Origin: Cetobacterium somerae
GTDB taxonomy: Bacteria; Fusobacteriota; Fusobacteriia; Fusobacteriales; Fusobacteriaceae
Reading direction: 5' to 3'
Length of the DNA stretch: 64,000 nucleotides
Assembly (NCBI RefSeq): GCF_022430525.1
Contig: NZ_CP092520.1
Coordinates: 1-64,000 of the forward strand
Below the pieces are notes generated by a model. It was not told the origin of the DNA and searched no databases. It saw nothing but the letters and a program-made list of their open reading frames with translations. Both the position numbers and the translations under genes were made by a program. Below are positions 1 to 64,000 of this stretch, piece after piece. How positions within the stretch are numbered: position 1 is the first letter of the stretch; each line of letters begins with the position of its first letter.

Positions 1-1
1 T

Positions 2-571
2 AATGCTCTTATATCTAAATTGGATGTAACTAAGTTAGAAAATAATAGCTTAGGGGATATAGTAAGCAAAGTTTGGGATATTCAAGATAAAGCATTCTAT
101 GTTGAAAAGTTAAAAGAAGCAGGATATATAGTTGAAAAGACACAAGAGTTTTCAAAAGAAACATTAAAAACAGTAGCTGATTCATTAGGAATAGAATTAA
201 AAGAAAAAAATGTAAGTACTCTAACACCTGAAGAAGCATATAAAAGAGCTAAAGCAGAGTTTGCAAGAGAAAGTGAAAGAGACAATTTAAAAGCAGCTAT
301 CTTAAAGCTATTTCCACCAGTAATGAAATCTATTATGGAGTTTGCTGTAGATAAAGCTTTTGAAGAAAATGAGTATATAACAATGATTGAGTTTTCAGAA
401 GGAGAGCCAAAGAAAACTATGGCCACACTATTAAAAGAGTTCTCAGAATCAGGAGGACCATTTAAAGATTTATTTGAAAATACAACAGCTCAATATGATT
501 TTAATAAAGAAGAGGACAAAGAAAAAATAGAGGATCCATACGAAGCAGGAATGAGAATAGCTAAGATGTGA
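2..571 (+). CDS. Phage head scaffold/prohead protease-like protein, C-terminal part (5' end outside window)
   Basis: The reading frame is open from base 2, so this is the C-terminal part of a gene that begins before the window; the TTG at 20 has no ribosome binding site and is not a convincing start. The visible part is about 190 residues, highly charged and helix-prone, with no catalytic motif that I recognise. It sits directly before a gpD-like and a gpE-like gene, which in lambda-type heads is the place of the prohead protease/scaffold. The role is therefore inferred from position only. It ends in TGA 16 bases before the next start. Confidence 0.5.
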   Translation, partial: NALISKLDVTKLENNSLGDIVSKVWDIQDKAFYVEKLKEAGYIVEKTQEFSKETLKTVADSLGIELKEKNVSTLTPEEAYKRAKAEFARESERDNLKAAILKLFPPVMKSIMEFAVDKAFEENEYITMIEFSEGEPKKTMATLLKEFSESGGPFKDLFENTTAQYDFNKEEDKEKIEDPYEAGMRIAKM

Positions 572-586
572 TAAAGGAGGAAAAAG

Positions 587-946
587 ATGAATAGTTATAT
601 TAATGGAAAAGGAATGGGATTAGAAAAGAAATCCTATGAAATAGAAACAGCCATAGTTAAACATGGAGAGTTCTTTGTTTTTGTTGCAGGAGCAGAGATA
701 CCAAAGAGAAGTTTATGTGGAGTTAAATATGCAGATGGAAAAATGTATCCATATAATTCAGAAGCAACAGATGGAACAGAAATACCACGTTACTTTTCAG
801 ATGATGGATGTAAGGTAAATGATAAAGTTCCATTTATGAGAGGTGGAGTTTTATGGGATGACAGAGTAACTGATTTAACAGTTGAGAAAAAAGAAAAAAT
901 GATGGATTTAGGATTCAGATTTAAGAAAGCAAATAAAGGATATTAA
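587..946 (+). CDS. Probable phage head decoration protein (lambda gpD type)
   Basis: A 119-residue protein preceded by the strong ribosome binding site AAAGGAGG. Length and position immediately before the major capsid gene match lambda gpD-type proteins, which trimerise on the capsid surface and stabilise the expanded head. The glycine-rich region around residues 33-55 and the late segment naming a bounded beta-rich core (residues 80-95) fit a small beta-tulip fold but are not diagnostic. The assignment rests on gene order; sequence alone would leave it hypothetical. Confidence 0.55.
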   Translation: MNSYINGKGMGLEKKSYEIETAIVKHGEFFVFVAGAEIPKRSLCGVKYADGKMYPYNSEATDGTEIPRYFSDDGCKVNDKVPFMRGGVLWDDRVTDLTVEKKEKMMDLGFRFKKANKGY

Positions 947-964
947 TTAGGAGGATATGACAAA

Positions 965-2068
965 ATGGCAGTACCAAAGAATGAGATAGAGAGAATTAGA
1001 TTTTTCGCAGGATTATTAGTAGCAGCACAAGTGAATATAGATACACCATATTTAAAATTTGTAAGAGGTAGAAAACTTGGACCTTCACCAACAAGAGAAA
1101 TAGATTATAGAAGTGTGGCCACAAAGAGACAGGCAGCTAGTTTATTAGGATTTAGAAAGATTGAAGGGCAAACTATAAGACAAGTTGGATTTGATGAATA
1201 TAGATTAACACCAGGAATAATAAGCCAATCAGAAGTTATAACAGCTTCAGACGCGGGATTAATGTCATTAACAGATTCAGTTATCTATGTTAATAAAAGT
1301 CAATTAGACGCAGAGGAAACAATCTATAGAGATAAAGCATATAACATTAAAACACCTATTGAACTTAGAAAAAATATAATGGTTGCTCAATTAATCCATG
1401 ATGGAAAATATACATCATGTGAAGGTAGAAAGGTTGAATTTCCAATTAGAGCAGTAGATACATTAGATTATACAGCTCATGGGAATTTCTTAGTTAATTA
1501 TAAAAAGCAATTAAGAGCCTTTATAAAAGCCAATGGAAAAAGACCTGATGCAGTTATTGTAGGAGAAAAGATAGTAGACGAATTACTAAGAGATAAGATA
1601 TTTATGGATGAGGTTTATAAGTTAGGTTTAGCAGGATTTGACCAAGACCAAAAAGATGTAGTTATAGCAAGAGTGTTAGGAACACAATTACAAGAAGAAG
1701 CACCTGCATATGATCCAGACTTAGAGATTGATTCAGCAACAGGAAATAGAATAACTTTCATTAATACTGAAAGACTTCATGATGCATATGGAGGTTTAGA
1801 GGTATTAGTTGGAAAAAGTCCTAAGATAGTAGCTTCAGAGTATGTTGCATATGAAGATATTGATACTAAAAATCAATCAGTTGAATTTATAGGAAAAACA
1901 GCATATTCACCAGTATTATCTGACCCAAATGGTATTTGGAGAATAGAAGTAGATTTACCAACTCCAACAGTATTAAAAACTTTATCTGAAGTTAATGAAG
2001 AAGAGGTACAAGTAGAGGAAGAAGTGCAAGAAACTGAAGGAACAGGCAAAGGAAAAAAAGGAAAATAG
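965..2068 (+). CDS. Phage major capsid protein E
   Basis: A 367-residue protein recognised as a lambda gpE-family major capsid protein. It shows the family layout: an N-terminal arm (residues 1-60), a central domain with a run of conserved basic residues and the segment ending in NFLVNY (about residue 175), and a conserved late block on VEFIGKTAYSPV followed by a dipeptide-rich beta strand (residues 305-335). The last 25 residues are an acidic then lysine-rich tail (EEEVQEEE to GKGKKGK) that looks like an unstructured extension and is not part of the fold. Ribosome binding site TAGGAGG lies 9 bases before the ATG. Confidence 0.85.
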   Translation: MAVPKNEIERIRFFAGLLVAAQVNIDTPYLKFVRGRKLGPSPTREIDYRSVATKRQAASLLGFRKIEGQTIRQVGFDEYRLTPGIISQSEVITASDAGLMSLTDSVIYVNKSQLDAEETIYRDKAYNIKTPIELRKNIMVAQLIHDGKYTSCEGRKVEFPIRAVDTLDYTAHGNFLVNYKKQLRAFIKANGKRPDAVIVGEKIVDELLRDKIFMDEVYKLGLAGFDQDQKDVVIARVLGTQLQEEAPAYDPDLEIDSATGNRITFINTERLHDAYGGLEVLVGKSPKIVASEYVAYEDIDTKNQSVEFIGKTAYSPVLSDPNGIWRIEVDLPTPTVLKTLSEVNEEEVQVEEEVQETEGTGKGKKGK

Positions 2069-2112
2069 TTAGGAGGGGGAGCAATCCCTTTTCCACTATA
2101 TAAGGTGATTCT

Positions 2113-2499
2113 ATGAAAGAAATAACAGAAAAATCATCCTCAGATACTTTTATAAATAAGGTTTGTGATTTAAAGAGAATATCTGAAGAACAGTTTAAAG
2201 AGCTTCTTTATGGAAAAGATAACCCAGAGAATTTAAATTTAAAAGCTGAAAGGTATATAAAAACATATTTAAGAAATGATGTAGATATGCTGACAGATGA
2301 TAACTGGATAACAGCTAAAGAATTATATATTCATTGGAAAGTATTTGAGGGAGAAGAGAAAGAAGAAGTTTCAAAGGATAAAAAAGATTCTTTAATTGAA
2401 GTGTTGGAATTATTCAAAGATATGGTTGTAAATAGAATTGAGAAAGAAGAGAGTTATACAGGTAAAAGGATAAGAGTTTATAAGGGGAACTATGATTAA
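2113..2499 (+). CDS. Phage head-tail connector protein (putative)
   Basis: A 128-residue, charged and mostly helical protein following the capsid gene, in the place where Xkd/lambda-type phages encode head-tail joining proteins. It has no signal peptide and no membrane segment. It overlaps the next gene by 8 bases, so the two are probably translationally coupled. I do not recognise a specific family; the role is inferred from position and size. Confidence 0.45.
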   Translation: MKEITEKSSSDTFINKVCDLKRISEEQFKELLYGKDNPENLNLKAERYIKTYLRNDVDMLTDDNWITAKELYIHWKVFEGEEKEEVSKDKKDSLIEVLELFKDMVVNRIEKEESYTGKRIRVYKGNYD

Positions 2500-2926
2500 A
2501 CAGAAATTAGAAGAGTTTAAAGCAAAGTTTGAAAAGGCTAAAGGTACAACATGGAGATTATTTTATATAGATGAGATAGAGCAAATTCAAGATAGAACAG
2601 TTTATGTAACTATTTCAAAAGAGAGTCATAAAAATAAGCAAAAAGAAGCTACTTTAGTTTTCTCCTATGTAAGAAATAATGTTTATAAAGGAACTTTAGA
2701 CTTTAGAGAAGAGGTTGTTGAATTCATAAAATATCTAGCTTTAGAGTTTGCAGAACCTACATTTTTTAATAAAGATAATGAATATGATATAGATTACCAA
2801 TATGAAGAAGAAGGTGATTATAGAATAGCTGAAGTAACAGCAACATTTAATTATACAAGATATAGACCTAAAGATGACAGAATGCTAATGGACAAGTTAG
2901 TAGATAGAATTAAGATAAATGATTGA
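2492..2926 (+). CDS. Phage tail terminator/neck protein (putative)
   Basis: A 144-residue protein whose start overlaps the end of the preceding connector gene. The predicted mixture of an N-terminal helix (residues 1-18), a beta-rich middle and an acidic DIDYQYEEEGDY stretch (about residues 97-110) is compatible with tail-completion proteins that cap the tail tube at the neck. The next gene is the tail sheath, which supports a neck or tail-terminator role. This is inference from order; no diagnostic motif is visible. Confidence 0.45.
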   Translation: MIKQKLEEFKAKFEKAKGTTWRLFYIDEIEQIQDRTVYVTISKESHKNKQKEATLVFSYVRNNVYKGTLDFREEVVEFIKYLALEFAEPTFFNKDNEYDIDYQYEEEGDYRIAEVTATFNYTRYRPKDDRMLMDKLVDRIKIND

Positions 2927-2935
2927 GGAGGATAG

Positions 2936-4108
2936 ATGGCAAAGTTAAATGGAGGATTACCAGACTTTGGAATGGTTTTTAAAGAGAAAGCAGCAGTTGC
3001 AGTATCTGGAGCAGTAAGAGGAGTATTAGGAGTTTTAATTCCTGATGATACTTCAGATAAGATAAAGACAGTTTGTTTAAGCTCATTAGATATAAAGCAA
3101 GATGAATGGACAGAGGATAATTTATTATTTATAAAGTCTTTAGCTTTTTTAGGAAATCCATTTAAGGTAATCCTATATAGAGTAAAAATAGATTTATCAA
3201 ATTTACAAGAAGTATTAAAAACAGTAGAAAAAGATGAGCCTAATTATTTTAGTATTCCAATTATTCCAGTTGTGGCCAAAGCTAAATCAGGCTCAACCTT
3301 AAAAACAGATGTAGAAAGTTGGTTAAATAATCTAAGAAATGAAGAGGGGATAAAATTAGGAAAAGAAGTATCAACAATTAAATTAGTAACAAGTTGTGAT
3401 GTAGAGCCAAATAAACCATATATTATAGATTATTCATCTAAGCAAACACACCATGTAGTTGCTGGATTAGAGAATAAGGTTTTAACAGCTCAAGAGTATA
3501 GTTTATGTGTAGCTTCACTATGTGCAGGAGTTCCATTAAACGCAAGTATCACGAATATGAATCAACCATGGTTAAAATCATTTAAAAGCTCAGTTGCTAA
3601 TGAGGATGAAGAGATAGCAAAAGGAAAAGTATTAACTGGATATGATGGAGAAAAATATACAATTCTAAGAGGTGTAACATCATTTACAGAAGCTACAGAT
3701 GATAAGAATGTAAGTTTTACTAAGATAAGAAAAATGGAGATAATGGACATTCATCAAAAAGATATAAGAAATACTTTTAAGAGTTCATATAGAGGAAGAT
3801 ATCAAAATACATATGATAATAAAAGGCTATTATTAGGAGCTATAAATAGTTACTTATCAACATTCAAAAAGAATGGCCAATTAAATCCAAGTTATGACAA
3901 TAAAATGGTAATAGATTTAGAAGCACATAGAAAGTTTTTATTAGAGAAAGGCACATATAAGGGTAAAGCAATTACTGAAGAGGATATAAAGAAAATGTCA
4001 GATTATGAATTAGCAAGAATAGATACTGATGATAAAGTCTTTGCATATATTCCTCAATATAAACCGACTGATGTAATGGAAGATTTCTATGGAGAAGCAA
4101 TAATGTAG
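2936..4108 (+). CDS. xkdK: Phage contractile tail sheath protein (XkdK-like)
   Basis: A 390-residue tail sheath protein, the contractile outer tube. It begins with a glycine-rich strand and the AVAVSGAVRGVLGVLIPDD stretch typical of sheath N-termini, has the internal NKVLTAQEYSLCVASLCAGVP block (about residues 180-200) that resembles the conserved insertion/handshake region of PBSX XkdK, and ends with the YIPQYKPTDVMEDFYGEAIM C-terminal strand that wraps neighbouring subunits. The following tube and chaperone genes confirm a myovirus-type tail. Ribosome binding site GAGGAGG is 7 bases from the ATG. Confidence 0.85.
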   Translation: MAKLNGGLPDFGMVFKEKAAVAVSGAVRGVLGVLIPDDTSDKIKTVCLSSLDIKQDEWTEDNLLFIKSLAFLGNPFKVILYRVKIDLSNLQEVLKTVEKDEPNYFSIPIIPVVAKAKSGSTLKTDVESWLNNLRNEEGIKLGKEVSTIKLVTSCDVEPNKPYIIDYSSKQTHHVVAGLENKVLTAQEYSLCVASLCAGVPLNASITNMNQPWLKSFKSSVANEDEEIAKGKVLTGYDGEKYTILRGVTSFTEATDDKNVSFTKIRKMEIMDIHQKDIRNTFKSSYRGRYQNTYDNKRLLLGAINSYLSTFKKNGQLNPSYDNKMVIDLEAHRKFLLEKGTYKGKAITEEDIKKMSDYELARIDTDDKVFAYIPQYKPTDVMEDFYGEAIM

Positions 4109-4118
4109 GAGGGAGAAA

Positions 4119-4562
4119 ATGGAATTTAAACCAGATCAGGTAGTAAATGGATCGTGGGGAAAGGTATATATGAATGGTAGGGATATAGCAGAGTTAGAAT
4201 CGTTTACCATGAAGATGACTTACCAAAGTAAAGATATAAAACTGTATGGTGGAGAGATAGGAACAAAGAATACAGGAGTAAAGATAGAAGCGACATTGAA
4301 ATTAAAAAAGGTATACTCAACAGAGCTGCAGATTTTAAAAGATGTTCAAAATGGAAAGCTAAATACTTACTGTAATTTGAATGTTCAATTAGATGACCCC
4401 GATGGAGCATTAGGAGCTGAAGCAGTAGCTATAAAAGATGCCTTATTTATAGGTGATATAGATTTACTATCATTTACAAAGGATGAATTAGTAGAAAGGG
4501 AATTTAAGTTAGCAATACTTAAAAGTAATATAGAAGAGCTAGAAAGCATAGATGATATATAG
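4119..4562 (+). CDS. xkdM: Phage tail tube protein (XkdM-like)
   Basis: A 147-residue inner tail tube protein of the XkdM family. The motif GSWGKVYMNGRDIAELESF near the N-terminus and the strand pattern ending in VEREFKLAI (about residues 124-135) are the family's typical start and finish. It is placed between the sheath and the tail assembly chaperone as in PBSX. Its length is as usual for the family. Ribosome binding site AGGAGGG. Confidence 0.85.
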   Translation: MEFKPDQVVNGSWGKVYMNGRDIAELESFTMKMTYQSKDIKLYGGEIGTKNTGVKIEATLKLKKVYSTELQILKDVQNGKLNTYCNLNVQLDDPDGALGAEAVAIKDALFIGDIDLLSFTKDELVEREFKLAILKSNIEELESIDDI

Positions 4563-4571
4563 GAGAGAAAA

Positions 4572-4949
4572 ATGGAGCTAAAACAGTTAATAGATAAAGC
4601 AGAGTTGATAGTTAAAAAAGAGGATAAAAGGGAACGTAAAACCATAAAGATAAAAAGGTTTGAAAATCTAGGGATAGAGAATCCATATGTAATTATAGAG
4701 AAACCAACATTAACTACAATTATTGCTTCTAGTGAAAGAGCAGGAAATAACTTATATGCTCTATCAGAATCAATGAAATACCCAGACTTATCAAATAAAG
4801 AGTTACAAAAAGCATTTAAAACAAATAATAAACAAGCTCTTTTAAAGAAGATGTTTACAGAGGATGAGATAGATGAAATTAATGATGTTTTAATATCACT
4901 AGCAAGTAAAAAGACTAAAATTGAAATTGTAGATGATATAAAAAACTAA
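4572..4949 (+). CDS. xkdN: Phage tail assembly chaperone, short form (XkdN-like)
   Basis: A 125-residue tail assembly chaperone of the XkdN type, encoded between the tube and the tape measure gene. Such proteins coat the tape measure while the tube polymerises. The frame ends in ATA AAA AAC TAA, and the bases 4940-4946 form the canonical slippery heptamer A AAA AAC in the right phase, so this is the zero-frame short product of a frameshifting pair. Ribosome binding site AGGAGAG lies just before the ATG. Confidence 0.8.
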   Translation: MELKQLIDKAELIVKKEDKRERKTIKIKRFENLGIENPYVIIEKPTLTTIIASSERAGNNLYALSESMKYPDLSNKELQKAFKTNNKQALLKKMFTEDEIDEINDVLISLASKKTKIEIVDDIKN

Positions 4950-5116
4950 TTAAAAAGAGTGATGATTTGTATAGGCTTTACTATTCACATATAGAGCTTA
5001 AATATAATATTTTTACTAAGCCACTAACAGAATTGGATACTATAGAAAAATCATTCTTTGATGCATGTATGTTATTAAAATTAGAATTAATGAAGAAACA
5101 AAATGAGGGAGTGTAA
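4572..5116 (+). CDS. Tail assembly chaperone, long form made by -1 ribosomal frameshift
   Basis: Slipping back one base on A AAA AAC (4940-4946) continues the chaperone frame from 4946 through LIKKSDDLYRLYYSHIELKY and on to a TAA at 5114-5116. This adds 56 residues to give about 181. The extension has no good start of its own, is helix-prone, and fills the gap between the chaperone and tape measure genes. This is the same arrangement as lambda gpG/gpGT and PBSX-type tail genes. The slippery site and open extension are directly visible; frameshifting efficiency is not. Confidence 0.75.
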
Positions 5117-5138
5117 AAGCTCCCTTTGATGTAAAGAG

Positions 5139-7376
5139 GTGGATAAAATAGCAAGTGAAACTTTAAAGATAGAAGTAATTGCAACCTCTAAAGGTGAAAA
5201 AGAGGTTGAGATATTAGAAAATAAAATAGATAAGCTAGGAAAGACCTCTGGATATAGTTCTCAAGAGATAGAGAAGATATCTAAAAGTACTCAAAAGGCA
5301 GCTAAAGGAACTAAGAAAGCTAAAGAAGAAACTAATTATTTTATAGATAAATTAAAAGAATATTCTCAGATAGCAGCAGTTATTGCAGGGATAAAATTAG
5401 CAACAAATGAGTTTGTAAGTTTTGATAATGTTCTGAGAAGATTAAAAGCAACAACAGGAGCTAGTTATTTAGAAATGAGAATGTTAGAGTACCAAGCTAG
5501 AAAATTGGGTAAAAGTACAGAATGGAGTGCTCAAGATTCAGCAGAAGCACAATTAGCATTTTCAAAAGCAGGGTTTACAGTTGCACAATCGTTAGCAGCT
5601 ATGAGTGGAGTATTGAATACAGCAACAGTAGGAGAACTAGGATTAGCAGAGGCAGCTGAATTAGTAGGAGGTACATTAAGAACTTTTAAAATGGAAGCTA
5701 GTGAAGCTACAAGAGTTGGAGATATGTTAGCAAAGACAGCAGATATAACTTCAACAGATGTGAGAGGATTAGGAGAATCCATAAAAGAAGTTGGTGGAGA
5801 TACTAGATTATTTGGATTAGATTTAAGTCAAACACTAGGTATCTTAGGATCATTAGGAAATGAAATGCTAAAAGGTGGAAGAGCAGGTAATAGTTTGAGA
5901 GCTGCCTTATCAGCTTTAAAGAATTCAGATAAAAGAGAACTTCTAGCAAAATATAAAGTTGATGTTGTAGATGATAAAGGTAAATTTAAAAACTTTATAG
6001 ATATAGCTAAAGATATGAAAGTTAAACTAAAAGTAGTTAGTGAAGTAGAAAGAGCAGATGTATTAAATAAAGTATTTGGAGAAGAGGGTGGAAGAGCAGT
6101 AACAAGGATAATGAACTTAGATATGAGTGATTTAGATAAGTTAAATTCTACTATAGCAAACTCAGAGGGATATGCTAAAGACTTTGCAAATACTTTAAAT
6201 GGTGGATTAGGTGGAGCTTTAAAAGGTTTAAAATCTATGCTAGGAGAAGTAGCTATAGCTTATGGCCAATTCTTAGAACCTTCTTTAATAACTTTAACTT
6301 ACTTAGCTACAGAAGCAGCAGGAGCAATAGCAGGATTTGGAAATTGGTTGAATAGTGGAAGTTATTTAGCAAGTGCTTTAGGGTTTGCAATAACTGGTGT
6401 AACAACAGGATTAGTGGTTTATAAAGGTGTACTTATGGCCACAACTTTATGGACCAAAGCTACAGCATTGGCAACAGGTGGATTAGCAGCAGTTCAAAAG
6501 ATATTGAGAACAGCATTTTTAGTATCAGCAATAAGTGGTAGTGGTTTAAATGCAGTACTAGGAGTTATGAATGTTTTATTAGCTCCAATAACAGGAACAG
6601 TATTAGGAGTGGCAGCAGCTATTGCAGGTGTTGGAATGGGATTTGTATTCCTATATAAAAAAGTTGAATGGTTTAAAAAAGCAATAGATCCATTATTAGA
6701 AAAAATAAAATCATTAGTTAATTGGATGGCTAAATTAAAGTTTGTTCAAAAAGGAATAGAAGCAGCTAAAAAAGTAAAAGATACAGTTTTACATGGTGGA
6801 GCAACTAAACCACAAGAAGAACAAATGGATAAAGAGATTGATGACTACCTTGAAAAGCAAAGATTATTATTAGGAGAGGGAAAAGTAGAACAAAGTGAAG
6901 TTAATAATACTTCTTATAGTATTTCTAATAGTAAAAAATCTAAAGAAGTACAGCATAATGGATTCTATTTAAGAGGAGATAAAAACGGTGAAGGTCGTAT
7001 GGCCAAGCTAATGACATCAAATCCAAAACTAGATGAAAATGGAAATATTATTATAGATAAAACCTCAAATACAACCATTGATAAAAGTTCTAAATATACT
7101 AATAATAGAAATAAGAGTGAGGTTAATAACAAAGTAGATAAAAGCATTACAAATAATAAAAGTAATGTTTTTAACAAGAATACATTAAATGACACTAAAG
7201 AATCATTTGAAGAGAAGATACTTAGCTTATTAGAAAATATAAAGAATGGAATAGTTAATATAAAAAATGGACATACTATATCTGTAGTAATTCCTCCAGA
7301 ACTAAGTGGAGATGAATTGATAATAAGAATGGTAGAAGATTTAAAAGTAGCTATTCTTAATTTACAAGGAGCTTAA
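5139..7376 (+). CDS. xkdO: Phage tail tape measure protein (TP901 family)
   Basis: A protein of about 745 residues that sets tail length. Residues 1-60 form a charged coiled coil. Residues 80-330 carry the TP901-type core, with LGKSTEWSAQDSAEAQLAFS and the GNSLRAALSAL motif. Residues 370-510 hold hydrophobic membrane-like helices, and residues 600-680 an asparagine/serine/lysine-rich low-complexity linker. The GTG at 5139 lies inside the ribosome binding site AAGAGGTGG, so initiation there is doubtful. The codon correctly spaced from it is ATA at 5148, which would give a protein beginning ASETLK after Met. It ends directly at the start of the next gene. Confidence 0.85.
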   Translation: MDKIASETLKIEVIATSKGEKEVEILENKIDKLGKTSGYSSQEIEKISKSTQKAAKGTKKAKEETNYFIDKLKEYSQIAAVIAGIKLATNEFVSFDNVLRRLKATTGASYLEMRMLEYQARKLGKSTEWSAQDSAEAQLAFSKAGFTVAQSLAAMSGVLNTATVGELGLAEAAELVGGTLRTFKMEASEATRVGDMLAKTADITSTDVRGLGESIKEVGGDTRLFGLDLSQTLGILGSLGNEMLKGGRAGNSLRAALSALKNSDKRELLAKYKVDVVDDKGKFKNFIDIAKDMKVKLKVVSEVERADVLNKVFGEEGGRAVTRIMNLDMSDLDKLNSTIANSEGYAKDFANTLNGGLGGALKGLKSMLGEVAIAYGQFLEPSLITLTYLATEAAGAIAGFGNWLNSGSYLASALGFAITGVTTGLVVYKGVLMATTLWTKATALATGGLAAVQKILRTAFLVSAISGSGLNAVLGVMNVLLAPITGTVLGVAAAIAGVGMGFVFLYKKVEWFKKAIDPLLEKIKSLVNWMAKLKFVQKGIEAAKKVKDTVLHGGATKPQEEQMDKEIDDYLEKQRLLLGEGKVEQSEVNNTSYSISNSKKSKEVQHNGFYLRGDKNGEGRMAKLMTSNPKLDENGNIIIDKTSNTTIDKSSKYTNNRNKSEVNNKVDKSITNNKSNVFNKNTLNDTKESFEEKILSLLENIKNGIVNIKNGHTISVVIPPELSGDELIIRMVEDLKVAILNLQGA

Positions 7377-8030
7377 ATGAATTTAGAGTTAGAGAAATTA
7401 AAAGCAACATCTAGTTTAGCAAGTGTTGATTCAGAACTTCAAATATCTCAATGGGCAATAAATAAAGTAACTAAAGGAATAGCTAATACAGCTTATGACT
7501 TATATCAAAATACAGGACTTTATAATTATGTATCTAAAGTAGCTCAGATATTAAAAAAGGTAAATGTTTATATTATAGATGAAGATTCACAGTTAGAAAA
7601 TATATTAACTCAAAATCTATATAAGTTCCCAATAACACCAGATCAAATAAATTTTAAGGATGATTACACCATAGAAGAGGTTGAAACAATAGCAGGGAAA
7701 ATAAACTATATAAAAGATGTTGATATAAGGGAGATTAATTTTAGAAGTACTTTTCCTGCTGTATATTATCCATTTTCAGAAGATTATAGTAAATTTGATT
7801 GGGCTTGTGTTAAATCAATAGAAGAAATAAGAGCTAAAAATAAACCTGTAAAATTAGTTATAACAGGATTAGGAATAGTTTTTAGGTGTTATATAGAAAG
7901 ATTTAATAAGAATAGTACAGGAGAGGGAGATATAGAGTTTATTATCAGTTTTGTAGAAGCTAAGGACCATAAAAGTTATGAAACAGAATCAAAGTATAGC
8001 CAATTTAAACCAAAGGAGTTTAGTAGTTAG
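7377..8030 (+). CDS. xkdP: Baseplate hub-adaptor protein (XkdP-like, no LysM domain)
   Basis: A 217-residue protein starting on the base after the tape measure stop codon. Its middle has the strand NLYKFPITPDQINF (about residues 81-94) followed by a long beta-rich domain, matching XkdP-type proteins that join tape measure to hub. Unlike many family members it lacks a recognisable C-terminal LysM peptidoglycan-binding repeat and ends soon after the beta domain. Gene order tape measure - this gene - hub supports the call. Confidence 0.7.
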   Translation: MNLELEKLKATSSLASVDSELQISQWAINKVTKGIANTAYDLYQNTGLYNYVSKVAQILKKVNVYIIDEDSQLENILTQNLYKFPITPDQINFKDDYTIEEVETIAGKINYIKDVDIREINFRSTFPAVYYPFSEDYSKFDWACVKSIEEIRAKNKPVKLVITGLGIVFRCYIERFNKNSTGEGDIEFIISFVEAKDHKSYETESKYSQFKPKEFSS

Positions 8031-9023
8031 ATGATAGAAGTACTATTAGTAAATACAGAAGATAAAATATTGGATATAACTGATTTAGTTAAAAGAGGAA
8101 TGACTTTAAGTAAAAGCCTAAGTGAATTTGCTTGGGAATTAGAGTTTGATATAGTTAAAGATTCTGTAAAAATTGATATTGGAAATTTAGTTATTTTAAA
8201 ACTTGATAATAAAGAGATATTTTCAGGAGTAATTATAAAAGATAATAAGTTTAAAGCTATGGATTATTCATTTTATTTAAATCAAAATAAAGAAACATTC
8301 CAATTTGTTGATGTAAAAGTAGAGGTATGTATTAGAGAACTTGTAAATGTCTTAGGTGGAGAAGTTGGAACTATAGAAGGAACAAATACCAACATTGATA
8401 AGTTTTATTTTGGAACTAGTATAGGGAGCATAATCAAAGAAATTATAGACAATATAAAAGCTTTAGAAGGTAAAGAGTATGACTTCTATTATGAGCTTGG
8501 TAAATTTCATTTTAAAGCTAGAGATAAAGTAAGGGTATTGTCTAATGAGTTAAAACCAACAACCTATATAAAAGGAATAAATAAGGACTTTGAATTTAAT
8601 GCTTTGAATTATATAAAACCACCAGTTTATAGCAGAAGTATGGAGAATATGAAAAACTCTATAAAGGTTTATACACAAAAGGGAAATAATTATATCCAAG
8701 TTGGAGAATCTAAAGATGATAAATCTATAAAAAGATATGGATTACTTCAAGATGTTATAAGTATAAAAGAAGCAGAAGTTGGAGTTAATAAGAATAAAGC
8801 TGAAAATATATTAAAACTAAGTAATAAGTTATCTGAAAATTTAACTGTAGAAATTCCATTTATAGCTGAGATTATTAATCCTGGAAGAGTTCTAAAGTTA
8901 AACTATCAAGAGTTAGATATAACAGGTATATTTGAAGTTAAATCAGTTGTTTATACTATTGCTGCTAAAGATATGAGAATTATGGCTAAAATGGATTTGG
9001 AGAGATTGAATTATGAAGAATAA
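8031..9023 (+). CDS. xkdQ: Baseplate hub protein (XkdQ-like / late control D type)
   Basis: A 330-residue baseplate hub protein. It starts directly after the stop of the preceding gene and shows the family order of an N-terminal beta domain (residues 1-90), a central tube-like domain, and a C-terminal region with NKLSENLTVEIPFIAEIINPGRVL (about residues 265-290) followed by the ITGIFEVKSVVY strand. This is the LysM-docking/hub fold typical of gpD, gp44 and XkdQ. It overlaps the next gene by 11 bases. No lytic domain is visible. Confidence 0.75.
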   Translation: MIEVLLVNTEDKILDITDLVKRGMTLSKSLSEFAWELEFDIVKDSVKIDIGNLVILKLDNKEIFSGVIIKDNKFKAMDYSFYLNQNKETFQFVDVKVEVCIRELVNVLGGEVGTIEGTNTNIDKFYFGTSIGSIIKEIIDNIKALEGKEYDFYYELGKFHFKARDKVRVLSNELKPTTYIKGINKDFEFNALNYIKPPVYSRSMENMKNSIKVYTQKGNNYIQVGESKDDKSIKRYGLLQDVISIKEAEVGVNKNKAENILKLSNKLSENLTVEIPFIAEIINPGRVLKLNYQELDITGIFEVKSVVYTIAAKDMRIMAKMDLERLNYEE

Positions 9024-9492
9024 TAAAATTAAATACAAAAAAGCCATAAATGATTTAGCATGGCTTTTAGTAACTAGAAATAATAAAAATTGGATGGGAG
9101 CTATTACAGGAGAAGTGGTAAAAGCTCCACCTAATTTAGAGGTAAAAATAGATCCTAAGATAACTTTAAAAACTAAAAATATAGTTATATCAGAAGAAAA
9201 GATATCAACATATACTAGAGAGTTTAAATCGTGGGGTAATGTAGATGAGATAGTTATAAATGGAGAGATAGAAACAAATTCATCAAATACTGAAGGAGGA
9301 CCAGGACCACATAAACATCAGCATGGAACAATCTCAGGAACTTTAAAAGGGAAAGGGACATTTAAGCTGAGTGGAACAAATGAATGGACAGATGATTTAA
9401 AAGTTGGGGATATGGTATTACTAGTTCCAACTAATGAACATGAAATTTTTTACTTAGTAGATAAGGTGGTGAGAGCTGATGCTACCAAGTAG
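9013..9492 (+). CDS. xkdR: Baseplate protein (XkdR-like, DUF2577)
   Basis: A 159-residue protein with an OB-like beta domain beginning at NWMGAITGEVVKAPPNLEVKI (about residues 25-45) and a histidine cluster HKHQHG near residue 100. It ends with the KVGDMVLLVPTNEHEIFYLVDKV strand typical of XkdR/DUF2577 proteins. These sit at the central spike or its junction with the hub in PBSX-type tails. It overlaps its neighbours on both sides (11 and 14 bases), indicating coupled translation. Confidence 0.75.
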   Translation: MKNNKIKYKKAINDLAWLLVTRNNKNWMGAITGEVVKAPPNLEVKIDPKITLKTKNIVISEEKISTYTREFKSWGNVDEIVINGEIETNSSNTEGGPGPHKHQHGTISGTLKGKGTFKLSGTNEWTDDLKVGDMVLLVPTNEHEIFYLVDKVVRADATK

Positions 9493-9952
9493 TTATTCAA
9501 AATATAAAGATGTAACTAAAGAGATAGAAGATTATCAAATTAAGCAAGAGGAAGAGATAAAGAATATAAAAGTCAAAGAGGTACAGTTTGATTTTGAAAA
9601 GGGAGATTTCTACTTTACTGGGAATGAACCTAAGTATTTATTAACTAATAAAGAACTAGTAATACAATGGGTAAAGAAGTTATTTTTAACTAATAGAAAT
9701 AGTTGGAATTGTTATAAGAAAGATTTAAAGTATGACTTTGGATTAGATATAAAAAAATATGTTGGTAAGCAGCTATTTCCAGATTTATTTCATATCGAAT
9801 TAATAAAAGATGATATTTATAAAAGTTTATTAAATCACAGACTTATAAAAAATGTTCATTATCTTCAGTTAGTTCAAGTAGATGAAAAAATGTATTGTGG
9901 TTTTATATTAGAGTTAGAAGAGGGAGCAATAGAGTATGAGGAGGTATTTTAG
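9479..9952 (+). CDS. xkdS: Baseplate wedge protein (XkdS-like, DUF2634/gp25 type)
   Basis: A 157-residue protein of the XkdS family, which is related to T4 gp25 and forms part of the baseplate wedge. The features are an LTNKELVIQWVKKLFLTNRN segment at about residues 54-75 and a YDFGLDIKKYVGK motif at about residues 83-95. Its start lies inside the end of the xkdR-like gene, with AAGGTGGTGAG as ribosome binding site. Its stop TAG shares its last base with the GTG start of the next gene. Confidence 0.8.
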   Translation: MLPSSYSKYKDVTKEIEDYQIKQEEEIKNIKVKEVQFDFEKGDFYFTGNEPKYLLTNKELVIQWVKKLFLTNRNSWNCYKKDLKYDFGLDIKKYVGKQLFPDLFHIELIKDDIYKSLLNHRLIKNVHYLQLVQVDEKMYCGFILELEEGAIEYEEVF

Positions 9953-10992
9953 TGGATAGTGAAAAGATAAATGAAATAACAGAAAGAATGGCCAGTAGAA
10001 TATCTTTTAATACTGAGATAGGAAGTTTTGCAAGAGATATATTAAGAGCTGTAGCAGTTGAAATGGCTATGGAAGAAAATTTATATAGTGATGATTTAAA
10101 CACTAGATTTATTGATACAGCTACAGGAATAGATTTAGATATGTGTGTTAGGGATAAGGGGAAACAAAGAATAGAAGCTATATCAGCTACAGGAGAAGTT
10201 AAAATAATTGGAGCTAATGGAACTGTAATAAAAAAGGGAACTATAGTTACAAGTTCATCTAATGAATATAGAACAATTGAAGAAAAAGAGATAGTTAATG
10301 TATCTACCTTTGTTAAAATTGAAGCTGTACAAGCAGGAGAAAAAGGAAATTGTGAAGTCGGAGAGATAACAAAGTTTAAAGAGGATTACATTGGATTAAC
10401 TTCAGTAACAAATTTAACTAAAATATCAGGAGGAAGAAATCAAGAAACAGATGATGAATTAAAAGGTAGAGTTTCAAGATATATTCAATACCCACCTATA
10501 TCATGGAATCAATACTACTTTGAAGATAAAGCTAAAGAGATAGCTGAAGTTGATAAGGTTAAATGTATTCCATGTTGGAATGGAAGAGGTACAGTAAGGT
10601 TAATTGTAACTGAAAAAACTAATCCAATAGCAACTGAAGAAGTAAAAAATAAGATAAAGGATCTAATTGATAATGAGATTATATCAGATATTAATTTAAC
10701 AGTAGATTCAGTAGTAATTAATGATATAGCTTTAGATTTTGAAGCAGAACTTAATACTGACTATTTAGAGAGTGAAGCAAAAGAAGAGATAAAGGCAGCA
10801 TTAAATGAATTTCTTTTTAAGAATATCTTTAAAGAAAGAATTTTATATTTTGAGGTAGCTTCAATTATAAACAACTGTAAAAGTATTGAGAAACTATCAG
10901 ACTTAAAAATAAATGGGATTAAAGATGATTTAGTGATAGAGCCTGATAAATTATGTAGGGTAAATACAATAACAATAGGAGGAATTAGTTAA
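9952..10992 (+). CDS. xkdT: Baseplate assembly protein J (XkdT-like)
   Basis: A 346-residue gpJ/XkdT baseplate wedge protein starting at GTG, with the ribosome binding site GAGGAGG in the previous gene. The conserved blocks are FIDTATGIDLDMCVRDKG (residues 45-63), the ATGEVKIIGANGTVI strand (residues 72-88) and GGRNQETDDELKGRVSRYIQYP (about residues 160-182). This is the standard signature of the family. It ends in a one-base overlap with the next ATG. Confidence 0.9.
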   Translation: MDSEKINEITERMASRISFNTEIGSFARDILRAVAVEMAMEENLYSDDLNTRFIDTATGIDLDMCVRDKGKQRIEAISATGEVKIIGANGTVIKKGTIVTSSSNEYRTIEEKEIVNVSTFVKIEAVQAGEKGNCEVGEITKFKEDYIGLTSVTNLTKISGGRNQETDDELKGRVSRYIQYPPISWNQYYFEDKAKEIAEVDKVKCIPCWNGRGTVRLIVTEKTNPIATEEVKNKIKDLIDNEIISDINLTVDSVVINDIALDFEAELNTDYLESEAKEEIKAALNEFLFKNIFKERILYFEVASIINNCKSIEKLSDLKINGIKDDLVIEPDKLCRVNTITIGGIS

Positions 10993-11363
10993 TGGCAGGT
11001 TTTACAAATTATGGAGAAAATCTTGTTATAAATGAAGTTTTGAGATCAAGACAACTTTATGTAGGACTAATGAAAGCTAATCCAGAAGAAGCAGGGAATA
11101 GTTCAAGTGAAGTAAATGCAATTTCATACGAAAGACAACCAATACAATATATAGAACCTAAGTTAGGAGAAACATATAATCATGAAGATATACAGTTTCC
11201 TACAGCGACAGAAGATTGGGGTTGGATAACTCATATAGCAATTTTTGATTCTAAAGAGAATGGAAATATGATATTGTTCTCAGCTTTAGATTTTAAGAAA
11301 GAGATAAGAGCAGCTGATATTTATAAGATACCTAGAGCTTATTTGATATTTTCAATAGATTAG
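10992..11363 (+). CDS. Phage tail-fibre-associated structural protein
   Basis: A 123-residue protein inserted between the XkdT-like and XkdU-like genes. Residues 75-120 read EDWGWITHIAIFDSKENGNM followed by LFSALDFKKEI and a proline-bearing end, the W-G-x-I-x-H-x-A-I-F-D pattern of a widespread family usually annotated as phage tail fibre or structural protein. PBSX itself has no such gene at this place, so this is a variation of the usual order. The exact position in the virion is unknown. Confidence 0.6.
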   Translation: MAGFTNYGENLVINEVLRSRQLYVGLMKANPEEAGNSSSEVNAISYERQPIQYIEPKLGETYNHEDIQFPTATEDWGWITHIAIFDSKENGNMILFSALDFKKEIRAADIYKIPRAYLIFSID

Positions 11364-11373
11364 GAGAGAGATA

Positions 11374-12060
11374 ATGAAAGGGAATAATAGACCTCTTATA
11401 AAAAAAGAAGTTTGGGAATTGAATGAGCAATTAGTAGAAGAGTTTTTAGAAAATATAGTTCATGACTTTGCATTGGATTCTAAAGATATTGGAGCTATAT
11501 CCAATCATATTTCAAATCAGCTAATAACAGTAATAAAAGATACGGCTAAATTAAAATCTAAGAGTGAGTTGACAGTTTTAGGAATAGATACATCAAAAGA
11601 TTTTACTAAGAAAATATTATCTAATTTACCTCCATATATGAGAAAAGCTAAATTAATAATAGAGTTAGCTAAAACAATTTCAGTAGAACTTCAAAGATTA
11701 GATTTATTAAAGCAGGAAAAGATAAGTTCATTATTAATTTCAACAAATTCAGTAAGTTTGAATAGATTGGAAAAAATATACGGAAGTAAATTAAGTAACG
11801 GTTTGGGAATCAGAACTAGACAAAATATATTGATAGCAAAAGAGATTACAAAATATGAAAGGTTTAGCAAAGATTTTATATATAAGATTAGTCAGTACTT
11901 TGAGGTAGGAGAAATACTAGACATAATTAATAATAAAGCTAATAAATCATTAACTATAGTTTTAAAGGATAAAAAAGAGAATATAAAGACATATAATTTA
12001 TATCAGAAATTTATAAGAGATGTGTCTCCTGCTTTTTATGAGATAAACATTATAAATTAA
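11374..12060 (+). CDS. xkdU: Baseplate/tail protein (XkdU-like, DUF2313)
   Basis: A 228-residue protein of the XkdU/YmfQ family. The central NLPPYMRKAKLIIELAKTIS segment (about residues 84-103) and the LNRLEKIYGSKLSNGLGI segment (about residues 128-147) are the typical family blocks and carry residues for docking to the wedge. These proteins link the baseplate wedge to the tail fibre, which is the next gene. Ribosome binding site GGAGAGAG precedes the ATG. Confidence 0.75.
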   Translation: MKGNNRPLIKKEVWELNEQLVEEFLENIVHDFALDSKDIGAISNHISNQLITVIKDTAKLKSKSELTVLGIDTSKDFTKKILSNLPPYMRKAKLIIELAKTISVELQRLDLLKQEKISSLLISTNSVSLNRLEKIYGSKLSNGLGIRTRQNILIAKEITKYERFSKDFIYKISQYFEVGEILDIINNKANKSLTIVLKDKKENIKTYNLYQKFIRDVSPAFYEINIIN

Positions 12061-12075
12061 GGAAGGTGGAAAAAG

Positions 12076-13435
12076 TTGTCTAAAGAGGAAAAACAAATAA
12101 AAGAAATAATAGATAATGATTTAGACACAGGAAGAGATCTTGTAACAGAAAATTATCAATTAGAAATTTTAACATTAAAAGATAAAGTAGATTTAAGACG
12201 ATTTTCTAGAGCGTTTTTAAAAGTAGATAAATTATTAAAAAATATATTTAGTAATAAATTAGATAAAGGAGAGTATGGTGGTAATGCTCAAGATTTAAAG
12301 AATGAGATAGATACTAAATTGCCAATAAATGAAGCATATAGAAACTATGCTAACCTTACAGGTGATACGCCATCACAGGTGGATAATCTTACCACACCAG
12401 GTAAATATCAATGTGGGGCTAGTGGTGGTTTTATATCATTTATCCTACTTAGATATTATACAAATGTATCCTGGACATGTAAGACAAATACACCATGACT
12501 ATGATAATGGTATTCAATGGAGAGATAAATATAATGGTACATTTGAAGGGATGTCTTGGACTTATATGTGGGATTCTTTAAATTCTCCTAAAACACATGA
12601 AACTGAAAATCAAGGACATAAATTATTTACTGCTTTAGGTGCTTTAAACTTAAAAAATTGGCTAGTTACTAACTATACAACATTAATGAATAATATAAGA
12701 GATACTCTAAACAATTCTATTAATACAAAACTTAGTCATGGTGGTTATAATAATACAGCACAACAACTAAAAAATGAAATTGATACTAAGTTCCCTAGTT
12801 CAGAAGCATGGATAAATTATTTCAAAGAATCTGGTGACACATCAGCATTAGTAGATAAACTGCTTAGTCCTGGTCAATACCAGTGTGGTGCTAATAGAGG
12901 TACTTATCATCTATCTTATATTAATGTTTATGAAATGTACCCAGGTCACATTAGGCAAGTTAGAGAACATTGGAATGGTGGTTCTGCTTGGAGAGAAATA
13001 TATAGAACTGGAAATCCTGACTTTACCAATGTTGGCTGGAATTTTTATTTAGATACTAAAAATATTAATGAGAGATATTGCCCTTACAGAGTTGGAGATA
13101 TTTTAACTACTACTATTCCTAGTAACCCTGGTGAAGTTTGGTCTGGTACAGGTTGGGAAAAAATAGAGGGTTGCTTCTTATATGCACATAACTCAGCAGG
13201 TGATAGAGGTGGAGAAAATACAGTGTATCTTAATGTAGGACATTTGCCACCGCATAATCATGGTAGTGGCTATATTAGACATAATGCTGGAGATGGTGAG
13301 TGGGATTGGAGACCTTCAACATCTAATAATTATAATGACGGTAGATATCATGATTCTGATACTGTAGGTAGTGGAGCAGGTATTAATAATATGCCTAGTT
13401 ACTACACAGTACATGTATGGAAAAGAATAGTTTAA
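12076..13435 (+). pseudogene. Tail fibre gene with an internal duplication, split by one extra base
   Basis: Two overlapping frames make one fibre of about 453 codons. The first (TTG 12076, ribosome binding site GGAAGGTGG) runs in frame to about 12432. After one surplus base at 12430-12433 the second frame carries on to 13435, and the total length is 3n+1. The product has two diverged copies of a module of about 105 residues (near 12258-12585 and 12727-13060), each with QCGA, YHLSY and MYPGH(V/I)RQ. The tip domain (GDILTTTIPSNPGEVWSGTGW, GHLPPHNHG, final YYTVHVWKRIV) is the common C-terminal fold of phage tail and baseplate fibres. The break falls inside copy 1 exactly where copy 2 reads straight through. 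It could be a real mutation, a phase-variable switch, recoding or a sequencing error. Confidence 0.8.
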
Positions 13436-13450
13436 GGAGGTATAAAAATT

Positions 13451-14080
13451 ATGAAATATTTTTATTTAGATAAAAATCATGCTAAGAATGGTATAGTTAT
13501 GTCTGCCTATTCCAATTCTAAACCAGAACCGTATTATGTAGAGGAGGGTTATGCAGAATATATAGGTGACTCACTACCCATATATGTTTACTATGACGAA
13601 GCTAAAGATTTGGTTAGACCTTCAACTTTAGAAGAATTAGTAACTTTAGGTGTAAAAAAATTAGAACCTAATCAGATTTTAGAGGGTGGTAATATTAAAA
13701 CGTTTAACCCTGCTTACGAATATATAGAAAACAATGAAATAAAATCTAAAACTAGAGAGATGTTAGTATTAGAAGAAATTGAAAAGCCTTTTGATAACGA
13801 ATACATAAAGAATGGAAAATTAAAAACAATTCCTAAAAAACCTAAAGATATGGTAAAAGGAGAATTTGATTTTATCCAAGAACAATGGAATGAAAAAGCA
13901 ACTGATGATGAAAAATTAGAAAACTTAAAAGAAAAAATAGTTATAATAAATTCTGAAATTTTAAGAATTAAAAGTGCAGGATTTGTAGATATTAAATTAG
14001 AGAAAGAGTTAGAAAGATTAAAGGATTTACATTACCAATTATCTTATGATATAGCAAATAAATTAAATGAAAATTTTTAA
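13451..14080 (+). CDS. Protein of unknown function, possible tail fibre assembly protein
   Basis: A 209-residue soluble protein encoded directly after the fibre with ribosome binding site AAGGAGG. Residues 1-70 are rich in tyrosine and beta-prone, and residues 150-205 form a charged coiled coil (EKIVIINSEILRIKS to LERLKDLHYQL). Two-part proteins like this often act as fibre chaperones or attachment adaptors, and the position fits, but I do not recognise the family. Confidence 0.5.
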   Translation: MKYFYLDKNHAKNGIVMSAYSNSKPEPYYVEEGYAEYIGDSLPIYVYYDEAKDLVRPSTLEELVTLGVKKLEPNQILEGGNIKTFNPAYEYIENNEIKSKTREMLVLEEIEKPFDNEYIKNGKLKTIPKKPKDMVKGEFDFIQEQWNEKATDDEKLENLKEKIVIINSEILRIKSAGFVDIKLEKELERLKDLHYQLSYDIANKLNENF

Positions 14081-14092
14081 GAGGTGATTAAT

Positions 14093-14548
14093 ATGGAATT
14101 AAAATATAGATTTGGAAAAATATCAATATCAAGAATGAAAGGGGTAGATGCTAGATTAATAATTCTAGCAACTACTTATTTAGCTCTTGGAAAAAAAGAT
14201 ATAGGGATTACTTATGGAGCTAGAACTTCTGAAGAACAAAAAGATATGCTAAAAAAAGGCAAAACTCAAGTATCTAAAAGTAAACATTTATTGAATAAAG
14301 AGGAACTTGTAACACAAGGTGGATTCAAAATGGAGATAATGGAATCTAATGCAATTGATATAGTAGCTTATAAAGATGGTAAAGATATTTGGGATAGAGC
14401 TTATTATGAGGATATTATAAAAGATATGAAAGAGATAGCTAAACATTATGGTTGGCAAGATATTATAAATTGGGGTTGGGATTTTAAATCTTTAAATGAT
14501 CCTTATCATATTAGTGTAAAAGAACCAGGTGATGGAGGAATAAAATGA
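14093..14548 (+). CDS. Endolysin, M15 / L-alanyl-D-glutamate peptidase type
   Basis: A 151-residue enzyme expected to cut the peptide stem of peptidoglycan at lysis. The metal-binding pattern of M15 D-Ala/VanY-type peptidases is visible: SKSKHLLN (His near residue 64), NAIDIVAY (Asp near residue 85) and DPYHIS (His near residue 142), with the preceding WGWDF. The ATG at 14093 is preferred over the GTG at 14084, because the latter lies in the ribosome binding site GAGGTG. No signal peptide is present, so export would need the holin-like proteins next door. The stop overlaps the next start by 4 bases. Confidence 0.75.
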   Translation: MELKYRFGKISISRMKGVDARLIILATTYLALGKKDIGITYGARTSEEQKDMLKKGKTQVSKSKHLLNKEELVTQGGFKMEIMESNAIDIVAYKDGKDIWDRAYYEDIIKDMKEIAKHYGWQDIINWGWDFKSLNDPYHISVKEPGDGGIK

Positions 14549-14886
14549 TAATAGTTGATGAGGCTTTGAAAATAATTAATAAATTTATTCCAGATAAAAA
14601 TACTCAAAGTCAAATGGAGATAGAATTAAAAAAGTTAGAGGTTGAAGATTTTAGTAATAAGAGGGGTACTAGTTTAGAAAAGGCAGTAAGTATGGTTTTT
14701 CCTCTTATAGCATTTATATTTTGTGGTTTTCTTGTAAGTAATCTTCTTGGAATGTGGATAGGATTTATATTTAAAACACAATCTCCAATATTTCCTATAG
14801 ATGACAGGATGTATCAAATAATAATGGTTTATTTGACAGGGTTCTTTGGAAATAGAAGTATTAAAAGTTGGAGGGGAGAGAAATAA
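14545..14886 (+). CDS. Holin-like small membrane protein
   Basis: A 113-residue protein with a charged N-terminal helix (residues 1-45) and two hydrophobic segments (about residues 47-75 and 88-104), followed by a basic end. The membrane topology and the place between endolysin and a second holin-like gene suggest a phage lysis protein of the three-helix holin type. The family was not recognised with certainty. It overlaps both neighbours. Confidence 0.55.
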   Translation: MIIVDEALKIINKFIPDKNTQSQMEIELKKLEVEDFSNKRGTSLEKAVSMVFPLIAFIFCGFLVSNLLGMWIGFIFKTQSPIFPIDDRMYQIIMVYLTGFFGNRSIKSWRGEK

Positions 14887-15317
14887 AAGATATTTTTGAA
14901 AAATTACTTAATTATCTACATAATTTAATCTTTTGGCTTAGTACAGGATTTGTAAGTGCTATTGGTGGAATAGATGGAGATCTAACTTGTTTATTTTATC
15001 TAACTATAATTGATTGTCTAAGTGGAATTTTGAAAGGAATAAAAGAAGGGCATGTTTTTTCAAAGAATATGTATAGAGGCTTTATTGTTAGAAAGCCAGC
15101 TATATATCTTGCTGTAGCTACTATGACTCAACTAGAAAGAACAACTTTTATGGGAGAAATTCCATTGCGGTCATCTATAATAATTGGGTGTACAATAATG
15201 GAGTCTGTATCTATAATTGAAAATTTAAAGCAGTTGGGTGTTTGGCTTCCCAAAATTGTGGATGATATATTAGCGGTTAAAAGAAAAGTTTTGGATAAAA
15301 ATAATAAAGAACATTGA
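14868..15317 (+). CDS. Phage holin (holin 4 / TcdE family)
   Basis: A protein of up to 149 residues with about three membrane helices and the family block LTCLFYLTIIDCLSGILKGI (about residues 39-58) and later IIGCTIMESVSIIENLKQLG. This is the toxin-secretion/phage-lysis holin pattern. The TTG at 14868 lies upstream of the strong ribosome binding site GGAGGGGAGAG, whereas the codon properly spaced after it is ATA at 14883. That start would give Met followed by KDIFEKLLNYLHN. It overlaps the preceding gene by 19 bases if TTG is used. Confidence 0.75.
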   Translation: MEGREIKDIFEKLLNYLHNLIFWLSTGFVSAIGGIDGDLTCLFYLTIIDCLSGILKGIKEGHVFSKNMYRGFIVRKPAIYLAVATMTQLERTTFMGEIPLRSSIIIGCTIMESVSIIENLKQLGVWLPKIVDDILAVKRKVLDKNNKEH

Positions 15318-15381
15318 AGTTAATAAGGATTTAAGTTACAATTAAGTTAGGAAGATAAATTAAAGTGGAGGTATCTTAATT

Positions 15382-15891
15382 ATGAAACGATTTAAAGATT
15401 CGATATTAAATAGTTTAAAAGAGAAAAATTGGTATGCAGCTTTAACAGTATCACTACTTATACCAGATATATGTGGCAATTTAGAGTTTCCTCATGAACA
15501 AGTTGGAAAAAGGTATAAGCAATGGGTCGAAAAATATTTACAAGATAAATATACCTCATATGTAGGTGCAGATAGAAAAAAAATTATTTTCTTAAGTGCC
15601 CAAGATTGTTATAATCTTAGATGTTCTTTAGTACACGCAGGAAGTGACAAGGTATCAGATAAAGCAGTAAAAGATTCTCTTTCAAAATTTCACTTTGTTA
15701 TTCCCGATGAAAGACTTATTATTCACAATAATTTAATAAATGATGCTTTACAATTAGATATAGGAATATTTTGTAGAGATATGTGTAATAGTTTAGATGA
15801 ATGGTTGAACGATATAGATGATACTACCAAAGAAAGATTTTCAAATCTTTTAGTAATTCATGATTTTAAAAATGGTAGTATATTTTTTTAA
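15382..15891 (+). CDS. Prophage cargo protein with HEPN-type R-x4-H motif
   Basis: A 169-residue soluble protein at the end of the prophage lysis genes, with its own ribosome binding site TGGAGG and followed by a terminator. Residues 80-85 are R-CSLV-H within the helix NLRCSLVHAG, the spacing of the catalytic motif of HEPN ribonucleases. The protein is otherwise helical, with conserved-looking cysteines. HEPN proteins are common in phage exclusion and toxin systems, so a lysogenic conversion or defence role is possible. This is inference from one short motif and the location; it is not structural by position. Confidence 0.5.
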   Translation: MKRFKDSILNSLKEKNWYAALTVSLLIPDICGNLEFPHEQVGKRYKQWVEKYLQDKYTSYVGADRKKIIFLSAQDCYNLRCSLVHAGSDKVSDKAVKDSLSKFHFVIPDERLIIHNNLINDALQLDIGIFCRDMCNSLDEWLNDIDDTTKERFSNLLVIHDFKNGSIFF

Positions 15892-15896
15892 GATGA

Positions 15897-15930
15897 GAGG
15901 TAGATTAATTTCTACCTCTATTTTTATTTT
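15897..15930 (+). terminator. Terminator of the prophage late operon
   Basis: The arms GAGGTAGA (15897-15904) and TCTACCTC (15911-15918) are perfectly complementary around a 6-base loop. They are followed by a T-rich stretch, 5 bases after the HEPN-motif gene. Confidence 0.75.
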
Positions 15931-16107
15931 GAATGCATTTAAACCTAGTTTCTTTAGAAGTACCTGCTCCACCGAAAAAAATAATATTATTACTAATTCT
16001 TAGAATTTCAGCTAGGTTATCCCATTTCTCATTCATTTTAAATGTTTTCATTTGTAAGAATTAAAAAATAGATTTTTTAAATTATATTATCATTAGAGTA
16101 TATTTAC
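15931..16107. other. Intergenic AT-rich stretch without a gene
   Basis: No reading frame with a ribosome binding site is visible here. Together with the flanking terminators it makes the gene-free interval between the plus-strand prophage operon and the minus-strand accessory genes (15892-16244). A fragment near 15950-16060 has mixed composition and could be a gene remnant, but no protein is recognisable in it. Confidence 0.4.
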
Positions 16108-16170
16108 AAAAAATAATAAGAACCTCTAGGGGGATAGAGGTTCTTATTGGGGGGATTAAATTATTTATTA
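16108..16170 (-). terminator. Minus-strand terminator, copy A of a 60-bp repeat
   Basis: The 14-base arms AATAAGAACCTCTA (16115-16128) and TAGAGGTTCTTATT (16135-16148) flank the loop GGGGGA. A T-run follows on the minus strand, so this can end the transcript of the gene stopping at 16245. Nearly the same sequence, including the flanking ATTAAATTATTT, occurs at 20210-20270. Confidence 0.8.
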
Positions 16171-16244
16171 CTTTTAACACTTATTATGATATTTAGACCA
16201 CAGGTTTTGTTAAAAAGTTTTAAATTTATTAAAAATTTAAATAT

Positions 16245-16757
16245 TTAATTAAATAACTTTAAAAAGTCATTTAAGTCTTTAGATGTTTTGATTATTATAA
16301 TTTTGCTTGAATAAGAACTACCATAAATAAAATTATCTAAATCTTTTTGATATTGAAAGCTCCAAGAAATAAGATTTTTAAAATCTTTTAGTGTTTCTTT
16401 TGGTCTATAATTAATAAATTTTCTTATAAAAAATCTTTTAAATAATCTATAGTATTGGGTCCATTTATTAGTTTTGATTACTAAAATATAATCAGCTTCA
16501 GAGAAGGTAGGAAAAGTCCAAGGATTAATATAAACTCCCTCTATAACCCATGAATTGTTTAATAAAATTGAATTTAATCTAGATTCTCTATTGATGTAAT
16601 CATTTTTTACTCTATTACCAGTTGAGGAAGTATTCCAAAATATATTATCTAAATCAGTAGTTTTAATATTTAATTCTTTACTTAAAATATTACTGGCATA
16701 GGTTTTTCCACTTCCAGGAGAACCAATTATTCTTATTTTTAAATTACTATTTTTCAT
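16245..16757 (-). CDS. P-loop kinase-like protein (topology-modulation/AAA type)
   Basis: A 170-residue protein with Walker A GSPGSGKT (residues 12-19), the DLDNIFWN block (about residues 36-43) and a WVIEGVY strand. These are seen in small P-loop kinases annotated as adenylate-kinase-like or DNA topology modulation proteins. Substrate unknown. It begins 17 bases after the Fic gene stop and is probably cotranscribed with it. Ending before the strong terminator copy A, it looks like the last gene of a short minus-strand operon. Confidence 0.7.
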   Translation of the reverse strand: MKNSNLKIRIIGSPGSGKTYASNILSKELNIKTTDLDNIFWNTSSTGNRVKNDYINRESRLNSILLNNSWVIEGVYINPWTFPTFSEADYILVIKTNKWTQYYRLFKRFFIRKFINYRPKETLKDFKNLISWSFQYQKDLDNFIYGSSYSSKIIIIKTSKDLNDFLKLFN

Positions 16758-16774
16758 AAATTAAGTTCCTATTT

Positions 16775-17497
16775 TTAATTTGTAAAACTTAAATATTCAT
16801 TTAAACTTTCAATTATACAATTATAAAAGAAGTCGTAGGCTTCATCATAATCTCCATAGTAGCTTTTATCAAGAGCTTGATAGTATTCTAATCTATCAGT
16901 AGCTAAAATAGTTATAGGAGGATATCCAAGTTTCAAAAGCTCTAAATTAGTTAGTAATCTTGAAGTTCTACCATTCCCATCAATGAATGGATGGATATTA
17001 ATAAATTTACAAGTAAATTCAATAATTCTGTTAATCGTAACAGGTTCAGAAGTATACCAAGCCAATAAATCATTCATTTCTTGAGGAATTAAATGAGAAC
17101 TAGTAACATCGTGAGTAGCACCACCAATTCTAACATCAACACTTCTATATTTTCCTGCATTAGCTCTATCAATTCCATCTAAAATAATAGCATGAATAGA
17201 TTTTATATCGTATTCTGATAAAGTTTCTTTTTTTAAATCTTCAATAAAAAATAAAGCTTCAGCATGATTTTTTACTTCTAAATGTTCTCTTAAAGTTTTT
17301 TTAGCAACAGTAATTCCAGTTTCTATAATAACTCTAGTTTCCATTTCAGTAAGAGTATTTCCTTCAATAGCATTTGAGTTATATGTATTTTTAATTATAT
17401 AATTTTCTTTTATTCTTTTTATTTCACCTTGATTAAGAGGTCTTCTATGATCTAGTTCACTTTTTAATTCATAAATTTTCTCTAATTTATTATTCAT
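16775..17497 (-). CDS. Fic family AMP-transferase with N-terminal inhibitory helix
   Basis: A 240-residue Fic protein. The catalytic loop HPFIDGNGRTSR (about residues 165-176) matches HPFx(D/E)GNGRxxR with the active His and the nucleotide-binding Gly-Asn-Gly-Arg. Near the N-terminus, NSNAIEGN (about residues 39-46) fits the inhibitory (S/T)xxxE(G/N) motif of class II Fic proteins, in which the Glu blocks ATP until relieved. The usual activity is AMP transfer to a Tyr, Ser or Thr of a partner protein; the target is unknown. No separate antitoxin gene is needed for this class, and none is adjacent. Confidence 0.85.
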   Translation of the reverse strand: MNNKLEKIYELKSELDHRRPLNQGEIKRIKENYIIKNTYNSNAIEGNTLTEMETRVIIETGITVAKKTLREHLEVKNHAEALFFIEDLKKETLSEYDIKSIHAIILDGIDRANAGKYRSVDVRIGGATHDVTSSHLIPQEMNDLLAWYTSEPVTINRIIEFTCKFINIHPFIDGNGRTSRLLTNLELLKLGYPPITILATDRLEYYQALDKSYYGDYDEAYDFFYNCIIESLNEYLSFTN

Positions 17498-17529
17498 GAT
17501 AACACCTCACTTTTAATGGTTATAGTAGT

Positions 17530-17558
17530 ATTATATTATTTTATTTATATAAATACAA
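17530..17558 (-). promoter_or_regulatory. Promoter of the fic - kinase operon
   Basis: On the minus strand TTGTAT (17558-17553) and TATAAT (17535-17530) are separated by 17 bases. The ribosome binding site GTGAGGTG precedes the fic ATG at 17497. Confidence 0.6.
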
Positions 17559-17588
17559 TCTTAGAAGTATAATTAGATAAAAATAAAA

Positions 17589-17611
17589 AAGTGGATAATA
17601 TGTATCCACTT
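17589..17611 (-). terminator. Terminator after the 121-aa gene
   Basis: The arms AAGTGGATA (17589-17597) and TATCCACTT (17603-17611) flank a 5-base loop. On the minus strand they are followed by a run of T, 14 bases downstream of the gene stop. Confidence 0.8.
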
Positions 17612-17624
17612 AAAAATATGTATT

Positions 17625-17990
17625 TTACTGAAGTAGGCCTCTGATTTCTGCTCCTTTTTTGTAATATAACTCTATATAACCAAGTGCAAACATAATTTCA
17701 CTTTGACTATAATTATGGTTAGAGTTACCTTTTACGTGAGCGATTATATTTTGGGCTTTTTGATGAATTTCTTCAGACATAGTAGGGTTATAAGTTGTAT
17801 TATTAGTTACAGTTAAACCAGAGCCAAGAATTGATGTAATAAAAGGAACTCCAGTAACTAAATCAACTAAATCCTTACAATGAAATTCTCTTTTTCCAAG
17901 TTGAGAGCTATAGCTTTGTAAAAATGCATTGATTTCTTCAATAGACATATTTTCTAATTTTTGTGTAACGTTTGAATAAGTTTGTTTCAT
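17625..17990 (-). CDS. Orphan 121-residue protein of unknown function
   Basis: I do not recognise this protein. It has an N-terminal charged helical part, one moderately hydrophobic glycine-rich stretch (VTGVPFITSILGSGLTV, about residues 45-61) and a C-terminal region with HNYSQSEIMFALGYIELYYKKG. It has its own ribosome binding site AGGAG, which abuts a perfect hairpin (18003-18019), and its own terminator, so it is a single-gene unit. A candidate small RNA is encoded divergently just upstream and could pair with its leader. Confidence 0.6.
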   Translation of the reverse strand: MKQTYSNVTQKLENMSIEEINAFLQSYSSQLGKREFHCKDLVDLVTGVPFITSILGSGLTVTNNTTYNPTMSEEIHQKAQNIIAHVKGNSNHNYSQSEIMFALGYIELYYKKGAEIRGLLQ

Positions 17991-18002
17991 ATGATTTTCT
18001 CC

Positions 18003-18019
18003 TTTGGCATCTTGCCAAA
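18003..18019 (-). promoter_or_regulatory. Hairpin abutting the ribosome binding site of the 121-aa gene
   Basis: The arms TTTGGCA (18003-18009) and TGCCAAA (18013-18019) form a perfect 7-bp stem with a 3-base loop. On the minus-strand mRNA the stem ends in GCCAAA directly before GGAG, so folding could limit ribosome access. GCCAAA is complementary to the repeated TTTGGC loops of the neighbouring RNA candidate. Confidence 0.5.
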
Positions 18020-18068
18020 AATAAGAGAATATGATATTATAAAGTTATCAATAAATTATAATATATAT

Positions 18069-18229
18069 TCAAGAAGACAAAATGTATAAATTTGGCGATT
18101 TATACAACCAATAAATATAAATGAAATTTGGCGATTTTATTTATATTTGACCAATCTATGTAAACAGCATTTTGCTGGAATTTCTCTAAATTTTTTTAGA
18201 GAGCGCAGAGCTTATGAGAGCTCTTTTTT
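18069..18229 (+). ncRNA. Candidate small RNA with two identical UUGGCG hairpin loops
   Basis: A plus-strand stretch with no gene contains five consecutive hairpins. The first (18083-18106) has the 9-bp stem TGTATAAAT/ATTTATACA and loop TTGGCG. The second (18113-18148) has a 15-bp stem of different sequence and the same loop TTGGCG. They are followed by CAGCA/TGCTG (18165-18177), TCTCTAAA/TTTAGAGA (18183-18202), and AGAGCT/AGCTCT with a T6 run (18207-18229), which is a plus-strand terminator. The second stem contains a G-T pair that is a wobble only in plus-strand RNA. A TATAAT at 18057-18062 is a possible -10 box with a weak -35. The 5' end is an estimate. Confidence 0.55.
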
Positions 18230-18757
18230 ATTTTTCTGAGAAATAGATTTTTGAATTTTAGCGACTTCTTTTGATACATTGAACTTTTGCGTTATTTGAT
18301 TGATAGTTAAGTCATTAATTTTATTACTAGGTGCCAAGAACTCGGCAGCAAAAACATTTGCTTGCCATTCAGGGTCTTCATAAATTTTAATATCATCTTC
18401 ACTTCTGCATAGACTAACATTTTTTTTATGTAAAAAAAAGTGCCCCAATTCATGAGCAATTGTAAAACGATCTCTAGAAATACCGTTTAGAGCACCTAGA
18501 TAAACAGATTCTCTAATTCTAATTGTTCCAGTATCAGTATTAGTTTCTGCATATACATTTGGTAGATCTTTATCTTCTAAAATTTCATAATTAAATTCAT
18601 CATCTAATATAGAGTCTATAGATAAAATTTCTAAAAATTTTGTAATATCAATTATATCATTATCTTCAAAGTTCCAAATATCTCTTATTTTTTCAGTTAA
18701 ATTTCTAATCCATTTTCTAGATAATGGAGTTGTTTTAGTTTTAGCTATATTAATCAA
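18212..18757 (-). CDS. ImmA/IrrE family metallopeptidase
   Basis: A 181-residue protein with the zinc protease motif HELGH in FTIAHELGHFFLH (about residues 101-113) and the later acidic/Asn segment EDPEWQANVFAAEFLAP (about residues 127-143), which supplies the third ligand. This is the ImmA/IrrE (DUF955) fold that cleaves or inactivates a partner XRE repressor during induction. Its start lies 17 bases after the stop of the XRE gene upstream, and the two form the usual pair. The 3' end overlaps the plus-strand terminator of the RNA candidate. Confidence 0.85.
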   Translation of the reverse strand: MINIAKTKTTPLSRKWIRNLTEKIRDIWNFEDNDIIDITKFLEILSIDSILDDEFNYEILEDKDLPNVYAETNTDTGTIRIRESVYLGALNGISRDRFTIAHELGHFFLHKKNVSLCRSEDDIKIYEDPEWQANVFAAEFLAPSNKINDLTINQITQKFNVSKEVAKIQKSISQKNKKELS

Positions 18758-18773
18758 TCCTCCCGTGTGTAAA

Positions 18774-19121
18774 TTACTTTAATAAATCTTTAATTTTTTT
18801 TATATCTTCATCAGACAATTCTTTAATTTTTCGAGCACATAACAATCCTAACTCTCTTTGCTTATTAGATAATCCGTCTAAATTGATCTTAGCCTCTTTT
18901 AACGATAAATCAATAGCTTCATTTAATTCATTTATATCCTCCCCACTTAATGAATATAAATTAATTATTTTATCAGAAAAATTATCAGGGATATCCCTTT
19001 TACCATTTTCAATAGCCGATAGATAAGAAATTGAAATACCAAGTTTTGAAGACATATCTGCAATAATTTCATTATTTTTTAATCTTAAGATTCTTAAAAA
19101 TTTTCCAAATTTAGTTACCAT
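18774..19121 (-). CDS. XRE-family repressor paired with ImmA
   Basis: A 115-residue regulator with an N-terminal helix-turn-helix (LGISISYLSAIENGKR, about residues 25-40) and a short helical C-terminal part. It is transcribed with the ImmA-like protease in the classical inducible repressor/antirepressor arrangement of prophages and integrative elements. A well-formed promoter and a long perfect dyad are just upstream, consistent with autoregulation. The divergent side holds no intact early genes, only debris. Confidence 0.85.
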   Translation of the reverse strand: MVTKFGKFLRILRLKNNEIIADMSSKLGISISYLSAIENGKRDIPDNFSDKIINLYSLSGEDINELNEAIDLSLKEAKINLDGLSNKQRELGLLCARKIKELSDEDIKKIKDLLK

Positions 19122-19149
19122 TTCACTTCGACCTCCCTCATTTTACTAT

Positions 19150-19204
19150 ATTGTACATATTTTTTTTAATTTTGTCAAATTTTTTTACAAAAATTGTAAA
19201 AAAA
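19150..19204 (-). promoter_or_regulatory. xre-immA promoter with a 25-bp dyad operator
   Basis: The minus-strand promoter TTGACA (19178-19173), 17-base spacer, TACAAT (19155-19150) directs xre-immA. Upstream of it TTTTTTTACAA (19180-19190) and TTGTAAAAAAA (19194-19204) form 11-bp perfect arms around AAA, a likely repressor operator. A plus-strand TATAAT (19214-19219) beside the dyad suggests a divergent promoter under the same control, though its -35 is poor. Confidence 0.6.
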
Positions 19205-19260
19205 TAAATTTTGTATAATCAAGTATATAATTAATTAATAAAATAAATTGGACAAATGTA

Positions 19261-19552
19261 TTTTTTGGTAATAGCATATACTATATAAAAACTTGTAAGT
19301 ATATCAAATGAGGGAATGTTTTCAGGAGGTGATGGAAATACCTATCTAGGAAATAGATTTTATTGCATGTAGGACCTTGACATACAGTAACAGGAAATAT
19401 TGAAGTAGTAACGATACCAACAAAAACTGTTCCATTGCCAATAAAATTCTAATTAATTTGGGATGTGTAATAAAAGCAGAAAAAATTAAAGAATTAGAAA
19501 AGCAAACAATTGAAAAGATGAGAAGAGTATAGATAAATATTAGAAGCATTTT
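19261..19552 (+). pseudogene. Decayed coding fragment(s) downstream of the divergent promoter
   Basis: The region has coding-like pieces in shifting plus-strand frames: NKILINLGCVIKAEKIKELE and onward to a TAG at about 19530, and GNIEVVTIPTKTVPLPIKF ending at a stop near 19451. Another piece follows CAGGAGGTG. No intact frame links them. This looks like remnants of one or more small genes once read from the promoter next to the XRE operator. Identity unknown. Confidence 0.35.
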
Positions 19553-19733
19553 GAAAATTAATCTAGGTGTTTTTATTATTAAATAATAGAATGAAAAATT
19601 TTATGAAAAATTCTCTCTTTTTTTAATTGAGTTCAATTGTGAAATATCCCTCTGTATCGCATAGGTTACACGTAGGTTACAAAATGATTTGTTAAATGTT
19701 GAAAACGCTTGTATTTACTAGAGGTATTGAGAT
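19553..19733. other. Gene-free stretch in the accessory segment
   Basis: No gene is visible. The sequence has a direct repeat of GTAGGTTAC/GTTACA-type words near 19660-19680 and a cre-like TGAAAACGCTT at about 19699. It belongs to the 1.1-kb interval 19122-20263, which holds only short frames and remnants. Confidence 0.35.
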
Positions 19734-19778
19734 TTAATTATGACCGTCCATATCGTAGTGGCATATTAATTTTTTCAT
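19734..19778 (-). CDS. Possible 14-residue peptide with a strong ribosome binding site
   Basis: The minus strand reads AAAAGGAGG, then ATG 9 bases later, encoding MKKLICHYDMDGHN and a stop. The ribosome binding site is as good as those of real genes nearby, but the frame is very short. It may be a truncated gene start left by rearrangement or a leader peptide. I cannot tell which. Confidence 0.3.
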   Translation of the reverse strand: MKKLICHYDMDGHN

Positions 19779-19828
19779 ATTTCCTCCTTTTGATTTTATT
19801 GTGTTTTTATAAATTTAAAATTTTTGGT

Positions 19829-19863
19829 AAAAAAAATAGAGTATCATAAACATAATACCCTCT
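19829..19863 (-). terminator. Terminator following the 30-aa peptide gene
   Basis: On the minus strand AGAGGGTATTAT pairs with ATGATACTCT, with a two-base G bulge and a short loop, and is followed by eight T. It lies about 55 bases downstream of the small gene stop. Confidence 0.55.
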
Positions 19864-19917
19864 TTAATAAAATTTATCAATTAGATTTTTTATTTAATTT
19901 AATTACTATTAAGTGTG

Positions 19918-20010
19918 TTAAAAATTTTTTAAATGAAGAAAAAAGCCAAGAATTAAGGTTAAAATTCCTATAAATACTCCAATTAAATCATCAAAATCAA
20001 TTTTTTTCAT
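19918..20010 (-). CDS. Small 30-residue membrane peptide, type I toxin-like in form
   Basis: On the minus strand GGGAGAG precedes an ATG by 7 bases. The frame encodes a 30-residue peptide: the charged start MKKIDFDDL, a hydrophobic helix IGVFIGILTLILGFFL (residues 9-24) and the basic end HLKNF. A terminator follows. The layout (acidic/basic start, one membrane span, basic tail, independent transcription unit in an accessory region) resembles small hydrophobic type I toxins such as Fst/Ldr or phage-borne membrane peptides. No antisense RNA is proved, and no family match can be claimed. Confidence 0.5.
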   Translation of the reverse strand: MKKIDFDDLIGVFIGILTLILGFFLHLKNF

Positions 20011-20207
20011 TTTAGAACTCTCCCGATAAATTTATTAAAATTATTATTAAAAAATTTACAATATATATTTTAATATTCACTACTCCTAATTAAAGCATTT
20101 TAGAGCTGATATTGTTATTCTATTATAGAGGAGATAACCTTATTTGGATTAATTTATACACTAAAACTTTAAATACAAACATATAAGATAAAAGAATATA
20201 CACAAAA

Positions 20208-20270
20208 GTAAAAAATAATAAGAACCTCTAGTGAGATAGAGGTTCTTATTTTAGGATATTAAATTATTTG
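20208..20270 (-). terminator. Terminator of the multicopper oxidase gene, copy B of the 60-bp repeat
   Basis: The arms AATAAGAACCTCTA (20217-20230) and TAGAGGTTCTTATT (20237-20250) flank the loop GTGAGA, with a T-run on the minus strand. It begins 14 bases beyond the oxidase stop. Blocks of 22, 14 and 12 identical bases are shared with 16108-16166. Confidence 0.85.
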
Positions 20271-21694
20271 TTAATTTGAAATTGTCCCATCATTCCGTCC
20301 TCTTCGTGCTCTAAGATGTGACAATGATAAACAGTTATTCCATCAGTTGTATATGTTATTAATATTTTTACACTGTCTCCAGCATTTAAATTTACAGTAT
20401 CTTTCCATCCTTGTTCATTTAAAGGAGGTGTTTTTCCGTTTCTTTCAATCACTCTAAATTGAGCTCCATGAACATGGAAAGGATGAGGCATATCCATCAT
20501 TTTTGAACCATTTTTTATCTCCCAAATCTCTTGAGTACCTTTTTGTACCTCAAAATTAAGCTTCTCCATATTATAAGGAGTGTTATTTATGGTGTTGCCT
20601 TTAGAGGTTGTTTTTAAAGAAAATGTTCTTGTTTTTAAGCTATTTAAATTTTTTGTAATTTCTGGAACTTCCACTAAGGTTTTAGGAATTGAAGTTAAAC
20701 CAGTTTTTTTATTTTTTCTAAGTTCTAAAGCTTGTTTTCCATTGATATAAAGATATGATTTGTTATTTAATTCGTTTGAATCAATTAAAATTTCGCCTCT
20801 TTCTCCTGGAGCTAAAGTTAATTTTTTCATAGAGATAGGACTACTTAATAATCCACCATCACTTGCAATTTGATAAAACTCCTTACCATCTAAATCTATA
20901 TCATAGTTAGTAGCATTACTTCCATTTACAACTCTCAATCTAGTTAAACCATTTAGAATATCAATATATGGAGATATTATTCCATTTATCATTAAAGAAC
21001 CACCACTTTTTCCATGAATTTTTTCCATATGTGTAGTTGAGTAAGTAAGTTGGCCATCTACAGTAAGTTTTTTATCTTGTATAACAATTGGAAAATCGTC
21101 AACGCCATAAGTTTTTGGAATATTTAAATTCTCTGATATGTCATCTTCCAGATAGATAAGCCCAGCGAGTCCTTTATAAACTTGTGAAGCAGTTTTATGC
21201 ATAGGATGTGGATGGAACCATAGTGTAGCTGCTGGTTGATTTAAAATAAACTCAACACTCTTTTGTGTATTTGGTTGAATATCAGCATTATGAACTCCAT
21301 CAACGTCTTGAGACAGAATTCCACCGTGCCAATGAACAGTTGTTTCTTCAGATAAACTATTTTTTATATTTACTTTTGTTTTTTCACCCTTTTTTAAAGA
21401 TAATACAGGGCCTAGAATAGGACCATTATATCCATAAGTTTCAGTAAATTTTCCATCAATAAACTCCCACTTACCTTTTGTTACATTTAAATCAAAATTT
21501 CTTACACCGTCTTTAACTTCTCCTTTTAGAAGAGGAGGTATAAGCAGTGGTTTTTGAAACTCTATAGTAAGAGATGTTTGGTTAAAAGTTGTATTATGAT
21601 TATGTCCAGAAGAGTGACTTGTACTTCCAAGTACTTGATTGGACGTAGCTGCTAAACTTCCAAGAACAATAATACCAATTAAAATTTTATTCAT
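20264..21694 (-). CDS. Exported multicopper oxidase (CueO/laccase type)
   Basis: A 476-residue periplasmic copper oxidase that would oxidise a reduced substrate (cuprous ion, phenol or similar) and reduce O2 to water. A signal peptide (residues 1-23) precedes a His-rich mature start. All four copper motifs are present: HWHG (121-124), HPHPMH (161-166), HPFHVHG (about 400-406), and HCHILEHEEDGMM (457-469) with the type 1 ligands Cys458, His463 and Met468. Length is normal for a three-cupredoxin enzyme. It is a single gene with its own terminator. In a largely anaerobic lineage it suggests copper tolerance or oxygen scavenging. Note the long gene-free gap on its downstream side. Confidence 0.88.
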   Translation of the reverse strand: MNKILIGIIVLGSLAATSNQVLGSTSHSSGHNHNTTFNQTSLTIEFQKPLLIPPLLKGEVKDGVRNFDLNVTKGKWEFIDGKFTETYGYNGPILGPVLSLKKGEKTKVNIKNSLSEETTVHWHGGILSQDVDGVHNADIQPNTQKSVEFILNQPAATLWFHPHPMHKTASQVYKGLAGLIYLEDDISENLNIPKTYGVDDFPIVIQDKKLTVDGQLTYSTTHMEKIHGKSGGSLMINGIISPYIDILNGLTRLRVVNGSNATNYDIDLDGKEFYQIASDGGLLSSPISMKKLTLAPGERGEILIDSNELNNKSYLYINGKQALELRKNKKTGLTSIPKTLVEVPEITKNLNSLKTRTFSLKTTSKGNTINNTPYNMEKLNFEVQKGTQEIWEIKNGSKMMDMPHPFHVHGAQFRVIERNGKTPPLNEQGWKDTVNLNAGDSVKILITYTTDGITVYHCHILEHEEDGMMGQFQINK

Positions 21695-22082
21695 TAATTT
21701 TCCTCCAAATTATACTTTTTTTATATATTATTATATTAAAGGAGTTTTGTTACCAAATTATGTCAAAAAAGTGAATATATTAAAATTTTCTACTAAACTC
21801 TTAAAAGTGAAATTACATATATTTATACTTAAAATAAGGACTATACATGGAATAATAGTGTAAAATAAGTACTAAAAATAAAAATCACATTTTTAAAAAC
21901 AAAAGTCTATAAAAATGACTTTCTAATTTTAAGTTTAAGAGGTATCTTTAAAAATTACCTAATTAGTATATAGGTTGTTAAAAAATGTAATGTGAAGTGA
22001 TATAATAGGTAATAAAGCCCTTGAAAATATTGTATTACAAAAGGTTTTATATTATTAAAATAGTTAGAAAAAGAGGTGGATT
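21695..22082. other. Divergent intergenic region between the oxidase and a small membrane protein
   Basis: It holds the promoter of the oxidase (minus) and that of the next gene (plus; TATAAT at 22001-22006). The minus-strand TATAAT-like boxes near 21730-21740 lie upstream of the oxidase ribosome binding site TTGGAGG. No gene or copper-box operator is recognisable in it. Confidence 0.4.
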
Positions 22083-22313
22083 ATGAGGATTTTTATATCA
22101 ATTTTGGTAAATATATTAATAGTTTTATATCTTTTGAAAACTTCAGGAGCAGGATATAATTTATTAGAGTTAATAAATGGAATAATTTTTACTTTTAGTT
22201 TTGGATTTGGAGTTCCAGTAATTATAAGTGGTATTTTAGCGGTTCTAATTTTATTAACTCCAGGAATTGTAGTATACTTTTTATGGAACTATTTAAAGAA
22301 AATTTCTAAATAA
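22083..22313 (+). CDS. Small two-helix membrane protein of unknown function
   Basis: A 76-residue protein with two hydrophobic segments (residues 3-20 and 30-68, the latter probably a hairpin) and a basic C-terminus. A good ribosome binding site, AAAGAGGTGG, precedes the ATG. I do not recognise the family. It lies between the oxidase and the ribonucleotide reductase operon and appears to be an independent gene. Confidence 0.6.
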   Translation: MRIFISILVNILIVLYLLKTSGAGYNLLELINGIIFTFSFGFGVPVIISGILAVLILLTPGIVVYFLWNYLKKISK

Positions 22314-22343
22314 AAACTACACTATTTTTATATAAAAAAATCA

Positions 22344-22418
22344 TTGAAAAAATCTGTAAATTATGTAATAATACTAGATATAGTGAAAATAAAAGTAGAA
22401 CTACACAAGATATTGTGT
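22344..22418 (+). promoter_or_regulatory. nrd promoter with two NrdR boxes
   Basis: TTGAAA (22344-22349) and TAATAAT (22366-22372) form a promoter with a 16-17-base spacer. ATACTAGATATAGTGA (22371-22386) and ACACAAGATATTGTGT (22403-22418) match the NrdR consensus. Their centres lie 32 bases apart, about three helical turns, as is typical of paired NrdR boxes. The first overlaps the end of the -10 box. Confidence 0.8.
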
Positions 22419-22432
22419 TTGGGAGGCGTAGG

Positions 22433-22636
22433 ATGATAAAGGTATTTGGAAAAGAAGATTGTAGCAAATGTGAGACTTTAAAGAAAATTTTAGATGATAA
22501 AGGTCTTGAATATGAGTATACTCAGGATTTAAAAACGCTTATGATCGTAGCAAGTAAGGCTAGAATTATGAGTGCACCTGTTGTTGAAAAAGATGGAAAA
22601 TACTATTCTATGGAAAGCTTCTTAGAGGTTTTATAA
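22433..22636 (+). CDS. nrdH: NrdH-like redoxin / glutaredoxin for ribonucleotide reductase
   Basis: A 67-residue thioredoxin-fold electron donor with the active site CSKC in GKEDCSKCETL (residues 6-16) and the cis-Pro strand SAPVVEKDGKY (residues 46-56). It regenerates the dithiol of the reductase large subunit. The ATG at 22433 is chosen over the GTG at 22415, because the ribosome binding site GGGAGG lies between them. The stop TAA is directly followed by the ATG of nrdA, so the genes are coupled. Confidence 0.8.
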   Translation: MIKVFGKEDCSKCETLKKILDDKGLEYEYTQDLKTLMIVASKARIMSAPVVEKDGKYYSMESFLEVL

Positions 22637-24883
22637 ATGAGACAGGTTATAAATAGAGCTGGAATAAGAGAAAATTTAGATATAACAAAAATAAGAGAGA
22701 AACTTTTAAGAGCTTGTGATAACTTAGAAGTTAATATGGTTGAGTTAGAAAGTCATATAGAATCAATATATGCAGAGAATATAACAACAAAAAAAATTCA
22801 AGAATCTTTAATAAACCAAGCTGTTTCTATGACAAGTTTTGAAGAGAGTGACTGGACATATGTTGCAGGAAGACTTTTAATGATGGAAACAGAAAGAGAG
22901 GTTTTTCATAAAAGAGGTTTCTCTTATGGTGAGTTTTATAAAAGTATAAAAACTTTAGTAGAGATTGGAATTTATGATAATAGACTTTTAGATTATACTG
23001 TAGAAGAGATTGAAGAGTTAGAGGCAACTATGGATATCTCTAGAGATATGATGTATGACTATGCAGGAGCAAATATGTTTGTAAATAGATATTTGCTAAA
23101 GTATGATGGTAAAATTTATGAGTTACCTCAAGAGGTATTTATGTGTATAGCTATGCTTTTAGCTATAAATGAAGAAGATAAAGTTTCTGTGGCAAAAAGA
23201 TTTTACGAAGCATTATCACTAAAAAAAATATCTCTAGCTACTCCAATTTTAGCTAATTTAAGAGTACCAAATGGAAATCTATCATCATGCTTCATAACAG
23301 CTATGGATGATAATATAGAATCTATTTTCTACAACGTGGATACAGTTGCAAAAATTAGTAAAAATGGTGGAGGAGTAGGATTAAATATTTCTAGAATAAG
23401 AGCAAAGAACTCTATGGTAAATGGATATTATAATGCTAGTGGAGGAGTTGTTCCTTGGATAAAAATTGTAAATGACACAGCAGTAGCTGTAAATCAACAG
23501 GGAAGAAGAGCTGGAGCGGTAACAGTAGCTTTAGATTCATGGCATCTAGATATTGAAACATTCTTAGAACTTCAAACAGAAAATGGAGATCAAAGAGGAA
23601 AGGCATATGATATCTATCCTCAAGTTGTTCTTTCAGATCTTTTTATGAAAAGAGTAGAAGAGGACTTACCGTGGACTTTAGTTGATCCATATGAAATCAG
23701 AAAAAAATATGGTGTTGAACTATGTGAAGTTTATGGAGAGAAATTTGAAGAGTTATATTTAACTATAGAAAAGGATGAAAACTTACAATTAAGAAAAGTT
23801 ATAAAGGCTAGAGAGTTATTTAAAGAGATTATGAAAGTTCAAATAGAAACTGGAATGCCTTATATTTTCTTTAAGGATAGAGCAAACCTAATGAACCACA
23901 ATAGCCATGTGGGAATGATAGGAAATGGAAATCTATGTATGGAGAGTTTCTCTAATTTCTCACCAAGTGTAAATTTTAAAGAGGAAACTGTTGGAGAGAA
24001 TGGAGTTAGAAAGACTAAATTAGGTGAGGTTCATACTTGTAACTTAGTTTCTATGAACTTAGCGGAGTTAGAAAGAGATGAATTAGAAAATATTGTAGAT
24101 ATATCTGTTAGAATTCTTGATAACACGATTGATTTAACAAGAACTCCTATAAAAGAATCAGATAAACATAATTTAGCCTATAGAACAATTGGTGTTGGAG
24201 CTATGGGACTTGCAGATTATTTAGCAAGAGAGTTTATGATATATGATGAATCATTAGAAGAGATAGATGAGCTATTCCAAGAGATAGCTATGTATAGTAT
24301 AAAATCTTCAGCTCTTTTAGCAAAAGAGAGAGGAACGTATCCAATGTTTAAAGGTTCTTTATGGGATCAAGGAATATTTTTCCAAAAAAATAAAGATTGG
24401 TATATGGAAAATTCAAAGTTTGGAAAAGAGTGGGAAGAGGTATTCAATTTAGTTAAGATGTATGGATTAAGAAATGGTGAGTTAACAGCAGTTGCACCAA
24501 ATACATCAACATCTTTACTTATGGGATCGACAGCATCTGTAAACCCTACGTTCTCTAGATTCTATATAGAAAAGAATCAAAAGGGAGCTGTTCCAAGAGT
24601 TGTTAAACATCTTAAAGATAGAGCTTGGTTCTATCCAGAGTTTAAAAATGTAAATCCTCAAACATATGTAAAAATAATGAGTAGAATAGGAAAATGGATA
24701 ACTCAAGGAGTTTCTATGGAGCTTATCTTTGATTTAAATAAAGATATTAAAGCTAAAGATATATATGATACTTTCATGACAGCATGGAAAGAGGGATGTA
24801 AATCAGTTTATTATATAAGAACAATTCAAAGAAATACAAATATAATAAATGAAAAAGAGGAGTGTGAAAGCTGCAGTGGATAG
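22637..24883 (+). CDS. nrdA: Class I ribonucleotide reductase, large subunit (NrdA)
   Basis: A 748-residue catalytic subunit that reduces ribonucleoside diphosphates to deoxyribonucleotides. An N-terminal ATP cone (residues 1-90) implies overall allosteric control by ATP/dATP. Then come SSCFITAM (first redox Cys), NLCMESF (radical Cys with nearby Glu and the preceding Asn), VHTCNLVS (second redox Cys), and the YY pair of the radical-transfer path in SVYYIRTIQ. The flexible C-terminal CESCSG shuttles electrons from NrdH. Length is normal. It follows nrdH without a gap and overlaps nrdB. Confidence 0.92.
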   Translation: MRQVINRAGIRENLDITKIREKLLRACDNLEVNMVELESHIESIYAENITTKKIQESLINQAVSMTSFEESDWTYVAGRLLMMETEREVFHKRGFSYGEFYKSIKTLVEIGIYDNRLLDYTVEEIEELEATMDISRDMMYDYAGANMFVNRYLLKYDGKIYELPQEVFMCIAMLLAINEEDKVSVAKRFYEALSLKKISLATPILANLRVPNGNLSSCFITAMDDNIESIFYNVDTVAKISKNGGGVGLNISRIRAKNSMVNGYYNASGGVVPWIKIVNDTAVAVNQQGRRAGAVTVALDSWHLDIETFLELQTENGDQRGKAYDIYPQVVLSDLFMKRVEEDLPWTLVDPYEIRKKYGVELCEVYGEKFEELYLTIEKDENLQLRKVIKARELFKEIMKVQIETGMPYIFFKDRANLMNHNSHVGMIGNGNLCMESFSNFSPSVNFKEETVGENGVRKTKLGEVHTCNLVSMNLAELERDELENIVDISVRILDNTIDLTRTPIKESDKHNLAYRTIGVGAMGLADYLAREFMIYDESLEEIDELFQEIAMYSIKSSALLAKERGTYPMFKGSLWDQGIFFQKNKDWYMENSKFGKEWEEVFNLVKMYGLRNGELTAVAPNTSTSLLMGSTASVNPTFSRFYIEKNQKGAVPRVVKHLKDRAWFYPEFKNVNPQTYVKIMSRIGKWITQGVSMELIFDLNKDIKAKDIYDTFMTAWKEGCKSVYYIRTIQRNTNIINEKEECESCSG

Positions 24884-25910
24884 AAAAAAACTTTTTAATC
24901 CTCTAGGAGATGATTCTTTATCAGAAAGAAAAGTGATAAAGGGAGATAGTACAAATATATTTAATTTGAATAATGTTAAATATCAATGGGCAAATCATCT
25001 TTATAGAACAATGATGGGGAACTTTTGGATTCCAGAAAAAATAGATTTAACTCAAGATAAAAATGATTATAAAAATTTAACTGATGAAGAGAAGGAAGCT
25101 TATGATGGAATACTTTCATTTCTAATATTTTTAGATAGTATTCAAACAAATAATATTCCAAATGTTTCAGATTATATAACTGCTCCAGAGATAAACTTGA
25201 TTTTATCAATACAGACTTTCCAAGAAGCTATTCACTCTCAGTCATACCAGTATATAATTGAATCTATTCTACCAAAGGAGATTAGAAACTCGATATATGA
25301 TAAATGGAGAGAGGATAAAGTTCTATTTGAAAGAAATAGCTATATAGCAAAAATATATCAAAGTTTCTTAGAAAATCCTAGTGATGAAAACTTTGCAAGA
25401 GTTATAATAGCTGACTATCTTTTAGAAGCTATATATTTCTACAATGGATTTAACTTCTTCTATCTTTTAGCAAGTAGAAATAGAATGATGGGAACTTCTG
25501 ATATAATAAAGCTTATTAATAGAGATGAGCTTTCACATGTAGTTATATTCCAGCAGTTAATAAGAGAGATTAAAAACGAAAATAAAGATTTCTTTAATGA
25601 TGAATTAATATATGATATGTTTAAAAAAGCTGTGGAGCAAGAGATTAGTTGGACAAATCATATAATAGGAAATGGAATATTAGGTATAACAGAGGATACA
25701 ACAGAGAGATATACAAAGTGGTTAGCTAATGAGAGATTAAAAGCTATAGGACTAAACCCAATCTATGAAGGATATGAAAAAAATCCTTATAGACATTTAG
25801 AAAAATTTGCTGATACAGAGGGAGAAGGAAACGTAAAAGCTAACTTCTTCGAAGGAACAGTTACTAGTTATAATATGAGTTCATCTGTAGAGGGATGGGA
25901 CGAATTTTAA
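24876..25910 (+). CDS. nrdB: Class I ribonucleotide reductase, small subunit (NrdB)
   Basis: The diiron-tyrosyl radical subunit, about 344 residues. Iron ligands are visible in LDSIQ (Asp), FQEAIHSQSY (Glu and His), LLEAIYFYNGF (Glu) and RDELSHVVIFQ (Glu and His). The Tyr of HSQSY is in the place of the E. coli radical Tyr122, so a Tyr-radical class Ia-like enzyme is expected. The frame is open from ATG 24849. By comparison with family starts (DRKKLFNP) I prefer the GTG at 24876, 8 bases before the nrdA stop, but the spacing from AGAGGAG is long and GTG 24864 is an alternative. Confidence 0.88.
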   Translation: MDRKKLFNPLGDDSLSERKVIKGDSTNIFNLNNVKYQWANHLYRTMMGNFWIPEKIDLTQDKNDYKNLTDEEKEAYDGILSFLIFLDSIQTNNIPNVSDYITAPEINLILSIQTFQEAIHSQSYQYIIESILPKEIRNSIYDKWREDKVLFERNSYIAKIYQSFLENPSDENFARVIIADYLLEAIYFYNGFNFFYLLASRNRMMGTSDIIKLINRDELSHVVIFQQLIREIKNENKDFFNDELIYDMFKKAVEQEISWTNHIIGNGILGITEDTTERYTKWLANERLKAIGLNPIYEGYEKNPYRHLEKFADTEGEGNVKANFFEGTVTSYNMSSSVEGWDEF

Positions 25911-25930
25911 AAGTAATATAAATAAAAAAC

Positions 25931-25963
25931 GGTAGAAAAAATAATTTTCTACCATTTTTTTTA
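25931..25963. terminator. Bidirectional terminator between nrdB and malH
   Basis: The arms GGTAGAAAA (25931-25939) and TTTTCTACC (25945-25953) are flanked by A-runs and T-runs on both sides, serving both converging operons. Confidence 0.8.
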
Positions 25964-25992
25964 TTTCCTATTTTTTAGTTAAAATCAATCTA

Positions 25993-28955
<2,963 letters not shown>

Positions 28956-29060
28956 CTTGTTACCTCCCAATTTTTTTCTAGGATCCTCTGTTATTCGAAG
29001 TATACAATAGAAAAAGTTCTAAATCAATACTTTGAATCTTAAAAACACACATTACTATAA

Positions 29061-29076
29061 ACGTAACATGTTACGT
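29061..29076. promoter_or_regulatory. Palindromic operator in the malB promoter
   Basis: ACGTAACATGTTACGT is a perfect 16-base palindrome between malB and its divergent regulator. On the minus strand it overlaps TTGACG and lies in the spacer before a TATAGT/TAGTAA-like -10 box, so binding would block malB transcription. Confidence 0.6.
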
Positions 29077-29165
29077 CAAAAGAATAAAAATATAGAAAAT
29101 GTTTTGTAAATATAGAGAATTTAGATATAATGTAAAAAATAAGAGATAAGGGAGAGGAAAAATCT

Positions 29166-30137
29166 GTGAAGATAACAATAAAAGAGATTGCAGAGGATGC
29201 AGGGGTTTCTGTATCTACAGTTTCAAGAGTAATATCTAATAATCCCAAAATAAGTGAAGCTACAAAATTGAGAGTGAGAGAGGCGATTGAAAGATTAAAT
29301 TATAAACCAAATATAATGGCAAGAGGGTTAGTAAAAAGAAAAACAGGAATTTTAGGTATTATAATGCCAAAGGAAACAGCAACACTTTTTAGCAGTCCAT
29401 TCTTTATAGAGGTTATGCAAGGGATTAGCTTAAAAGGAAAAGAGAGAGATTACTATATTATGTATGACTTTTGTAAAAATGAGAAAGAGGAGTATGAAGG
29501 AACAAAAAAGTTAGTTGAAAGTGGCCTAGTTGATGGAATTTGTCTTATGTCAACACGTAAAAACGATAAAAGTATTCAATATTTAAAAGAAACAAAATTT
29601 CCTTTTGTTATAATAGGTGAGCCTGAGGAAAAAGATGGTGTTTTGTGGGTAGATAATAATAATTTAAAAGCAACATATGATATGGTAAAAAAAATTATTC
29701 ATAAAAATGCTAAAAAAATAATTTTTGTAGGTGGAGATAAAAATTTAACAGTTACAATAAATAGAGTGGCTGGTTTTGAAAAAGCATGTAAAGAGTTAAA
29801 ATTAGATTACTCTATGTATTTGGGAAAAGATTTTTCAAGAGGAGAGGGATATAGATTAGCAGAAAAAATATTTTCAGAACAAAAATGTGAGAATTTTATA
29901 ATTTCAGATGATAATCTTTTAAAAGGATTTTTAGAATATTTAGAAAAAAATGGTATAGAGAATGCAAATATAGGAAGTTTTAATAAAGCAAATATAAAAG
30001 AAATCTGGAAAGATAAAATTTTTCTTCTTGATATAAAACCTGAAAAATTAGGAATGGAAGCAGTGGACCTTTTAGTTAATTGTATTCAAGATAAATTAGA
30101 GAGTTGTAATAAAATAGTAGATATAGAATTAAATTAA
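29166..30137 (+). CDS. LacI-family regulator of the alpha-glucoside genes
   Basis: A 323-residue repressor. Residues 1-25 are the LacI headpiece IAEDAGVSVSTVSRVISN, followed by the hinge and a periplasmic-binding-protein-like effector domain (residues 60-320). It is divergent from malB-malH and precedes the glucosidase operon, so it probably controls both, with a sugar or sugar phosphate as inducer. It starts at GTG with ribosome binding site GGGAGAGG and is followed by its own terminator. Confidence 0.88.
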   Translation: MKITIKEIAEDAGVSVSTVSRVISNNPKISEATKLRVREAIERLNYKPNIMARGLVKRKTGILGIIMPKETATLFSSPFFIEVMQGISLKGKERDYYIMYDFCKNEKEEYEGTKKLVESGLVDGICLMSTRKNDKSIQYLKETKFPFVIIGEPEEKDGVLWVDNNNLKATYDMVKKIIHKNAKKIIFVGGDKNLTVTINRVAGFEKACKELKLDYSMYLGKDFSRGEGYRLAEKIFSEQKCENFIISDDNLLKGFLEYLEKNGIENANIGSFNKANIKEIWKDKIFLLDIKPEKLGMEAVDLLVNCIQDKLESCNKIVDIELN

Positions 30138-30179
30138 AAGTTGTAAAAAAGGTTGTAGTAACTTTTTTACAACTTTTTT
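30137..30179 (+). terminator. Terminator after the LacI-family gene
   Basis: The 15-base arms AAAGTTGTAAAAAAG (30137-30151) and CTTTTTTACAACTTT (30162-30176) form a perfect stem followed by T residues. Confidence 0.8.
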
Positions 30180-30189
30180 GTATTATATA

Positions 30190-30242
30190 TAGACAAATTT
30201 GAAATTAGATGCTACAATACACAAAAAAGAGCAAACGTTTGC
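30190..30242 (+). promoter_or_regulatory. Promoter and LacI-type operator of the glucosidase operon
   Basis: TAGACA (30190-30195) and TACAAT (30213-30218) are 17 bases apart. Downstream near the start point GCAAACGTTTGC (30231-30242) is a perfect palindrome with a central CG, the form bound by many LacI-family regulators. It differs from the malB palindrome. Confidence 0.65.
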
Positions 30243-30293
30243 ACAAAATGCAAAAATGTTAATATTCTAAAGATATATTAAGGAGAGATTAAA

Positions 30294-31943
30294 ATGTGGT
30301 GGAAAGAGTTAATAGGATATCAGATTTATCCGAGAAGTTTTAAAGATTCTAATGGAGATGGGATAGGAGACTTAAAAGGGATAATAGAAAAGTTAGATTA
30401 TTTAAAAGATTTAGGAATAGATCTTATTTGGGTTTCACCATTTTTTAAAAGTCCAAATGATGATAATGGTTATGATATAAGTGATTATAGAGATATTTTA
30501 GAAGAGTTTGGAACTATGGAAGATTTTGACAATCTTTTATCAGAAACTCATAAAAGAGGAATGAAGCTAATAATAGATCTTGTAATAAATCACACAAGTG
30601 ATGAGCATCCATGGTTTATTGAAGCAAGAGAGTCAAAAGATAGTCCTAAGAGAGATTGGTATATTTGGAGAGAGGGAAAAGATAACGAAGAACCAAATAA
30701 CTGGGAAAGTATTTTCAAAGGATCAGCTTGGGAAAAGTGTGAAAAAACAGATGAATACTACTTACATCTTTTTTCTAAAAAACAACCTGATTTAAATTGG
30801 GAAAATGAAGAGATGAGAAGAGAGATTTATAATATGATGAATTGGTGGTTAGATAAAGGAATTGATGGATTTAGAGTTGATGCTATAAGCCATATTAAAA
30901 AAGTTGATGGATTCCCTGATATGCCAAATCCTGATGGAAAAAAATATGTAGATTCTTTTGATATGCATATGAATATAGATGGAATTCAAAAATATCTAAA
31001 AGAATTAAAAGAAGAAACTTTCGCAAAATATGATATAGTAACTGTTGGAGAAGCTAATGGGGTAGATGCTGAAAACGCTGATGAATGGGTTGGAAGTGAA
31101 AATGGAAAATTCAATATGATATTTCAATTTGAACATCTAAAGTTATGGGATTATGAAGGAGACACTGAGTTTTGTCCAAAAGCCTATAAAGATGTTTTAA
31201 ATAAGTGGCAAGTAGCTTTAGAAAATAAAGGATGGAATGCTCTTTTTATTGAAAATCATGATATTCCAAGAAGTACATCAACATGGGGAAATGATGGAGA
31301 ATACTGGTTAGAATCAGCAAAATCTTTTGCAACAACATATTTTTTACAAAAAGGAACTCCATTCATCTATCAAGGACAAGAGATTGGAATGACAAATACA
31401 GTATTTAATTCTCTTTCAGAGTTTCAAGATGTGAAAAGTGTGAATGAGGGAAAAGAGAAGTTAGAAGCAGGAATGTGTGAGAAGATAGTTTTAGAAATTT
31501 TATCAAATACATCTAGAGATAATGCTAGAACTCCTATGCAATGGGATGATAGTTTAAATGCTGGATTTACAACAGGAAACCCGTGGTTAAAAGTAAATAG
31601 TAATTACAAAAATATAAATGTACAAAATCAAATAAAAGATGAAAATTCAATATATAATCACTATAAAAAATTGATATCTTTAAAGAAAAGTAGTAAAACT
31701 TTAATTCATGGAGAGTTTAAATTAGTTTTAGAGGATGACAAACATATATTTGCTTACTTAAGAGAGTTAGATAATGAAAGATATCTTATATTATCTAACC
31801 TAAGTGAAAATGAAAAAAAATTAAACCTATCAGAATTTAATATAAAAAATGAGGATATAGTACTATCAAATTATAAAATTATAGAAAAGGATTTAAAAGA
31901 GTTTATAGTTAGACCGTTTGAAAGTGTAGTATATAAAATTTAA
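30294..31943 (+). CDS. GH13 alpha-glucosidase (oligo-1,6-glucosidase type)
   Basis: A 549-residue intracellular GH13 enzyme cutting alpha-glucosidic linkages, likely isomaltose, trehalulose-like or phosphorylated substrates. The motifs are IDLVINHTSDEH, GFRVDAISH (nucleophile Asp, about residue 200), TVGEANG (acid/base Glu) and ENHDIPRS. The calcium-type DSNGDGIGD loop near the N-terminus is also present. Sequence and operon context fit oligo-1,6-glucosidase/dextran glucosidase, but a trehalose-6-phosphate hydrolase cannot be excluded. It is followed at 23 bases by a PTS permease. Confidence 0.88.
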   Translation: MWWKELIGYQIYPRSFKDSNGDGIGDLKGIIEKLDYLKDLGIDLIWVSPFFKSPNDDNGYDISDYRDILEEFGTMEDFDNLLSETHKRGMKLIIDLVINHTSDEHPWFIEARESKDSPKRDWYIWREGKDNEEPNNWESIFKGSAWEKCEKTDEYYLHLFSKKQPDLNWENEEMRREIYNMMNWWLDKGIDGFRVDAISHIKKVDGFPDMPNPDGKKYVDSFDMHMNIDGIQKYLKELKEETFAKYDIVTVGEANGVDAENADEWVGSENGKFNMIFQFEHLKLWDYEGDTEFCPKAYKDVLNKWQVALENKGWNALFIENHDIPRSTSTWGNDGEYWLESAKSFATTYFLQKGTPFIYQGQEIGMTNTVFNSLSEFQDVKSVNEGKEKLEAGMCEKIVLEILSNTSRDNARTPMQWDDSLNAGFTTGNPWLKVNSNYKNINVQNQIKDENSIYNHYKKLISLKKSSKTLIHGEFKLVLEDDKHIFAYLRELDNERYLILSNLSENEKKLNLSEFNIKNEDIVLSNYKIIEKDLKEFIVRPFESVVYKI

Positions 31944-31965
31944 TATATATAGGGGAGACGTTAAA

Positions 31966-33603
31966 ATGAAAAAGAAAAGTTTAATATCATTTGATTTTTG
32001 GCAAAAATTAGGAAAAGCTTTAATTGTTGTAATAGCAGTAATGCCTGCAGCAGGACTTATGGTTTCTATTGGTAAACTTCTTGGAACAAGTGGATTATCT
32101 ATGGTTGGAAGAATTATAGAGGATATGGGATGGGGAGTAATTGTAAATCTAAATATACTTTTTGCAGCGGCAATTGGTGGTTCGTGGGCAAAAGAAAAAG
32201 CTGGTGGAGCTTTTGCAGGAGTAATAGCTTTTATACTAACAAATAGAATAACGGGGGCTATATTTGGAATAAATGGAGCGATGTTAAATAATCCAGAAGC
32301 GGTTATTACATCGTTAACAGGACAAGAACTATTAGTAAAAAATTATTTTACGATGATTATGGGAGCTCCAGCTTTAAATATGGGAGTTTTCGTAGGAATA
32401 CTTTCAGGATTTTTAGGAGCAGTACTGTTTAATAAATACCAAAATTTTGATAAACTACCAAAGTCTTTAGCGTTTTTTAATGGAAAAAGATTTGTACCAT
32501 TTGTAGTAATATTTGGATCATTTGTTATGGCTACTGTTTTATCTTTAATCTGGCCTTTTGTTCAGTGGGGATTAAATAGCTTTGGTGAATGGATTGCAAC
32601 TTCTAGAAATACAGCACCAGTAATAGCACCATTTATATATGGAGCTTTAGAAAGATTATTATTACCATTTGGATTACATCATATGCTAACAATTCCTATG
32701 AATTATACAGAGCTAGGTGGAACATACCAAGTTTTAACAGGAACTGCAGTAGGAAGTACAATCGCTGGTCAAGATCCAATTTGGTTAGCTTGGATAACTG
32801 ATTTAAATAACTTAAAAGCAGCAGGAGATATGACGGGATATAAAAATCTTTTAGATACAGTTGTTCCAGCTAGATTTAAAGCTGGTCAAGTGATATTATC
32901 AACAGCTTCACTTTTAGGAATCGGATTAGCGATGCTAAATAATGTTGATAGTGATAAAAAAACACAATACAAAACAATATTTATATCATCGATGCTAGCT
33001 GTATTCTTAACAGGAGTAACAGAACCAATTGAGTTTATGTTTATGTTTGTGGCACCAGTTTTATATGTAGCTTATGCAATTTTAACAGGACTTGCTTTTG
33101 CTTTAGTAGATATAATATCTTTAAGAGTTCACTCTTTTGGATTCTTAGAACTACTTTCTCGTATACCTTTAATGATGAAAGCTGGATTATATAAAGATTT
33201 AATAAACTTTGTAATAGTAAGTGGAGGATTTTTCTTTGCAAACTACTGGTTATTTAATTTAATTATAAAAAAATATGATTTGCCAACTCCAGGAAGAAGA
33301 GGAAATTATATTGATGAAGAGGAAGATAGTAGTGAGGAAAAAGTAAAAACAAATGGTAAACAAGAAGAGATTCCAGTTAGAATAATTGAGCTTCTTGGTG
33401 GAAGTGAAAATATAGTTGATGTAGATGCATGTATGACAAGACTTAGAGTTACTGTAAAAGATGCAGATGTAGTAGGAGATAAAAATATGTGGAAAAAAAC
33501 TGGTTCTATAGGACTAATAATAAAAGACTGTGGAGTTCAAGCCATATATGGACCAAAAGCAGATATACTAAAATGTAAAATAATTGATATATTAGGGAGA
33601 TAA
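31966..33603 (+). CDS. PTS permease EIICB, glucose/alpha-glucoside type
   Basis: A 545-residue PTS permease with an N-terminal EIIC (about ten membrane segments, residues 10-430) and a C-terminal EIIB with the phosphorylation Cys in VDACMTRLRV (about residue 485), joined by an acidic linker. It is clearly distinct from MalB of the same locus. Its place between a GH13 glucosidase and an EEP-family gene suggests that it imports an alpha-glucoside as the 6-phosphate. It needs a separate EIIA. Exact sugar not determinable from the sequence. Confidence 0.85.
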   Translation: MKKKSLISFDFWQKLGKALIVVIAVMPAAGLMVSIGKLLGTSGLSMVGRIIEDMGWGVIVNLNILFAAAIGGSWAKEKAGGAFAGVIAFILTNRITGAIFGINGAMLNNPEAVITSLTGQELLVKNYFTMIMGAPALNMGVFVGILSGFLGAVLFNKYQNFDKLPKSLAFFNGKRFVPFVVIFGSFVMATVLSLIWPFVQWGLNSFGEWIATSRNTAPVIAPFIYGALERLLLPFGLHHMLTIPMNYTELGGTYQVLTGTAVGSTIAGQDPIWLAWITDLNNLKAAGDMTGYKNLLDTVVPARFKAGQVILSTASLLGIGLAMLNNVDSDKKTQYKTIFISSMLAVFLTGVTEPIEFMFMFVAPVLYVAYAILTGLAFALVDIISLRVHSFGFLELLSRIPLMMKAGLYKDLINFVIVSGGFFFANYWLFNLIIKKYDLPTPGRRGNYIDEEEDSSEEKVKTNGKQEEIPVRIIELLGGSENIVDVDACMTRLRVTVKDADVVGDKNMWKKTGSIGLIIKDCGVQAIYGPKADILKCKIIDILGR

Positions 33604-33610
33604 ATTTTAA

Positions 33611-34399
33611 ATGAAACTATTAACACTAAACTGTCACTCTTGGCAAGAGAAAGACCAATTGGAGAAAATGAAGTATCTAGCTAAGGTAATATTTGAAGAG
33701 AATTATGAGGTAGTTGCTTTACAAGAGGTAAATCAATTAATAGAAGACAAGATTTTATATGATGATATAAGAGAGGGAAACTTTATAGATATTTTGTGCA
33801 AGGAGCTAAAAAAATTAGGGGTTGAGTATAGCTACCGTTGGGATTATCATCATGTAGGATACGATGTTTTTCATGAAGGAACTGGGATTCTTTTTAAAGG
33901 GGAGTTAAAAGAAAGTTTAGGAAAGTTTATAGGAAAAACTAAAGATACAAACTTTTGGAAAACAAGAAAATTTACAATGATATCTAAATTAGTTGGAGAT
34001 GTTGTAATAGATTTTTATAGTTGTCACATGGGGTGGTGGAAAGATAGCGATAATCCTTTTGAAGAACAGTTAGATGAATTAATAGAGTTTGCTAATAAAA
34101 GAGGAAATATATACTTTTTAATGGGAGATTTTAATAATGATGCTAATATTAGAGGAGAGGGATACGACTATTTATTGACAAAAGGAGTTAAAGATACATA
34201 TTTAGAAGCTGTAAAAAAAGATGATGGAATAACTGTACCAGGTGTTATTGCTGGTTGGGAGGGGAAGTGTAGTAATCCTAAAAGAATAGATTTTATTTTT
34301 ACAAATAGCGAGAGTGAAATAAAATCTAGCGAGGTTATTTTTAATGGAAAAAATAAAGAGATTATATCAGATCACTTTGGGGTAGCGATAGAGATATAA
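33611..34399 (+). CDS. EEP-family (endonuclease/exonuclease/phosphatase) metal hydrolase
   Basis: A 262-residue enzyme of the exonuclease III/synaptojanin-like fold. Motifs in order are LTLNCHSW, VVALQEVNQ (metal-binding Glu), YSCHMGWW, FLMGDFNND (Asp-x-Asn) and SDHFGVAIEI (final Asp-His). This is the catalytic set of metal-dependent phosphoesterases. It begins 7 bases after the PTS gene and is the last gene before a terminator, so it may act on a sugar or lipid phosphate linked to the pathway. DNA as a substrate is not implied by the context. Confidence 0.8.
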   Translation: MKLLTLNCHSWQEKDQLEKMKYLAKVIFEENYEVVALQEVNQLIEDKILYDDIREGNFIDILCKELKKLGVEYSYRWDYHHVGYDVFHEGTGILFKGELKESLGKFIGKTKDTNFWKTRKFTMISKLVGDVVIDFYSCHMGWWKDSDNPFEEQLDELIEFANKRGNIYFLMGDFNNDANIRGEGYDYLLTKGVKDTYLEAVKKDDGITVPGVIAGWEGKCSNPKRIDFIFTNSESEIKSSEVIFNGKNKEIISDHFGVAIEI

Positions 34400-34403
34400 A
34401 AAT

Positions 34404-34440
34404 AAAAGGATTGAGCTAAAGAAGTAGCTCAATCCTTTTT
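34404..34440. terminator. Terminator between the glucosidase operon and the channel gene
   Basis: The 15-base arms ending GGATTGAGCTA (34404-34418) and TAGCTCAATCC (34425-34439) make a perfect stem, with A and T runs at both ends. It can serve both converging operons. Confidence 0.85.
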
Positions 34441-34452
34441 CTATTTACTTTT

Positions 34453-35394
34453 CTATTTAGCAGTAGGTTTAACTTTTTTTAAGAAGTTATAGAAAACAAA
34501 TACTATAATTCCTGTTGTAACATAAAGTTGAATACCAGCAATATTTCTAACAATGTTAGAATACTCAGGTAGATTTATACTAGTTAAGTAAGCACTCATT
34601 CTAAAAGATGCTACAGTTCCAACTGCCATAGGGAAGGTAGTTCCCGCAAAACCAGGGTGGAAGTTAAAGCTAAAGAATTTAGGAATACTTAATAGTATTG
34701 AAATAAGTGTTACAAAAACAATTCCATATAGGAAGAATGCAATATACATATTAGGTTCTTTAACTACATTTAAGTAACCAATAGCACAAAGGCTTGATGG
34801 TGCTAATAGTATAGCTTTTGTATGATAAACCATATCAGGTAAAGGTTTTATAATTAATCTTCTAATCATAAATGGAATTATTGTGAAGAATACCAACACT
34901 CCATAAACTAAAACCCATTTAGAAATAACAGGCTCATCCATAGCTCCACCTACAACAATAGAAACCATGATTCCATTATAAGTTACAAACCAACTTGGAA
35001 CAAAGGTATCAATGTTAAAGTTTTTAATAACATTTCTATAAGTGAAAATACAAATAGCAAAAGCATGGAAAAATACACCGAAAAGCCAAAGATTTTTTCC
35101 TAAAAAAGGACTGTATGGAAGCAAAAATGCTCCAATAATCATAGCTAACATAGAGTAAGTACCGTATAAACTAGCAGGAATAGTGTTACTATATTCCGCT
35201 AGAAAGGCCTCTTTATGTCTAAAAATCTTTATAGTTGCTAAAATAAATACTACAATACCAATAATCATGAAGATATTTCTAAGGTAAGTAAAATTTAGTA
35301 ATAAAAAGGCATTGGCAAGAGTGCACGCCCCAACAGTTGTAGCAATAGCCCCAACAGGGAAACGCTCTAACCTATCAATTGTCTCTTTAATCAT
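34453..35394 (-). CDS. TDT/SLAC1-type anion channel or exporter (TehA family)
   Basis: A 313-residue protein with about ten membrane helices, beginning in the cytosol with the amphipathic MIKETIDRLERFPVGAIATT and ending in a basic tail. The pattern of paired hydrophobic segments with conserved Phe and Pro fits the tellurite-resistance/dicarboxylate (TDT) family, which includes TehA, Ssu1 and plant SLAC1 nitrate/chloride channels. Being the last gene of an operon with a nitrate-reductase-type molybdoenzyme, it may carry nitrate or nitrite. This is inference. Confidence 0.8.
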   Translation of the reverse strand: MIKETIDRLERFPVGAIATTVGACTLANAFLLLNFTYLRNIFMIIGIVVFILATIKIFRHKEAFLAEYSNTIPASLYGTYSMLAMIIGAFLLPYSPFLGKNLWLFGVFFHAFAICIFTYRNVIKNFNIDTFVPSWFVTYNGIMVSIVVGGAMDEPVISKWVLVYGVLVFFTIIPFMIRRLIIKPLPDMVYHTKAILLAPSSLCAIGYLNVVKEPNMYIAFFLYGIVFVTLISILLSIPKFFSFNFHPGFAGTTFPMAVGTVASFRMSAYLTSINLPEYSNIVRNIAGIQLYVTTGIIVFVFYNFLKKVKPTAK

Positions 35395-35411
35395 TATAAT
35401 CTCCTTATATT

Positions 35412-36674
35412 TTATTTTTTATACTCAAATTCAAGTTCAGAATTTATATTGAAGAAATCAGAGTAATCAATTTTAAAAATTGATTTTTTAATTTTTGAGA
35501 TATCAATATTAAGTCTGATTAATTGTGTTAAAACACCTGTGTACGAAAGGTCTCCTTGAATAATAGCTCCATAAATTTTTCCATTTTTATGAGCAATTTT
35601 TTTGTAGACACCATCTCTTTCTCTAAGAGAATCAATAATCATTCCCTCTGTTTTTTCGTAAATATGTAAGCAACCTAAAGATAAAGTTGGAATATCAAAG
35701 AAGTTCATAGTTGACTTAGCAAAGAAAAAATCATCCATAACTCTAGTTTTTCCTGCCATATTTGAAGTAGCAGCTATTCCCTCTTTTACTGCAACAGACC
35801 AGATAGTACCATTGCCACTAATATCTCCAGCTCCATATACATCCTTAACATTAGTTTCACCTTTTTCATTAAAAAGAAGACCAACTTTATTGTATTCTAT
35901 TGATGTATTTTCTAAAAACTCCACATTTGGCTTTACTCCAGCACAAACAATAACTAAATCAGCTAAAAGTTCAACATCTCTACCATCATCTATTAAACTT
36001 AAAGAGTTAATTAAATTAGGGTTATTTGGATTTACATTTAATTTTGTAACTTTTGAGTCAAAGAATAATTTTACACCATGCTCAACTAATTTTTTTTCAT
36101 AAGTTATAGATGCTTCTTTATCAAGTTGTAATGGTAATAATCTATCAGACATCTCAATTAAAGATAGATTAGCATGAACATTTTTATTATGAATTAGTCC
36201 ACTAATTGCATCCATACCAATTAAACCAGCACCAATGACCACGATATTTTTTGCTTTTTTAGAAATCTCTATAATTTTATTGCAGTCATCTAAAGATTTT
36301 AATCCTACAACATTTTCTTTTCCATTTATATTCTCAATAGGTGGGAAAAATGGTCTAGATCCAGAAGCGATTAAAACTTTATCGTATGAAACTACTTCAT
36401 TATTATCTAAAGTGATAGTTTTTTCCTTTTCATTTAAAGAGATAACCTCTCTTCCTTTAATCCAGTTTATATTGTTTTTTTCAAAGAAATCTTTATCTAC
36501 AAAGTTGATACCATCGACATCTCTCATTCCACCAATATAGTGATGAAGAATACATCTTGAGTAGATGTCAGTATCTTTAGAGATTAGTGTAATGTCTGCA
36601 TTTTTGTCTAAAGATCTTAAGTTTTCTGCTCCATTAATTCCAGCTGCAGAAGCTCCAATTATAACATATTTCAT
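35412..36674 (-). CDS. FAD/NAD(P)-dependent oxidoreductase (NirB-N/NADH oxidase type)
   Basis: A 420-residue flavoprotein with an N-terminal FAD site in YVIIGASAAGINGAENLR, an NAD(P) site in VVIGAGLIGMDAISGL (about residues 145-160), and the CAGVKPNVEFLENT and VYGAGDI segments typical of class-III pyridine nucleotide-disulfide reductase-like enzymes. A C-terminal domain (residues 320-420) resembles that of NADH-dependent rubredoxin and nitrite reductase partners. It probably passes electrons from NAD(P)H to the ferredoxin gene product next to it. Its ATG start shares base 36674 with the last base of the ferredoxin stop codon. Confidence 0.85.
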   Translation of the reverse strand: MKYVIIGASAAGINGAENLRSLDKNADITLISKDTDIYSRCILHHYIGGMRDVDGINFVDKDFFEKNNINWIKGREVISLNEKEKTITLDNNEVVSYDKVLIASGSRPFFPPIENINGKENVVGLKSLDDCNKIIEISKKAKNIVVIGAGLIGMDAISGLIHNKNVHANLSLIEMSDRLLPLQLDKEASITYEKKLVEHGVKLFFDSKVTKLNVNPNNPNLINSLSLIDDGRDVELLADLVIVCAGVKPNVEFLENTSIEYNKVGLLFNEKGETNVKDVYGAGDISGNGTIWSVAVKEGIAATSNMAGKTRVMDDFFFAKSTMNFFDIPTLSLGCLHIYEKTEGMIIDSLRERDGVYKKIAHKNGKIYGAIIQGDLSYTGVLTQLIRLNIDISKIKKSIFKIDYSDFFNINSELEFEYKK

Positions 36675-37081
36675 TATTCTACCTCCTCAAGAGTAATTGC
36701 AGCCATAGGACATTTAGCAACACATTGTGGTCCGTTAGGATCATGACTACACATATCACATTTCATAATCTCTTTTTTAGTTGCTTTATCCTCTTTTAAA
36801 GTTCCATATGGGCACGCCATAATACACATATAACAACTAGCACATTTGTTTTTATCGTAAGTAACATATCCTGTTTCAGAATCTTTTCTCATAGCTCCAC
36901 TCATACAAGTATAAACACACTCAGGAAGATCACAATTTCTACAAAAGATTGGAGAAAATTTAAAATCACTACTTAAGACAACTCTATTTCTAGAGTCAGC
37001 AGAATCGTGAGAAACTAAGCAGGCACTAACGCAAGTTAAGCAACCGATACATTTACTTCTATCTATTTTTATTCTTTTCAA
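36674..37081 (-). CDS. Four-cluster ferredoxin-like electron transfer subunit
   Basis: A 135-residue iron-sulfur protein. Four Cys motifs are visible: CIGCLTCVSAC (residues 10-20), CRNCDLPECVYTC, CASCYMCIMACP and CDMCSHDPNGPQCVAKCP. They are arranged like the DmsB/HydN-type subunits that wire molybdoenzymes. The TTG start at 37081 is chosen because AAGGAGAG lies 7 bases before it and the product then begins at the first Cys motif; the longer frame to 37162 reads through the molybdoenzyme 3' end and has no such site. It lies between the catalytic subunit and the flavoprotein, as expected for an electron relay. Confidence 0.85.
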   Translation of the reverse strand: MKRIKIDRSKCIGCLTCVSACLVSHDSADSRNRVVLSSDFKFSPIFCRNCDLPECVYTCMSGAMRKDSETGYVTYDKNKCASCYMCIMACPYGTLKEDKATKKEIMKCDMCSHDPNGPQCVAKCPMAAITLEEVE

Positions 37082-37100
37082 TTTAATCTCTCCTTTATCT

Positions 37101-39170
37101 TTAGATTTTTTCAATAGAAACTGGAGCATATTTATATGAAGGCTCCTTAGAATATGGATCATATATAGAAAGTGTTAAATTATTTGTTTCTATATAGTGA
37201 ATAGGTGCGTATAAAACATCATGAGGTAAATTATCAGTAGTTAATGCTAAGAATTTACTACTTCTACCATTTATAGATTTAACTAAAACTTCATCTTGTG
37301 ATTCAATACCTAACTCTTCACCAAGAGTCTTAGAGATATAGATATATGAATTATCTGAAGTTGAGTCATTAACATACGTGATCTCTTTCGTTCTAGTTTG
37401 AGTATGCCACTGTCCAACAGTTCCTCTTCCTGTATTTAGAACGTAAGGATAAGTTTCATTTGTAGGCACAGGATTTTCTGCTACATCTTCAAATACAAAT
37501 TTAACCTTTTTACTAGGTGTATAGTATTCACCATTTTCAAATAGTCTTCTTTCGTTATCAACTAAAGTTTCACCCTCTCTAAATGGCCACTGAACACCAT
37601 ATCCATTTTCTAAAAGTTTATAGCTAACTCCAGTCATATCGCAAGGAGTATCCTTTGTAACTTTAACCATTTTATTGAAAACTGCTTCAGGAGTTTCCCA
37701 TCCATCTAAAAGTGTTCCCATACCTAAAGCTTTTCCTACATTATATATAACTTCAAAATCACTAAAAGATCCTTCAGGCTTAGGAATAACAGGATTCAAT
37801 TTAGATATTCTTCTTTCTGTATTGATAAGTGTTCCCTCTTTTTCTATTCCAGAAACTACTGGCAAGAAAAGATCAGCAAGTTCAGAGCTATCTGTATTTG
37901 GATACAGATCTTGTACAACAAAAAGGTCCAACTTCTCAATAGCTTCTGCGAATTGAGTGTTATTAGTCCAAGAGTGTCTAGGGTTTGTACAAAGAATCCA
38001 TAGAGCTTTAATCTCACCAGAAACTATTTTTTCAATTATTACATTGTAAGGAAGTGTAGGTTTTGTTGGGAAAATAGCAGGATCTAATCCTAAAGCATCT
38101 CCAACAATTTTTCTTTTAGCCTCATCAGTGTACTCTCCACCACCATATAATCCAGTTGTATTACTGAAAAGACGTGATCCCATAGCATTACATTGTCCTG
38201 TTATAGAGTTAGCTCCAGTTCCAGGTCTACCCATATTTCCAGTCATAACAGCTAAGTTAATTATACCTTGAGCGGTTCTAACAGCTTGATAGCTTTGGTT
38301 TATTCCCATAGTCCACCAGAAAGAAACAGCATCTCCTTCATGAATAAGTTTAACTAAAGTTAAAAATTCATCTTTAGTTATTCCTACTTTTTCTTCTATG
38401 TCATCAATAGAGAACTTTGAAACATGTTCTTTAAAGGCATCGAAATTTTCAGAATATTTTTCAATATAATTATTATCAATCCAGTTATTTTCAATTAAAT
38501 AGTTAGCAATTGTATAGTATAAAATAATATCACTTTTAGGTTTTATACAGAAGAAGTAGTCAGCATTTTGAGCTGTTTCACTGCATCTAACATCAATAAC
38601 AATAACTTTCTTATTTTTATTTTTACGTACTCTATCCCAAATGATAGGGTGAGCTACTACAGGGTTAGCTCCAGTAAAAATAATAGTGTCAGAAAGTTCT
38701 AAATCATTTAGTGTATAAGGAGGCGCATCAAATCCAAAACTTTGTTTATGTGCAACAACAGATGTAGCCATACAAAGTCTAGTATTTCCATCAAGTTGTC
38801 CACCTACAAAGTTTCTAAAAACATGACCAACTAAAGCCATCTCTTCTAAAGCTAATTGACCAGTACTTATGCAGGCTACGCTTTCTTTTCCGTGCTTTTC
38901 AACGATATCTTTTAACTTATCGCTAAAAAAACTATAAGCTCTCTCCCAAGAGATTTCCTCTCTTCCATTTTCAGTTTTTAATAGTGGGTTTTTAGGAAAA
39001 TCAGCTGATGTAAGTTGTTTATCAAGATTTAAACCTTTGATACAACTAAATCCTTTATTAACAGGATATTTTTCAGTGGGAATAACTTTTTTAATTTTAT
39101 TGTCTTCAACGTAGAAATCCATGTTACATGCTAATGAACAGTAGTTGCAAGTTGTTTGAATTTTATTCAT
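37101..39170 (-). CDS. Molybdopterin oxidoreductase, nitrate-reductase type (NasA/NapA-like)
   Basis: A 689-residue bis-MGD molybdoenzyme. The N-terminal 4Fe-4S motif CNYCSLACNMDF with the fourth Cys in GFSCIKG is followed by the block TRLCMATSVVAHKQSFGFD with the candidate Mo-ligand Cys, then GANPVVAHP and GNMGRPGTGANSITGQCNAMG. These match assimilatory/periplasmic nitrate reductases better than formate dehydrogenases. No signal peptide, so the enzyme is cytoplasmic. The ATG at 39170 follows AAGGAGG; the frame to 39251 is an upstream extension. Substrate nitrate is inferred. It heads an operon with ferredoxin, flavoprotein and channel. Confidence 0.85.
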   Translation of the reverse strand: MNKIQTTCNYCSLACNMDFYVEDNKIKKVIPTEKYPVNKGFSCIKGLNLDKQLTSADFPKNPLLKTENGREEISWERAYSFFSDKLKDIVEKHGKESVACISTGQLALEEMALVGHVFRNFVGGQLDGNTRLCMATSVVAHKQSFGFDAPPYTLNDLELSDTIIFTGANPVVAHPIIWDRVRKNKNKKVIVIDVRCSETAQNADYFFCIKPKSDIILYYTIANYLIENNWIDNNYIEKYSENFDAFKEHVSKFSIDDIEEKVGITKDEFLTLVKLIHEGDAVSFWWTMGINQSYQAVRTAQGIINLAVMTGNMGRPGTGANSITGQCNAMGSRLFSNTTGLYGGGEYTDEAKRKIVGDALGLDPAIFPTKPTLPYNVIIEKIVSGEIKALWILCTNPRHSWTNNTQFAEAIEKLDLFVVQDLYPNTDSSELADLFLPVVSGIEKEGTLINTERRISKLNPVIPKPEGSFSDFEVIYNVGKALGMGTLLDGWETPEAVFNKMVKVTKDTPCDMTGVSYKLLENGYGVQWPFREGETLVDNERRLFENGEYYTPSKKVKFVFEDVAENPVPTNETYPYVLNTGRGTVGQWHTQTRTKEITYVNDSTSDNSYIYISKTLGEELGIESQDEVLVKSINGRSSKFLALTTDNLPHDVLYAPIHYIETNNLTLSIYDPYSKEPSYKYAPVSIEKI

Positions 39171-39191
39171 ATTCTCTCCTCCTTGGTATAC

Positions 39192-39218
39192 AAGTATTAT
39201 ATACATATTATAATACTT
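39192..39218 (-). promoter_or_regulatory. Inverted repeat in the molybdoenzyme promoter
   Basis: AAGTATTAT (39192-39200) and ATAATACTT (39210-39218) are perfect 9-base arms with a 9-base spacer, just upstream of the ribosome binding site. On the minus strand they contain TATAAT-like sequence. This is a likely operator of the operon; the regulator is not identifiable. Confidence 0.5.
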
Positions 39219-39230
39219 ATTAATAAAAAA

Positions 39231-39265
39231 TAGTAGTGTGACTTTAGTCACACTACTATAAAAAA
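39231..39265. terminator. Terminator of the ribose operon
   Basis: TAGTAGTGTGACT (39231-39243) and AGTCACACTACTA (39246-39258) form a 13-base inverted repeat with A/T runs on both sides, 38 bases after the rbsB stop. It also separates this operon from the molybdoenzyme promoter. Confidence 0.85.
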
Positions 39266-39296
39266 GGTTAAAATTAATTCTAAAAATGTTTAAAAA

Positions 39297-40175
39297 TTAT
39301 TGTGTAATAAGTTCTAGTTCAACAGGAATAAACTGTGGAACTGTTTCCTTTTTTACAATTTTATCAGCCGCTTCAATTCCTTTAGCACCAATCTCTGCTG
39401 GTTTTTGAGCAACAGTTGCAGCAAGTTTACCCTCTTTAACAGCTTTCACTGCATCTTCAGTGGCATCAAAACCAACGATTATAAAATCAGTTTTTCCAGA
39501 TGCTTCAATAGCTTTTAGAGCTCCAAGGGCCATCTCATCATTATGAGCAAAAACAGCATTAACTTCAGGTTGTGCTTGTAAAATATTTTCCATAACATTA
39601 AGTCCTTTAGTTCTGTCAAAGTCAGCAGCTTGTTTTGCAACTATATCTAATTTATTCTGAGCAGCCTTGTTAAATCCTTCTCCTCTATCACGAGCAGCAG
39701 TTGTACCAGGGATTCCTTCTAACTCTACAACTTTATTATTTTTTCCATTTAATTTTTCAACTATGAAGTTTCCAGCTAATTCTCCACCAGCAACGTTATC
39801 AGAAGCGATGTGAGTAACAACTTTTCCACCATTAGACGCTCTATCTAAAGTAATTACTGGAACTTTATTACGGTTAGCAGCTTTAACAGCTGATACAACA
39901 GCATCAGAATCAGTTGGATTTATTAAAAGAACATCTATTCCTTTAACAAGAAGATCTTCAACATTTCCTAACTCCTTAGAAGGATCATTTTGAGAGTCTA
40001 AAACAACAATTTCGTGCCCCATCTCTTTTGCTTTAGAAACAGCTCCCTCTTTTAAAGTAACGAAGAAAGGATTGTCTTGTGTAGAAACAACTAATCCTAC
40101 CTTAGCAGCTTCAGCAATTGTCCCCATACCTAAAGCAAGAACCATAAGTCCTAAAAATCTTAATTTGTTTTTCAT
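39297..40175 (-). CDS. rbsB: Ribose ABC transporter, periplasmic binding protein
   Basis: A 292-residue exported sugar-binding protein. It has a signal peptide with a hydrophobic core [17 protein letters not shown] (cleavage near residue 23) and the two-lobe type I periplasmic binding fold ([19 protein letters not shown], then [20 protein letters not shown], and [16 protein letters not shown]). It captures ribose and hands it to RbsC. The ATG at 40175 is preferred over an in-frame upstream start. It is the last gene of the operon before a strong terminator. Confidence 0.9.
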
Positions 40176-40198
40176 AATTATTACACCACCCATAAAAT

Positions 40199-41125
40199 TT
40201 ATTTAGAAGATTTTTTATCAATTAAAACAGCTATAAGAATTACTAAAGCTTTAACCATCATCTGATAGTAAGATGATACGTTTAAAAGGTTTAAAGCGTT
40301 TCCTAAAACACCAATAATAATTGCTCCAAGAGCAGTTCCTGCAATGGTACCAACTCCACCAGCAAGAGATGTTCCACCTAGAACAACTGCAGCAATGGCA
40401 TCAAGTTCATACCCAGATCCAGCAGTAGGTTGAGCAGAACCAAGTCTAGAAGTAACAATAACTCCAGCTAAAGCTGAAAGAGCTCCACAAACACCATAAA
40501 CTAAAGTTTTATATTTAGATGTATTTACTCCTGAAAGTTTAGTAGCTTCTTCATTTCCACCAATAGCATAGATATATCTACCAAATTTGATATTATTTAG
40601 TATATAGTATCCAGCTATGAAAAGAGCAATCATAATATATATTGGGATAGGAATATCAAAGAAATAACCTCCACCAATATTATCAAAGAAATCTCCACCA
40701 TCTCTCACAGGGATTGGCTTACCATCAGTGAAAACTAAAGTGGCTCCCCTTAAAAGAGTCATAGTAACTAAAGTAACTATAAATGGCTGAAGTTTAGCAT
40801 ATGATATAAGTAAACCGTTAAAAATTCCAAAAAGTCCACCAATAATAACAGCTATAACAATAGCTAAAATTGGATTTACACCATTAGCTATTAAACTTGC
40901 TCCAAAAGCTCCAGTTAAAGCTAAAATAGAACCAACAGAAAGATCGATTCCACCAGTTAAAATAACTAAAGTCATTCCAATTGCAATAACTGAGTTTATA
41001 GATGTTTGTCTTAAAACGTTTAAGATATTATTAACTGATAAAAACCTTGGGTTTAAAAATGAAACTATTATAGAGAAAACAATTAAACCGATTAGAGGCT
41101 TATTGTTATATATTTTTTTTAACAT
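40199..41125 (-). CDS. rbsC: Ribose ABC transporter, permease
   Basis: A 308-residue permease with about ten membrane segments. It shows the conserved sugar-ABC motif [19 protein letters not shown] (residues 56-75) and the EAA-like loop [19 protein letters not shown] (about residues 187-206) that contacts the ATPase. Length and order match rbsC. It starts 3 bases after the rbsA stop and ends 23 bases before the rbsB start. Confidence 0.92.
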
Positions 41126-41128
41126 TAT

Positions 41129-42619
41129 TTATTCAACTCCTACTGCATATCTCATTATTTTTTCTTGAGTGAACTCATCTTTAGATAGAGTTCCACTTAT
41201 TTTGTGTTCATGGATAACCATAATTCTATCACTTAGTCCCATTACTTCTGGCATTTCAGAAGATATCATAATAATACTAAGACCTTTTTTCTTTAGCTCG
41301 TTAATAACATCGTAGATCTCTTTTTTAGCACCAACATCTACTCCTCTAGTTGGCTCATCTAAAATCAGAATTTTAGGATTAGTTAAAAGAGCTTTTGCAA
41401 TAGCTACTTTTTGTTGGTTTCCACCACTTAAGTTTTTAATAATTTGATTAGGTGAAGGAGTTTTTACTCCAAATTTTTCAATATATTCATCAACAGATTT
41501 GTTTTCAGCATTTTTATTTAAACCTAATCTACTTGAGAAGAATTTTAAAGATGATAGAGTCATATTTTCTTTAACACTTAATCCTAATACTAACCCATCT
41601 CCTTTTCTGTCTTCTGAAACGTAGGCAATTCCATGGTTAACACCAGATTCAGGAGAAGTAATAGAAACATCTTGTCCCTCTATAAAAACTTTACCAGAAG
41701 ATTTTTTATAATATCCATATATAGTTTTTACAAGCTCACTTCTTCCAGCTCCCATAAGACCAGCAATACCTAAAATTTCTCCTTTTTTTAAAGCAAAAGA
41801 TGCATCTTTTACATATTTACCACAAAGGTTTTCAACTCTTAAAACTTCATCACCAGGAGTTACAGAAACATTAGGAAACTGCTCACTTAAAGTTCTTCCA
41901 ACCATTTTTTCAATAATATAGTTTTCATCAATATCTTTAACTTCAGCTTCAGAGATAAATTTACCATCTCTTAAAACAGTTATATCATCACAAATAGCAG
42001 GAATCTCTTTTAATCTATGAGATATATATATGATACTTTTTCCTTCTGATGTAAGCTCTTTAATAACTTTGAAAAGACTTTCAGTTTCCTTATCAGTTAG
42101 TGCATCTGTAGGTTCGTCCATAACAATTAGTTTAGCGTTTTGTGAAAGAGCTTTAGCAATTTCAACCATTTGCATTTTACCGATTGTTAAGTCTTTTATT
42201 AAAGTTTTTTCACTGTCTTCAACATTAAGAAGATCTAAAATTGATCTAGCTTCTCTATGCATAAGAGTCCAATCTATTTTTCCAAAATTATTTGTAAGTT
42301 CTCTTCCTAAAAATATATTCTCAGTTATACTCATGTGTTGAATTAAATTTAGCTCTTGGTGAATAATAGCAATACCAGCTTCTTGAGAATCTTTAGTTCC
42401 TTTAAAAGTAACTTCATGTCCATGATAGAAAACAGTCCCTGAATCTTTACTATAGATACCAGTCATTATTTTCATAAGTGTTGACTTTCCAGCACCATTT
42501 TCTCCCATTAAAGCCATAACTCTTCCTTTGTAAGCATTTAAACAAGCACCATCTAGTGCTTTAACACCTGGGAAAGATTTACAGATATCTTTCATTTGTA
42601 AAACAATTTCTTTATTCAT
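41129..42619 (-). CDS. rbsA: Ribose ABC transporter, fused ATPase
   Basis: A 496-residue protein with two ATP-binding domains, the normal form for sugar importers of this class. The first has Walker [10 protein letters not shown] (about residues 38-46), a degenerate signature and Walker [12 protein letters not shown]. The second has the altered P-loop GLMGAGRSE, an intact signature LSGGNQQK, and [11 protein letters not shown]. It energises RbsC. The rbsD stop lies directly before the rbsA ATG. Confidence 0.92.
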
Positions 42620-43027
42620 TTAGAAAACTACTCCTGACTTTAAAATAATATTTGCATATGGAGTACATTCTCCAGTTCTAACAATTGCTTCACTTTCTTT
42701 TGTGATCTCTTTAAACTCTGTGTGAGAAACTTCAACAACTTTTGGATTCATTCCATTTTTTACGAAAGTTTCTAAAATTTCATTATAAACTTTAGGGTTA
42801 ATAGTTTTAATTTCAGAGGCTAGAACAATCTCTTCAACTATCATTTCACTTAAAATAGCATCTAAAGTTTTGATAAAACTAGGGTATCCAGCTTCAATAG
42901 CTAAATCTATTCTTTTTACACCTTTTGGGAATGGAAGGCCAGCATCACAAAGTGTAATGTGAGATGTATGACCTATTTTAGCAATCTCATAAGAAAGTTC
43001 ACTATTTAAAAGTTTTCCTTTTTTCAT
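42620..43027 (-). CDS. rbsD: D-ribose pyranase
   Basis: A 135-residue ring-opening mutarotase converting ribopyranose to the furanose that the kinase uses. It has the conserved early IGHTSHITLCDAGLPFPKG stretch (residues 17-36, catalytic His and Asp region) and the final TGECTPYANIILKSGVVF strand. Length is standard. Its stop is immediately followed by the rbsA start, and the rbsK stop lies 3 bases before its own start. Confidence 0.92.
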   Translation of the reverse strand: MKKGKLLNSELSYEIAKIGHTSHITLCDAGLPFPKGVKRIDLAIEAGYPSFIKTLDAILSEMIVEEIVLASEIKTINPKVYNEILETFVKNGMNPKVVEVSHTEFKEITKESEAIVRTGECTPYANIILKSGVVF

Positions 43028-43030
43028 AAT

Positions 43031-43942
43031 TTATTCTCCTTTAAAATTTAATACTTCTTCAAGAGTTGGTATCGATGTTTGAGCACCAATTCTAGTAACA
43101 GATATAGCAGCAACCTTAGTTCCTCTATCAATAGCTTCTTCAAAAGTTAGACCAGAAGCAAGTCCATTTACAAAACCACCAATAAAACTATCTCCAGCAG
43201 CAGTTGTATCAATTGCTTTAACTTTGTAAGCTGGGAATGATCTTCTCTCTGTTTTACTTATAAACATACATCCCTTACTTCCTAAAGTAACGATAAGTCC
43301 TTTAACACCTTTGTCTAAAAGTATGTTAGCAGCATTTATTACACTTTCTTCATCAGTAACAGGTATTCCAGATAAAATCTCTAACTCTGTTTCATTTGGA
43401 ATTATATAATCAGAATTTGAAATAATCTCTTCATCCAATTTATTAGCAGGAGCTGGATTTAAAATAGTTATTTTTCCAAGCTCTTTAGCTTTTTTTAATG
43501 AATATTTAACTGTTTCCATTGGGATTTCAAGTTGAGTAACAAGAATATCACAATTTTTAATAGTATCTAAATGTCTATCTATATAAGAATTATCAACTTC
43601 ATAATTAGCTCCAGGAACAACAATAATTCTATTTTGTCCATTATCTTCTACGATAATTTTAGCAATACCAGTCGCTTCATCACAATACTCGATATTAGAA
43701 ACATCTACTCCATCTTTTTTCATAGAATCTAGAAGAATATTTCCCATACCCTCTTTTCCTATTTTTCCTAGCATAGAAACTGGAGATTTCATCTTCCCCA
43801 TAGCAACAGCTTGGTTAGCTCCTTTTCCACCAGGGATTTGCATGAATTTCTTACCTAAAAGAGTTTCACCACCACGAGGTGCTCTTTCGCAAATTGTAAC
43901 TAAATCCATGTTAATGCTTCCAACAACAACAATTTTTTTCAT
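43031..43942 (-). CDS. rbsK: Ribokinase
   Basis: A 303-residue PfkB-family kinase making ribose 5-phosphate. It has the N-terminal GSINMDLVTICERAPRGGET and IPGGKGANQAVAMGK motifs, and the C-terminal catalytic AIDTTAAGDSFIGGF (Asp in the GD pair, about residue 252). It is the first gene of the rbs operon, transcribed in the order K-D-A-C-B, and no rbsR is encoded next to it in this window. Ribosome binding site AAGGAG. Confidence 0.92.
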   Translation of the reverse strand: MKKIVVVGSINMDLVTICERAPRGGETLLGKKFMQIPGGKGANQAVAMGKMKSPVSMLGKIGKEGMGNILLDSMKKDGVDVSNIEYCDEATGIAKIIVEDNGQNRIIVVPGANYEVDNSYIDRHLDTIKNCDILVTQLEIPMETVKYSLKKAKELGKITILNPAPANKLDEEIISNSDYIIPNETELEILSGIPVTDEESVINAANILLDKGVKGLIVTLGSKGCMFISKTERRSFPAYKVKAIDTTAAGDSFIGGFVNGLASGLTFEEAIDRGTKVAAISVTRIGAQTSIPTLEEVLNFKGE

Positions 43943-43962
43943 GTTAAAATCTCCTTAAAAAA

Positions 43963-44034
43963 TAATTAATGTGATTAAATAGTGTACACAATAAGTTTAA
44001 AAAATACTCGATACCTTTAATTTAGCACACTAAA
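43963..44034 (-). promoter_or_regulatory. Promoter of the rbs operon and an upstream palindrome
   Basis: On the minus strand TTGTGT (43991-43986) and TAATTA (43968-43963) have a 17-base spacer. Upstream TTTAGCACACTAAA (44021-44034) is a 5+5 palindrome that could be a regulator site. Both are weak assignments made from sequence alone. Confidence 0.4.
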
Positions 44035-44045
44035 AAAGTAATGTC

Positions 44046-44082
44046 AATAAAATAAAAACTGAAACTTTGTGAAAAGTTTCAG
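44046..44082 (-). terminator. Terminator of the FMN-binding-like gene
   Basis: CTGAAACTTT (44059-44068) and AAAGTTTCAG (44073-44082) flank a 4-base loop. On the minus strand they are followed by T-rich sequence. Confidence 0.8.
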
Positions 44083-44094
44083 CAATTATTAGTA

Positions 44095-44826
44095 TTATTT
44101 AGTTGGAATAGCCACCTCAACACGGTTTTCATATGCATTTTTTAGTGCACCTAAAATATCTCCATGACTATCTCTTAAACTCATTGTAGCTCCAGCAGTT
44201 ATATCAGCAACCTCTTTTTTTTCAGCTTCAGTTAATTTACTATATTTTTCTTTATCTTTATCATTTCTACTATTTTCTTTTAAAGGTCTTCCGTTAACAT
44301 CTGAGTATAGCTTTGTGAAAATAATTTCTAACTCTTCAACTGTTTTACCTTTAAATTTCTCTTGGAAAAAGTCCATTTGTTCATCCCATTCATTTTTAGG
44401 GTTCATTCCATAGGCAGCTCCACGTTCTCTTTTAGTTTTCCAATTATCAACTTCATTAGCTATGCTAGCAGGAGTATTTTCAGTTTTACCAATAACTTTT
44501 TTAGTTTTATGATCAGCTAAATTATGACCTTCAGTTCCAGGCCACCCTGAAAAATGTGGCATGCTTTCTCCATCGTAATTTGGTGTACTAACTTCTAAGG
44601 CATCAACTACGGCATTTATAATTTTTCCATCAGAATCGAAAAGTACAGCAGCATCTACGTAGTTGAAACTATAAACTTGTTGTCCTTCACTATCTTTACC
44701 AGGACCAACTCTAAAGTTTGTTGAATGTCCTAAACCTTGGTAGATTTTAGTTTCAGCAGCAAAAGATGAAATTGATCCACAAAGTAAAAGAGCTGAAAGA
44801 GATAGTGGTAACCATTTTTTTATCAT
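44095..44826 (-). CDS. Exported FMN-binding-like protein, possibly flavinylated
   Basis: A 243-residue secreted protein with a signal peptide (MIKKWLPLSLSALLLCGSISSFA, cut near residue 24 after Ala). The strand KIINAVVDALEVSTPNYDGE and the late DITAGATMSLRDSHGDILGAL resemble FMN-binding domains, in which a conserved (S/T)GAT-S motif carries covalent FMN attached by ApbE. Here AGAT-MS keeps the Thr in the right place. It could be an extracytoplasmic flavin electron carrier. The ATG at 44826 is used, since the GTG at 44835 overlaps the ribosome binding site AAAGGAG. It is a single-gene unit. Confidence 0.6.
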   Translation of the reverse strand: MIKKWLPLSLSALLLCGSISSFAAETKIYQGLGHSTNFRVGPGKDSEGQQVYSFNYVDAAVLFDSDGKIINAVVDALEVSTPNYDGESMPHFSGWPGTEGHNLADHKTKKVIGKTENTPASIANEVDNWKTKRERGAAYGMNPKNEWDEQMDFFQEKFKGKTVEELEIIFTKLYSDVNGRPLKENSRNDKDKEKYSKLTEAEKKEVADITAGATMSLRDSHGDILGALKNAYENRVEVAIPTK

Positions 44827-44980
44827 TAAAATCACTCCTTTTGGAAATAGATTAGTTTCTAAGTAGTACGTATATACCTTATTTTTTTTGAAAAAACAAG
44901 AAAAAAATTTTTTCTAAAGGATTTATTAATAAAGAAGAGAATAATGTAGCATGAAAACAATTAAATACAGGAGGAGTGTT

Positions 44981-45037
44981 ATGTTGCATAGAGTAAAAGT
45001 TTGTGAGGAGAAGGAGGTTTCCAAATGGATGATTTAA
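44981..45037 (+). CDS. 18-residue leader peptide overlapping the permease start
   Basis: ACAGGAGGAG precedes an ATG encoding MLHRVKVCEEKEVSKWMI and a TAA that lies inside the permease coding sequence. The ribosome binding site of the permease (AAGGAGG) lies within this small frame, so translation of the two would be linked. No conserved stalling motif or attenuator hairpin is visible. The peptide may be incidental. Confidence 0.4.
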   Translation: MLHRVKVCEEKEVSKWMI

Positions 45038-46317
45038 AGAGTAACAAGCTTGGATTTTGGAGTATTTTCTTTTTGGGGATAAACTCAATAATTGGGTCAG
45101 GGATTTTTCTTTTACCAAATAAAGCATACGCTGATGTAGGATTAGCTAGTCTAATAGTAATTTTAATAAATGCTGTGTTAGCACTGTTTTTAGCCCTTTG
45201 TTTTGCTGAAACAGCAAGTATTTTTGATAAAAATGGTTCATCTTTTGTGTATGCAAAAGAAGCATATGGAAACTTTGTAGGTTTTGAAATTGGAATTTTT
45301 GCTTGGTTCATAGGTATTGTTAGTTGGGCAGCAGAGATTCAAGGTTTTTTAACGGCATTTGGTGGAATATATCCTATAACCATTGATCCATATTATAATA
45401 AATTATTTGTAGTAGGTATTGGAGTTTTCTTAGGAGTACTAAACTACTTAGGAGTTAAATTTTCAAAAATATTAAATAATCTTATAACTGTAAGTAAGTT
45501 ATTACCTTTAATACTATTTGTTTTTGTAGGAATATTTTTTATAAAGGGACCAGATTTTTTTCCATTGATTCCTAAGATAGAGCTAGGTCTTTCAACTGGA
45601 AATTTAGGAGTTGCCACTTTAGTTATATTTTATGCATTTACTGGATTTGATTTATTGGCAGTAGCAGCAGAAGATATGCAAAATCCAACAAAAAATTTAC
45701 CTAAAGCTATAATATGGGTTATGATATTCTGTTCTATTTTTTATCTGATGGTTATGGTGGTTTGTATAGGTTTATTAGGACCTAAGTTAGGAACAACTTC
45801 AGTTCCGATAGCTTCAGCGACAGCAGCAGTATTTGGAAGTTCTGGATTTTTATTTATAACAATAGCTACTTTGGTTTCTATTGGAGGAATAACAATAGCT
45901 TTATCATTTATTGCACCAAGATCAATTCAAGCTTTAGCAGATAGTAAATATGTACCTGAAATTTTTAATAAAAAAGGTAGATTTGGAACAGCTGGATTTG
46001 CAATTTTATTAACAACAGCAATAACTATTAGTTTAGCTCTTTATGGAAACTTTATATTTTTAGCAAGCCTTACAGTTATAGCTCGTTTAATTGAGTTTAT
46101 ATCTACGGCAGGTTCTGTTTTAGTTTTTAGAAAAAGAAAGTTAAAAGCACAATATAAAATTCCATTAGGACCGATTATTCCAGTAATAGCTATAATATTA
46201 TCAATATGGTTATTAAGTCAATCGTCACATGAAAATCTACTTTTTATTATAATAGGATTTATAATTGGAGCTATATTATATGTAACTTATGCTAAAAAAC
46301 AAATGGAGAAACAATAA
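45025..46317 (+). CDS. APC-family amino acid/polyamine antiporter
   Basis: A 430-residue permease with about twelve membrane segments. The first has the APC signature INSIIGSGIFLLPNKAYADVG with the unwound GSGIF. The region AFTGFDLLAVAAEDMQNPTKNLPKA (about residues 205-228) is typical of basic amino acid/polyamine exchangers. Facing aguB and aguA across a shared terminator, it is a candidate agmatine/putrescine antiporter. Substrate inferred from neighbourhood only. Ribosome binding site AAGGAGG. Confidence 0.8.
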   Translation: MDDLKSNKLGFWSIFFLGINSIIGSGIFLLPNKAYADVGLASLIVILINAVLALFLALCFAETASIFDKNGSSFVYAKEAYGNFVGFEIGIFAWFIGIVSWAAEIQGFLTAFGGIYPITIDPYYNKLFVVGIGVFLGVLNYLGVKFSKILNNLITVSKLLPLILFVFVGIFFIKGPDFFPLIPKIELGLSTGNLGVATLVIFYAFTGFDLLAVAAEDMQNPTKNLPKAIIWVMIFCSIFYLMVMVVCIGLLGPKLGTTSVPIASATAAVFGSSGFLFITIATLVSIGGITIALSFIAPRSIQALADSKYVPEIFNKKGRFGTAGFAILLTTAITISLALYGNFIFLASLTVIARLIEFISTAGSVLVFRKRKLKAQYKIPLGPIIPVIAIILSIWLLSQSSHENLLFIIIGFIIGAILYVTYAKKQMEKQ

Positions 46318-46321
46318 AAAT

Positions 46322-46345
46322 AGGAGGATGCATTCGCATCCTCCT
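46322..46345. terminator. Bidirectional terminator between the permease and aguB
   Basis: AGGAGGATGC (46322-46331) and GCATCCTCCT (46336-46345) form a perfect 10-bp stem with loop ATTC between two converging genes. A-rich and T-rich flanks are on both sides. Confidence 0.85.
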
Positions 46346-46361
46346 TATTATTTTATAAGTA

Positions 46362-47243
46362 TTATTTAAATTTTGTTTCTCCATCAAGAGTTAAGATAGC
46401 TCCGTATAAATCAGGTCTTCTATCTCTAAATAATCCCCAGAAAGCTCTATAATCATCAATAGCAGCTAAGTCTAATTCAGCTATTGCAAAACCTTCAGAA
46501 TCTCTGTCCATCTCTGAAATTTTAGCACCAGTGTGATCAGCAATGAAAGATGATCCATAGAATTTAACTCCTATCTCATCAACATGCTCTTGACCTGTTC
46601 TGTTAGCACAAACTAATGGAGTTAAGTTTGCACCTGCATGTCCTTGCATAACTCTTTGCCAATGGTCTTTTGTATCCATAGTAGGGTCACTAGGTTCTGA
46701 TCCAATAGCTGTAGGATAGAATAGGATTTCAGCTCCCATTAAAGCCATACATCTTGCTGATTCAGGGAACCATTGATCCCAACATATAGCAACACCAATT
46801 TTAGCATATTTAGTTTCCCAAACTTTAAAACCAGTATCTCCTATATTAAAATAGAATTTTTCTTGATACCCACTTACATCGTGAGGGATGTGACTTTTTC
46901 TATAAATTCCTAAAATCTCTCCATCAGCATCTATGATAGCTATTGAATTATATCTTGCACCATGTTTTCTCTCGTAAAAACTTATTGGAAGAACAACTTG
47001 TAATTCTTTTGCAACTTTTTTAAAATGATTAACTGCTGTATCTAATTCTAATTCTGTTGCAAATTGCATGTACTCAGCTTTTTCTTTTGCACAGAAGTAA
47101 ACTCTTTCAAATAATTCAGAAAGTAAAATTATTTGAGCTCCTTCAGCTGCTGCTGCTCTAACTTGTGTTTCTGCTTTTCTTATATTTTCATCAACATCCC
47201 ATCCTAGAGACATTTGAACTGCTGCTACTTTAACTTTTCTCAT
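46362..47243 (-). CDS. aguB: N-carbamoylputrescine amidase
   Basis: A 293-residue nitrilase-superfamily enzyme converting N-carbamoylputrescine to putrescine, CO2 and ammonia. The catalytic triad is visible: Glu in LLSELFERVYF, Lys in YRKSHIPHD, and Cys in VAICWDQWFPESARCMAL. The length and strong family signature (SGYQEKFYFNIGDTGFKVW) make the assignment secure. It is encoded just after aguA (19 bases) and completes that pathway. Ribosome binding site AAGGAGG. Confidence 0.93.
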   Translation of the reverse strand: MRKVKVAAVQMSLGWDVDENIRKAETQVRAAAAEGAQIILLSELFERVYFCAKEKAEYMQFATELELDTAVNHFKKVAKELQVVLPISFYERKHGARYNSIAIIDADGEILGIYRKSHIPHDVSGYQEKFYFNIGDTGFKVWETKYAKIGVAICWDQWFPESARCMALMGAEILFYPTAIGSEPSDPTMDTKDHWQRVMQGHAGANLTPLVCANRTGQEHVDEIGVKFYGSSFIADHTGAKISEMDRDSEGFAIAELDLAAIDDYRAFWGLFRDRRPDLYGAILTLDGETKFK

Positions 47244-47262
47244 ATAAATCTTCCTCCTTTAA

Positions 47263-48330
47263 CTAAAAACTTTTTCCATAAGGCATTTGTTGAGTTATAC
47301 AGTGAACACATCCACCACCAATAATGATAGGCATTCCATCTATAGGAACTACTTTTCTATCAGGGTAAGCTTTTTGAATAGCTTCTAATGCTTTTTTATC
47401 TGTTTCTTCAGCGTCTCCACCAAAAGTTGGAACAATAACTGCTCCAGTTACAGGTAAATAGTTTATATAACTTAATGTAAGAAGTTGACCATCATAATAT
47501 CTAATAGGAGGTTTTTCAATTTCAATAATTTCAAAAGGTAGTCCACTTGATCTATCTTTAAATTCTCTTAATATTTTCATATTTTCTTGGAAAATCTCGT
47601 AATCAGGGTCTTTTTCATCGTAACAAGCTTGAATTATAATAACTCCAGGTCTAACAAAACATGCTGTATTATCAACATGGCCATCAGTTAAATCTCCATA
47701 TAAACCAGATTTTAACCAGATAACTTGTTCACCACCTAAATATTCTTCTAATAAGTTAGTTACTTCCTCTTTTGTGAATCTAGAGTTTCTAGAACCAGTA
47801 AGTAAAGCAGATTCTGTTGTTAAAATAGTTCCTTGTCCATCTGAGTGGATTCCTCCACCTTCTAAAGCTAATGGAGAAGTAAATACTGGAACATCATAAA
47901 ATATTCCTAAATGATAAGGAACTTTACTATCGTTATAGTGTGTTTGATATTTTTCACCATAAGAAGTAAATCTCCATTTAACTGCTGCTACCTCTTGGTC
48001 ATCGTTTAGTAAAAAAGTGGGACCATTATCTCTAACCCACGAATCGTCTATTGGTAGACATAATACTTCTACTTTTTCTCCACACATTTCTTTAACTTCA
48101 TGTAGAAGTTCAGGAGGGGCAATCATAACTAACTCCTCAAATTCAGCAATAGCTTTTGCTACATTAGCATATCCTTTTCTAGCCGCTTCAATTCCATCAG
48201 GCCAAAGTGGAGTTCTACTATTTTTTCCATCTCTAACAGGCCATTGCATAAAAGTACGTCTTCTTTTTTCCCACTCTCCAGGCATTCTATAGCCAAGTTC
48301 TCTAGGTGTTTTACCACAAGTTCCAAACAT
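47263..48330 (-). CDS. aguA: Agmatine deiminase
   Basis: A 355-residue guanidinium-modifying enzyme turning agmatine into N-carbamoylputrescine and ammonia. It shows MPGEWEKRRRTFMQWP near the start, the catalytic DDSWVRDNGP and DGHVDNTACF, and the C-terminal nucleophile region GGGCVHCITQQMP with the reactive Cys. With aguB it forms the two-step agmatine catabolic pathway, which yields ammonia and consumes acid. It is preceded by GGAGG, and the intergenic region upstream (48331-48532) holds its promoter. Confidence 0.93.
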   Translation of the reverse strand: MFGTCGKTPRELGYRMPGEWEKRRRTFMQWPVRDGKNSRTPLWPDGIEAARKGYANVAKAIAEFEELVMIAPPELLHEVKEMCGEKVEVLCLPIDDSWVRDNGPTFLLNDDQEVAAVKWRFTSYGEKYQTHYNDSKVPYHLGIFYDVPVFTSPLALEGGGIHSDGQGTILTTESALLTGSRNSRFTKEEVTNLLEEYLGGEQVIWLKSGLYGDLTDGHVDNTACFVRPGVIIIQACYDEKDPDYEIFQENMKILREFKDRSSGLPFEIIEIEKPPIRYYDGQLLTLSYINYLPVTGAVIVPTFGGDAEETDKKALEAIQKAYPDRKVVPIDGMPIIIGGGCVHCITQQMPYGKSF

Positions 48331-48532
48331 AATACTAACCTCCTTGATAACGATATTGATTTAAAAATAAATCTAATTACCATAAATCACTTGCATTATT
48401 CATTTTATTTTTGGGATTTCTTTTTTATTTTGTGAAAAAAATTTATACTTATCCTTAAAAAGATACAAAATTTCAAGGAAAATGAGTTGGAAATCTGAAT
48501 ATTTAAATAAATAATAAATAGGAGAGATATAT

Positions 48533-49321
48533 ATGGATAATCTTAGGGAGGATTTAACAGTTATCAATGAAAATGACATTTTATATTTAGCAAGTTATGT
48601 AGGAAAATTGATACTGGAATCTGGTGGAGAAACCTATAGAGCAGAGGATATGGTAGATAAAATATGTAATCACTATGGTCTTGAATCAAATTCATTTGCA
48701 GTTTTATCTAGTATTTTAACAACAATAAGAGGAAGAGAAAGAAGATTTTTTACAAATATAGAGAAAATAAGGATGAGAACTATAAATGTAGAAAAAATTT
48801 CTAAATTAAGTTCTTTAGTAAGAGATATAGATAGTTATACTTTTAAAGAGTTTCTTGAAAAAGTAAAAGAGATTGATGATGAAAAAGCATATGGATTTCT
48901 TTATGTACTATTAGGAAATTGTATTGCAGCAGGAGCTTTTGCATATTATTTTGGTGGAGATAGGGGAAGTTGTATTGCTTCAGTTATTGGAGCTATTTCA
49001 ATATCATTTTTAGGCTATTTTGCTGCAAAGCTAATGATAAATAAATTCTTCTTGAATTTAGTAGGAGGTATGGTTTGCTCTTTCTCAGCTTACATATGTT
49101 TTTTGTTTGGGATAATTCCTGAGATTTCAGTGACAATAATTTCAACATTAATGCTATTGGTTCCTGGAATTGCTTTTACAAACTCTATTAGAGATTTGAT
49201 AACAGGAGATTTAGTTTCAGGAATTGCAAGAGGGGTGGAAGCCTTTATGGTAGGAACTGCTTTAGCAATAGGATCTGGAATAACTTTATCCATTATAAAA
49301 ACACTAGGAGGATTACTATGA
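48533..49321 (+). CDS. ThrE-type exporter, larger subunit (YjjP-like)
   Basis: A 262-residue membrane protein: a cytosolic N-terminal domain (residues 1-115, with GKLILESGGETYRAEDMV) and about five hydrophobic helices (residues 120-262). This is the N-terminal half of ThrE, encoded separately in many bacteria as YjjP. It exports threonine, serine or dicarboxylates such as succinate. It overlaps the following YjjB-like gene by 4 bases (ATGA), so the two halves are translated together. Ribosome binding site TAGGAGAG. Confidence 0.85.
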   Translation: MDNLREDLTVINENDILYLASYVGKLILESGGETYRAEDMVDKICNHYGLESNSFAVLSSILTTIRGRERRFFTNIEKIRMRTINVEKISKLSSLVRDIDSYTFKEFLEKVKEIDDEKAYGFLYVLLGNCIAAGAFAYYFGGDRGSCIASVIGAISISFLGYFAAKLMINKFFLNLVGGMVCSFSAYICFLFGIIPEISVTIISTLMLLVPGIAFTNSIRDLITGDLVSGIARGVEAFMVGTALAIGSGITLSIIKTLGGLL

Positions 49322-49773
49322 GGGTAATAATAATTCAGGTTATATCATCAATTGTTGCAACCTATGGTTTTGGGATAATATTTAATGTGAAAGGAATGAA
49401 AAATTTATATGGTAGTTTTGGTGCTGGAATAGGCTGGTTAGTGTATAGCTTATTGAGTGAAAAAGGTTTTACATATTTCATATCTTATACAGCAGCATCT
49501 TCAACTATAACAATATATTCTGAAATTTTATCGAGAAGATTAAAGGTACCAACAGTTTCATTTTTATATCCATGTATGATTCCTTTAGTTCCAGGTGGAG
49601 GAATATATTATACGATGTACTATATAGTACAGGATAGTATATCTAAAGCAGTAGAAAAAGGAATAGAAACATTTATTATATCGGGATCAATTGCCATTGG
49701 AATTCTAACAGTCTCAACATTTTCACAAATTTATTATTATATAGTAAAGAAAAAAGCAAAAGAAAATTTATAA
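49318..49773 (+). CDS. ThrE-type exporter, smaller subunit (YjjB-like)
   Basis: A 151-residue protein with four to five membrane helices, including FLYPCMIPLVPGGGIYYTMYYI (about residues 82-103). This is the conserved proline/glycine loop of the YjjB half of ThrE. It starts inside the stop codon region of the larger subunit. The pair forms a complete exporter. It is followed 12 bases later by the ClC gene. Confidence 0.87.
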   Translation: MRVIIIQVISSIVATYGFGIIFNVKGMKNLYGSFGAGIGWLVYSLLSEKGFTYFISYTAASSTITIYSEILSRRLKVPTVSFLYPCMIPLVPGGGIYYTMYYIVQDSISKAVEKGIETFIISGSIAIGILTVSTFSQIYYYIVKKKAKENL

Positions 49774-49785
49774 AAGGAGTTTATT

Positions 49786-51297
49786 ATGGGGATTTTAAAA
49801 GTTTATATATTAGCTATTTTAACTGGATTTGTAACAGGTCTTATAACAATACCCTATAGATGGATGATAGAAAAATCAAGTTATATAAGAGATATGATTT
49901 TTAATTTGAACAATCCATTATACTACTTAATTTTAGGGTTTATTGGAATATATATTATAGGTATTTTAATAAGTAAGATGGTAGAGGATAGTCCACTGAT
50001 TACAGGAAGTGGTATTCCTCAAGCAAGAGCACAAATTTACGGAAGAATAAAAGTAAAGAATCCAATAAAAAATTTAGTTTTTAAATTCTTAGGTGGTGTT
50101 TCTGGAATTTCAGCAGGATATTCACTTGGAAGAGAAGGTCCTTCGGTACAAATGGGAGCACTTATTGGAGAAACGGTGTCTCAAGTATTTAAAGTAGATC
50201 CCGTTGAGAGAAAATATTTAATAATGAGTGGAGCAGGTGCAGGATTATCATCAGCCTTTACAGCACCATTAGCTTCCGCAATTTTTATAGCTGAAGAGTT
50301 ACAAAAATATTTTAATTCAAGACTAACAATTTTTTCTTTTTTAGGTTCGATAGTTTCAGGATATATGGCGGCTAAGTTTTTTGTAAAAAATGATTATCTA
50401 GATATAGTTGTAAACTATCCACAAAACTTAAACTATTTTGAATATTTCTATATTTGTATAGCTTTTGCAATATTTATAAGTTTAGTAGGTAAAAGTTTTT
50501 CTTTTCTTTTAATTTATTTTCAAAAATTAAATAGGAAAATAAAATTATCAAAGTATATTAAAGTATTTTTTTATACATTAATGGTTATAGTAATTGGAAT
50601 TTTTTATAAAGATTTAACTGCTGGTGGAGAAAGCTTTTTAATAAGAGAGGGAATGGTTAATGACCTTTCTATTGGTGCTTTAATATTTTTTATAATTTTA
50701 AAATTACTATTTACAACACTATCTTATTCTACTGGATTTCCTGGTGGTATATTTTTACCTCTTTTAGTGATTGGAGGATTATCAGGAAAATTGTTTGGAT
50801 TAATTTTGTTATATTTTAATTTAATTGATATTAATAATTTGGGAGTATTTATATTTTTAGGAATGGCTTCAGCCTTTGTAGTAGTAGTTAGATCACCAGC
50901 TACAGGAATTATTTTAATATTAGAAATGACATGGGATTTTACACTTCTTCCAAGTATGGTTATTGTAGCTGGATTAGCATATACAGTTAGTAATCTATTA
51001 AAGGTAGAACCAATATATGATTTATTATATAAACCTTTAATTGAGAATGACAATAATAATGAAATTGTAGATTTAGTTTTTGAAGTGGGAAGCGAATCAT
51101 ATTTAATAGGAGAAGAGATTGGAAAAATAGATTTGCCAGGAGATCTTAAAATAAAAGCTATCGAAAGAAGAGGAGAAATTATAAAAATTGATGATACAAC
51201 TACAATAGAGAAAAATGACATAATAGGAGTCCCAACTAAGAAAAGAGATATTGAAAAATTTTATGATTCTTTGAGATCTTTAGCTCAAGAAAATTAG
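49786..51297 (+). CDS. ClC-family chloride/proton exchanger with C-terminal RCK_C/TrkA-C domain
   Basis: A 503-residue ClC protein. The filter motifs are GSGIPQ (about residues 69-74), GREGPSVQMG (external gating Glu) and GFPGGIFLP. FIAEELQKYF carries the inner Glu pair characteristic of H+-coupled exchangers, so this should be a 2 Cl-/H+ antiporter and not a channel. A soluble extension (residues 420-503) resembles a TrkA-C regulatory domain. It is in the plus-strand group with a GadC-like antiporter and glutaminase, where it could dissipate the charge built up by amino acid exchange in acid. Confidence 0.9.
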   Translation: MGILKVYILAILTGFVTGLITIPYRWMIEKSSYIRDMIFNLNNPLYYLILGFIGIYIIGILISKMVEDSPLITGSGIPQARAQIYGRIKVKNPIKNLVFKFLGGVSGISAGYSLGREGPSVQMGALIGETVSQVFKVDPVERKYLIMSGAGAGLSSAFTAPLASAIFIAEELQKYFNSRLTIFSFLGSIVSGYMAAKFFVKNDYLDIVVNYPQNLNYFEYFYICIAFAIFISLVGKSFSFLLIYFQKLNRKIKLSKYIKVFFYTLMVIVIGIFYKDLTAGGESFLIREGMVNDLSIGALIFFIILKLLFTTLSYSTGFPGGIFLPLLVIGGLSGKLFGLILLYFNLIDINNLGVFIFLGMASAFVVVVRSPATGIILILEMTWDFTLLPSMVIVAGLAYTVSNLLKVEPIYDLLYKPLIENDNNNEIVDLVFEVGSESYLIGEEIGKIDLPGDLKIKAIERRGEIIKIDDTTTIEKNDIIGVPTKKRDIEKFYDSLRSLAQEN

Positions 51298-51398
51298 AAA
51301 AAAATAAAACTAAAAAAGATATAACTTTTTAAGAAGGAAATGTTCTTCTAAAAGTGAACAATAGAGTGACAATAATAAAAAATATTTTATAGGAGGGT

Positions 51399-53042
51399 TT
51401 GATTATGGCTACTAACACTAGTACAACTAACAAACAGTTGACACTATTTGGATTCTTCACAATAACAGCCTCAATGGTTATGGCTGTTTATGAATATCCG
51501 AGTTTTGCAACTTCAGGATTTTCATTACTTTTCTTCTTACTATTTGGAGGATTATTTTGGTTTATTCCAGTAGCACTTTGTGCAGCTGAAATGGCAACAA
51601 TTCCAGGATGGGAAACAGGTGGGGTTTTCACTTGGGTTTCTGAATCTTTAGGTGAGCGTTGGGGATTTGCGGCAATATTCTATCAGTTTTTTGAAATAAC
51701 AGTAGGTTATATTCCAATGCTTTACTTTATTAATGGTTCATTATCGTACCTATTTGATTGGCCAGGATTAAATGTAAATCCACATCTAAAATTAATTTCA
51801 ATTTTAATTGTATTTTGGATTTTAACATTCTCACAATTAGGTGGAACTAAATACACAGCTAAAATAGCAAGAATTGGATTCATATTTGGTATTGTAATTC
51901 CTGCAATAATCTTAATTGGTTTAGCAATAGCTTACGTTGTGGCTGGAAATCCAGTACATATGGAAGTTAGCTGGAATTCATTCTTCCCAGATTTTACTAA
52001 TGTAAACTCATTGGTTATATTGGTATCATTTATCTTGAGTTATATGGGGGTAGAAGCATCAGCTTCCCATGCTAACGAGATGGCTAATCCTAAAAAACAA
52101 TACCCAATAGCTGTATTTATGTTAGTTATCATAGCTATCGTTATAAGTTCTGCAGGTGGATTATCAATAGCTACAGTAATTCCAGTAAATGAGATAAACT
52201 TAAGTGCAGGAGTTAACCAAACTTTTGCGATATTAATTAATCACTATGGAAGTCATTTAGATTGGATTGTTAGAATTATAGCAGCATTTATTGGACTTGG
52301 AGTTTTAGCTGAAGTAAGTGCATGGATAGTTGGACCATCAAGAGCTATGTATGTTGCAGCACAAAAGGGTATTTTACCTCCAGTGTTTAAAAAAGTTAAT
52401 AAAAACGATGTACCAGTTCCTTTAGTAATGTTCCAAGGAGTTATCGTAACTATTTGGGCGATTGTTTTAACACTAGGTGGTGGAGGAAACAACATGTCCT
52501 TCATGACAGCTATGTCTTTAACAGTTGTTATTTACTTAATGACATACTTCCTATTATTTATAGGTTATTTAACATTAGTTTTAAAAAGAAAAACAACAGA
52601 TGCTCAAGCTGGATATCAAATTCCAGGTGGAGTTGTATTTAAATGTATTGTTGGTGCAATTGGATTCTTAACATCACTATTTGCATTTATTATATCATTC
52701 TTCCCACCAGATAATATTCCAGGTGGAAACACTGGGGAGTATGAAACTATTTTAACAGTAGGATTTATAGTAGTTTTAGTTCTTCCATTTATAATATATG
52801 AGTTTAGAGATAAAAGAAATGCAGTTGCAATAGATCCAACAAGAATCACAACAGAAAATGCTCCTGAGCACCACTTCTTTGGACATCCTAAAGCAAGAGG
52901 AGAGTTCCATATTACTCCTCATCCAGATGATGTTATGAATCAAGATGTAGAGCCTAAAAAAGTTGATGATCAGAAACAAGTTGAAGAAAAAAAAGAGGTT
53001 GAAACTAAACCAGAATCTAATGAAGAAAAAGAACAAAAATAA
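51399..53042 (+). CDS. gadC: GadC-like glutamate/gamma-aminobutyrate-type antiporter
   Basis: A 547-residue APC-fold antiporter with about twelve membrane helices, starting with the FFTITASMVMAVYEYPSFATSG stretch found in GadC proteins. After helix 12 (near residue 465) it has an extended, charged tail (residues 470-547, Lys/Glu/Gln-rich) like the C-plug that closes GadC at neutral pH. There is no glutamate decarboxylase gadB in the window. The gene runs together with glutaminase, so it may exchange glutamine for glutamate. Ribosome binding site TAGGAGGG. Confidence 0.85.
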   Translation: MIMATNTSTTNKQLTLFGFFTITASMVMAVYEYPSFATSGFSLLFFLLFGGLFWFIPVALCAAEMATIPGWETGGVFTWVSESLGERWGFAAIFYQFFEITVGYIPMLYFINGSLSYLFDWPGLNVNPHLKLISILIVFWILTFSQLGGTKYTAKIARIGFIFGIVIPAIILIGLAIAYVVAGNPVHMEVSWNSFFPDFTNVNSLVILVSFILSYMGVEASASHANEMANPKKQYPIAVFMLVIIAIVISSAGGLSIATVIPVNEINLSAGVNQTFAILINHYGSHLDWIVRIIAAFIGLGVLAEVSAWIVGPSRAMYVAAQKGILPPVFKKVNKNDVPVPLVMFQGVIVTIWAIVLTLGGGGNNMSFMTAMSLTVVIYLMTYFLLFIGYLTLVLKRKTTDAQAGYQIPGGVVFKCIVGAIGFLTSLFAFIISFFPPDNIPGGNTGEYETILTVGFIVVLVLPFIIYEFRDKRNAVAIDPTRITTENAPEHHFFGHPKARGEFHITPHPDDVMNQDVEPKKVDDQKQVEEKKEVETKPESNEEKEQK

Positions 53043-53068
53043 AAGTTCTTAGACATGGAGGCAAAAAA

Positions 53069-53989
53069 ATGAATCAAGATGTATTAAGTAAAATAGTAGA
53101 AAACAATAAAGGTTTAATATCTCAAGGAGCTGTAGCAACATATATCCCAGAGTTAGCTAAAGTAAGTAAAGATTACTTAGGTGCAGTTATTGCATTTCCA
53201 GATGGAACTATGTTATCAGCAGGAGATACAAAAGTTAGATTTGCTATAGAAAGTATATCTAAAACAGTTGTTTTAGCTTTAGCTCTATTAGATAATGGAG
53301 AGGAAGAAGTATTTAAACACGTTCATAAAGAGCCTTCAGGAGATGCTTTTAACTCAATAAAAAAATTAGAAACAGAACCTGATCACTTACCAAGAAATCC
53401 CTTTATAAATGCAGGAGCTATTATGACAGCTTCTCTAATAAAAGGAAAAGATCCAGTAGATAAATTTAATAGAATTTTAGAATTTATGAAGAAAATAAGT
53501 GAAGATGATTCTTTAGAATTAGCTACAGATATTTATTTAAGTGAAAAAGCTACTGGAGATACAAACAGAGGTTTAGCTTACTATATGAAAGGACAGGGAG
53601 TTTTAAGTGGAGATGTAGAAGAGATTCTAGATGTTTATTTTAAGCAATGTTCAATATATGTAACTACAGAAAGTTTAGCTAAAATTGCAAGATTCTTTGC
53701 AAATGGTGGAGTTTTATCAAATGGAGAGAGAGTTATTCCTAAAAAATATGCACAAATAGTTAGTGGTTTAATTGCTACTTGTGGAATGTATGATCAAAGT
53801 GGAGAATATCTTGATAACATTGGAATTCCTGGAAAATCAGGAGTTGGTGGAGGTATAATTTCTCCAGTATCAAGTAAAAAAATAGGTGTAGCAGTATTTG
53901 GACCAGCTTTAGATGCTGAGGGAAATAGTGTTGCAGGTATGGGAATAATGAAAGATATCTCAAAAGAGATGGAACTAGACATGTTTTAA
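53069..53989 (+). CDS. glsA: Glutaminase (GlsA)
   Basis: A 306-residue serine-dependent beta-lactamase-fold enzyme hydrolysing glutamine to glutamate and ammonia. The Ser-x-x-Lys catalytic motif is in ESISKTVVLA (about residues 65-75), with further signatures PFINAGAIMTASL, EKATGDTNRGLAYYMKG and GIPGKSGVGGGIIS (C-terminal). Ammonia released here takes up a proton. It follows the GadC-like gene at 26 bases and precedes a terminator. It thus looks like a two-gene unit of glutamine uptake and deamidation. Confidence 0.93.
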   Translation: MNQDVLSKIVENNKGLISQGAVATYIPELAKVSKDYLGAVIAFPDGTMLSAGDTKVRFAIESISKTVVLALALLDNGEEEVFKHVHKEPSGDAFNSIKKLETEPDHLPRNPFINAGAIMTASLIKGKDPVDKFNRILEFMKKISEDDSLELATDIYLSEKATGDTNRGLAYYMKGQGVLSGDVEEILDVYFKQCSIYVTTESLAKIARFFANGGVLSNGERVIPKKYAQIVSGLIATCGMYDQSGEYLDNIGIPGKSGVGGGIISPVSSKKIGVAVFGPALDAEGNSVAGMGIMKDISKEMELDMF

Positions 53990-53995
53990 AAAACT

Positions 53996-54025
53996 AAAAA
54001 GGTCTCTTAATTAAGAGACCTTTTT
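53996..54025 (+). terminator. Terminator after glutaminase
   Basis: AAAAAGGTCTCTTAA (53996-54010) and its exact complement (54011-54025) form a 30-base palindrome ending in T5. Because the centre must open as a loop, the effective stem is about 13 bp. Confidence 0.8.
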
Positions 54026-54044
54026 AAAATAGGAGGTATTCTGT

Positions 54045-55253
54045 ATGTTTCAAGGTGTAATACATGGAAATGTAGCCTTTATGGTAATAGCAACAGTATT
54101 AGTGTTTTTTATGACTCCAGGATTAGCATTTTTTTACGGAGGATTAGTAGAGAAAAAACATTCCCTAACTTTAATGTTACAAATTTTTATATCAATTGGA
54201 GTTGTAACTTTAATGTGGATTTTTGGAGGATTTAGTTTAGTATTTGGAAATACAATAGGAGGAATAATTGGAGATCCATTCCAATTTATGAATTTTAAAG
54301 ATATAATTTTTCAAGTCAACACTAAGTATGGATTAACAATTCCATTTTTAATGTTTTTTATGTATCAATTAATGTTCGCAATAATAACTTTACCGTTAAT
54401 GACAGGATCTATAGTTAATAGAATAACTATGGGAGCTTGGTTAAAGTATCTTGTTATTTGGATGATTTTAGTTTATTTCCCTGTAGCTCATTGGGTATGG
54501 GGACAAGGATTTTTAGCTAAAATGGGATTTGTAGATTTTGCAGGAGGTACTGTAATCCACGTTTCAGCAGCTTTTTCAGGATTAGGAGCTCTTTGGGTTC
54601 TTGGGAAAAGAAAAGTTATAACTGGAAAAGGACCTTTTAATATGGGACTTGTGGCAGTTGGAGCTGGGATACTTATGTTTGGGTGGTTTGGATTCAACGC
54701 AGGAGGAACTTTGGCAGCTGCAGGAACAACAGCGATTGTATTTACAAATACTGGTGTAGCTTGTGCAAGTGGTATGATTGTATGGGCAATAATGTCATAT
54801 TCTGAAAAGAAAAAGTTTTCATTTTTAGATCCTTTAGTTGGAGCTGTTGCAGGACTTGCAACAATAACACCAGCATCAGGTTATGTAACACCACCATCTG
54901 CATTATTAATAGGAGCATTAGCAGGAATTGTATGTTTCTATGCAATAAAAATACCAAGAAAAATGCAATGGGATGATGCTCTAGATGTATGGGGTGTTCA
55001 TGGTGTTGGAGGATTTATGGGAACTGTATTGATTGGACTTTTAGCAAATGGAATGGTAAATGAAGTTTCAGCTAGTTCTCATCAATTATGGATTCAATTA
55101 TTTGGAGCAGCATTAGTAGGAGTATATTCTATAGTTGTTTCATATTTAATAATGAAATTTTTAGATAAAACTTCAAATATTAGAGTAACAAAAGAGCAGA
55201 TTGAAAAAGGATTAGATGAAAGTTTATTAAATGAAAAATATAGTGATGACTAA
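54045..55253 (+). CDS. amtB: Ammonium channel AmtB
   Basis: A 402-residue Amt-family channel with eleven membrane helices. The pore His pair sits in GGTVIHVSAAFSGL (about residue 168) and DVWGVHGVGGFMGT (about residue 318), and the TPGLAFFYGGLVEKKHSL start is standard. No glnK accompanies it, which is unusual for nitrogen-limited uptake. Placed after glutaminase, it could let ammonia out. The short cytosolic tail (residues 380-402) is charged. Ribosome binding site TAGGAGG. Confidence 0.92.
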   Translation: MFQGVIHGNVAFMVIATVLVFFMTPGLAFFYGGLVEKKHSLTLMLQIFISIGVVTLMWIFGGFSLVFGNTIGGIIGDPFQFMNFKDIIFQVNTKYGLTIPFLMFFMYQLMFAIITLPLMTGSIVNRITMGAWLKYLVIWMILVYFPVAHWVWGQGFLAKMGFVDFAGGTVIHVSAAFSGLGALWVLGKRKVITGKGPFNMGLVAVGAGILMFGWFGFNAGGTLAAAGTTAIVFTNTGVACASGMIVWAIMSYSEKKKFSFLDPLVGAVAGLATITPASGYVTPPSALLIGALAGIVCFYAIKIPRKMQWDDALDVWGVHGVGGFMGTVLIGLLANGMVNEVSASSHQLWIQLFGAALVGVYSIVVSYLIMKFLDKTSNIRVTKEQIEKGLDESLLNEKYSDD

Positions 55254-55291
55254 AAAAAGCTCTAAGTGATTAATTCACTTAGAGCTTTTTT
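55254..55291. terminator. Bidirectional terminator after amtB
   Basis: AAAAAGCTCTAAGTGA (55254-55269) pairs with TCACTTAGAGCTTTTT (55275-55290) around the loop TTAAT. It serves amtB and the DUF1622-type gene ending on the other strand at 55290. Confidence 0.85.
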
Positions 55292-55625
55292 ATTTATGTT
55301 TTTCTATTTCCCAACTCATAATAGTTCTAATAATAACTATTAGAAGCACTAGCACAATATTTTGCAAATCTCTTAAAATAATAGTATCAACAATATCAGC
55401 AATGATTAAAAATTGAAGACCTACTAAAATGTACTTATCAAAAGTTTCTCTCATTATTTTATTGAAACTAAGAGCTTCTTTATTTGTAAATAGGATTTTA
55501 ACACTTTTTAAAAACCCAAAGCAGATAACTCCTATAGACAAAGCTGTAAAAAAGAAAGCTAACCAGTGCAATAAAATTTTAAAAGAATCCATAATATAGT
55601 GTTCAAAAGTAAGCATAAAATCCAC
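55290..55625 (-). CDS. Small membrane protein (DUF1622-type)
   Basis: A 111-residue protein with three hydrophobic segments (about residues 14-42, 66-84 and 86-102) in the pattern IADIVDTIILRD followed by a membrane helix and a basic end. This is typical of DUF1622 proteins. The function of that family is unknown; a transport or membrane-stabilising role has been suggested only by topology. It lies just downstream of the dehydrogenase gene (14 bases between its start and that gene's stop) and is probably cotranscribed with it. Confidence 0.75.
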   Translation of the reverse strand: MDFMLTFEHYIMDSFKILLHWLAFFFTALSIGVICFGFLKSVKILFTNKEALSFNKIMRETFDKYILVGLQFLIIADIVDTIILRDLQNIVLVLLIVIIRTIMSWEIEKHK

Positions 55626-55639
55626 CCCTTAATAAAAAA

Positions 55640-56419
55640 TTATCCCTCTAAATCTTGTTCTCCACCACCATTAACAGGAAGAATTTGTCCTGTAATCCAT
55701 TTAGATAGAGGTGATGCTAAGAAAAATACAGCCATAGCTATATCATCTGCTTCTCCTAAAACTTTCATAGGAGTTTTCTTTAACATAACTTCTTCTAATT
55801 CTGGAGTTAAAACAGTTGCTAATGCGTGAGTTTTAATAGCTCCTGGTGCAATGGCATTAACTCTAATTATTGGCCCTAAATCAACAGCCATATATTTTGT
55901 AAGCTGATTAATTGCAGCCTTAGAACTTCCGTAAACACTCATGTTATGACTTTGCATTAAGCTAGCCATAGAGCTAATATTAACTATTGATCCATATTCA
56001 CTTGCAATCATGTGTGGAGCACAAAGTCTAGAAAGATTAAAGATACTAAAAACATTAAGATTATATATCTTTTGAAGATATTCAGGAGTTAATTCTAAAA
56101 ATTTCTCTCTTCCACCTCCGCCACCACCAGCGTTGTTAACTAAAATGTTTATTTTACCAAACTCTTGAATAGTAGCTTTAACAACTTCTTCTAAGTCTTG
56201 TATAGATGTAACATCACATTTTACTCCAATAGCTTTAACACCTTCACCTCTAGCTTCGATAGCTGTGTTATCAGCATCAACTTTATTTAAATCAGCACAT
56301 ACAATATTAGCACCAGCTCTAGCTAACATTAGAGCAGAAGCTTTACCAATTCCAGCACCAGCACCAGTTATAATAGCAACCATACCTTTTAAATTATAGT
56401 GATTTTCAATTTTAAACAT
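55640..56419 (-). CDS. hdhA: 7-alpha-hydroxysteroid dehydrogenase-like SDR
   Basis: A 259-residue short-chain dehydrogenase. The cofactor motif TGAGAGIG (residues 18-25), the Asp in VCADLN that favours NAD, NNAGGGGGG, the catalytic Ser and Tyr-x-x-x-Lys in SSMAS and YGSSKAA, and the end SGQIL-like block TGQILPVNGGGEQDL closely follow E. coli HdhA in order and spelling. The enzyme oxidises the 7-alpha hydroxyl of bile acids such as cholate. Specificity is inferred from similarity recalled from the family; other SDR substrates remain possible. It would fit a gut habitat. Confidence 0.75.
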   Translation of the reverse strand: MFKIENHYNLKGMVAIITGAGAGIGKASALMLARAGANIVCADLNKVDADNTAIEARGEGVKAIGVKCDVTSIQDLEEVVKATIQEFGKINILVNNAGGGGGGREKFLELTPEYLQKIYNLNVFSIFNLSRLCAPHMIASEYGSIVNISSMASLMQSHNMSVYGSSKAAINQLTKYMAVDLGPIIRVNAIAPGAIKTHALATVLTPELEEVMLKKTPMKVLGEADDIAMAVFFLASPLSKWITGQILPVNGGGEQDLEG

Positions 56420-56545
56420 AATAAAACACCTCCTGACTTAATTTTCTAATAAAAGATAGAAAATCCTTTTATTATTAAAAATTAAAAGGATTTAAAAAAA
56501 CTATTTCGAAAAAAGTATTAAGAATGTTGAGTTAAGGAGGAATAT

Positions 56546-57154
56546 ATGAATATAGGAATATTAGGAAATGGAGTTGTAGCAAATGCTTTAGCAGAGGTTT
56601 TTCATAAATTAGGACACCCAGTTCAAATAGGAGTAAAAGATTTGAAAGAGGAGATTGAAAAAAAACATTTTATAGAATATGTTGATAGTAAAGATATAGC
56701 AGAAGATAATGAAATTATAATTATAGCTGTACCTGGAAATAAAGTTGAAAAAGCTGTAACAAATATAAAAAATCCTGAAGGGAAAATTTTTATTGATTTA
56801 ACAAATCCCATTGGTGAAGACTATATTTTAACTCGTGGAAGATATACTTCCAATGGAGAAGTAATACAAGAGATTTTAAAAGATTCTCACATAGTGAAAA
56901 CTTTAAATACTTTGGGAGTAGAGAAGCTAATTAATCCATGTATAAATGAAAAAAAACTTACAATGTTATTAGCTGGGAATAATAAAATAGCTAATAAAAA
57001 AGTTGAGGAATTACTTTTTGAAATGGGATTTGATCCTATGTTGATTGGAGATATACATTTCTCTAGATATTTAGAACCTCTTGCAATGATTTGGATAGAG
57101 ATGGTGAGAAAACAAGGAAAATCTTTTGAAAATGGATTGATTTGGATAAGATAA
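56546..57154 (+). CDS. NADP-binding oxidoreductase (COG2085, F420 oxidoreductase-like)
   Basis: A 202-residue dinucleotide-binding protein with GILGNGVVANALAEVFHKLGH (residues 4-24, Rossmann start), the IIIIAVPGNKVEKAV strand and a later VKTLNTLG block. This is the architecture of small NADPH-dependent F420 reductase-like proteins. No F420 pathway is expected here, so it more likely reduces another small molecule. It runs into a sugar porter gene only one base later and probably forms a two-gene unit. Ribosome binding site AAGGAGG. Confidence 0.7.
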   Translation: MNIGILGNGVVANALAEVFHKLGHPVQIGVKDLKEEIEKKHFIEYVDSKDIAEDNEIIIIAVPGNKVEKAVTNIKNPEGKIFIDLTNPIGEDYILTRGRYTSNGEVIQEILKDSHIVKTLNTLGVEKLINPCINEKKLTMLLAGNNKIANKKVEELLFEMGFDPMLIGDIHFSRYLEPLAMIWIEMVRKQGKSFENGLIWIR

Positions 57155-57155
57155 A

Positions 57156-58505
57156 ATGAGTAAAGAAAAATATGTAGTGTATATTGCAGTGTTAACTGCT
57201 TCTTTTGGATATATTTTTGATTTTGATTCAGCAGTTATCTCTAGTAGTATTGAAATTTTGGCAAGCACTTTTAAAATAGACAAACAAATGGTTGGAACAC
57301 TAATAACTATTGTTTTGATAGGTGGATTAATAGGTGGACTTTGTGCAGGATATTTTTCTGAAAAAATAGGAAGAAAAAAAACGATTATTTATAGTTTGTT
57401 TGGATTTTTAATAGGTGGTCTTATAACTACATTCTCCATAAATATAGAGATGTTTATGTTGGGAAGATTGGTTATGGGATTAGGATTAGGAAGTGTTTTT
57501 TTAGTAGGATCTATATATGTAATTGAAATATCACCAATTGAGACAAGAGGAAGGAATGGAACGATAAATCAACTGTTTATGCCATTTGGATTAGTTGTAG
57601 GATTTTGGTTAGCATATTTAATTACGAATAATTTAACAAATAGATTTATAATAAATAATTCTTGGAGAGTTTTATTTTTTTTAGAAACTTTTCAAGGGTT
57701 AATTATATTTATACTTTTTCTAAAGATTCCAGAAAGTCCTAGATGGCTATATTTAAAAGGATTTAAAGATAAAGCTAGAGAAAGTTTGAAAAAAGTATTA
57801 CCTGATGATAGAGTTGAAAAGGTTATGGAAGAGTTAAATGTAACTGAAAGCAATGAAAAAACACCAAATAAAAGGAATTTTCAAAGCATAACAAAAGGAA
57901 TAAAAATAGTTCTTTTGTTAGTTGTAGTTTCGGCAGTTTTTAAGCAATTCTCTGGAATAAATCCAATAATATATTATGCGCCAGAAATTTTTCAAGAGAC
58001 TTCTTCAGTTAGTACATCAGGATATTTTCAAAGTGTAACAATGGGAATATATGAGATTTTAGGATCAATTATTGTTTTATTTCTAATCGATAGATATGGA
58101 AGGAAAAAATTGTTATTTTACGGAACTTTAGTAATGACAATTTCTTTAGGTTATTTAACGTATGCATTATTTTATAAAGAGCGAGGAGTTTATGATGTAT
58201 ATTCAGTATACATATATAATTTAACTTATACAGTGGCACTAGGAACAGCTTTAACAGTGTATATATCAGAGATTACACCAAATTCAATTAGGTCGTTGGG
58301 AGTTACACTATTTAATGTTATAAACTATATATTTGATATAACATTAACACAAATTTATCCAGCGATAGATTTAAGAAGTGAATCACTACCATTTTTTATA
58401 TTTTTTATAATAAGTTTATTATCACTATTTTTTATTCCTTTTATTCCTGAAACAAAGGGTAAAACTTTAGAGGAGATAGGAGAGTTTTGGAATAAAATAA
58501 AATAA
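57156..58505 (+). CDS. MFS sugar porter
   Basis: A 449-residue transporter with twelve membrane helices and the sugar porter signatures: GRKKTIIYS after helix 2, GRLVMGLGLG (helix 4), PESPRWLYLKG (after helix 6), DRYGRKKLL, and PETKGKTLEEI at the end. Xylose, arabinose, glucose or inositol are common substrates of this group; none can be chosen. The stop lies in a run of five AATAA repeats. Cotranscribed with the COG2085 gene. Confidence 0.88.
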   Translation: MSKEKYVVYIAVLTASFGYIFDFDSAVISSSIEILASTFKIDKQMVGTLITIVLIGGLIGGLCAGYFSEKIGRKKTIIYSLFGFLIGGLITTFSINIEMFMLGRLVMGLGLGSVFLVGSIYVIEISPIETRGRNGTINQLFMPFGLVVGFWLAYLITNNLTNRFIINNSWRVLFFLETFQGLIIFILFLKIPESPRWLYLKGFKDKARESLKKVLPDDRVEKVMEELNVTESNEKTPNKRNFQSITKGIKIVLLLVVVSAVFKQFSGINPIIYYAPEIFQETSSVSTSGYFQSVTMGIYEILGSIIVLFLIDRYGRKKLLFYGTLVMTISLGYLTYALFYKERGVYDVYSVYIYNLTYTVALGTALTVYISEITPNSIRSLGVTLFNVINYIFDITLTQIYPAIDLRSESLPFFIFFIISLLSLFFIPFIPETKGKTLEEIGEFWNKIK

Positions 58506-58515
58506 AATAAAATAA
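58491..58515 (+). repeat. Pentanucleotide repeat (AATAA)5 across the MFS gene stop
   Basis: Five AATAA units run from the last codons of the porter past its TAA. Slippage would change only the very last residues. Confidence 0.8.
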
Positions 58516-58545
58516 AATCTGAGCTTAGTGACAAGCTCAGATTTT
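58514..58545. terminator. Bidirectional terminator between the MFS and rhodanese genes
   Basis: AAAATCTGAGCTT (58514-58526) and AAGCTCAGATTTT (58533-58545) form a perfect 13-bp stem with a 6-base loop between converging genes. Confidence 0.85.
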
Positions 58546-58548
58546 TAT

Positions 58549-58962
58549 TTACTTTTTAACTGGTTCAACCATATCTTTATAAGGCCAAGTACTCATCCCT
58601 TCTTTAGAATTATAGATATTTTTAAAGCCGTTTTTCTTCAAAATTTCAGCAGCTTTTTTAGAACGATTTCCACTTACACAAAAAGTTATATATGTTTCAT
58701 CTTTATTAAGTTCTGACAATCGTTTTTCTAGATCAGGAAGAGGAATATGTTTAGCTCCTTTAACTAATCCTGTTTTTTCAACTTCATCGTTATTTCGAAC
58801 ATCTAAAAGAGTACCTTTATTTTTATTTAGAATATCCATAACTTCAGAAAGAGAAACAGTTTCATAGTAACCTTCAACATCGTTGTAAGATGGAGTATTA
58901 GCAAAAGAAGTAGAGTTTAAACCTAAAACTAGTAATAACATAGATAAAAATATTTTTTTCAT
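58549..58962 (-). CDS. Exported rhodanese-domain protein
   Basis: A 137-residue single-domain rhodanese with a signal peptide (residues 1-21, cleaved near SFA). The sulfur-carrying Cys is in YITFCVSGNRSKKAAE (about residue 95), and GTLLDVRNNDEVEKTGLVKGAKHIP is the typical entry motif. It would transfer sulfane sulfur in the periplasm, for example in cyanide or thiosulfate handling. It begins 22 bases after mprF ends and its ribosome binding site is AAGGAGG. No partner in sulfur oxidation is nearby. Confidence 0.85.
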   Translation of the reverse strand: MKKIFLSMLLLVLGLNSTSFANTPSYNDVEGYYETVSLSEVMDILNKNKGTLLDVRNNDEVEKTGLVKGAKHIPLPDLEKRLSELNKDETYITFCVSGNRSKKAAEILKKNGFKNIYNSKEGMSTWPYKDMVEPVKK

Positions 58963-58984
58963 TAAAATCCTCCTTAAATTATTT

Positions 58985-61528
58985 TTATTTTTTAGAAATA
59001 AGTCCTCGAATACCTCCAGAAATTAAAAGAGTAACATCTTTTAGTATATTAGGTAGATTGAAAGGACCAGAGTAAGCTATATATCTAGGTTCCCACTGAG
59101 GATTAAATTTATCTTTAAAGCTACGAAGTCCTTTGAAATTATAAAAATGCTCTCCGTGGGAGAAAATAGCACGTTCTATCTTATTCCAAAATGAAGCGGT
59201 ATTATCTTCGATTCCAGCTAAGGGGGCCATCCCTAAATTAAATTTTTTAAAGCCATTTTCCTTTCCATAATTCATAACACAGATAAAAAAATAATCCATA
59301 GTTCCATGAACAGCATCATTTCGATATCTCATTAAATCAAGAGATATCTCCTCTTTATTACTTGTTTCTAAGAGATTTCCAAAGGCTAAAATTTTATTAT
59401 CTTTTTTTATAACTCCCACTGGAAAGTTTAATAGATACTCTTTTGTAAATTTACCTAAAGAAAATCCTTTTTCTTTGGCATTTTTATCTTGTAACCATTC
59501 ATTAGAAATACTTTCTAAATCATCTAAAATTTCAGGCACTTTTTCAACTGGAATAACTTCAAAAGCATACCCCTCTTTTTCCACTCTATTAAAAGCATGT
59601 CTTAAAGGTTTCGCATCACTACCGTCTAACGTAAAATTTTCTAAATGAACTTGAGCAAATTCACCAATTTTTAAAAAGCTAAGTCCCACATCTAAATAAT
59701 AATTTAAGTAATTTTTGTTAATTTCATAGAAAACAGTCTCTTTTTTATTAGTTTTACAGTGATTATAAAATTTCCAAATGCAACTTCCAAAAGTTTTTTC
59801 ATCTCCAATAGGGTCTCCCATAGCTACAAATGAGTGCCCACTTTTTCCAAACATGATAAAAGAGTTTTTACTATCATCAAATATAATCTCTTTATCTCCT
59901 AAAAGAGCTAAATAAGCATCTGTTGTACTAGAAAGATTGATACAATTTTTTAAATCTGTATCTGTTGGAGAATTTTCTATTTCACTTGGTTCAATATTAG
60001 GTTCTTTCTTATAATTTTTTTTAGCTACAATAACGTTTAAAATAGCTAATATAGCAAAGGCAAAGAAAATACCTAAAAGTGTATTTGAAAACTTCCAAGA
60101 AATTTTTGAAAAAAATTCAGTTTCTTTATATGAAAAAATACCTAAATATATTCCTATTAAAATGATTAAACCAATAGTTAAAATCTTTTTTATAGATGGT
60201 TTTTCAGATAAAAATCCACTTTTTCTATAAAAATATTTTTTAGTAGGGATAGTTCCAATAAAGGTTAAAGTTAAAAAAGCTATAAAAAATAGATGGAACT
60301 CTTTAACTATAGATAAAGCAACAGAACATCCTAAGAATATTATAGAAAGAAAATAAGCAAGCTCAAATCTATTTTGAATATAATAAGCTAAAAATAATAG
60401 AGTAGTTCCAACAGCAGCACCTATAAAATGAGAGGTTTCCAAGCTTAAAAACGGAAAGATAACCTCTACTTTTGTTATTAAATCAGACTTAAATGGAAAA
60501 AATCCTGAAAAAATAAGAATAATTCCAGAAAGTGATATAATCACACTTAAAAAATTAGGGAACTGAGAAAAAATAATATTTTCAATACCAGTAATTTTAG
60601 TGTTATCTTTTCTGATGAAAAGATGATAGATTGTAAAAATAGTAAAAGCTACAAGTAGTGGTATGAAGAAATAAGCTATTCTATATACTAAAAGAGCACC
60701 AATAATTTTATCTGAAGAATAAGCCCCTCCTAATAAAGTTAAAAAAATCAAATCAAAAACACCAATTCCTCCAGGAACGTTACTTAAGAAACCTAAAATT
60801 TGTGCAATAATAAAAATAGCTAAAAAATGGAAAAAATCAATTCTATTATGTGGAGGTAGTGCAAAATACAATACAAAACTTAAAGAAATCCAATCAGCTA
60901 AAGCAACAATAATCCTATTGATTAAAATTTCTTTAGTGTTTTTATGCTTTTTTACGATTACCCCAGTAAAAATAATAGCTCCAATTAAAAGAATAATTCC
61001 AATGGGAACTGTAGTGTCTATAGGTAGTTTTATAGGTAACTTTATATCAACTAAAGAAACTGGAAGAAGGGTTAAAAAAATACCTCCAATCCAAAGTAGT
61101 CCTAACCAAAAGGTTGTATAACAAAATATAACTACATTCATAATAGTTTTATACGGAACTCCTAAAATAGAATACAGATTTAATCTAAGTCCAGATGCAG
61201 TCAGACCAGATAGACCGATAGAGTTAGCAAAAGCAAAACTAACAAAAGCAACGAAACCTATATTTTTTTTAGGTAAATTGTAGTTTTCGTTTTTAAAAGC
61301 TAAAATATCAAAGCAAGTTAAAATTAGATAGTCTAAACATACAAAGAAAATAATTAAAGTTATTGCCCAAAAAGGGATAGCTTCAATTGAAGATCTTAAG
61401 TCATGAAGACTATATTTTTTTAACTCTTTGTGTATAAAAAATACAGCAACTAAAAAAATAGTTAATTCAGCTGCAATTTTAAAATATTCAATAATTTTTT
61501 TCTTATTAAATTTTGAAACATCTTCCAT
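58985..61528 (-). CDS. mprF: MprF: bifunctional lysylphosphatidylglycerol synthase/flippase
   Basis: An 847-residue protein with an N-terminal flippase part of about fourteen membrane helices (residues 1-530) and a C-terminal aminoacyl-transferase domain (residues 540-847) with SFIMFGKSGHSFVAMGDPIG and a late FKDKFNPQWEPRYIAY. It adds lysine or alanine from tRNA to phosphatidylglycerol and moves the lipid to the outer leaflet, lowering the surface negative charge. This protects from cationic peptides. The length is normal for a full bifunctional enzyme. Confidence 0.9.
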   Translation of the reverse strand: MEDVSKFNKKKIIEYFKIAAELTIFLVAVFFIHKELKKYSLHDLRSSIEAIPFWAITLIIFFVCLDYLILTCFDILAFKNENYNLPKKNIGFVAFVSFAFANSIGLSGLTASGLRLNLYSILGVPYKTIMNVVIFCYTTFWLGLLWIGGIFLTLLPVSLVDIKLPIKLPIDTTVPIGIILLIGAIIFTGVIVKKHKNTKEILINRIIVALADWISLSFVLYFALPPHNRIDFFHFLAIFIIAQILGFLSNVPGGIGVFDLIFLTLLGGAYSSDKIIGALLVYRIAYFFIPLLVAFTIFTIYHLFIRKDNTKITGIENIIFSQFPNFLSVIISLSGIILIFSGFFPFKSDLITKVEVIFPFLSLETSHFIGAAVGTTLLFLAYYIQNRFELAYFLSIIFLGCSVALSIVKEFHLFFIAFLTLTFIGTIPTKKYFYRKSGFLSEKPSIKKILTIGLIILIGIYLGIFSYKETEFFSKISWKFSNTLLGIFFAFAILAILNVIVAKKNYKKEPNIEPSEIENSPTDTDLKNCINLSSTTDAYLALLGDKEIIFDDSKNSFIMFGKSGHSFVAMGDPIGDEKTFGSCIWKFYNHCKTNKKETVFYEINKNYLNYYLDVGLSFLKIGEFAQVHLENFTLDGSDAKPLRHAFNRVEKEGYAFEVIPVEKVPEILDDLESISNEWLQDKNAKEKGFSLGKFTKEYLLNFPVGVIKKDNKILAFGNLLETSNKEEISLDLMRYRNDAVHGTMDYFFICVMNYGKENGFKKFNLGMAPLAGIEDNTASFWNKIERAIFSHGEHFYNFKGLRSFKDKFNPQWEPRYIAYSGPFNLPNILKDVTLLISGGIRGLISKK

Positions 61529-61669
61529 AGTAACCCCACCTCATTAATTAAATATCACTATAATAGATTTACAAAAAAAACTAAATTATCCTCTATTAAA
61601 TAAAAATAAAAAAAAGAATACTTAATTTACCTGAGTTAAATAAGTGGTTGAATATACAAATAAAAAATG

Positions 61670-61698
61670 TTGTAAAAATGTTCTAAATACAATATAAT
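61670..61698 (+). promoter_or_regulatory. Promoter of the LacI - alpha-galactosidase genes
   Basis: TTGTAA (61670-61675) and TATAAT (61693-61698) with exactly 17 bases between them. Between the -10 box and the gene is ACGCGT (about 61720), a possible centre of a LacI-type operator, not otherwise symmetric. Confidence 0.7.
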
Positions 61699-61750
61699 CG
61701 TTTTATAAATACAATAAACACGCGTTCATAAAACAATAAGGAGAAGAAAA

Positions 61751-62776
61751 GTGAAGATAAATAGCACTAAAGTAGCTCAAATAGCTGGAGTTTCAAGAAG
61801 TACAGTTTCGAGAGTTATAAATAATTATCCCAATGTTCCTTCAGAAACGAGAGAAAAGGTTTTAAAGATTATAGATGAGCTAGGATACATTCCTAACTCT
61901 AGTGCTCAAGTTTTAGCTGGAAAAAAAAGTAGAACAATTGGACTTTTTATCTATGGAGATAATAATGATAAAAGCAAGATATTAGATAATGGATTATCTT
62001 TTGGTTATTACTTAGATTTTATAAATAGAGTTTTAAAAGAGGCATTAAAATCAGATTACCAGTTATTAGTTGATGTAATAAACGATAATAGTTTTTCTAA
62101 AGTAGAGTCGTTATATGTAAATAGAGATATTGTTGGAGGAATATTTATAGGATTTAAAGAGGGCGAAGAAAATATAAAAAAAATAATAAAGCAATACTCT
62201 CCAATTGTATTAGTTGACTATCTTTTAAATCCAAGTTGTGAAAACAAAGGAGTTTATTATATAAATACAGAAGATTTTAATGGAGCTAAAGAAGCTACGG
62301 AACACCTTATAAAATTAGGAAAAAAAAGAGTTATCCATATATCAGGAGATAGATGTAAACTTTCTGGAAAAGAAAGAGAAAATGGTTATTTAGAAGCTAT
62401 GAAAAAATTTGGAATAGCTCCAATGATTTATAATGGTAACTATTCAGATGAAAAAGCTACAGAGATAGTAATGGAATTATTAGAGAAAAATATAGAGTTT
62501 GATGGAGTGTTTTGTGCCAATGACAATATGAGTTATTGTGTAAATAATATTTTAAAAGAAAATGGAAAAGAGAATATTCCAATTATAGGGTTTGATAATT
62601 TAAGAAATACAATTCCTTTAGGACTTATGTCGGTAGCTCCAGATATAAATAACTTGGCTAAAACAGCAGTAGAACTACTTGTAAATGATAAAGGAGAAAA
62701 ACCAAAGGTAACTTTTGTGAAAACAACTTTAATAAAAGGTTTAGAGGAGTATGTAAAAGAGAGTTATTTAGATTAA
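61751..62776 (+). CDS. LacI-family regulator of alpha-galactoside use
   Basis: A 341-residue repressor with the headpiece KVAQIAGVSRSTVSRVINNYP (residues 6-26), a hinge and an effector-binding domain (FDGVFCANDNMSYCVNNIL, then IIGFDNL). It starts at GTG after AAGGAGA. The alpha-galactosidase gene follows 12 bases after the stop, so the regulator most likely senses melibiose, raffinose or galactose and controls its own operon. Confidence 0.88.
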   Translation: MKINSTKVAQIAGVSRSTVSRVINNYPNVPSETREKVLKIIDELGYIPNSSAQVLAGKKSRTIGLFIYGDNNDKSKILDNGLSFGYYLDFINRVLKEALKSDYQLLVDVINDNSFSKVESLYVNRDIVGGIFIGFKEGEENIKKIIKQYSPIVLVDYLLNPSCENKGVYYINTEDFNGAKEATEHLIKLGKKRVIHISGDRCKLSGKERENGYLEAMKKFGIAPMIYNGNYSDEKATEIVMELLEKNIEFDGVFCANDNMSYCVNNILKENGKENIPIIGFDNLRNTIPLGLMSVAPDINNLAKTAVELLVNDKGEKPKVTFVKTTLIKGLEEYVKESYLD

Positions 62777-62788
62777 GTAGGAGGAAAG

Positions 62789-64000
62789 ATGATATATATA
62801 AACGAAGAGAAAAAAGAGTTTCACTTACAAAGTATAAATATGAGCTATATATTTAATGTTATGAAAAATGGGCAATTAGGTAACTTATACTTTGGAAAAA
62901 AAATAAAACATAGAGAAAGTTTCTCTCATTTTTTTCATCAACCAGAAGTAGGTATAGGAATAATAGCTCATCATGAAGATGATCCTGGATTTTCATTAGA
63001 GTATTATAAACAAGAGTATCCATCGTATGGGACAACAGATTTTAGAAAACCTGCTTTTCAAATAGAAAGTGGAGATAATAGTAGAATTAGTGATTTTGTA
63101 TATAAAGGGTATAGAGTTTATAAAGGAAAAGAAAAATTAAAAGGGTTACCTTCCACTTATATGGAAAATGAAGGAGAGGGAGAAACTTTAGAAATAGAGT
63201 TAGAAGATAATGTTTTAAATTGTAAACTGTTTTTAACATACACGGTGTATAAAGATAGAGATGTAATTACAAGAAATGCAAGGTTTGAAAACAATGGAAA
63301 AGAAAGTATAAATATTCATAGAGCTATGAGTTTTGCATTAGATCTTCCAGATTATAATTATGAAATGATACACCTTTCGGGAGCTTGGGCAAGAGAGAGA
63401 TTTATAAAAAATAGAAAACTTGAAGTTGGATGTCAATATATTGATAGTACTAGAGGGGCGAGTAGTGCTCATCAAAATCCATTCATAATTTTAAAAAGAC
63501 CTGAAACAACTGAAAATATGGGAGAAAGCATAGGTTTTGCTTTGGTTTATTCAGGAAATTTCTTAGCACATGTAGAGGTAGATCACTTTGATGCAACAAG
63601 AGTTACGATGGGTATTAATCCATTTGATTTTAAGTGGGAGCTAAAAAGCGGAGAAAGTTTTCAAACTCCAGAAGCAATAATTGTGTATAGTGATAAAGGA
63701 ATGAATGATTTAAGCCAAACTTTTCATAAACTTTTCCGTGAGAGAGTTGCAAGAGGGGAATGGAGAGATAAAGAAAGACCAATTTTAGTTAATAACTGGG
63801 AAGCGACATATTTTGACTTTAATGAGGAAAAAATTGTAGCTATGGCAGGAAAAGCAAAAGAGTTAGGATTTGAACTTTTTGTTTTAGATGATGGTTGGTT
63901 TGGAAAAAGAAATGATGATAAAACATCTTTAGGAGATTGGTTTCCAAATTTAGAAAAATTACCAAATGGAATTAAAGGTTTAGGAGAAAAAGTAGTAAAA
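62789..64000 (+). CDS. Alpha-galactosidase, GH36 (3' end outside window)
   Basis: The frame opens at ATG 62789 after TAGGAGG and is still open at the last base, giving 404 residues of an enzyme of about 730. The N-terminal beta-supersandwich domain (residues 1-320) and the start of the catalytic barrel (PILVNNWEATYFDF, then FVLDDGWFGKRNDD and GDWFPN) fit GH36 enzymes that remove alpha-galactosyl units from melibiose and raffinose. The catalytic Asp motif KWD lies beyond the window. Confidence 0.9.
   Translation, partial: MIYINEEKKEFHLQSINMSYIFNVMKNGQLGNLYFGKKIKHRESFSHFFHQPEVGIGIIAHHEDDPGFSLEYYKQEYPSYGTTDFRKPAFQIESGDNSRISDFVYKGYRVYKGKEKLKGLPSTYMENEGEGETLEIELEDNVLNCKLFLTYTVYKDRDVITRNARFENNGKESINIHRAMSFALDLPDYNYEMIHLSGAWARERFIKNRKLEVGCQYIDSTRGASSAHQNPFIILKRPETTENMGESIGFALVYSGNFLAHVEVDHFDATRVTMGINPFDFKWELKSGESFQTPEAIIVYSDKGMNDLSQTFHKLFRERVARGEWRDKERPILVNNWEATYFDFNEEKIVAMAGKAKELGFELFVLDDGWFGKRNDDKTSLGDWFPNLEKLPNGIKGLGEKVVK

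Follow-up and report, generated by a model that had tools for sequence, protein, structure and literature searches.

A twin-loop small RNA divergent from the gene of an orphan 121-aa protein: a candidate two-gene module of mobile elements in Fusobacteriaceae

The first 64,000 nucleotides of Cetobacterium somerae contig NZ_CP092520.1 (the window, by which we mean that whole stretch) hold a predicted small RNA that presents one and the same loop on two hairpins and lies divergent from the gene of a 121-aa protein of an orphan family. The architecture of the RNA, its linkage to the gene, the signature of its loops and the purifying selection on the protein were computed directly. We infer that the RNA is transcribed, and we offer tentatively, as something a little short of probable, the reading that the pair makes up a two-gene module, carried by prophages and other mobile elements, in which the RNA restrains the divergent 121-aa protein, the loops being the contact element and bound most likely by the partner protein. 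A function in toxicity or exclusion may be supposed for such a module.

The predicted transcript runs on the plus strand from 18047 to 18230, both ends being taken from the positions of promoter and terminator, and its length of ~185 nt replaces the ~160 bases given in a preliminary description of this DNA. The promoter is of the sigma-70 type with an extended -10 element (TTGCCA, 17 nt, TG-x-TATTAT; 18012..18040, plus strand), and the intrinsic terminator (18207..18234, plus strand), a hairpin at 18207-18224 with a T run, overlaps the 3' end of a metalloprotease gene. Two AU-rich plus-strand hairpins, at 18083..18106 and 18113..18148, carry the loop UUGGCG at 18092-18097 and 18128-18133 respectively; the loops lie 36 nt apart and are identical (TTGGCG in the DNA), and the stem sequences differ. 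Downstream, at 18150..18177 on the plus strand, are the linker ACCAAUCUAU and hairpin 3 (CAGC-loop-GCUG, 18165-18177), both conserved in an alignment of four homologues. The preliminary description had taken a G-U pair and a terminator to favour the plus strand; both are present, the former as G18123-U18138 in hairpin 2, and the promoter lies on that strand too. The plus-strand fold of 18060-18235 has a z-score of -4.7, and none of 200 dinucleotide shuffles folded as well. Paired strong hairpins sharing a GC-containing six-base loop within 70 nt occur once in the real window and in none of 30 Markov-simulated 64-kb windows, which bears out the earlier report of identical loops on two differing stems; selection on RNA structure, also proposed there, is supported by the z-score and by the variation of the stems among homologues. 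Two further contacts within the RNA were considered and rejected. Pairing of UUGG in the loop with the neighbouring ACCAAU to form a pseudoknot was rejected on reasoning: the linker would be too short to bridge the stems, and the two segments show no covariation in the two more distant homologues described below (G031 and G063); kissing between the two identical loops was rejected because they are not mutually complementary.

The partner gene lies at 17625..17990 on the minus strand and encodes a protein that is predicted to be all-helical (structure model with pLDDT 70 and pTM 0.70). No match to the protein was found in Pfam, PHROG, NCBIfam, PADLOC or PDB sequences, and a Foldseek search of PDB and BFVD with the model returned no fold match at E <= 0.001. 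Rfam covariance models run against the window gave nothing at gathering score, the best chance matches falling far under the cut-off, so that the earlier statement that no described family has this form holds for RNA and protein alike in these collections. With a pN/pS of 0.23 against its closest homologue (G006), the protein is under purifying selection, and its GRAVY is -0.35; it is a soluble protein and not a hydrophobic one. Similarity to RNases is absent. The pI is 6.4 for the window protein and 7.8-9.3 for its relatives, from which a role as an RNA binder is not clear.

A search of 98 Fusobacteriota genomes placed the protein family at five loci, two of them near-identical: the window, G006 contig 2 (protein 95% identical), a 69-kb contig of Cetobacterium sp. 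2A (G031; 60%), G063 (46%), and a second locus in G006, on contig 1 (L023; 47%, with an N-terminal extension). Cetobacterium sp. 2A is a relative within the same family, Fusobacteriaceae, as the window genome. Searches of IMG/VR and of phage and plasmid collections with the protein and its alignments found no relative, and a scan of GTDB genomes gave matches only at two places in one Cetobacterium contig. The RNA was sought with two covariance models, R1 built from the window, G006 and G031, and R3 built from the window and G006 only, with all three hairpins. Each recovered the RNA in the same 4 of the 98 genomes, every time beside a family gene, and the G063 RNA, which is in neither training set, was found at E 0.0046 (R1) and 7.6e-5 (R3). 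Elsewhere in the 98 genomes neither model detected an RNA above noise, save artefact copies in G031; a match in G082 (E 0.42) was on inspection the terminator of a protein gene and not the twin-loop RNA. A 16-nt hairpin pattern matched 66 IMG/VR contigs, and a scan of the fetched loci for the twin-loop pair recovered only the window's own locus.

Alignments of the RNA homologues show that the two stems, the linker and hairpin 3 are kept. The promoter is kept by inspection, with the window layout also in G006 and G031 and with TTGACT-17-TGC-TAAAAT in G063. The stems have changed by compensatory or unrelated sequence, as is expected of a selected structure. The 3' terminators of the window and G006 RNAs are not alike, and the genes flanking the module vary between loci, so the RNA body and the 121-aa family gene are the constant unit. 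At all five loci the RNA is on the strand opposite to the family gene. The twin-loop RNA was not detected by covariance model at L023, where a divergent promoter and a terminator hairpin stand at the equivalent position and the hairpin loop is UUGGCG; this element is an RNA candidate, by its sequence unrelated-looking to the twin-loop RNA.

The loops themselves have a common signature. They read UUGGCG twice in both the window and G006, CGGCAA twice in G031 (context UCGGCAA), UUGCCAG and GUGCCAA in G063, and UUGGCG in the single hairpin of L023, and within one RNA they are either identical or have a common core. Every loop across the four lineages contains YGSCR. Of the distinct hairpins of at least 8 bp in six Fusobacteriaceae stretches, 6 have a YGSCR loop and every one of these belongs to the RNAs described here, such a loop being absent from the roughly 100 other strong ones; in unrelated viral contigs the loop occurred in 4 of 96 hairpins, one such contig having been picked by the hairpin pattern itself. 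YGSCR was derived after the fact from the first four loci, and L023 is thus its sole independent test; it is also identical on both strands, so the strand is not fixed by the motif. Set against the earlier expectation that the loop would be conserved while the stems vary, the result is mixed: each RNA has the same or core-sharing loops and YGSCR is kept, but the exact loop differs between lineages.

An imperfect, operator-like palindrome (18027..18070; arms 18027-18042 and 18056-18070) covers the promoter region of both genes. Imperfect palindromes of ~45 bp are at the same place in G006, G031 and G063, with differing sequence, and the palindrome score was reached by 2 (window), 23 (G006), 0 (G031) and 14 (G063) of 500 shuffles; L023 has a perfect 26-nt palindrome at L023:10104-10129. 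The palindrome is possibly an operator common to both genes, or it may be a product of mirrored promoters.

What the loops contact is the point on which explanations divide. The leader of the 121-aa gene forms a hairpin on the minus strand (UUUGGC-AAGAU-GCCAAA, 18003..18019) directly before the Shine-Dalgarno sequence GGAG (17999-18002), and its GCCAAA is an exact complement of the loop context UUUGGC in the window and G006, just as the preliminary description had it. That description suggested control of the neighbouring gene through this pairing, and the loops might indeed pair with GCCAAA (GCCGA in G031) beside the Shine-Dalgarno of the 121-aa mRNA and keep that mRNA from being translated, as the P1/P7 c4 RNA does with ant, with no need of protein contact. 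In a GC-weighted ranking of the RNA/mRNA matches that lie outside the stretch where the assumed 5' ends overlap in antisense, the SD-adjacent site is the best match for both loops in the window, G006 and G031. The G031 loop segment UCGGC matches leader GCCGA at that same site, the U-to-C change in both loops being compensated by A-to-G in the leader, and the G031 loop duplex has an energy of -9.2 kcal/mol with its own leader as against -6.5 with that of the window. Furthermore, the 121-aa gene alone in the window has GCCAAA ahead of a Shine-Dalgarno and start, aside from a match at 27183 inside a coding ORF. The covariation of loop and leader between the window and Cetobacterium sp. 2A gives the pairing idea genuine, if partial, support. 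However, the longest non-overlapping match is 6 nt in the window and G006 (by the GC-weighted ranking) and 5 nt at the G031 loop, and pairing over these 5-6 bp yields about -0.3 to -2.6 kcal/mol net of opening costs, whereas for the divergent RNA OrzO, whose complementarity is 18 nt, a minimum requirement of 15 continuous base pairs is reported (PMC3919570). The window loop forms a good duplex with the window and G031 leaders alike, and shuffled leaders reach the loop match in about 3-5% of cases in the window and 12% in the second lineage; the G031 loop-shuffle control is uninformative, as dinucleotide shuffling cannot break so short a loop. Taken alone, the loop/leader match is statistically weak and energetically marginal. 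There is no loop/leader match in G063, where an 11-nt match between RNA and leader lies at a different site and in another arm, and by inspection the match is absent from L023. Since both of these keep the loop signature, pairing with the leader is not the general reason for the loop, and we consider translational block by pairing alone to be rather unlikely; pairing with the ribosome-binding site of the protein's own mRNA could still be an extra or lineage-specific layer.

The persistence of the loop where the leader match is lost favours recognition by protein. In the reading that we prefer, the small RNA, driven by its own promoter, would restrain the divergent 121-aa protein much as an RNA antitoxin or a prophage immunity RNA does; the two identical loops would be the contact element, giving two sites per RNA, and the partner protein would bind them and be sequestered by the RNA. 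Layout, linkage to the gene and genomic setting suit such a restraining RNA. Related gene pairs keep both the arrangement and the loop signature, which suggests probable restraint by the RNA, either of the partner protein or of its synthesis. By both covariance models the RNA is confined to sites beside 121-aa family genes, and the fifth gene has another RNA candidate with the same loop; the doubling of the loop on unrelated stems would, by analogy, suit an RNA that presents a protein-binding motif. Against this reading, it is not evident that the 121-aa protein binds RNA, its model matches no recognisable fold, the loop signature was derived after the fact, and only five loci are known. The partner might instead be a third party, either a host protein or the mRNAs of the host or of an infecting phage, with the 121-aa gene a linked companion co-regulated through the common palindrome. 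Not every lineage has the loop/leader match, the palindrome over the promoter region at all loci could alone coordinate both genes, and the neighbours are defence-like, all of which would fit; but RNA and gene remain paired while the flanking genes vary, and a different RNA with the same loop accompanies the fifth gene, and we judge a third partner distinctly unlikely. It is very improbable that the hairpins act at the level of DNA, as cruciform or operator sites with any RNA incidental: the loop signature is the same on both strands and the palindrome adjoins, as such a role would have it, but the hairpins have kept a plus-strand promoter and terminator beside them, G-U pairing is a feature of RNA, and hairpin 3 and the linker are conserved.

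Several known systems invite comparison with the preferred reading. CsrB-type sponge RNAs present the same protein-binding loop motif on several hairpins, and the twin-loop RNA resembles them in this respect; here, however, the motif is other than GGA, and in place of CsrA the proposed partner is an orphan protein encoded alongside. The c4 RNA of P1 and P7 is co-transcribed with its target. It is a prophage RNA with short segments, probably placed in loops, that are complementary to the region around the ribosome-binding site of a phage gene, and its specificity differs among related phages (PMC12197685). The twin-loop RNA resembles it in part, in that half the lineages have loops matching the ribosome-binding site, with weak pairing energy, and loop and leader co-vary between two prophages (one compensatory change); but the twin-loop RNA is transcribed divergently by prediction, repeats its loop, and keeps that loop in two lineages that lack leader complementarity. 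Among type I toxin-antitoxin pairs, ZorO-OrzO, TisB-IstR and ShoB-OhsC each have a small RNA divergent from the adjacent gene of a small protein (PMC3919570), and SymE of SymE-SymR, a soluble 113-aa toxin, is an exception among mostly hydrophobic toxins (PMC4147584). The twin-loop RNA is likewise divergent from a protein gene and has its own predicted promoter, a layout seen also in its relatives; unlike type I antitoxins it has no extended complementarity beyond the loop matches and the one 11-nt segment of G063, and its partner, at 121 aa and with negative GRAVY, is not the usual hydrophobic toxin. Type III toxins are RNases, and the gene of each is preceded on its own strand by the RNA, which consists of tandem repeats followed by a terminator (PMC4147584). 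A repeated RNA element beside a small protein gene in a mobile or defence context recalls ToxIN, AbiQ, CptIN and TenpIN, as does the preferred RNA-protein contact, whereas the RNA here is divergent at all five loci, with two hairpins, and its partner is unlike an RNase. It is possible, though somewhat doubtful, that this is a distinct kind of module, in which a linked helical protein of 119-155 aa directly reads a YGSCR hexaloop that a divergent RNA repeats on two unrelated hairpins, the RNA neutralising the protein and a palindromic operator setting the balance; such a module would differ from type I in having no long antisense, and from type III in that the RNA is not upstream and there is neither a tandem array nor an RNase.

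Should the RNA indeed neutralise or silence the protein, Fusobacteriaceae would have a toxin or immunity unit under RNA control that belongs to none of the described families; a literature search turned up no such system for these bacteria. The pair would then also offer a starting point for learning what an uncharacterised protein family does next to IetAS, DRT and Fic genes, and the natural variants of loop and leader could separate mRNA pairing from protein binding.

In the window, bases 1-15300 encode prophage tail and lysis genes (tail sheath, tape measure, baseplate, endolysin and holin), and the module stands at the lysis-gene end of this prophage; past 15300 the order is Fic-domain gene, 121-aa gene (minus), RNA (plus), IrrE/ImmA-type metalloprotease gene and helix-turn-helix gene. 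The Fic-domain gene (16775-17497; PADLOC PDC-S04/SoFic) flanks the module on one side, and the ImmA-type metalloprotease with an Xre-type regulator (18212-19121) on the other. An extra gene of ~190 aa, PIN-like by eye, adjoins the RNA in G006 and G031. The 69-kb G031 contig, with ParA-like, endolysin and tail-like genes, looks like a phage-plasmid. On contig 5 of G063 (L026:10419-13686), the family gene and RNA adjoin an IetAS-type protease/ATPase defence pair (PADLOC) and prophage lysis genes. At L023:9522-13894 the fifth family gene adjoins a DRT-type reverse transcriptase with a nitrilase domain (PADLOC RT_UG5-nitrilase, E 2e-186), inside an integrase-bearing island that adjoins a guaA-like gene; the candidate RNA there lies between the family gene and the reverse transcriptase, and so might belong to the reverse transcriptase system instead. 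Across the loci, three are beside lysis genes of prophages or a phage-plasmid, and others are beside Fic, IetAS or the DRT reverse transcriptase.

We note that a second family gene survives in the window's own genome as a decayed C-terminal remnant (L027, G000:C1:1001596-1001682), in the same chromosomal island as the copy on G006 contig 1. In Cetobacterium sp. 2A (L025:6290-7310), the first 13 kb of the contig resemble a fold-back inverted duplication of its other part; the duplication is frameshifted, has its centre inside hairpin 2 of the RNA, and is probably an assembly artefact or possibly a telomere-like end.
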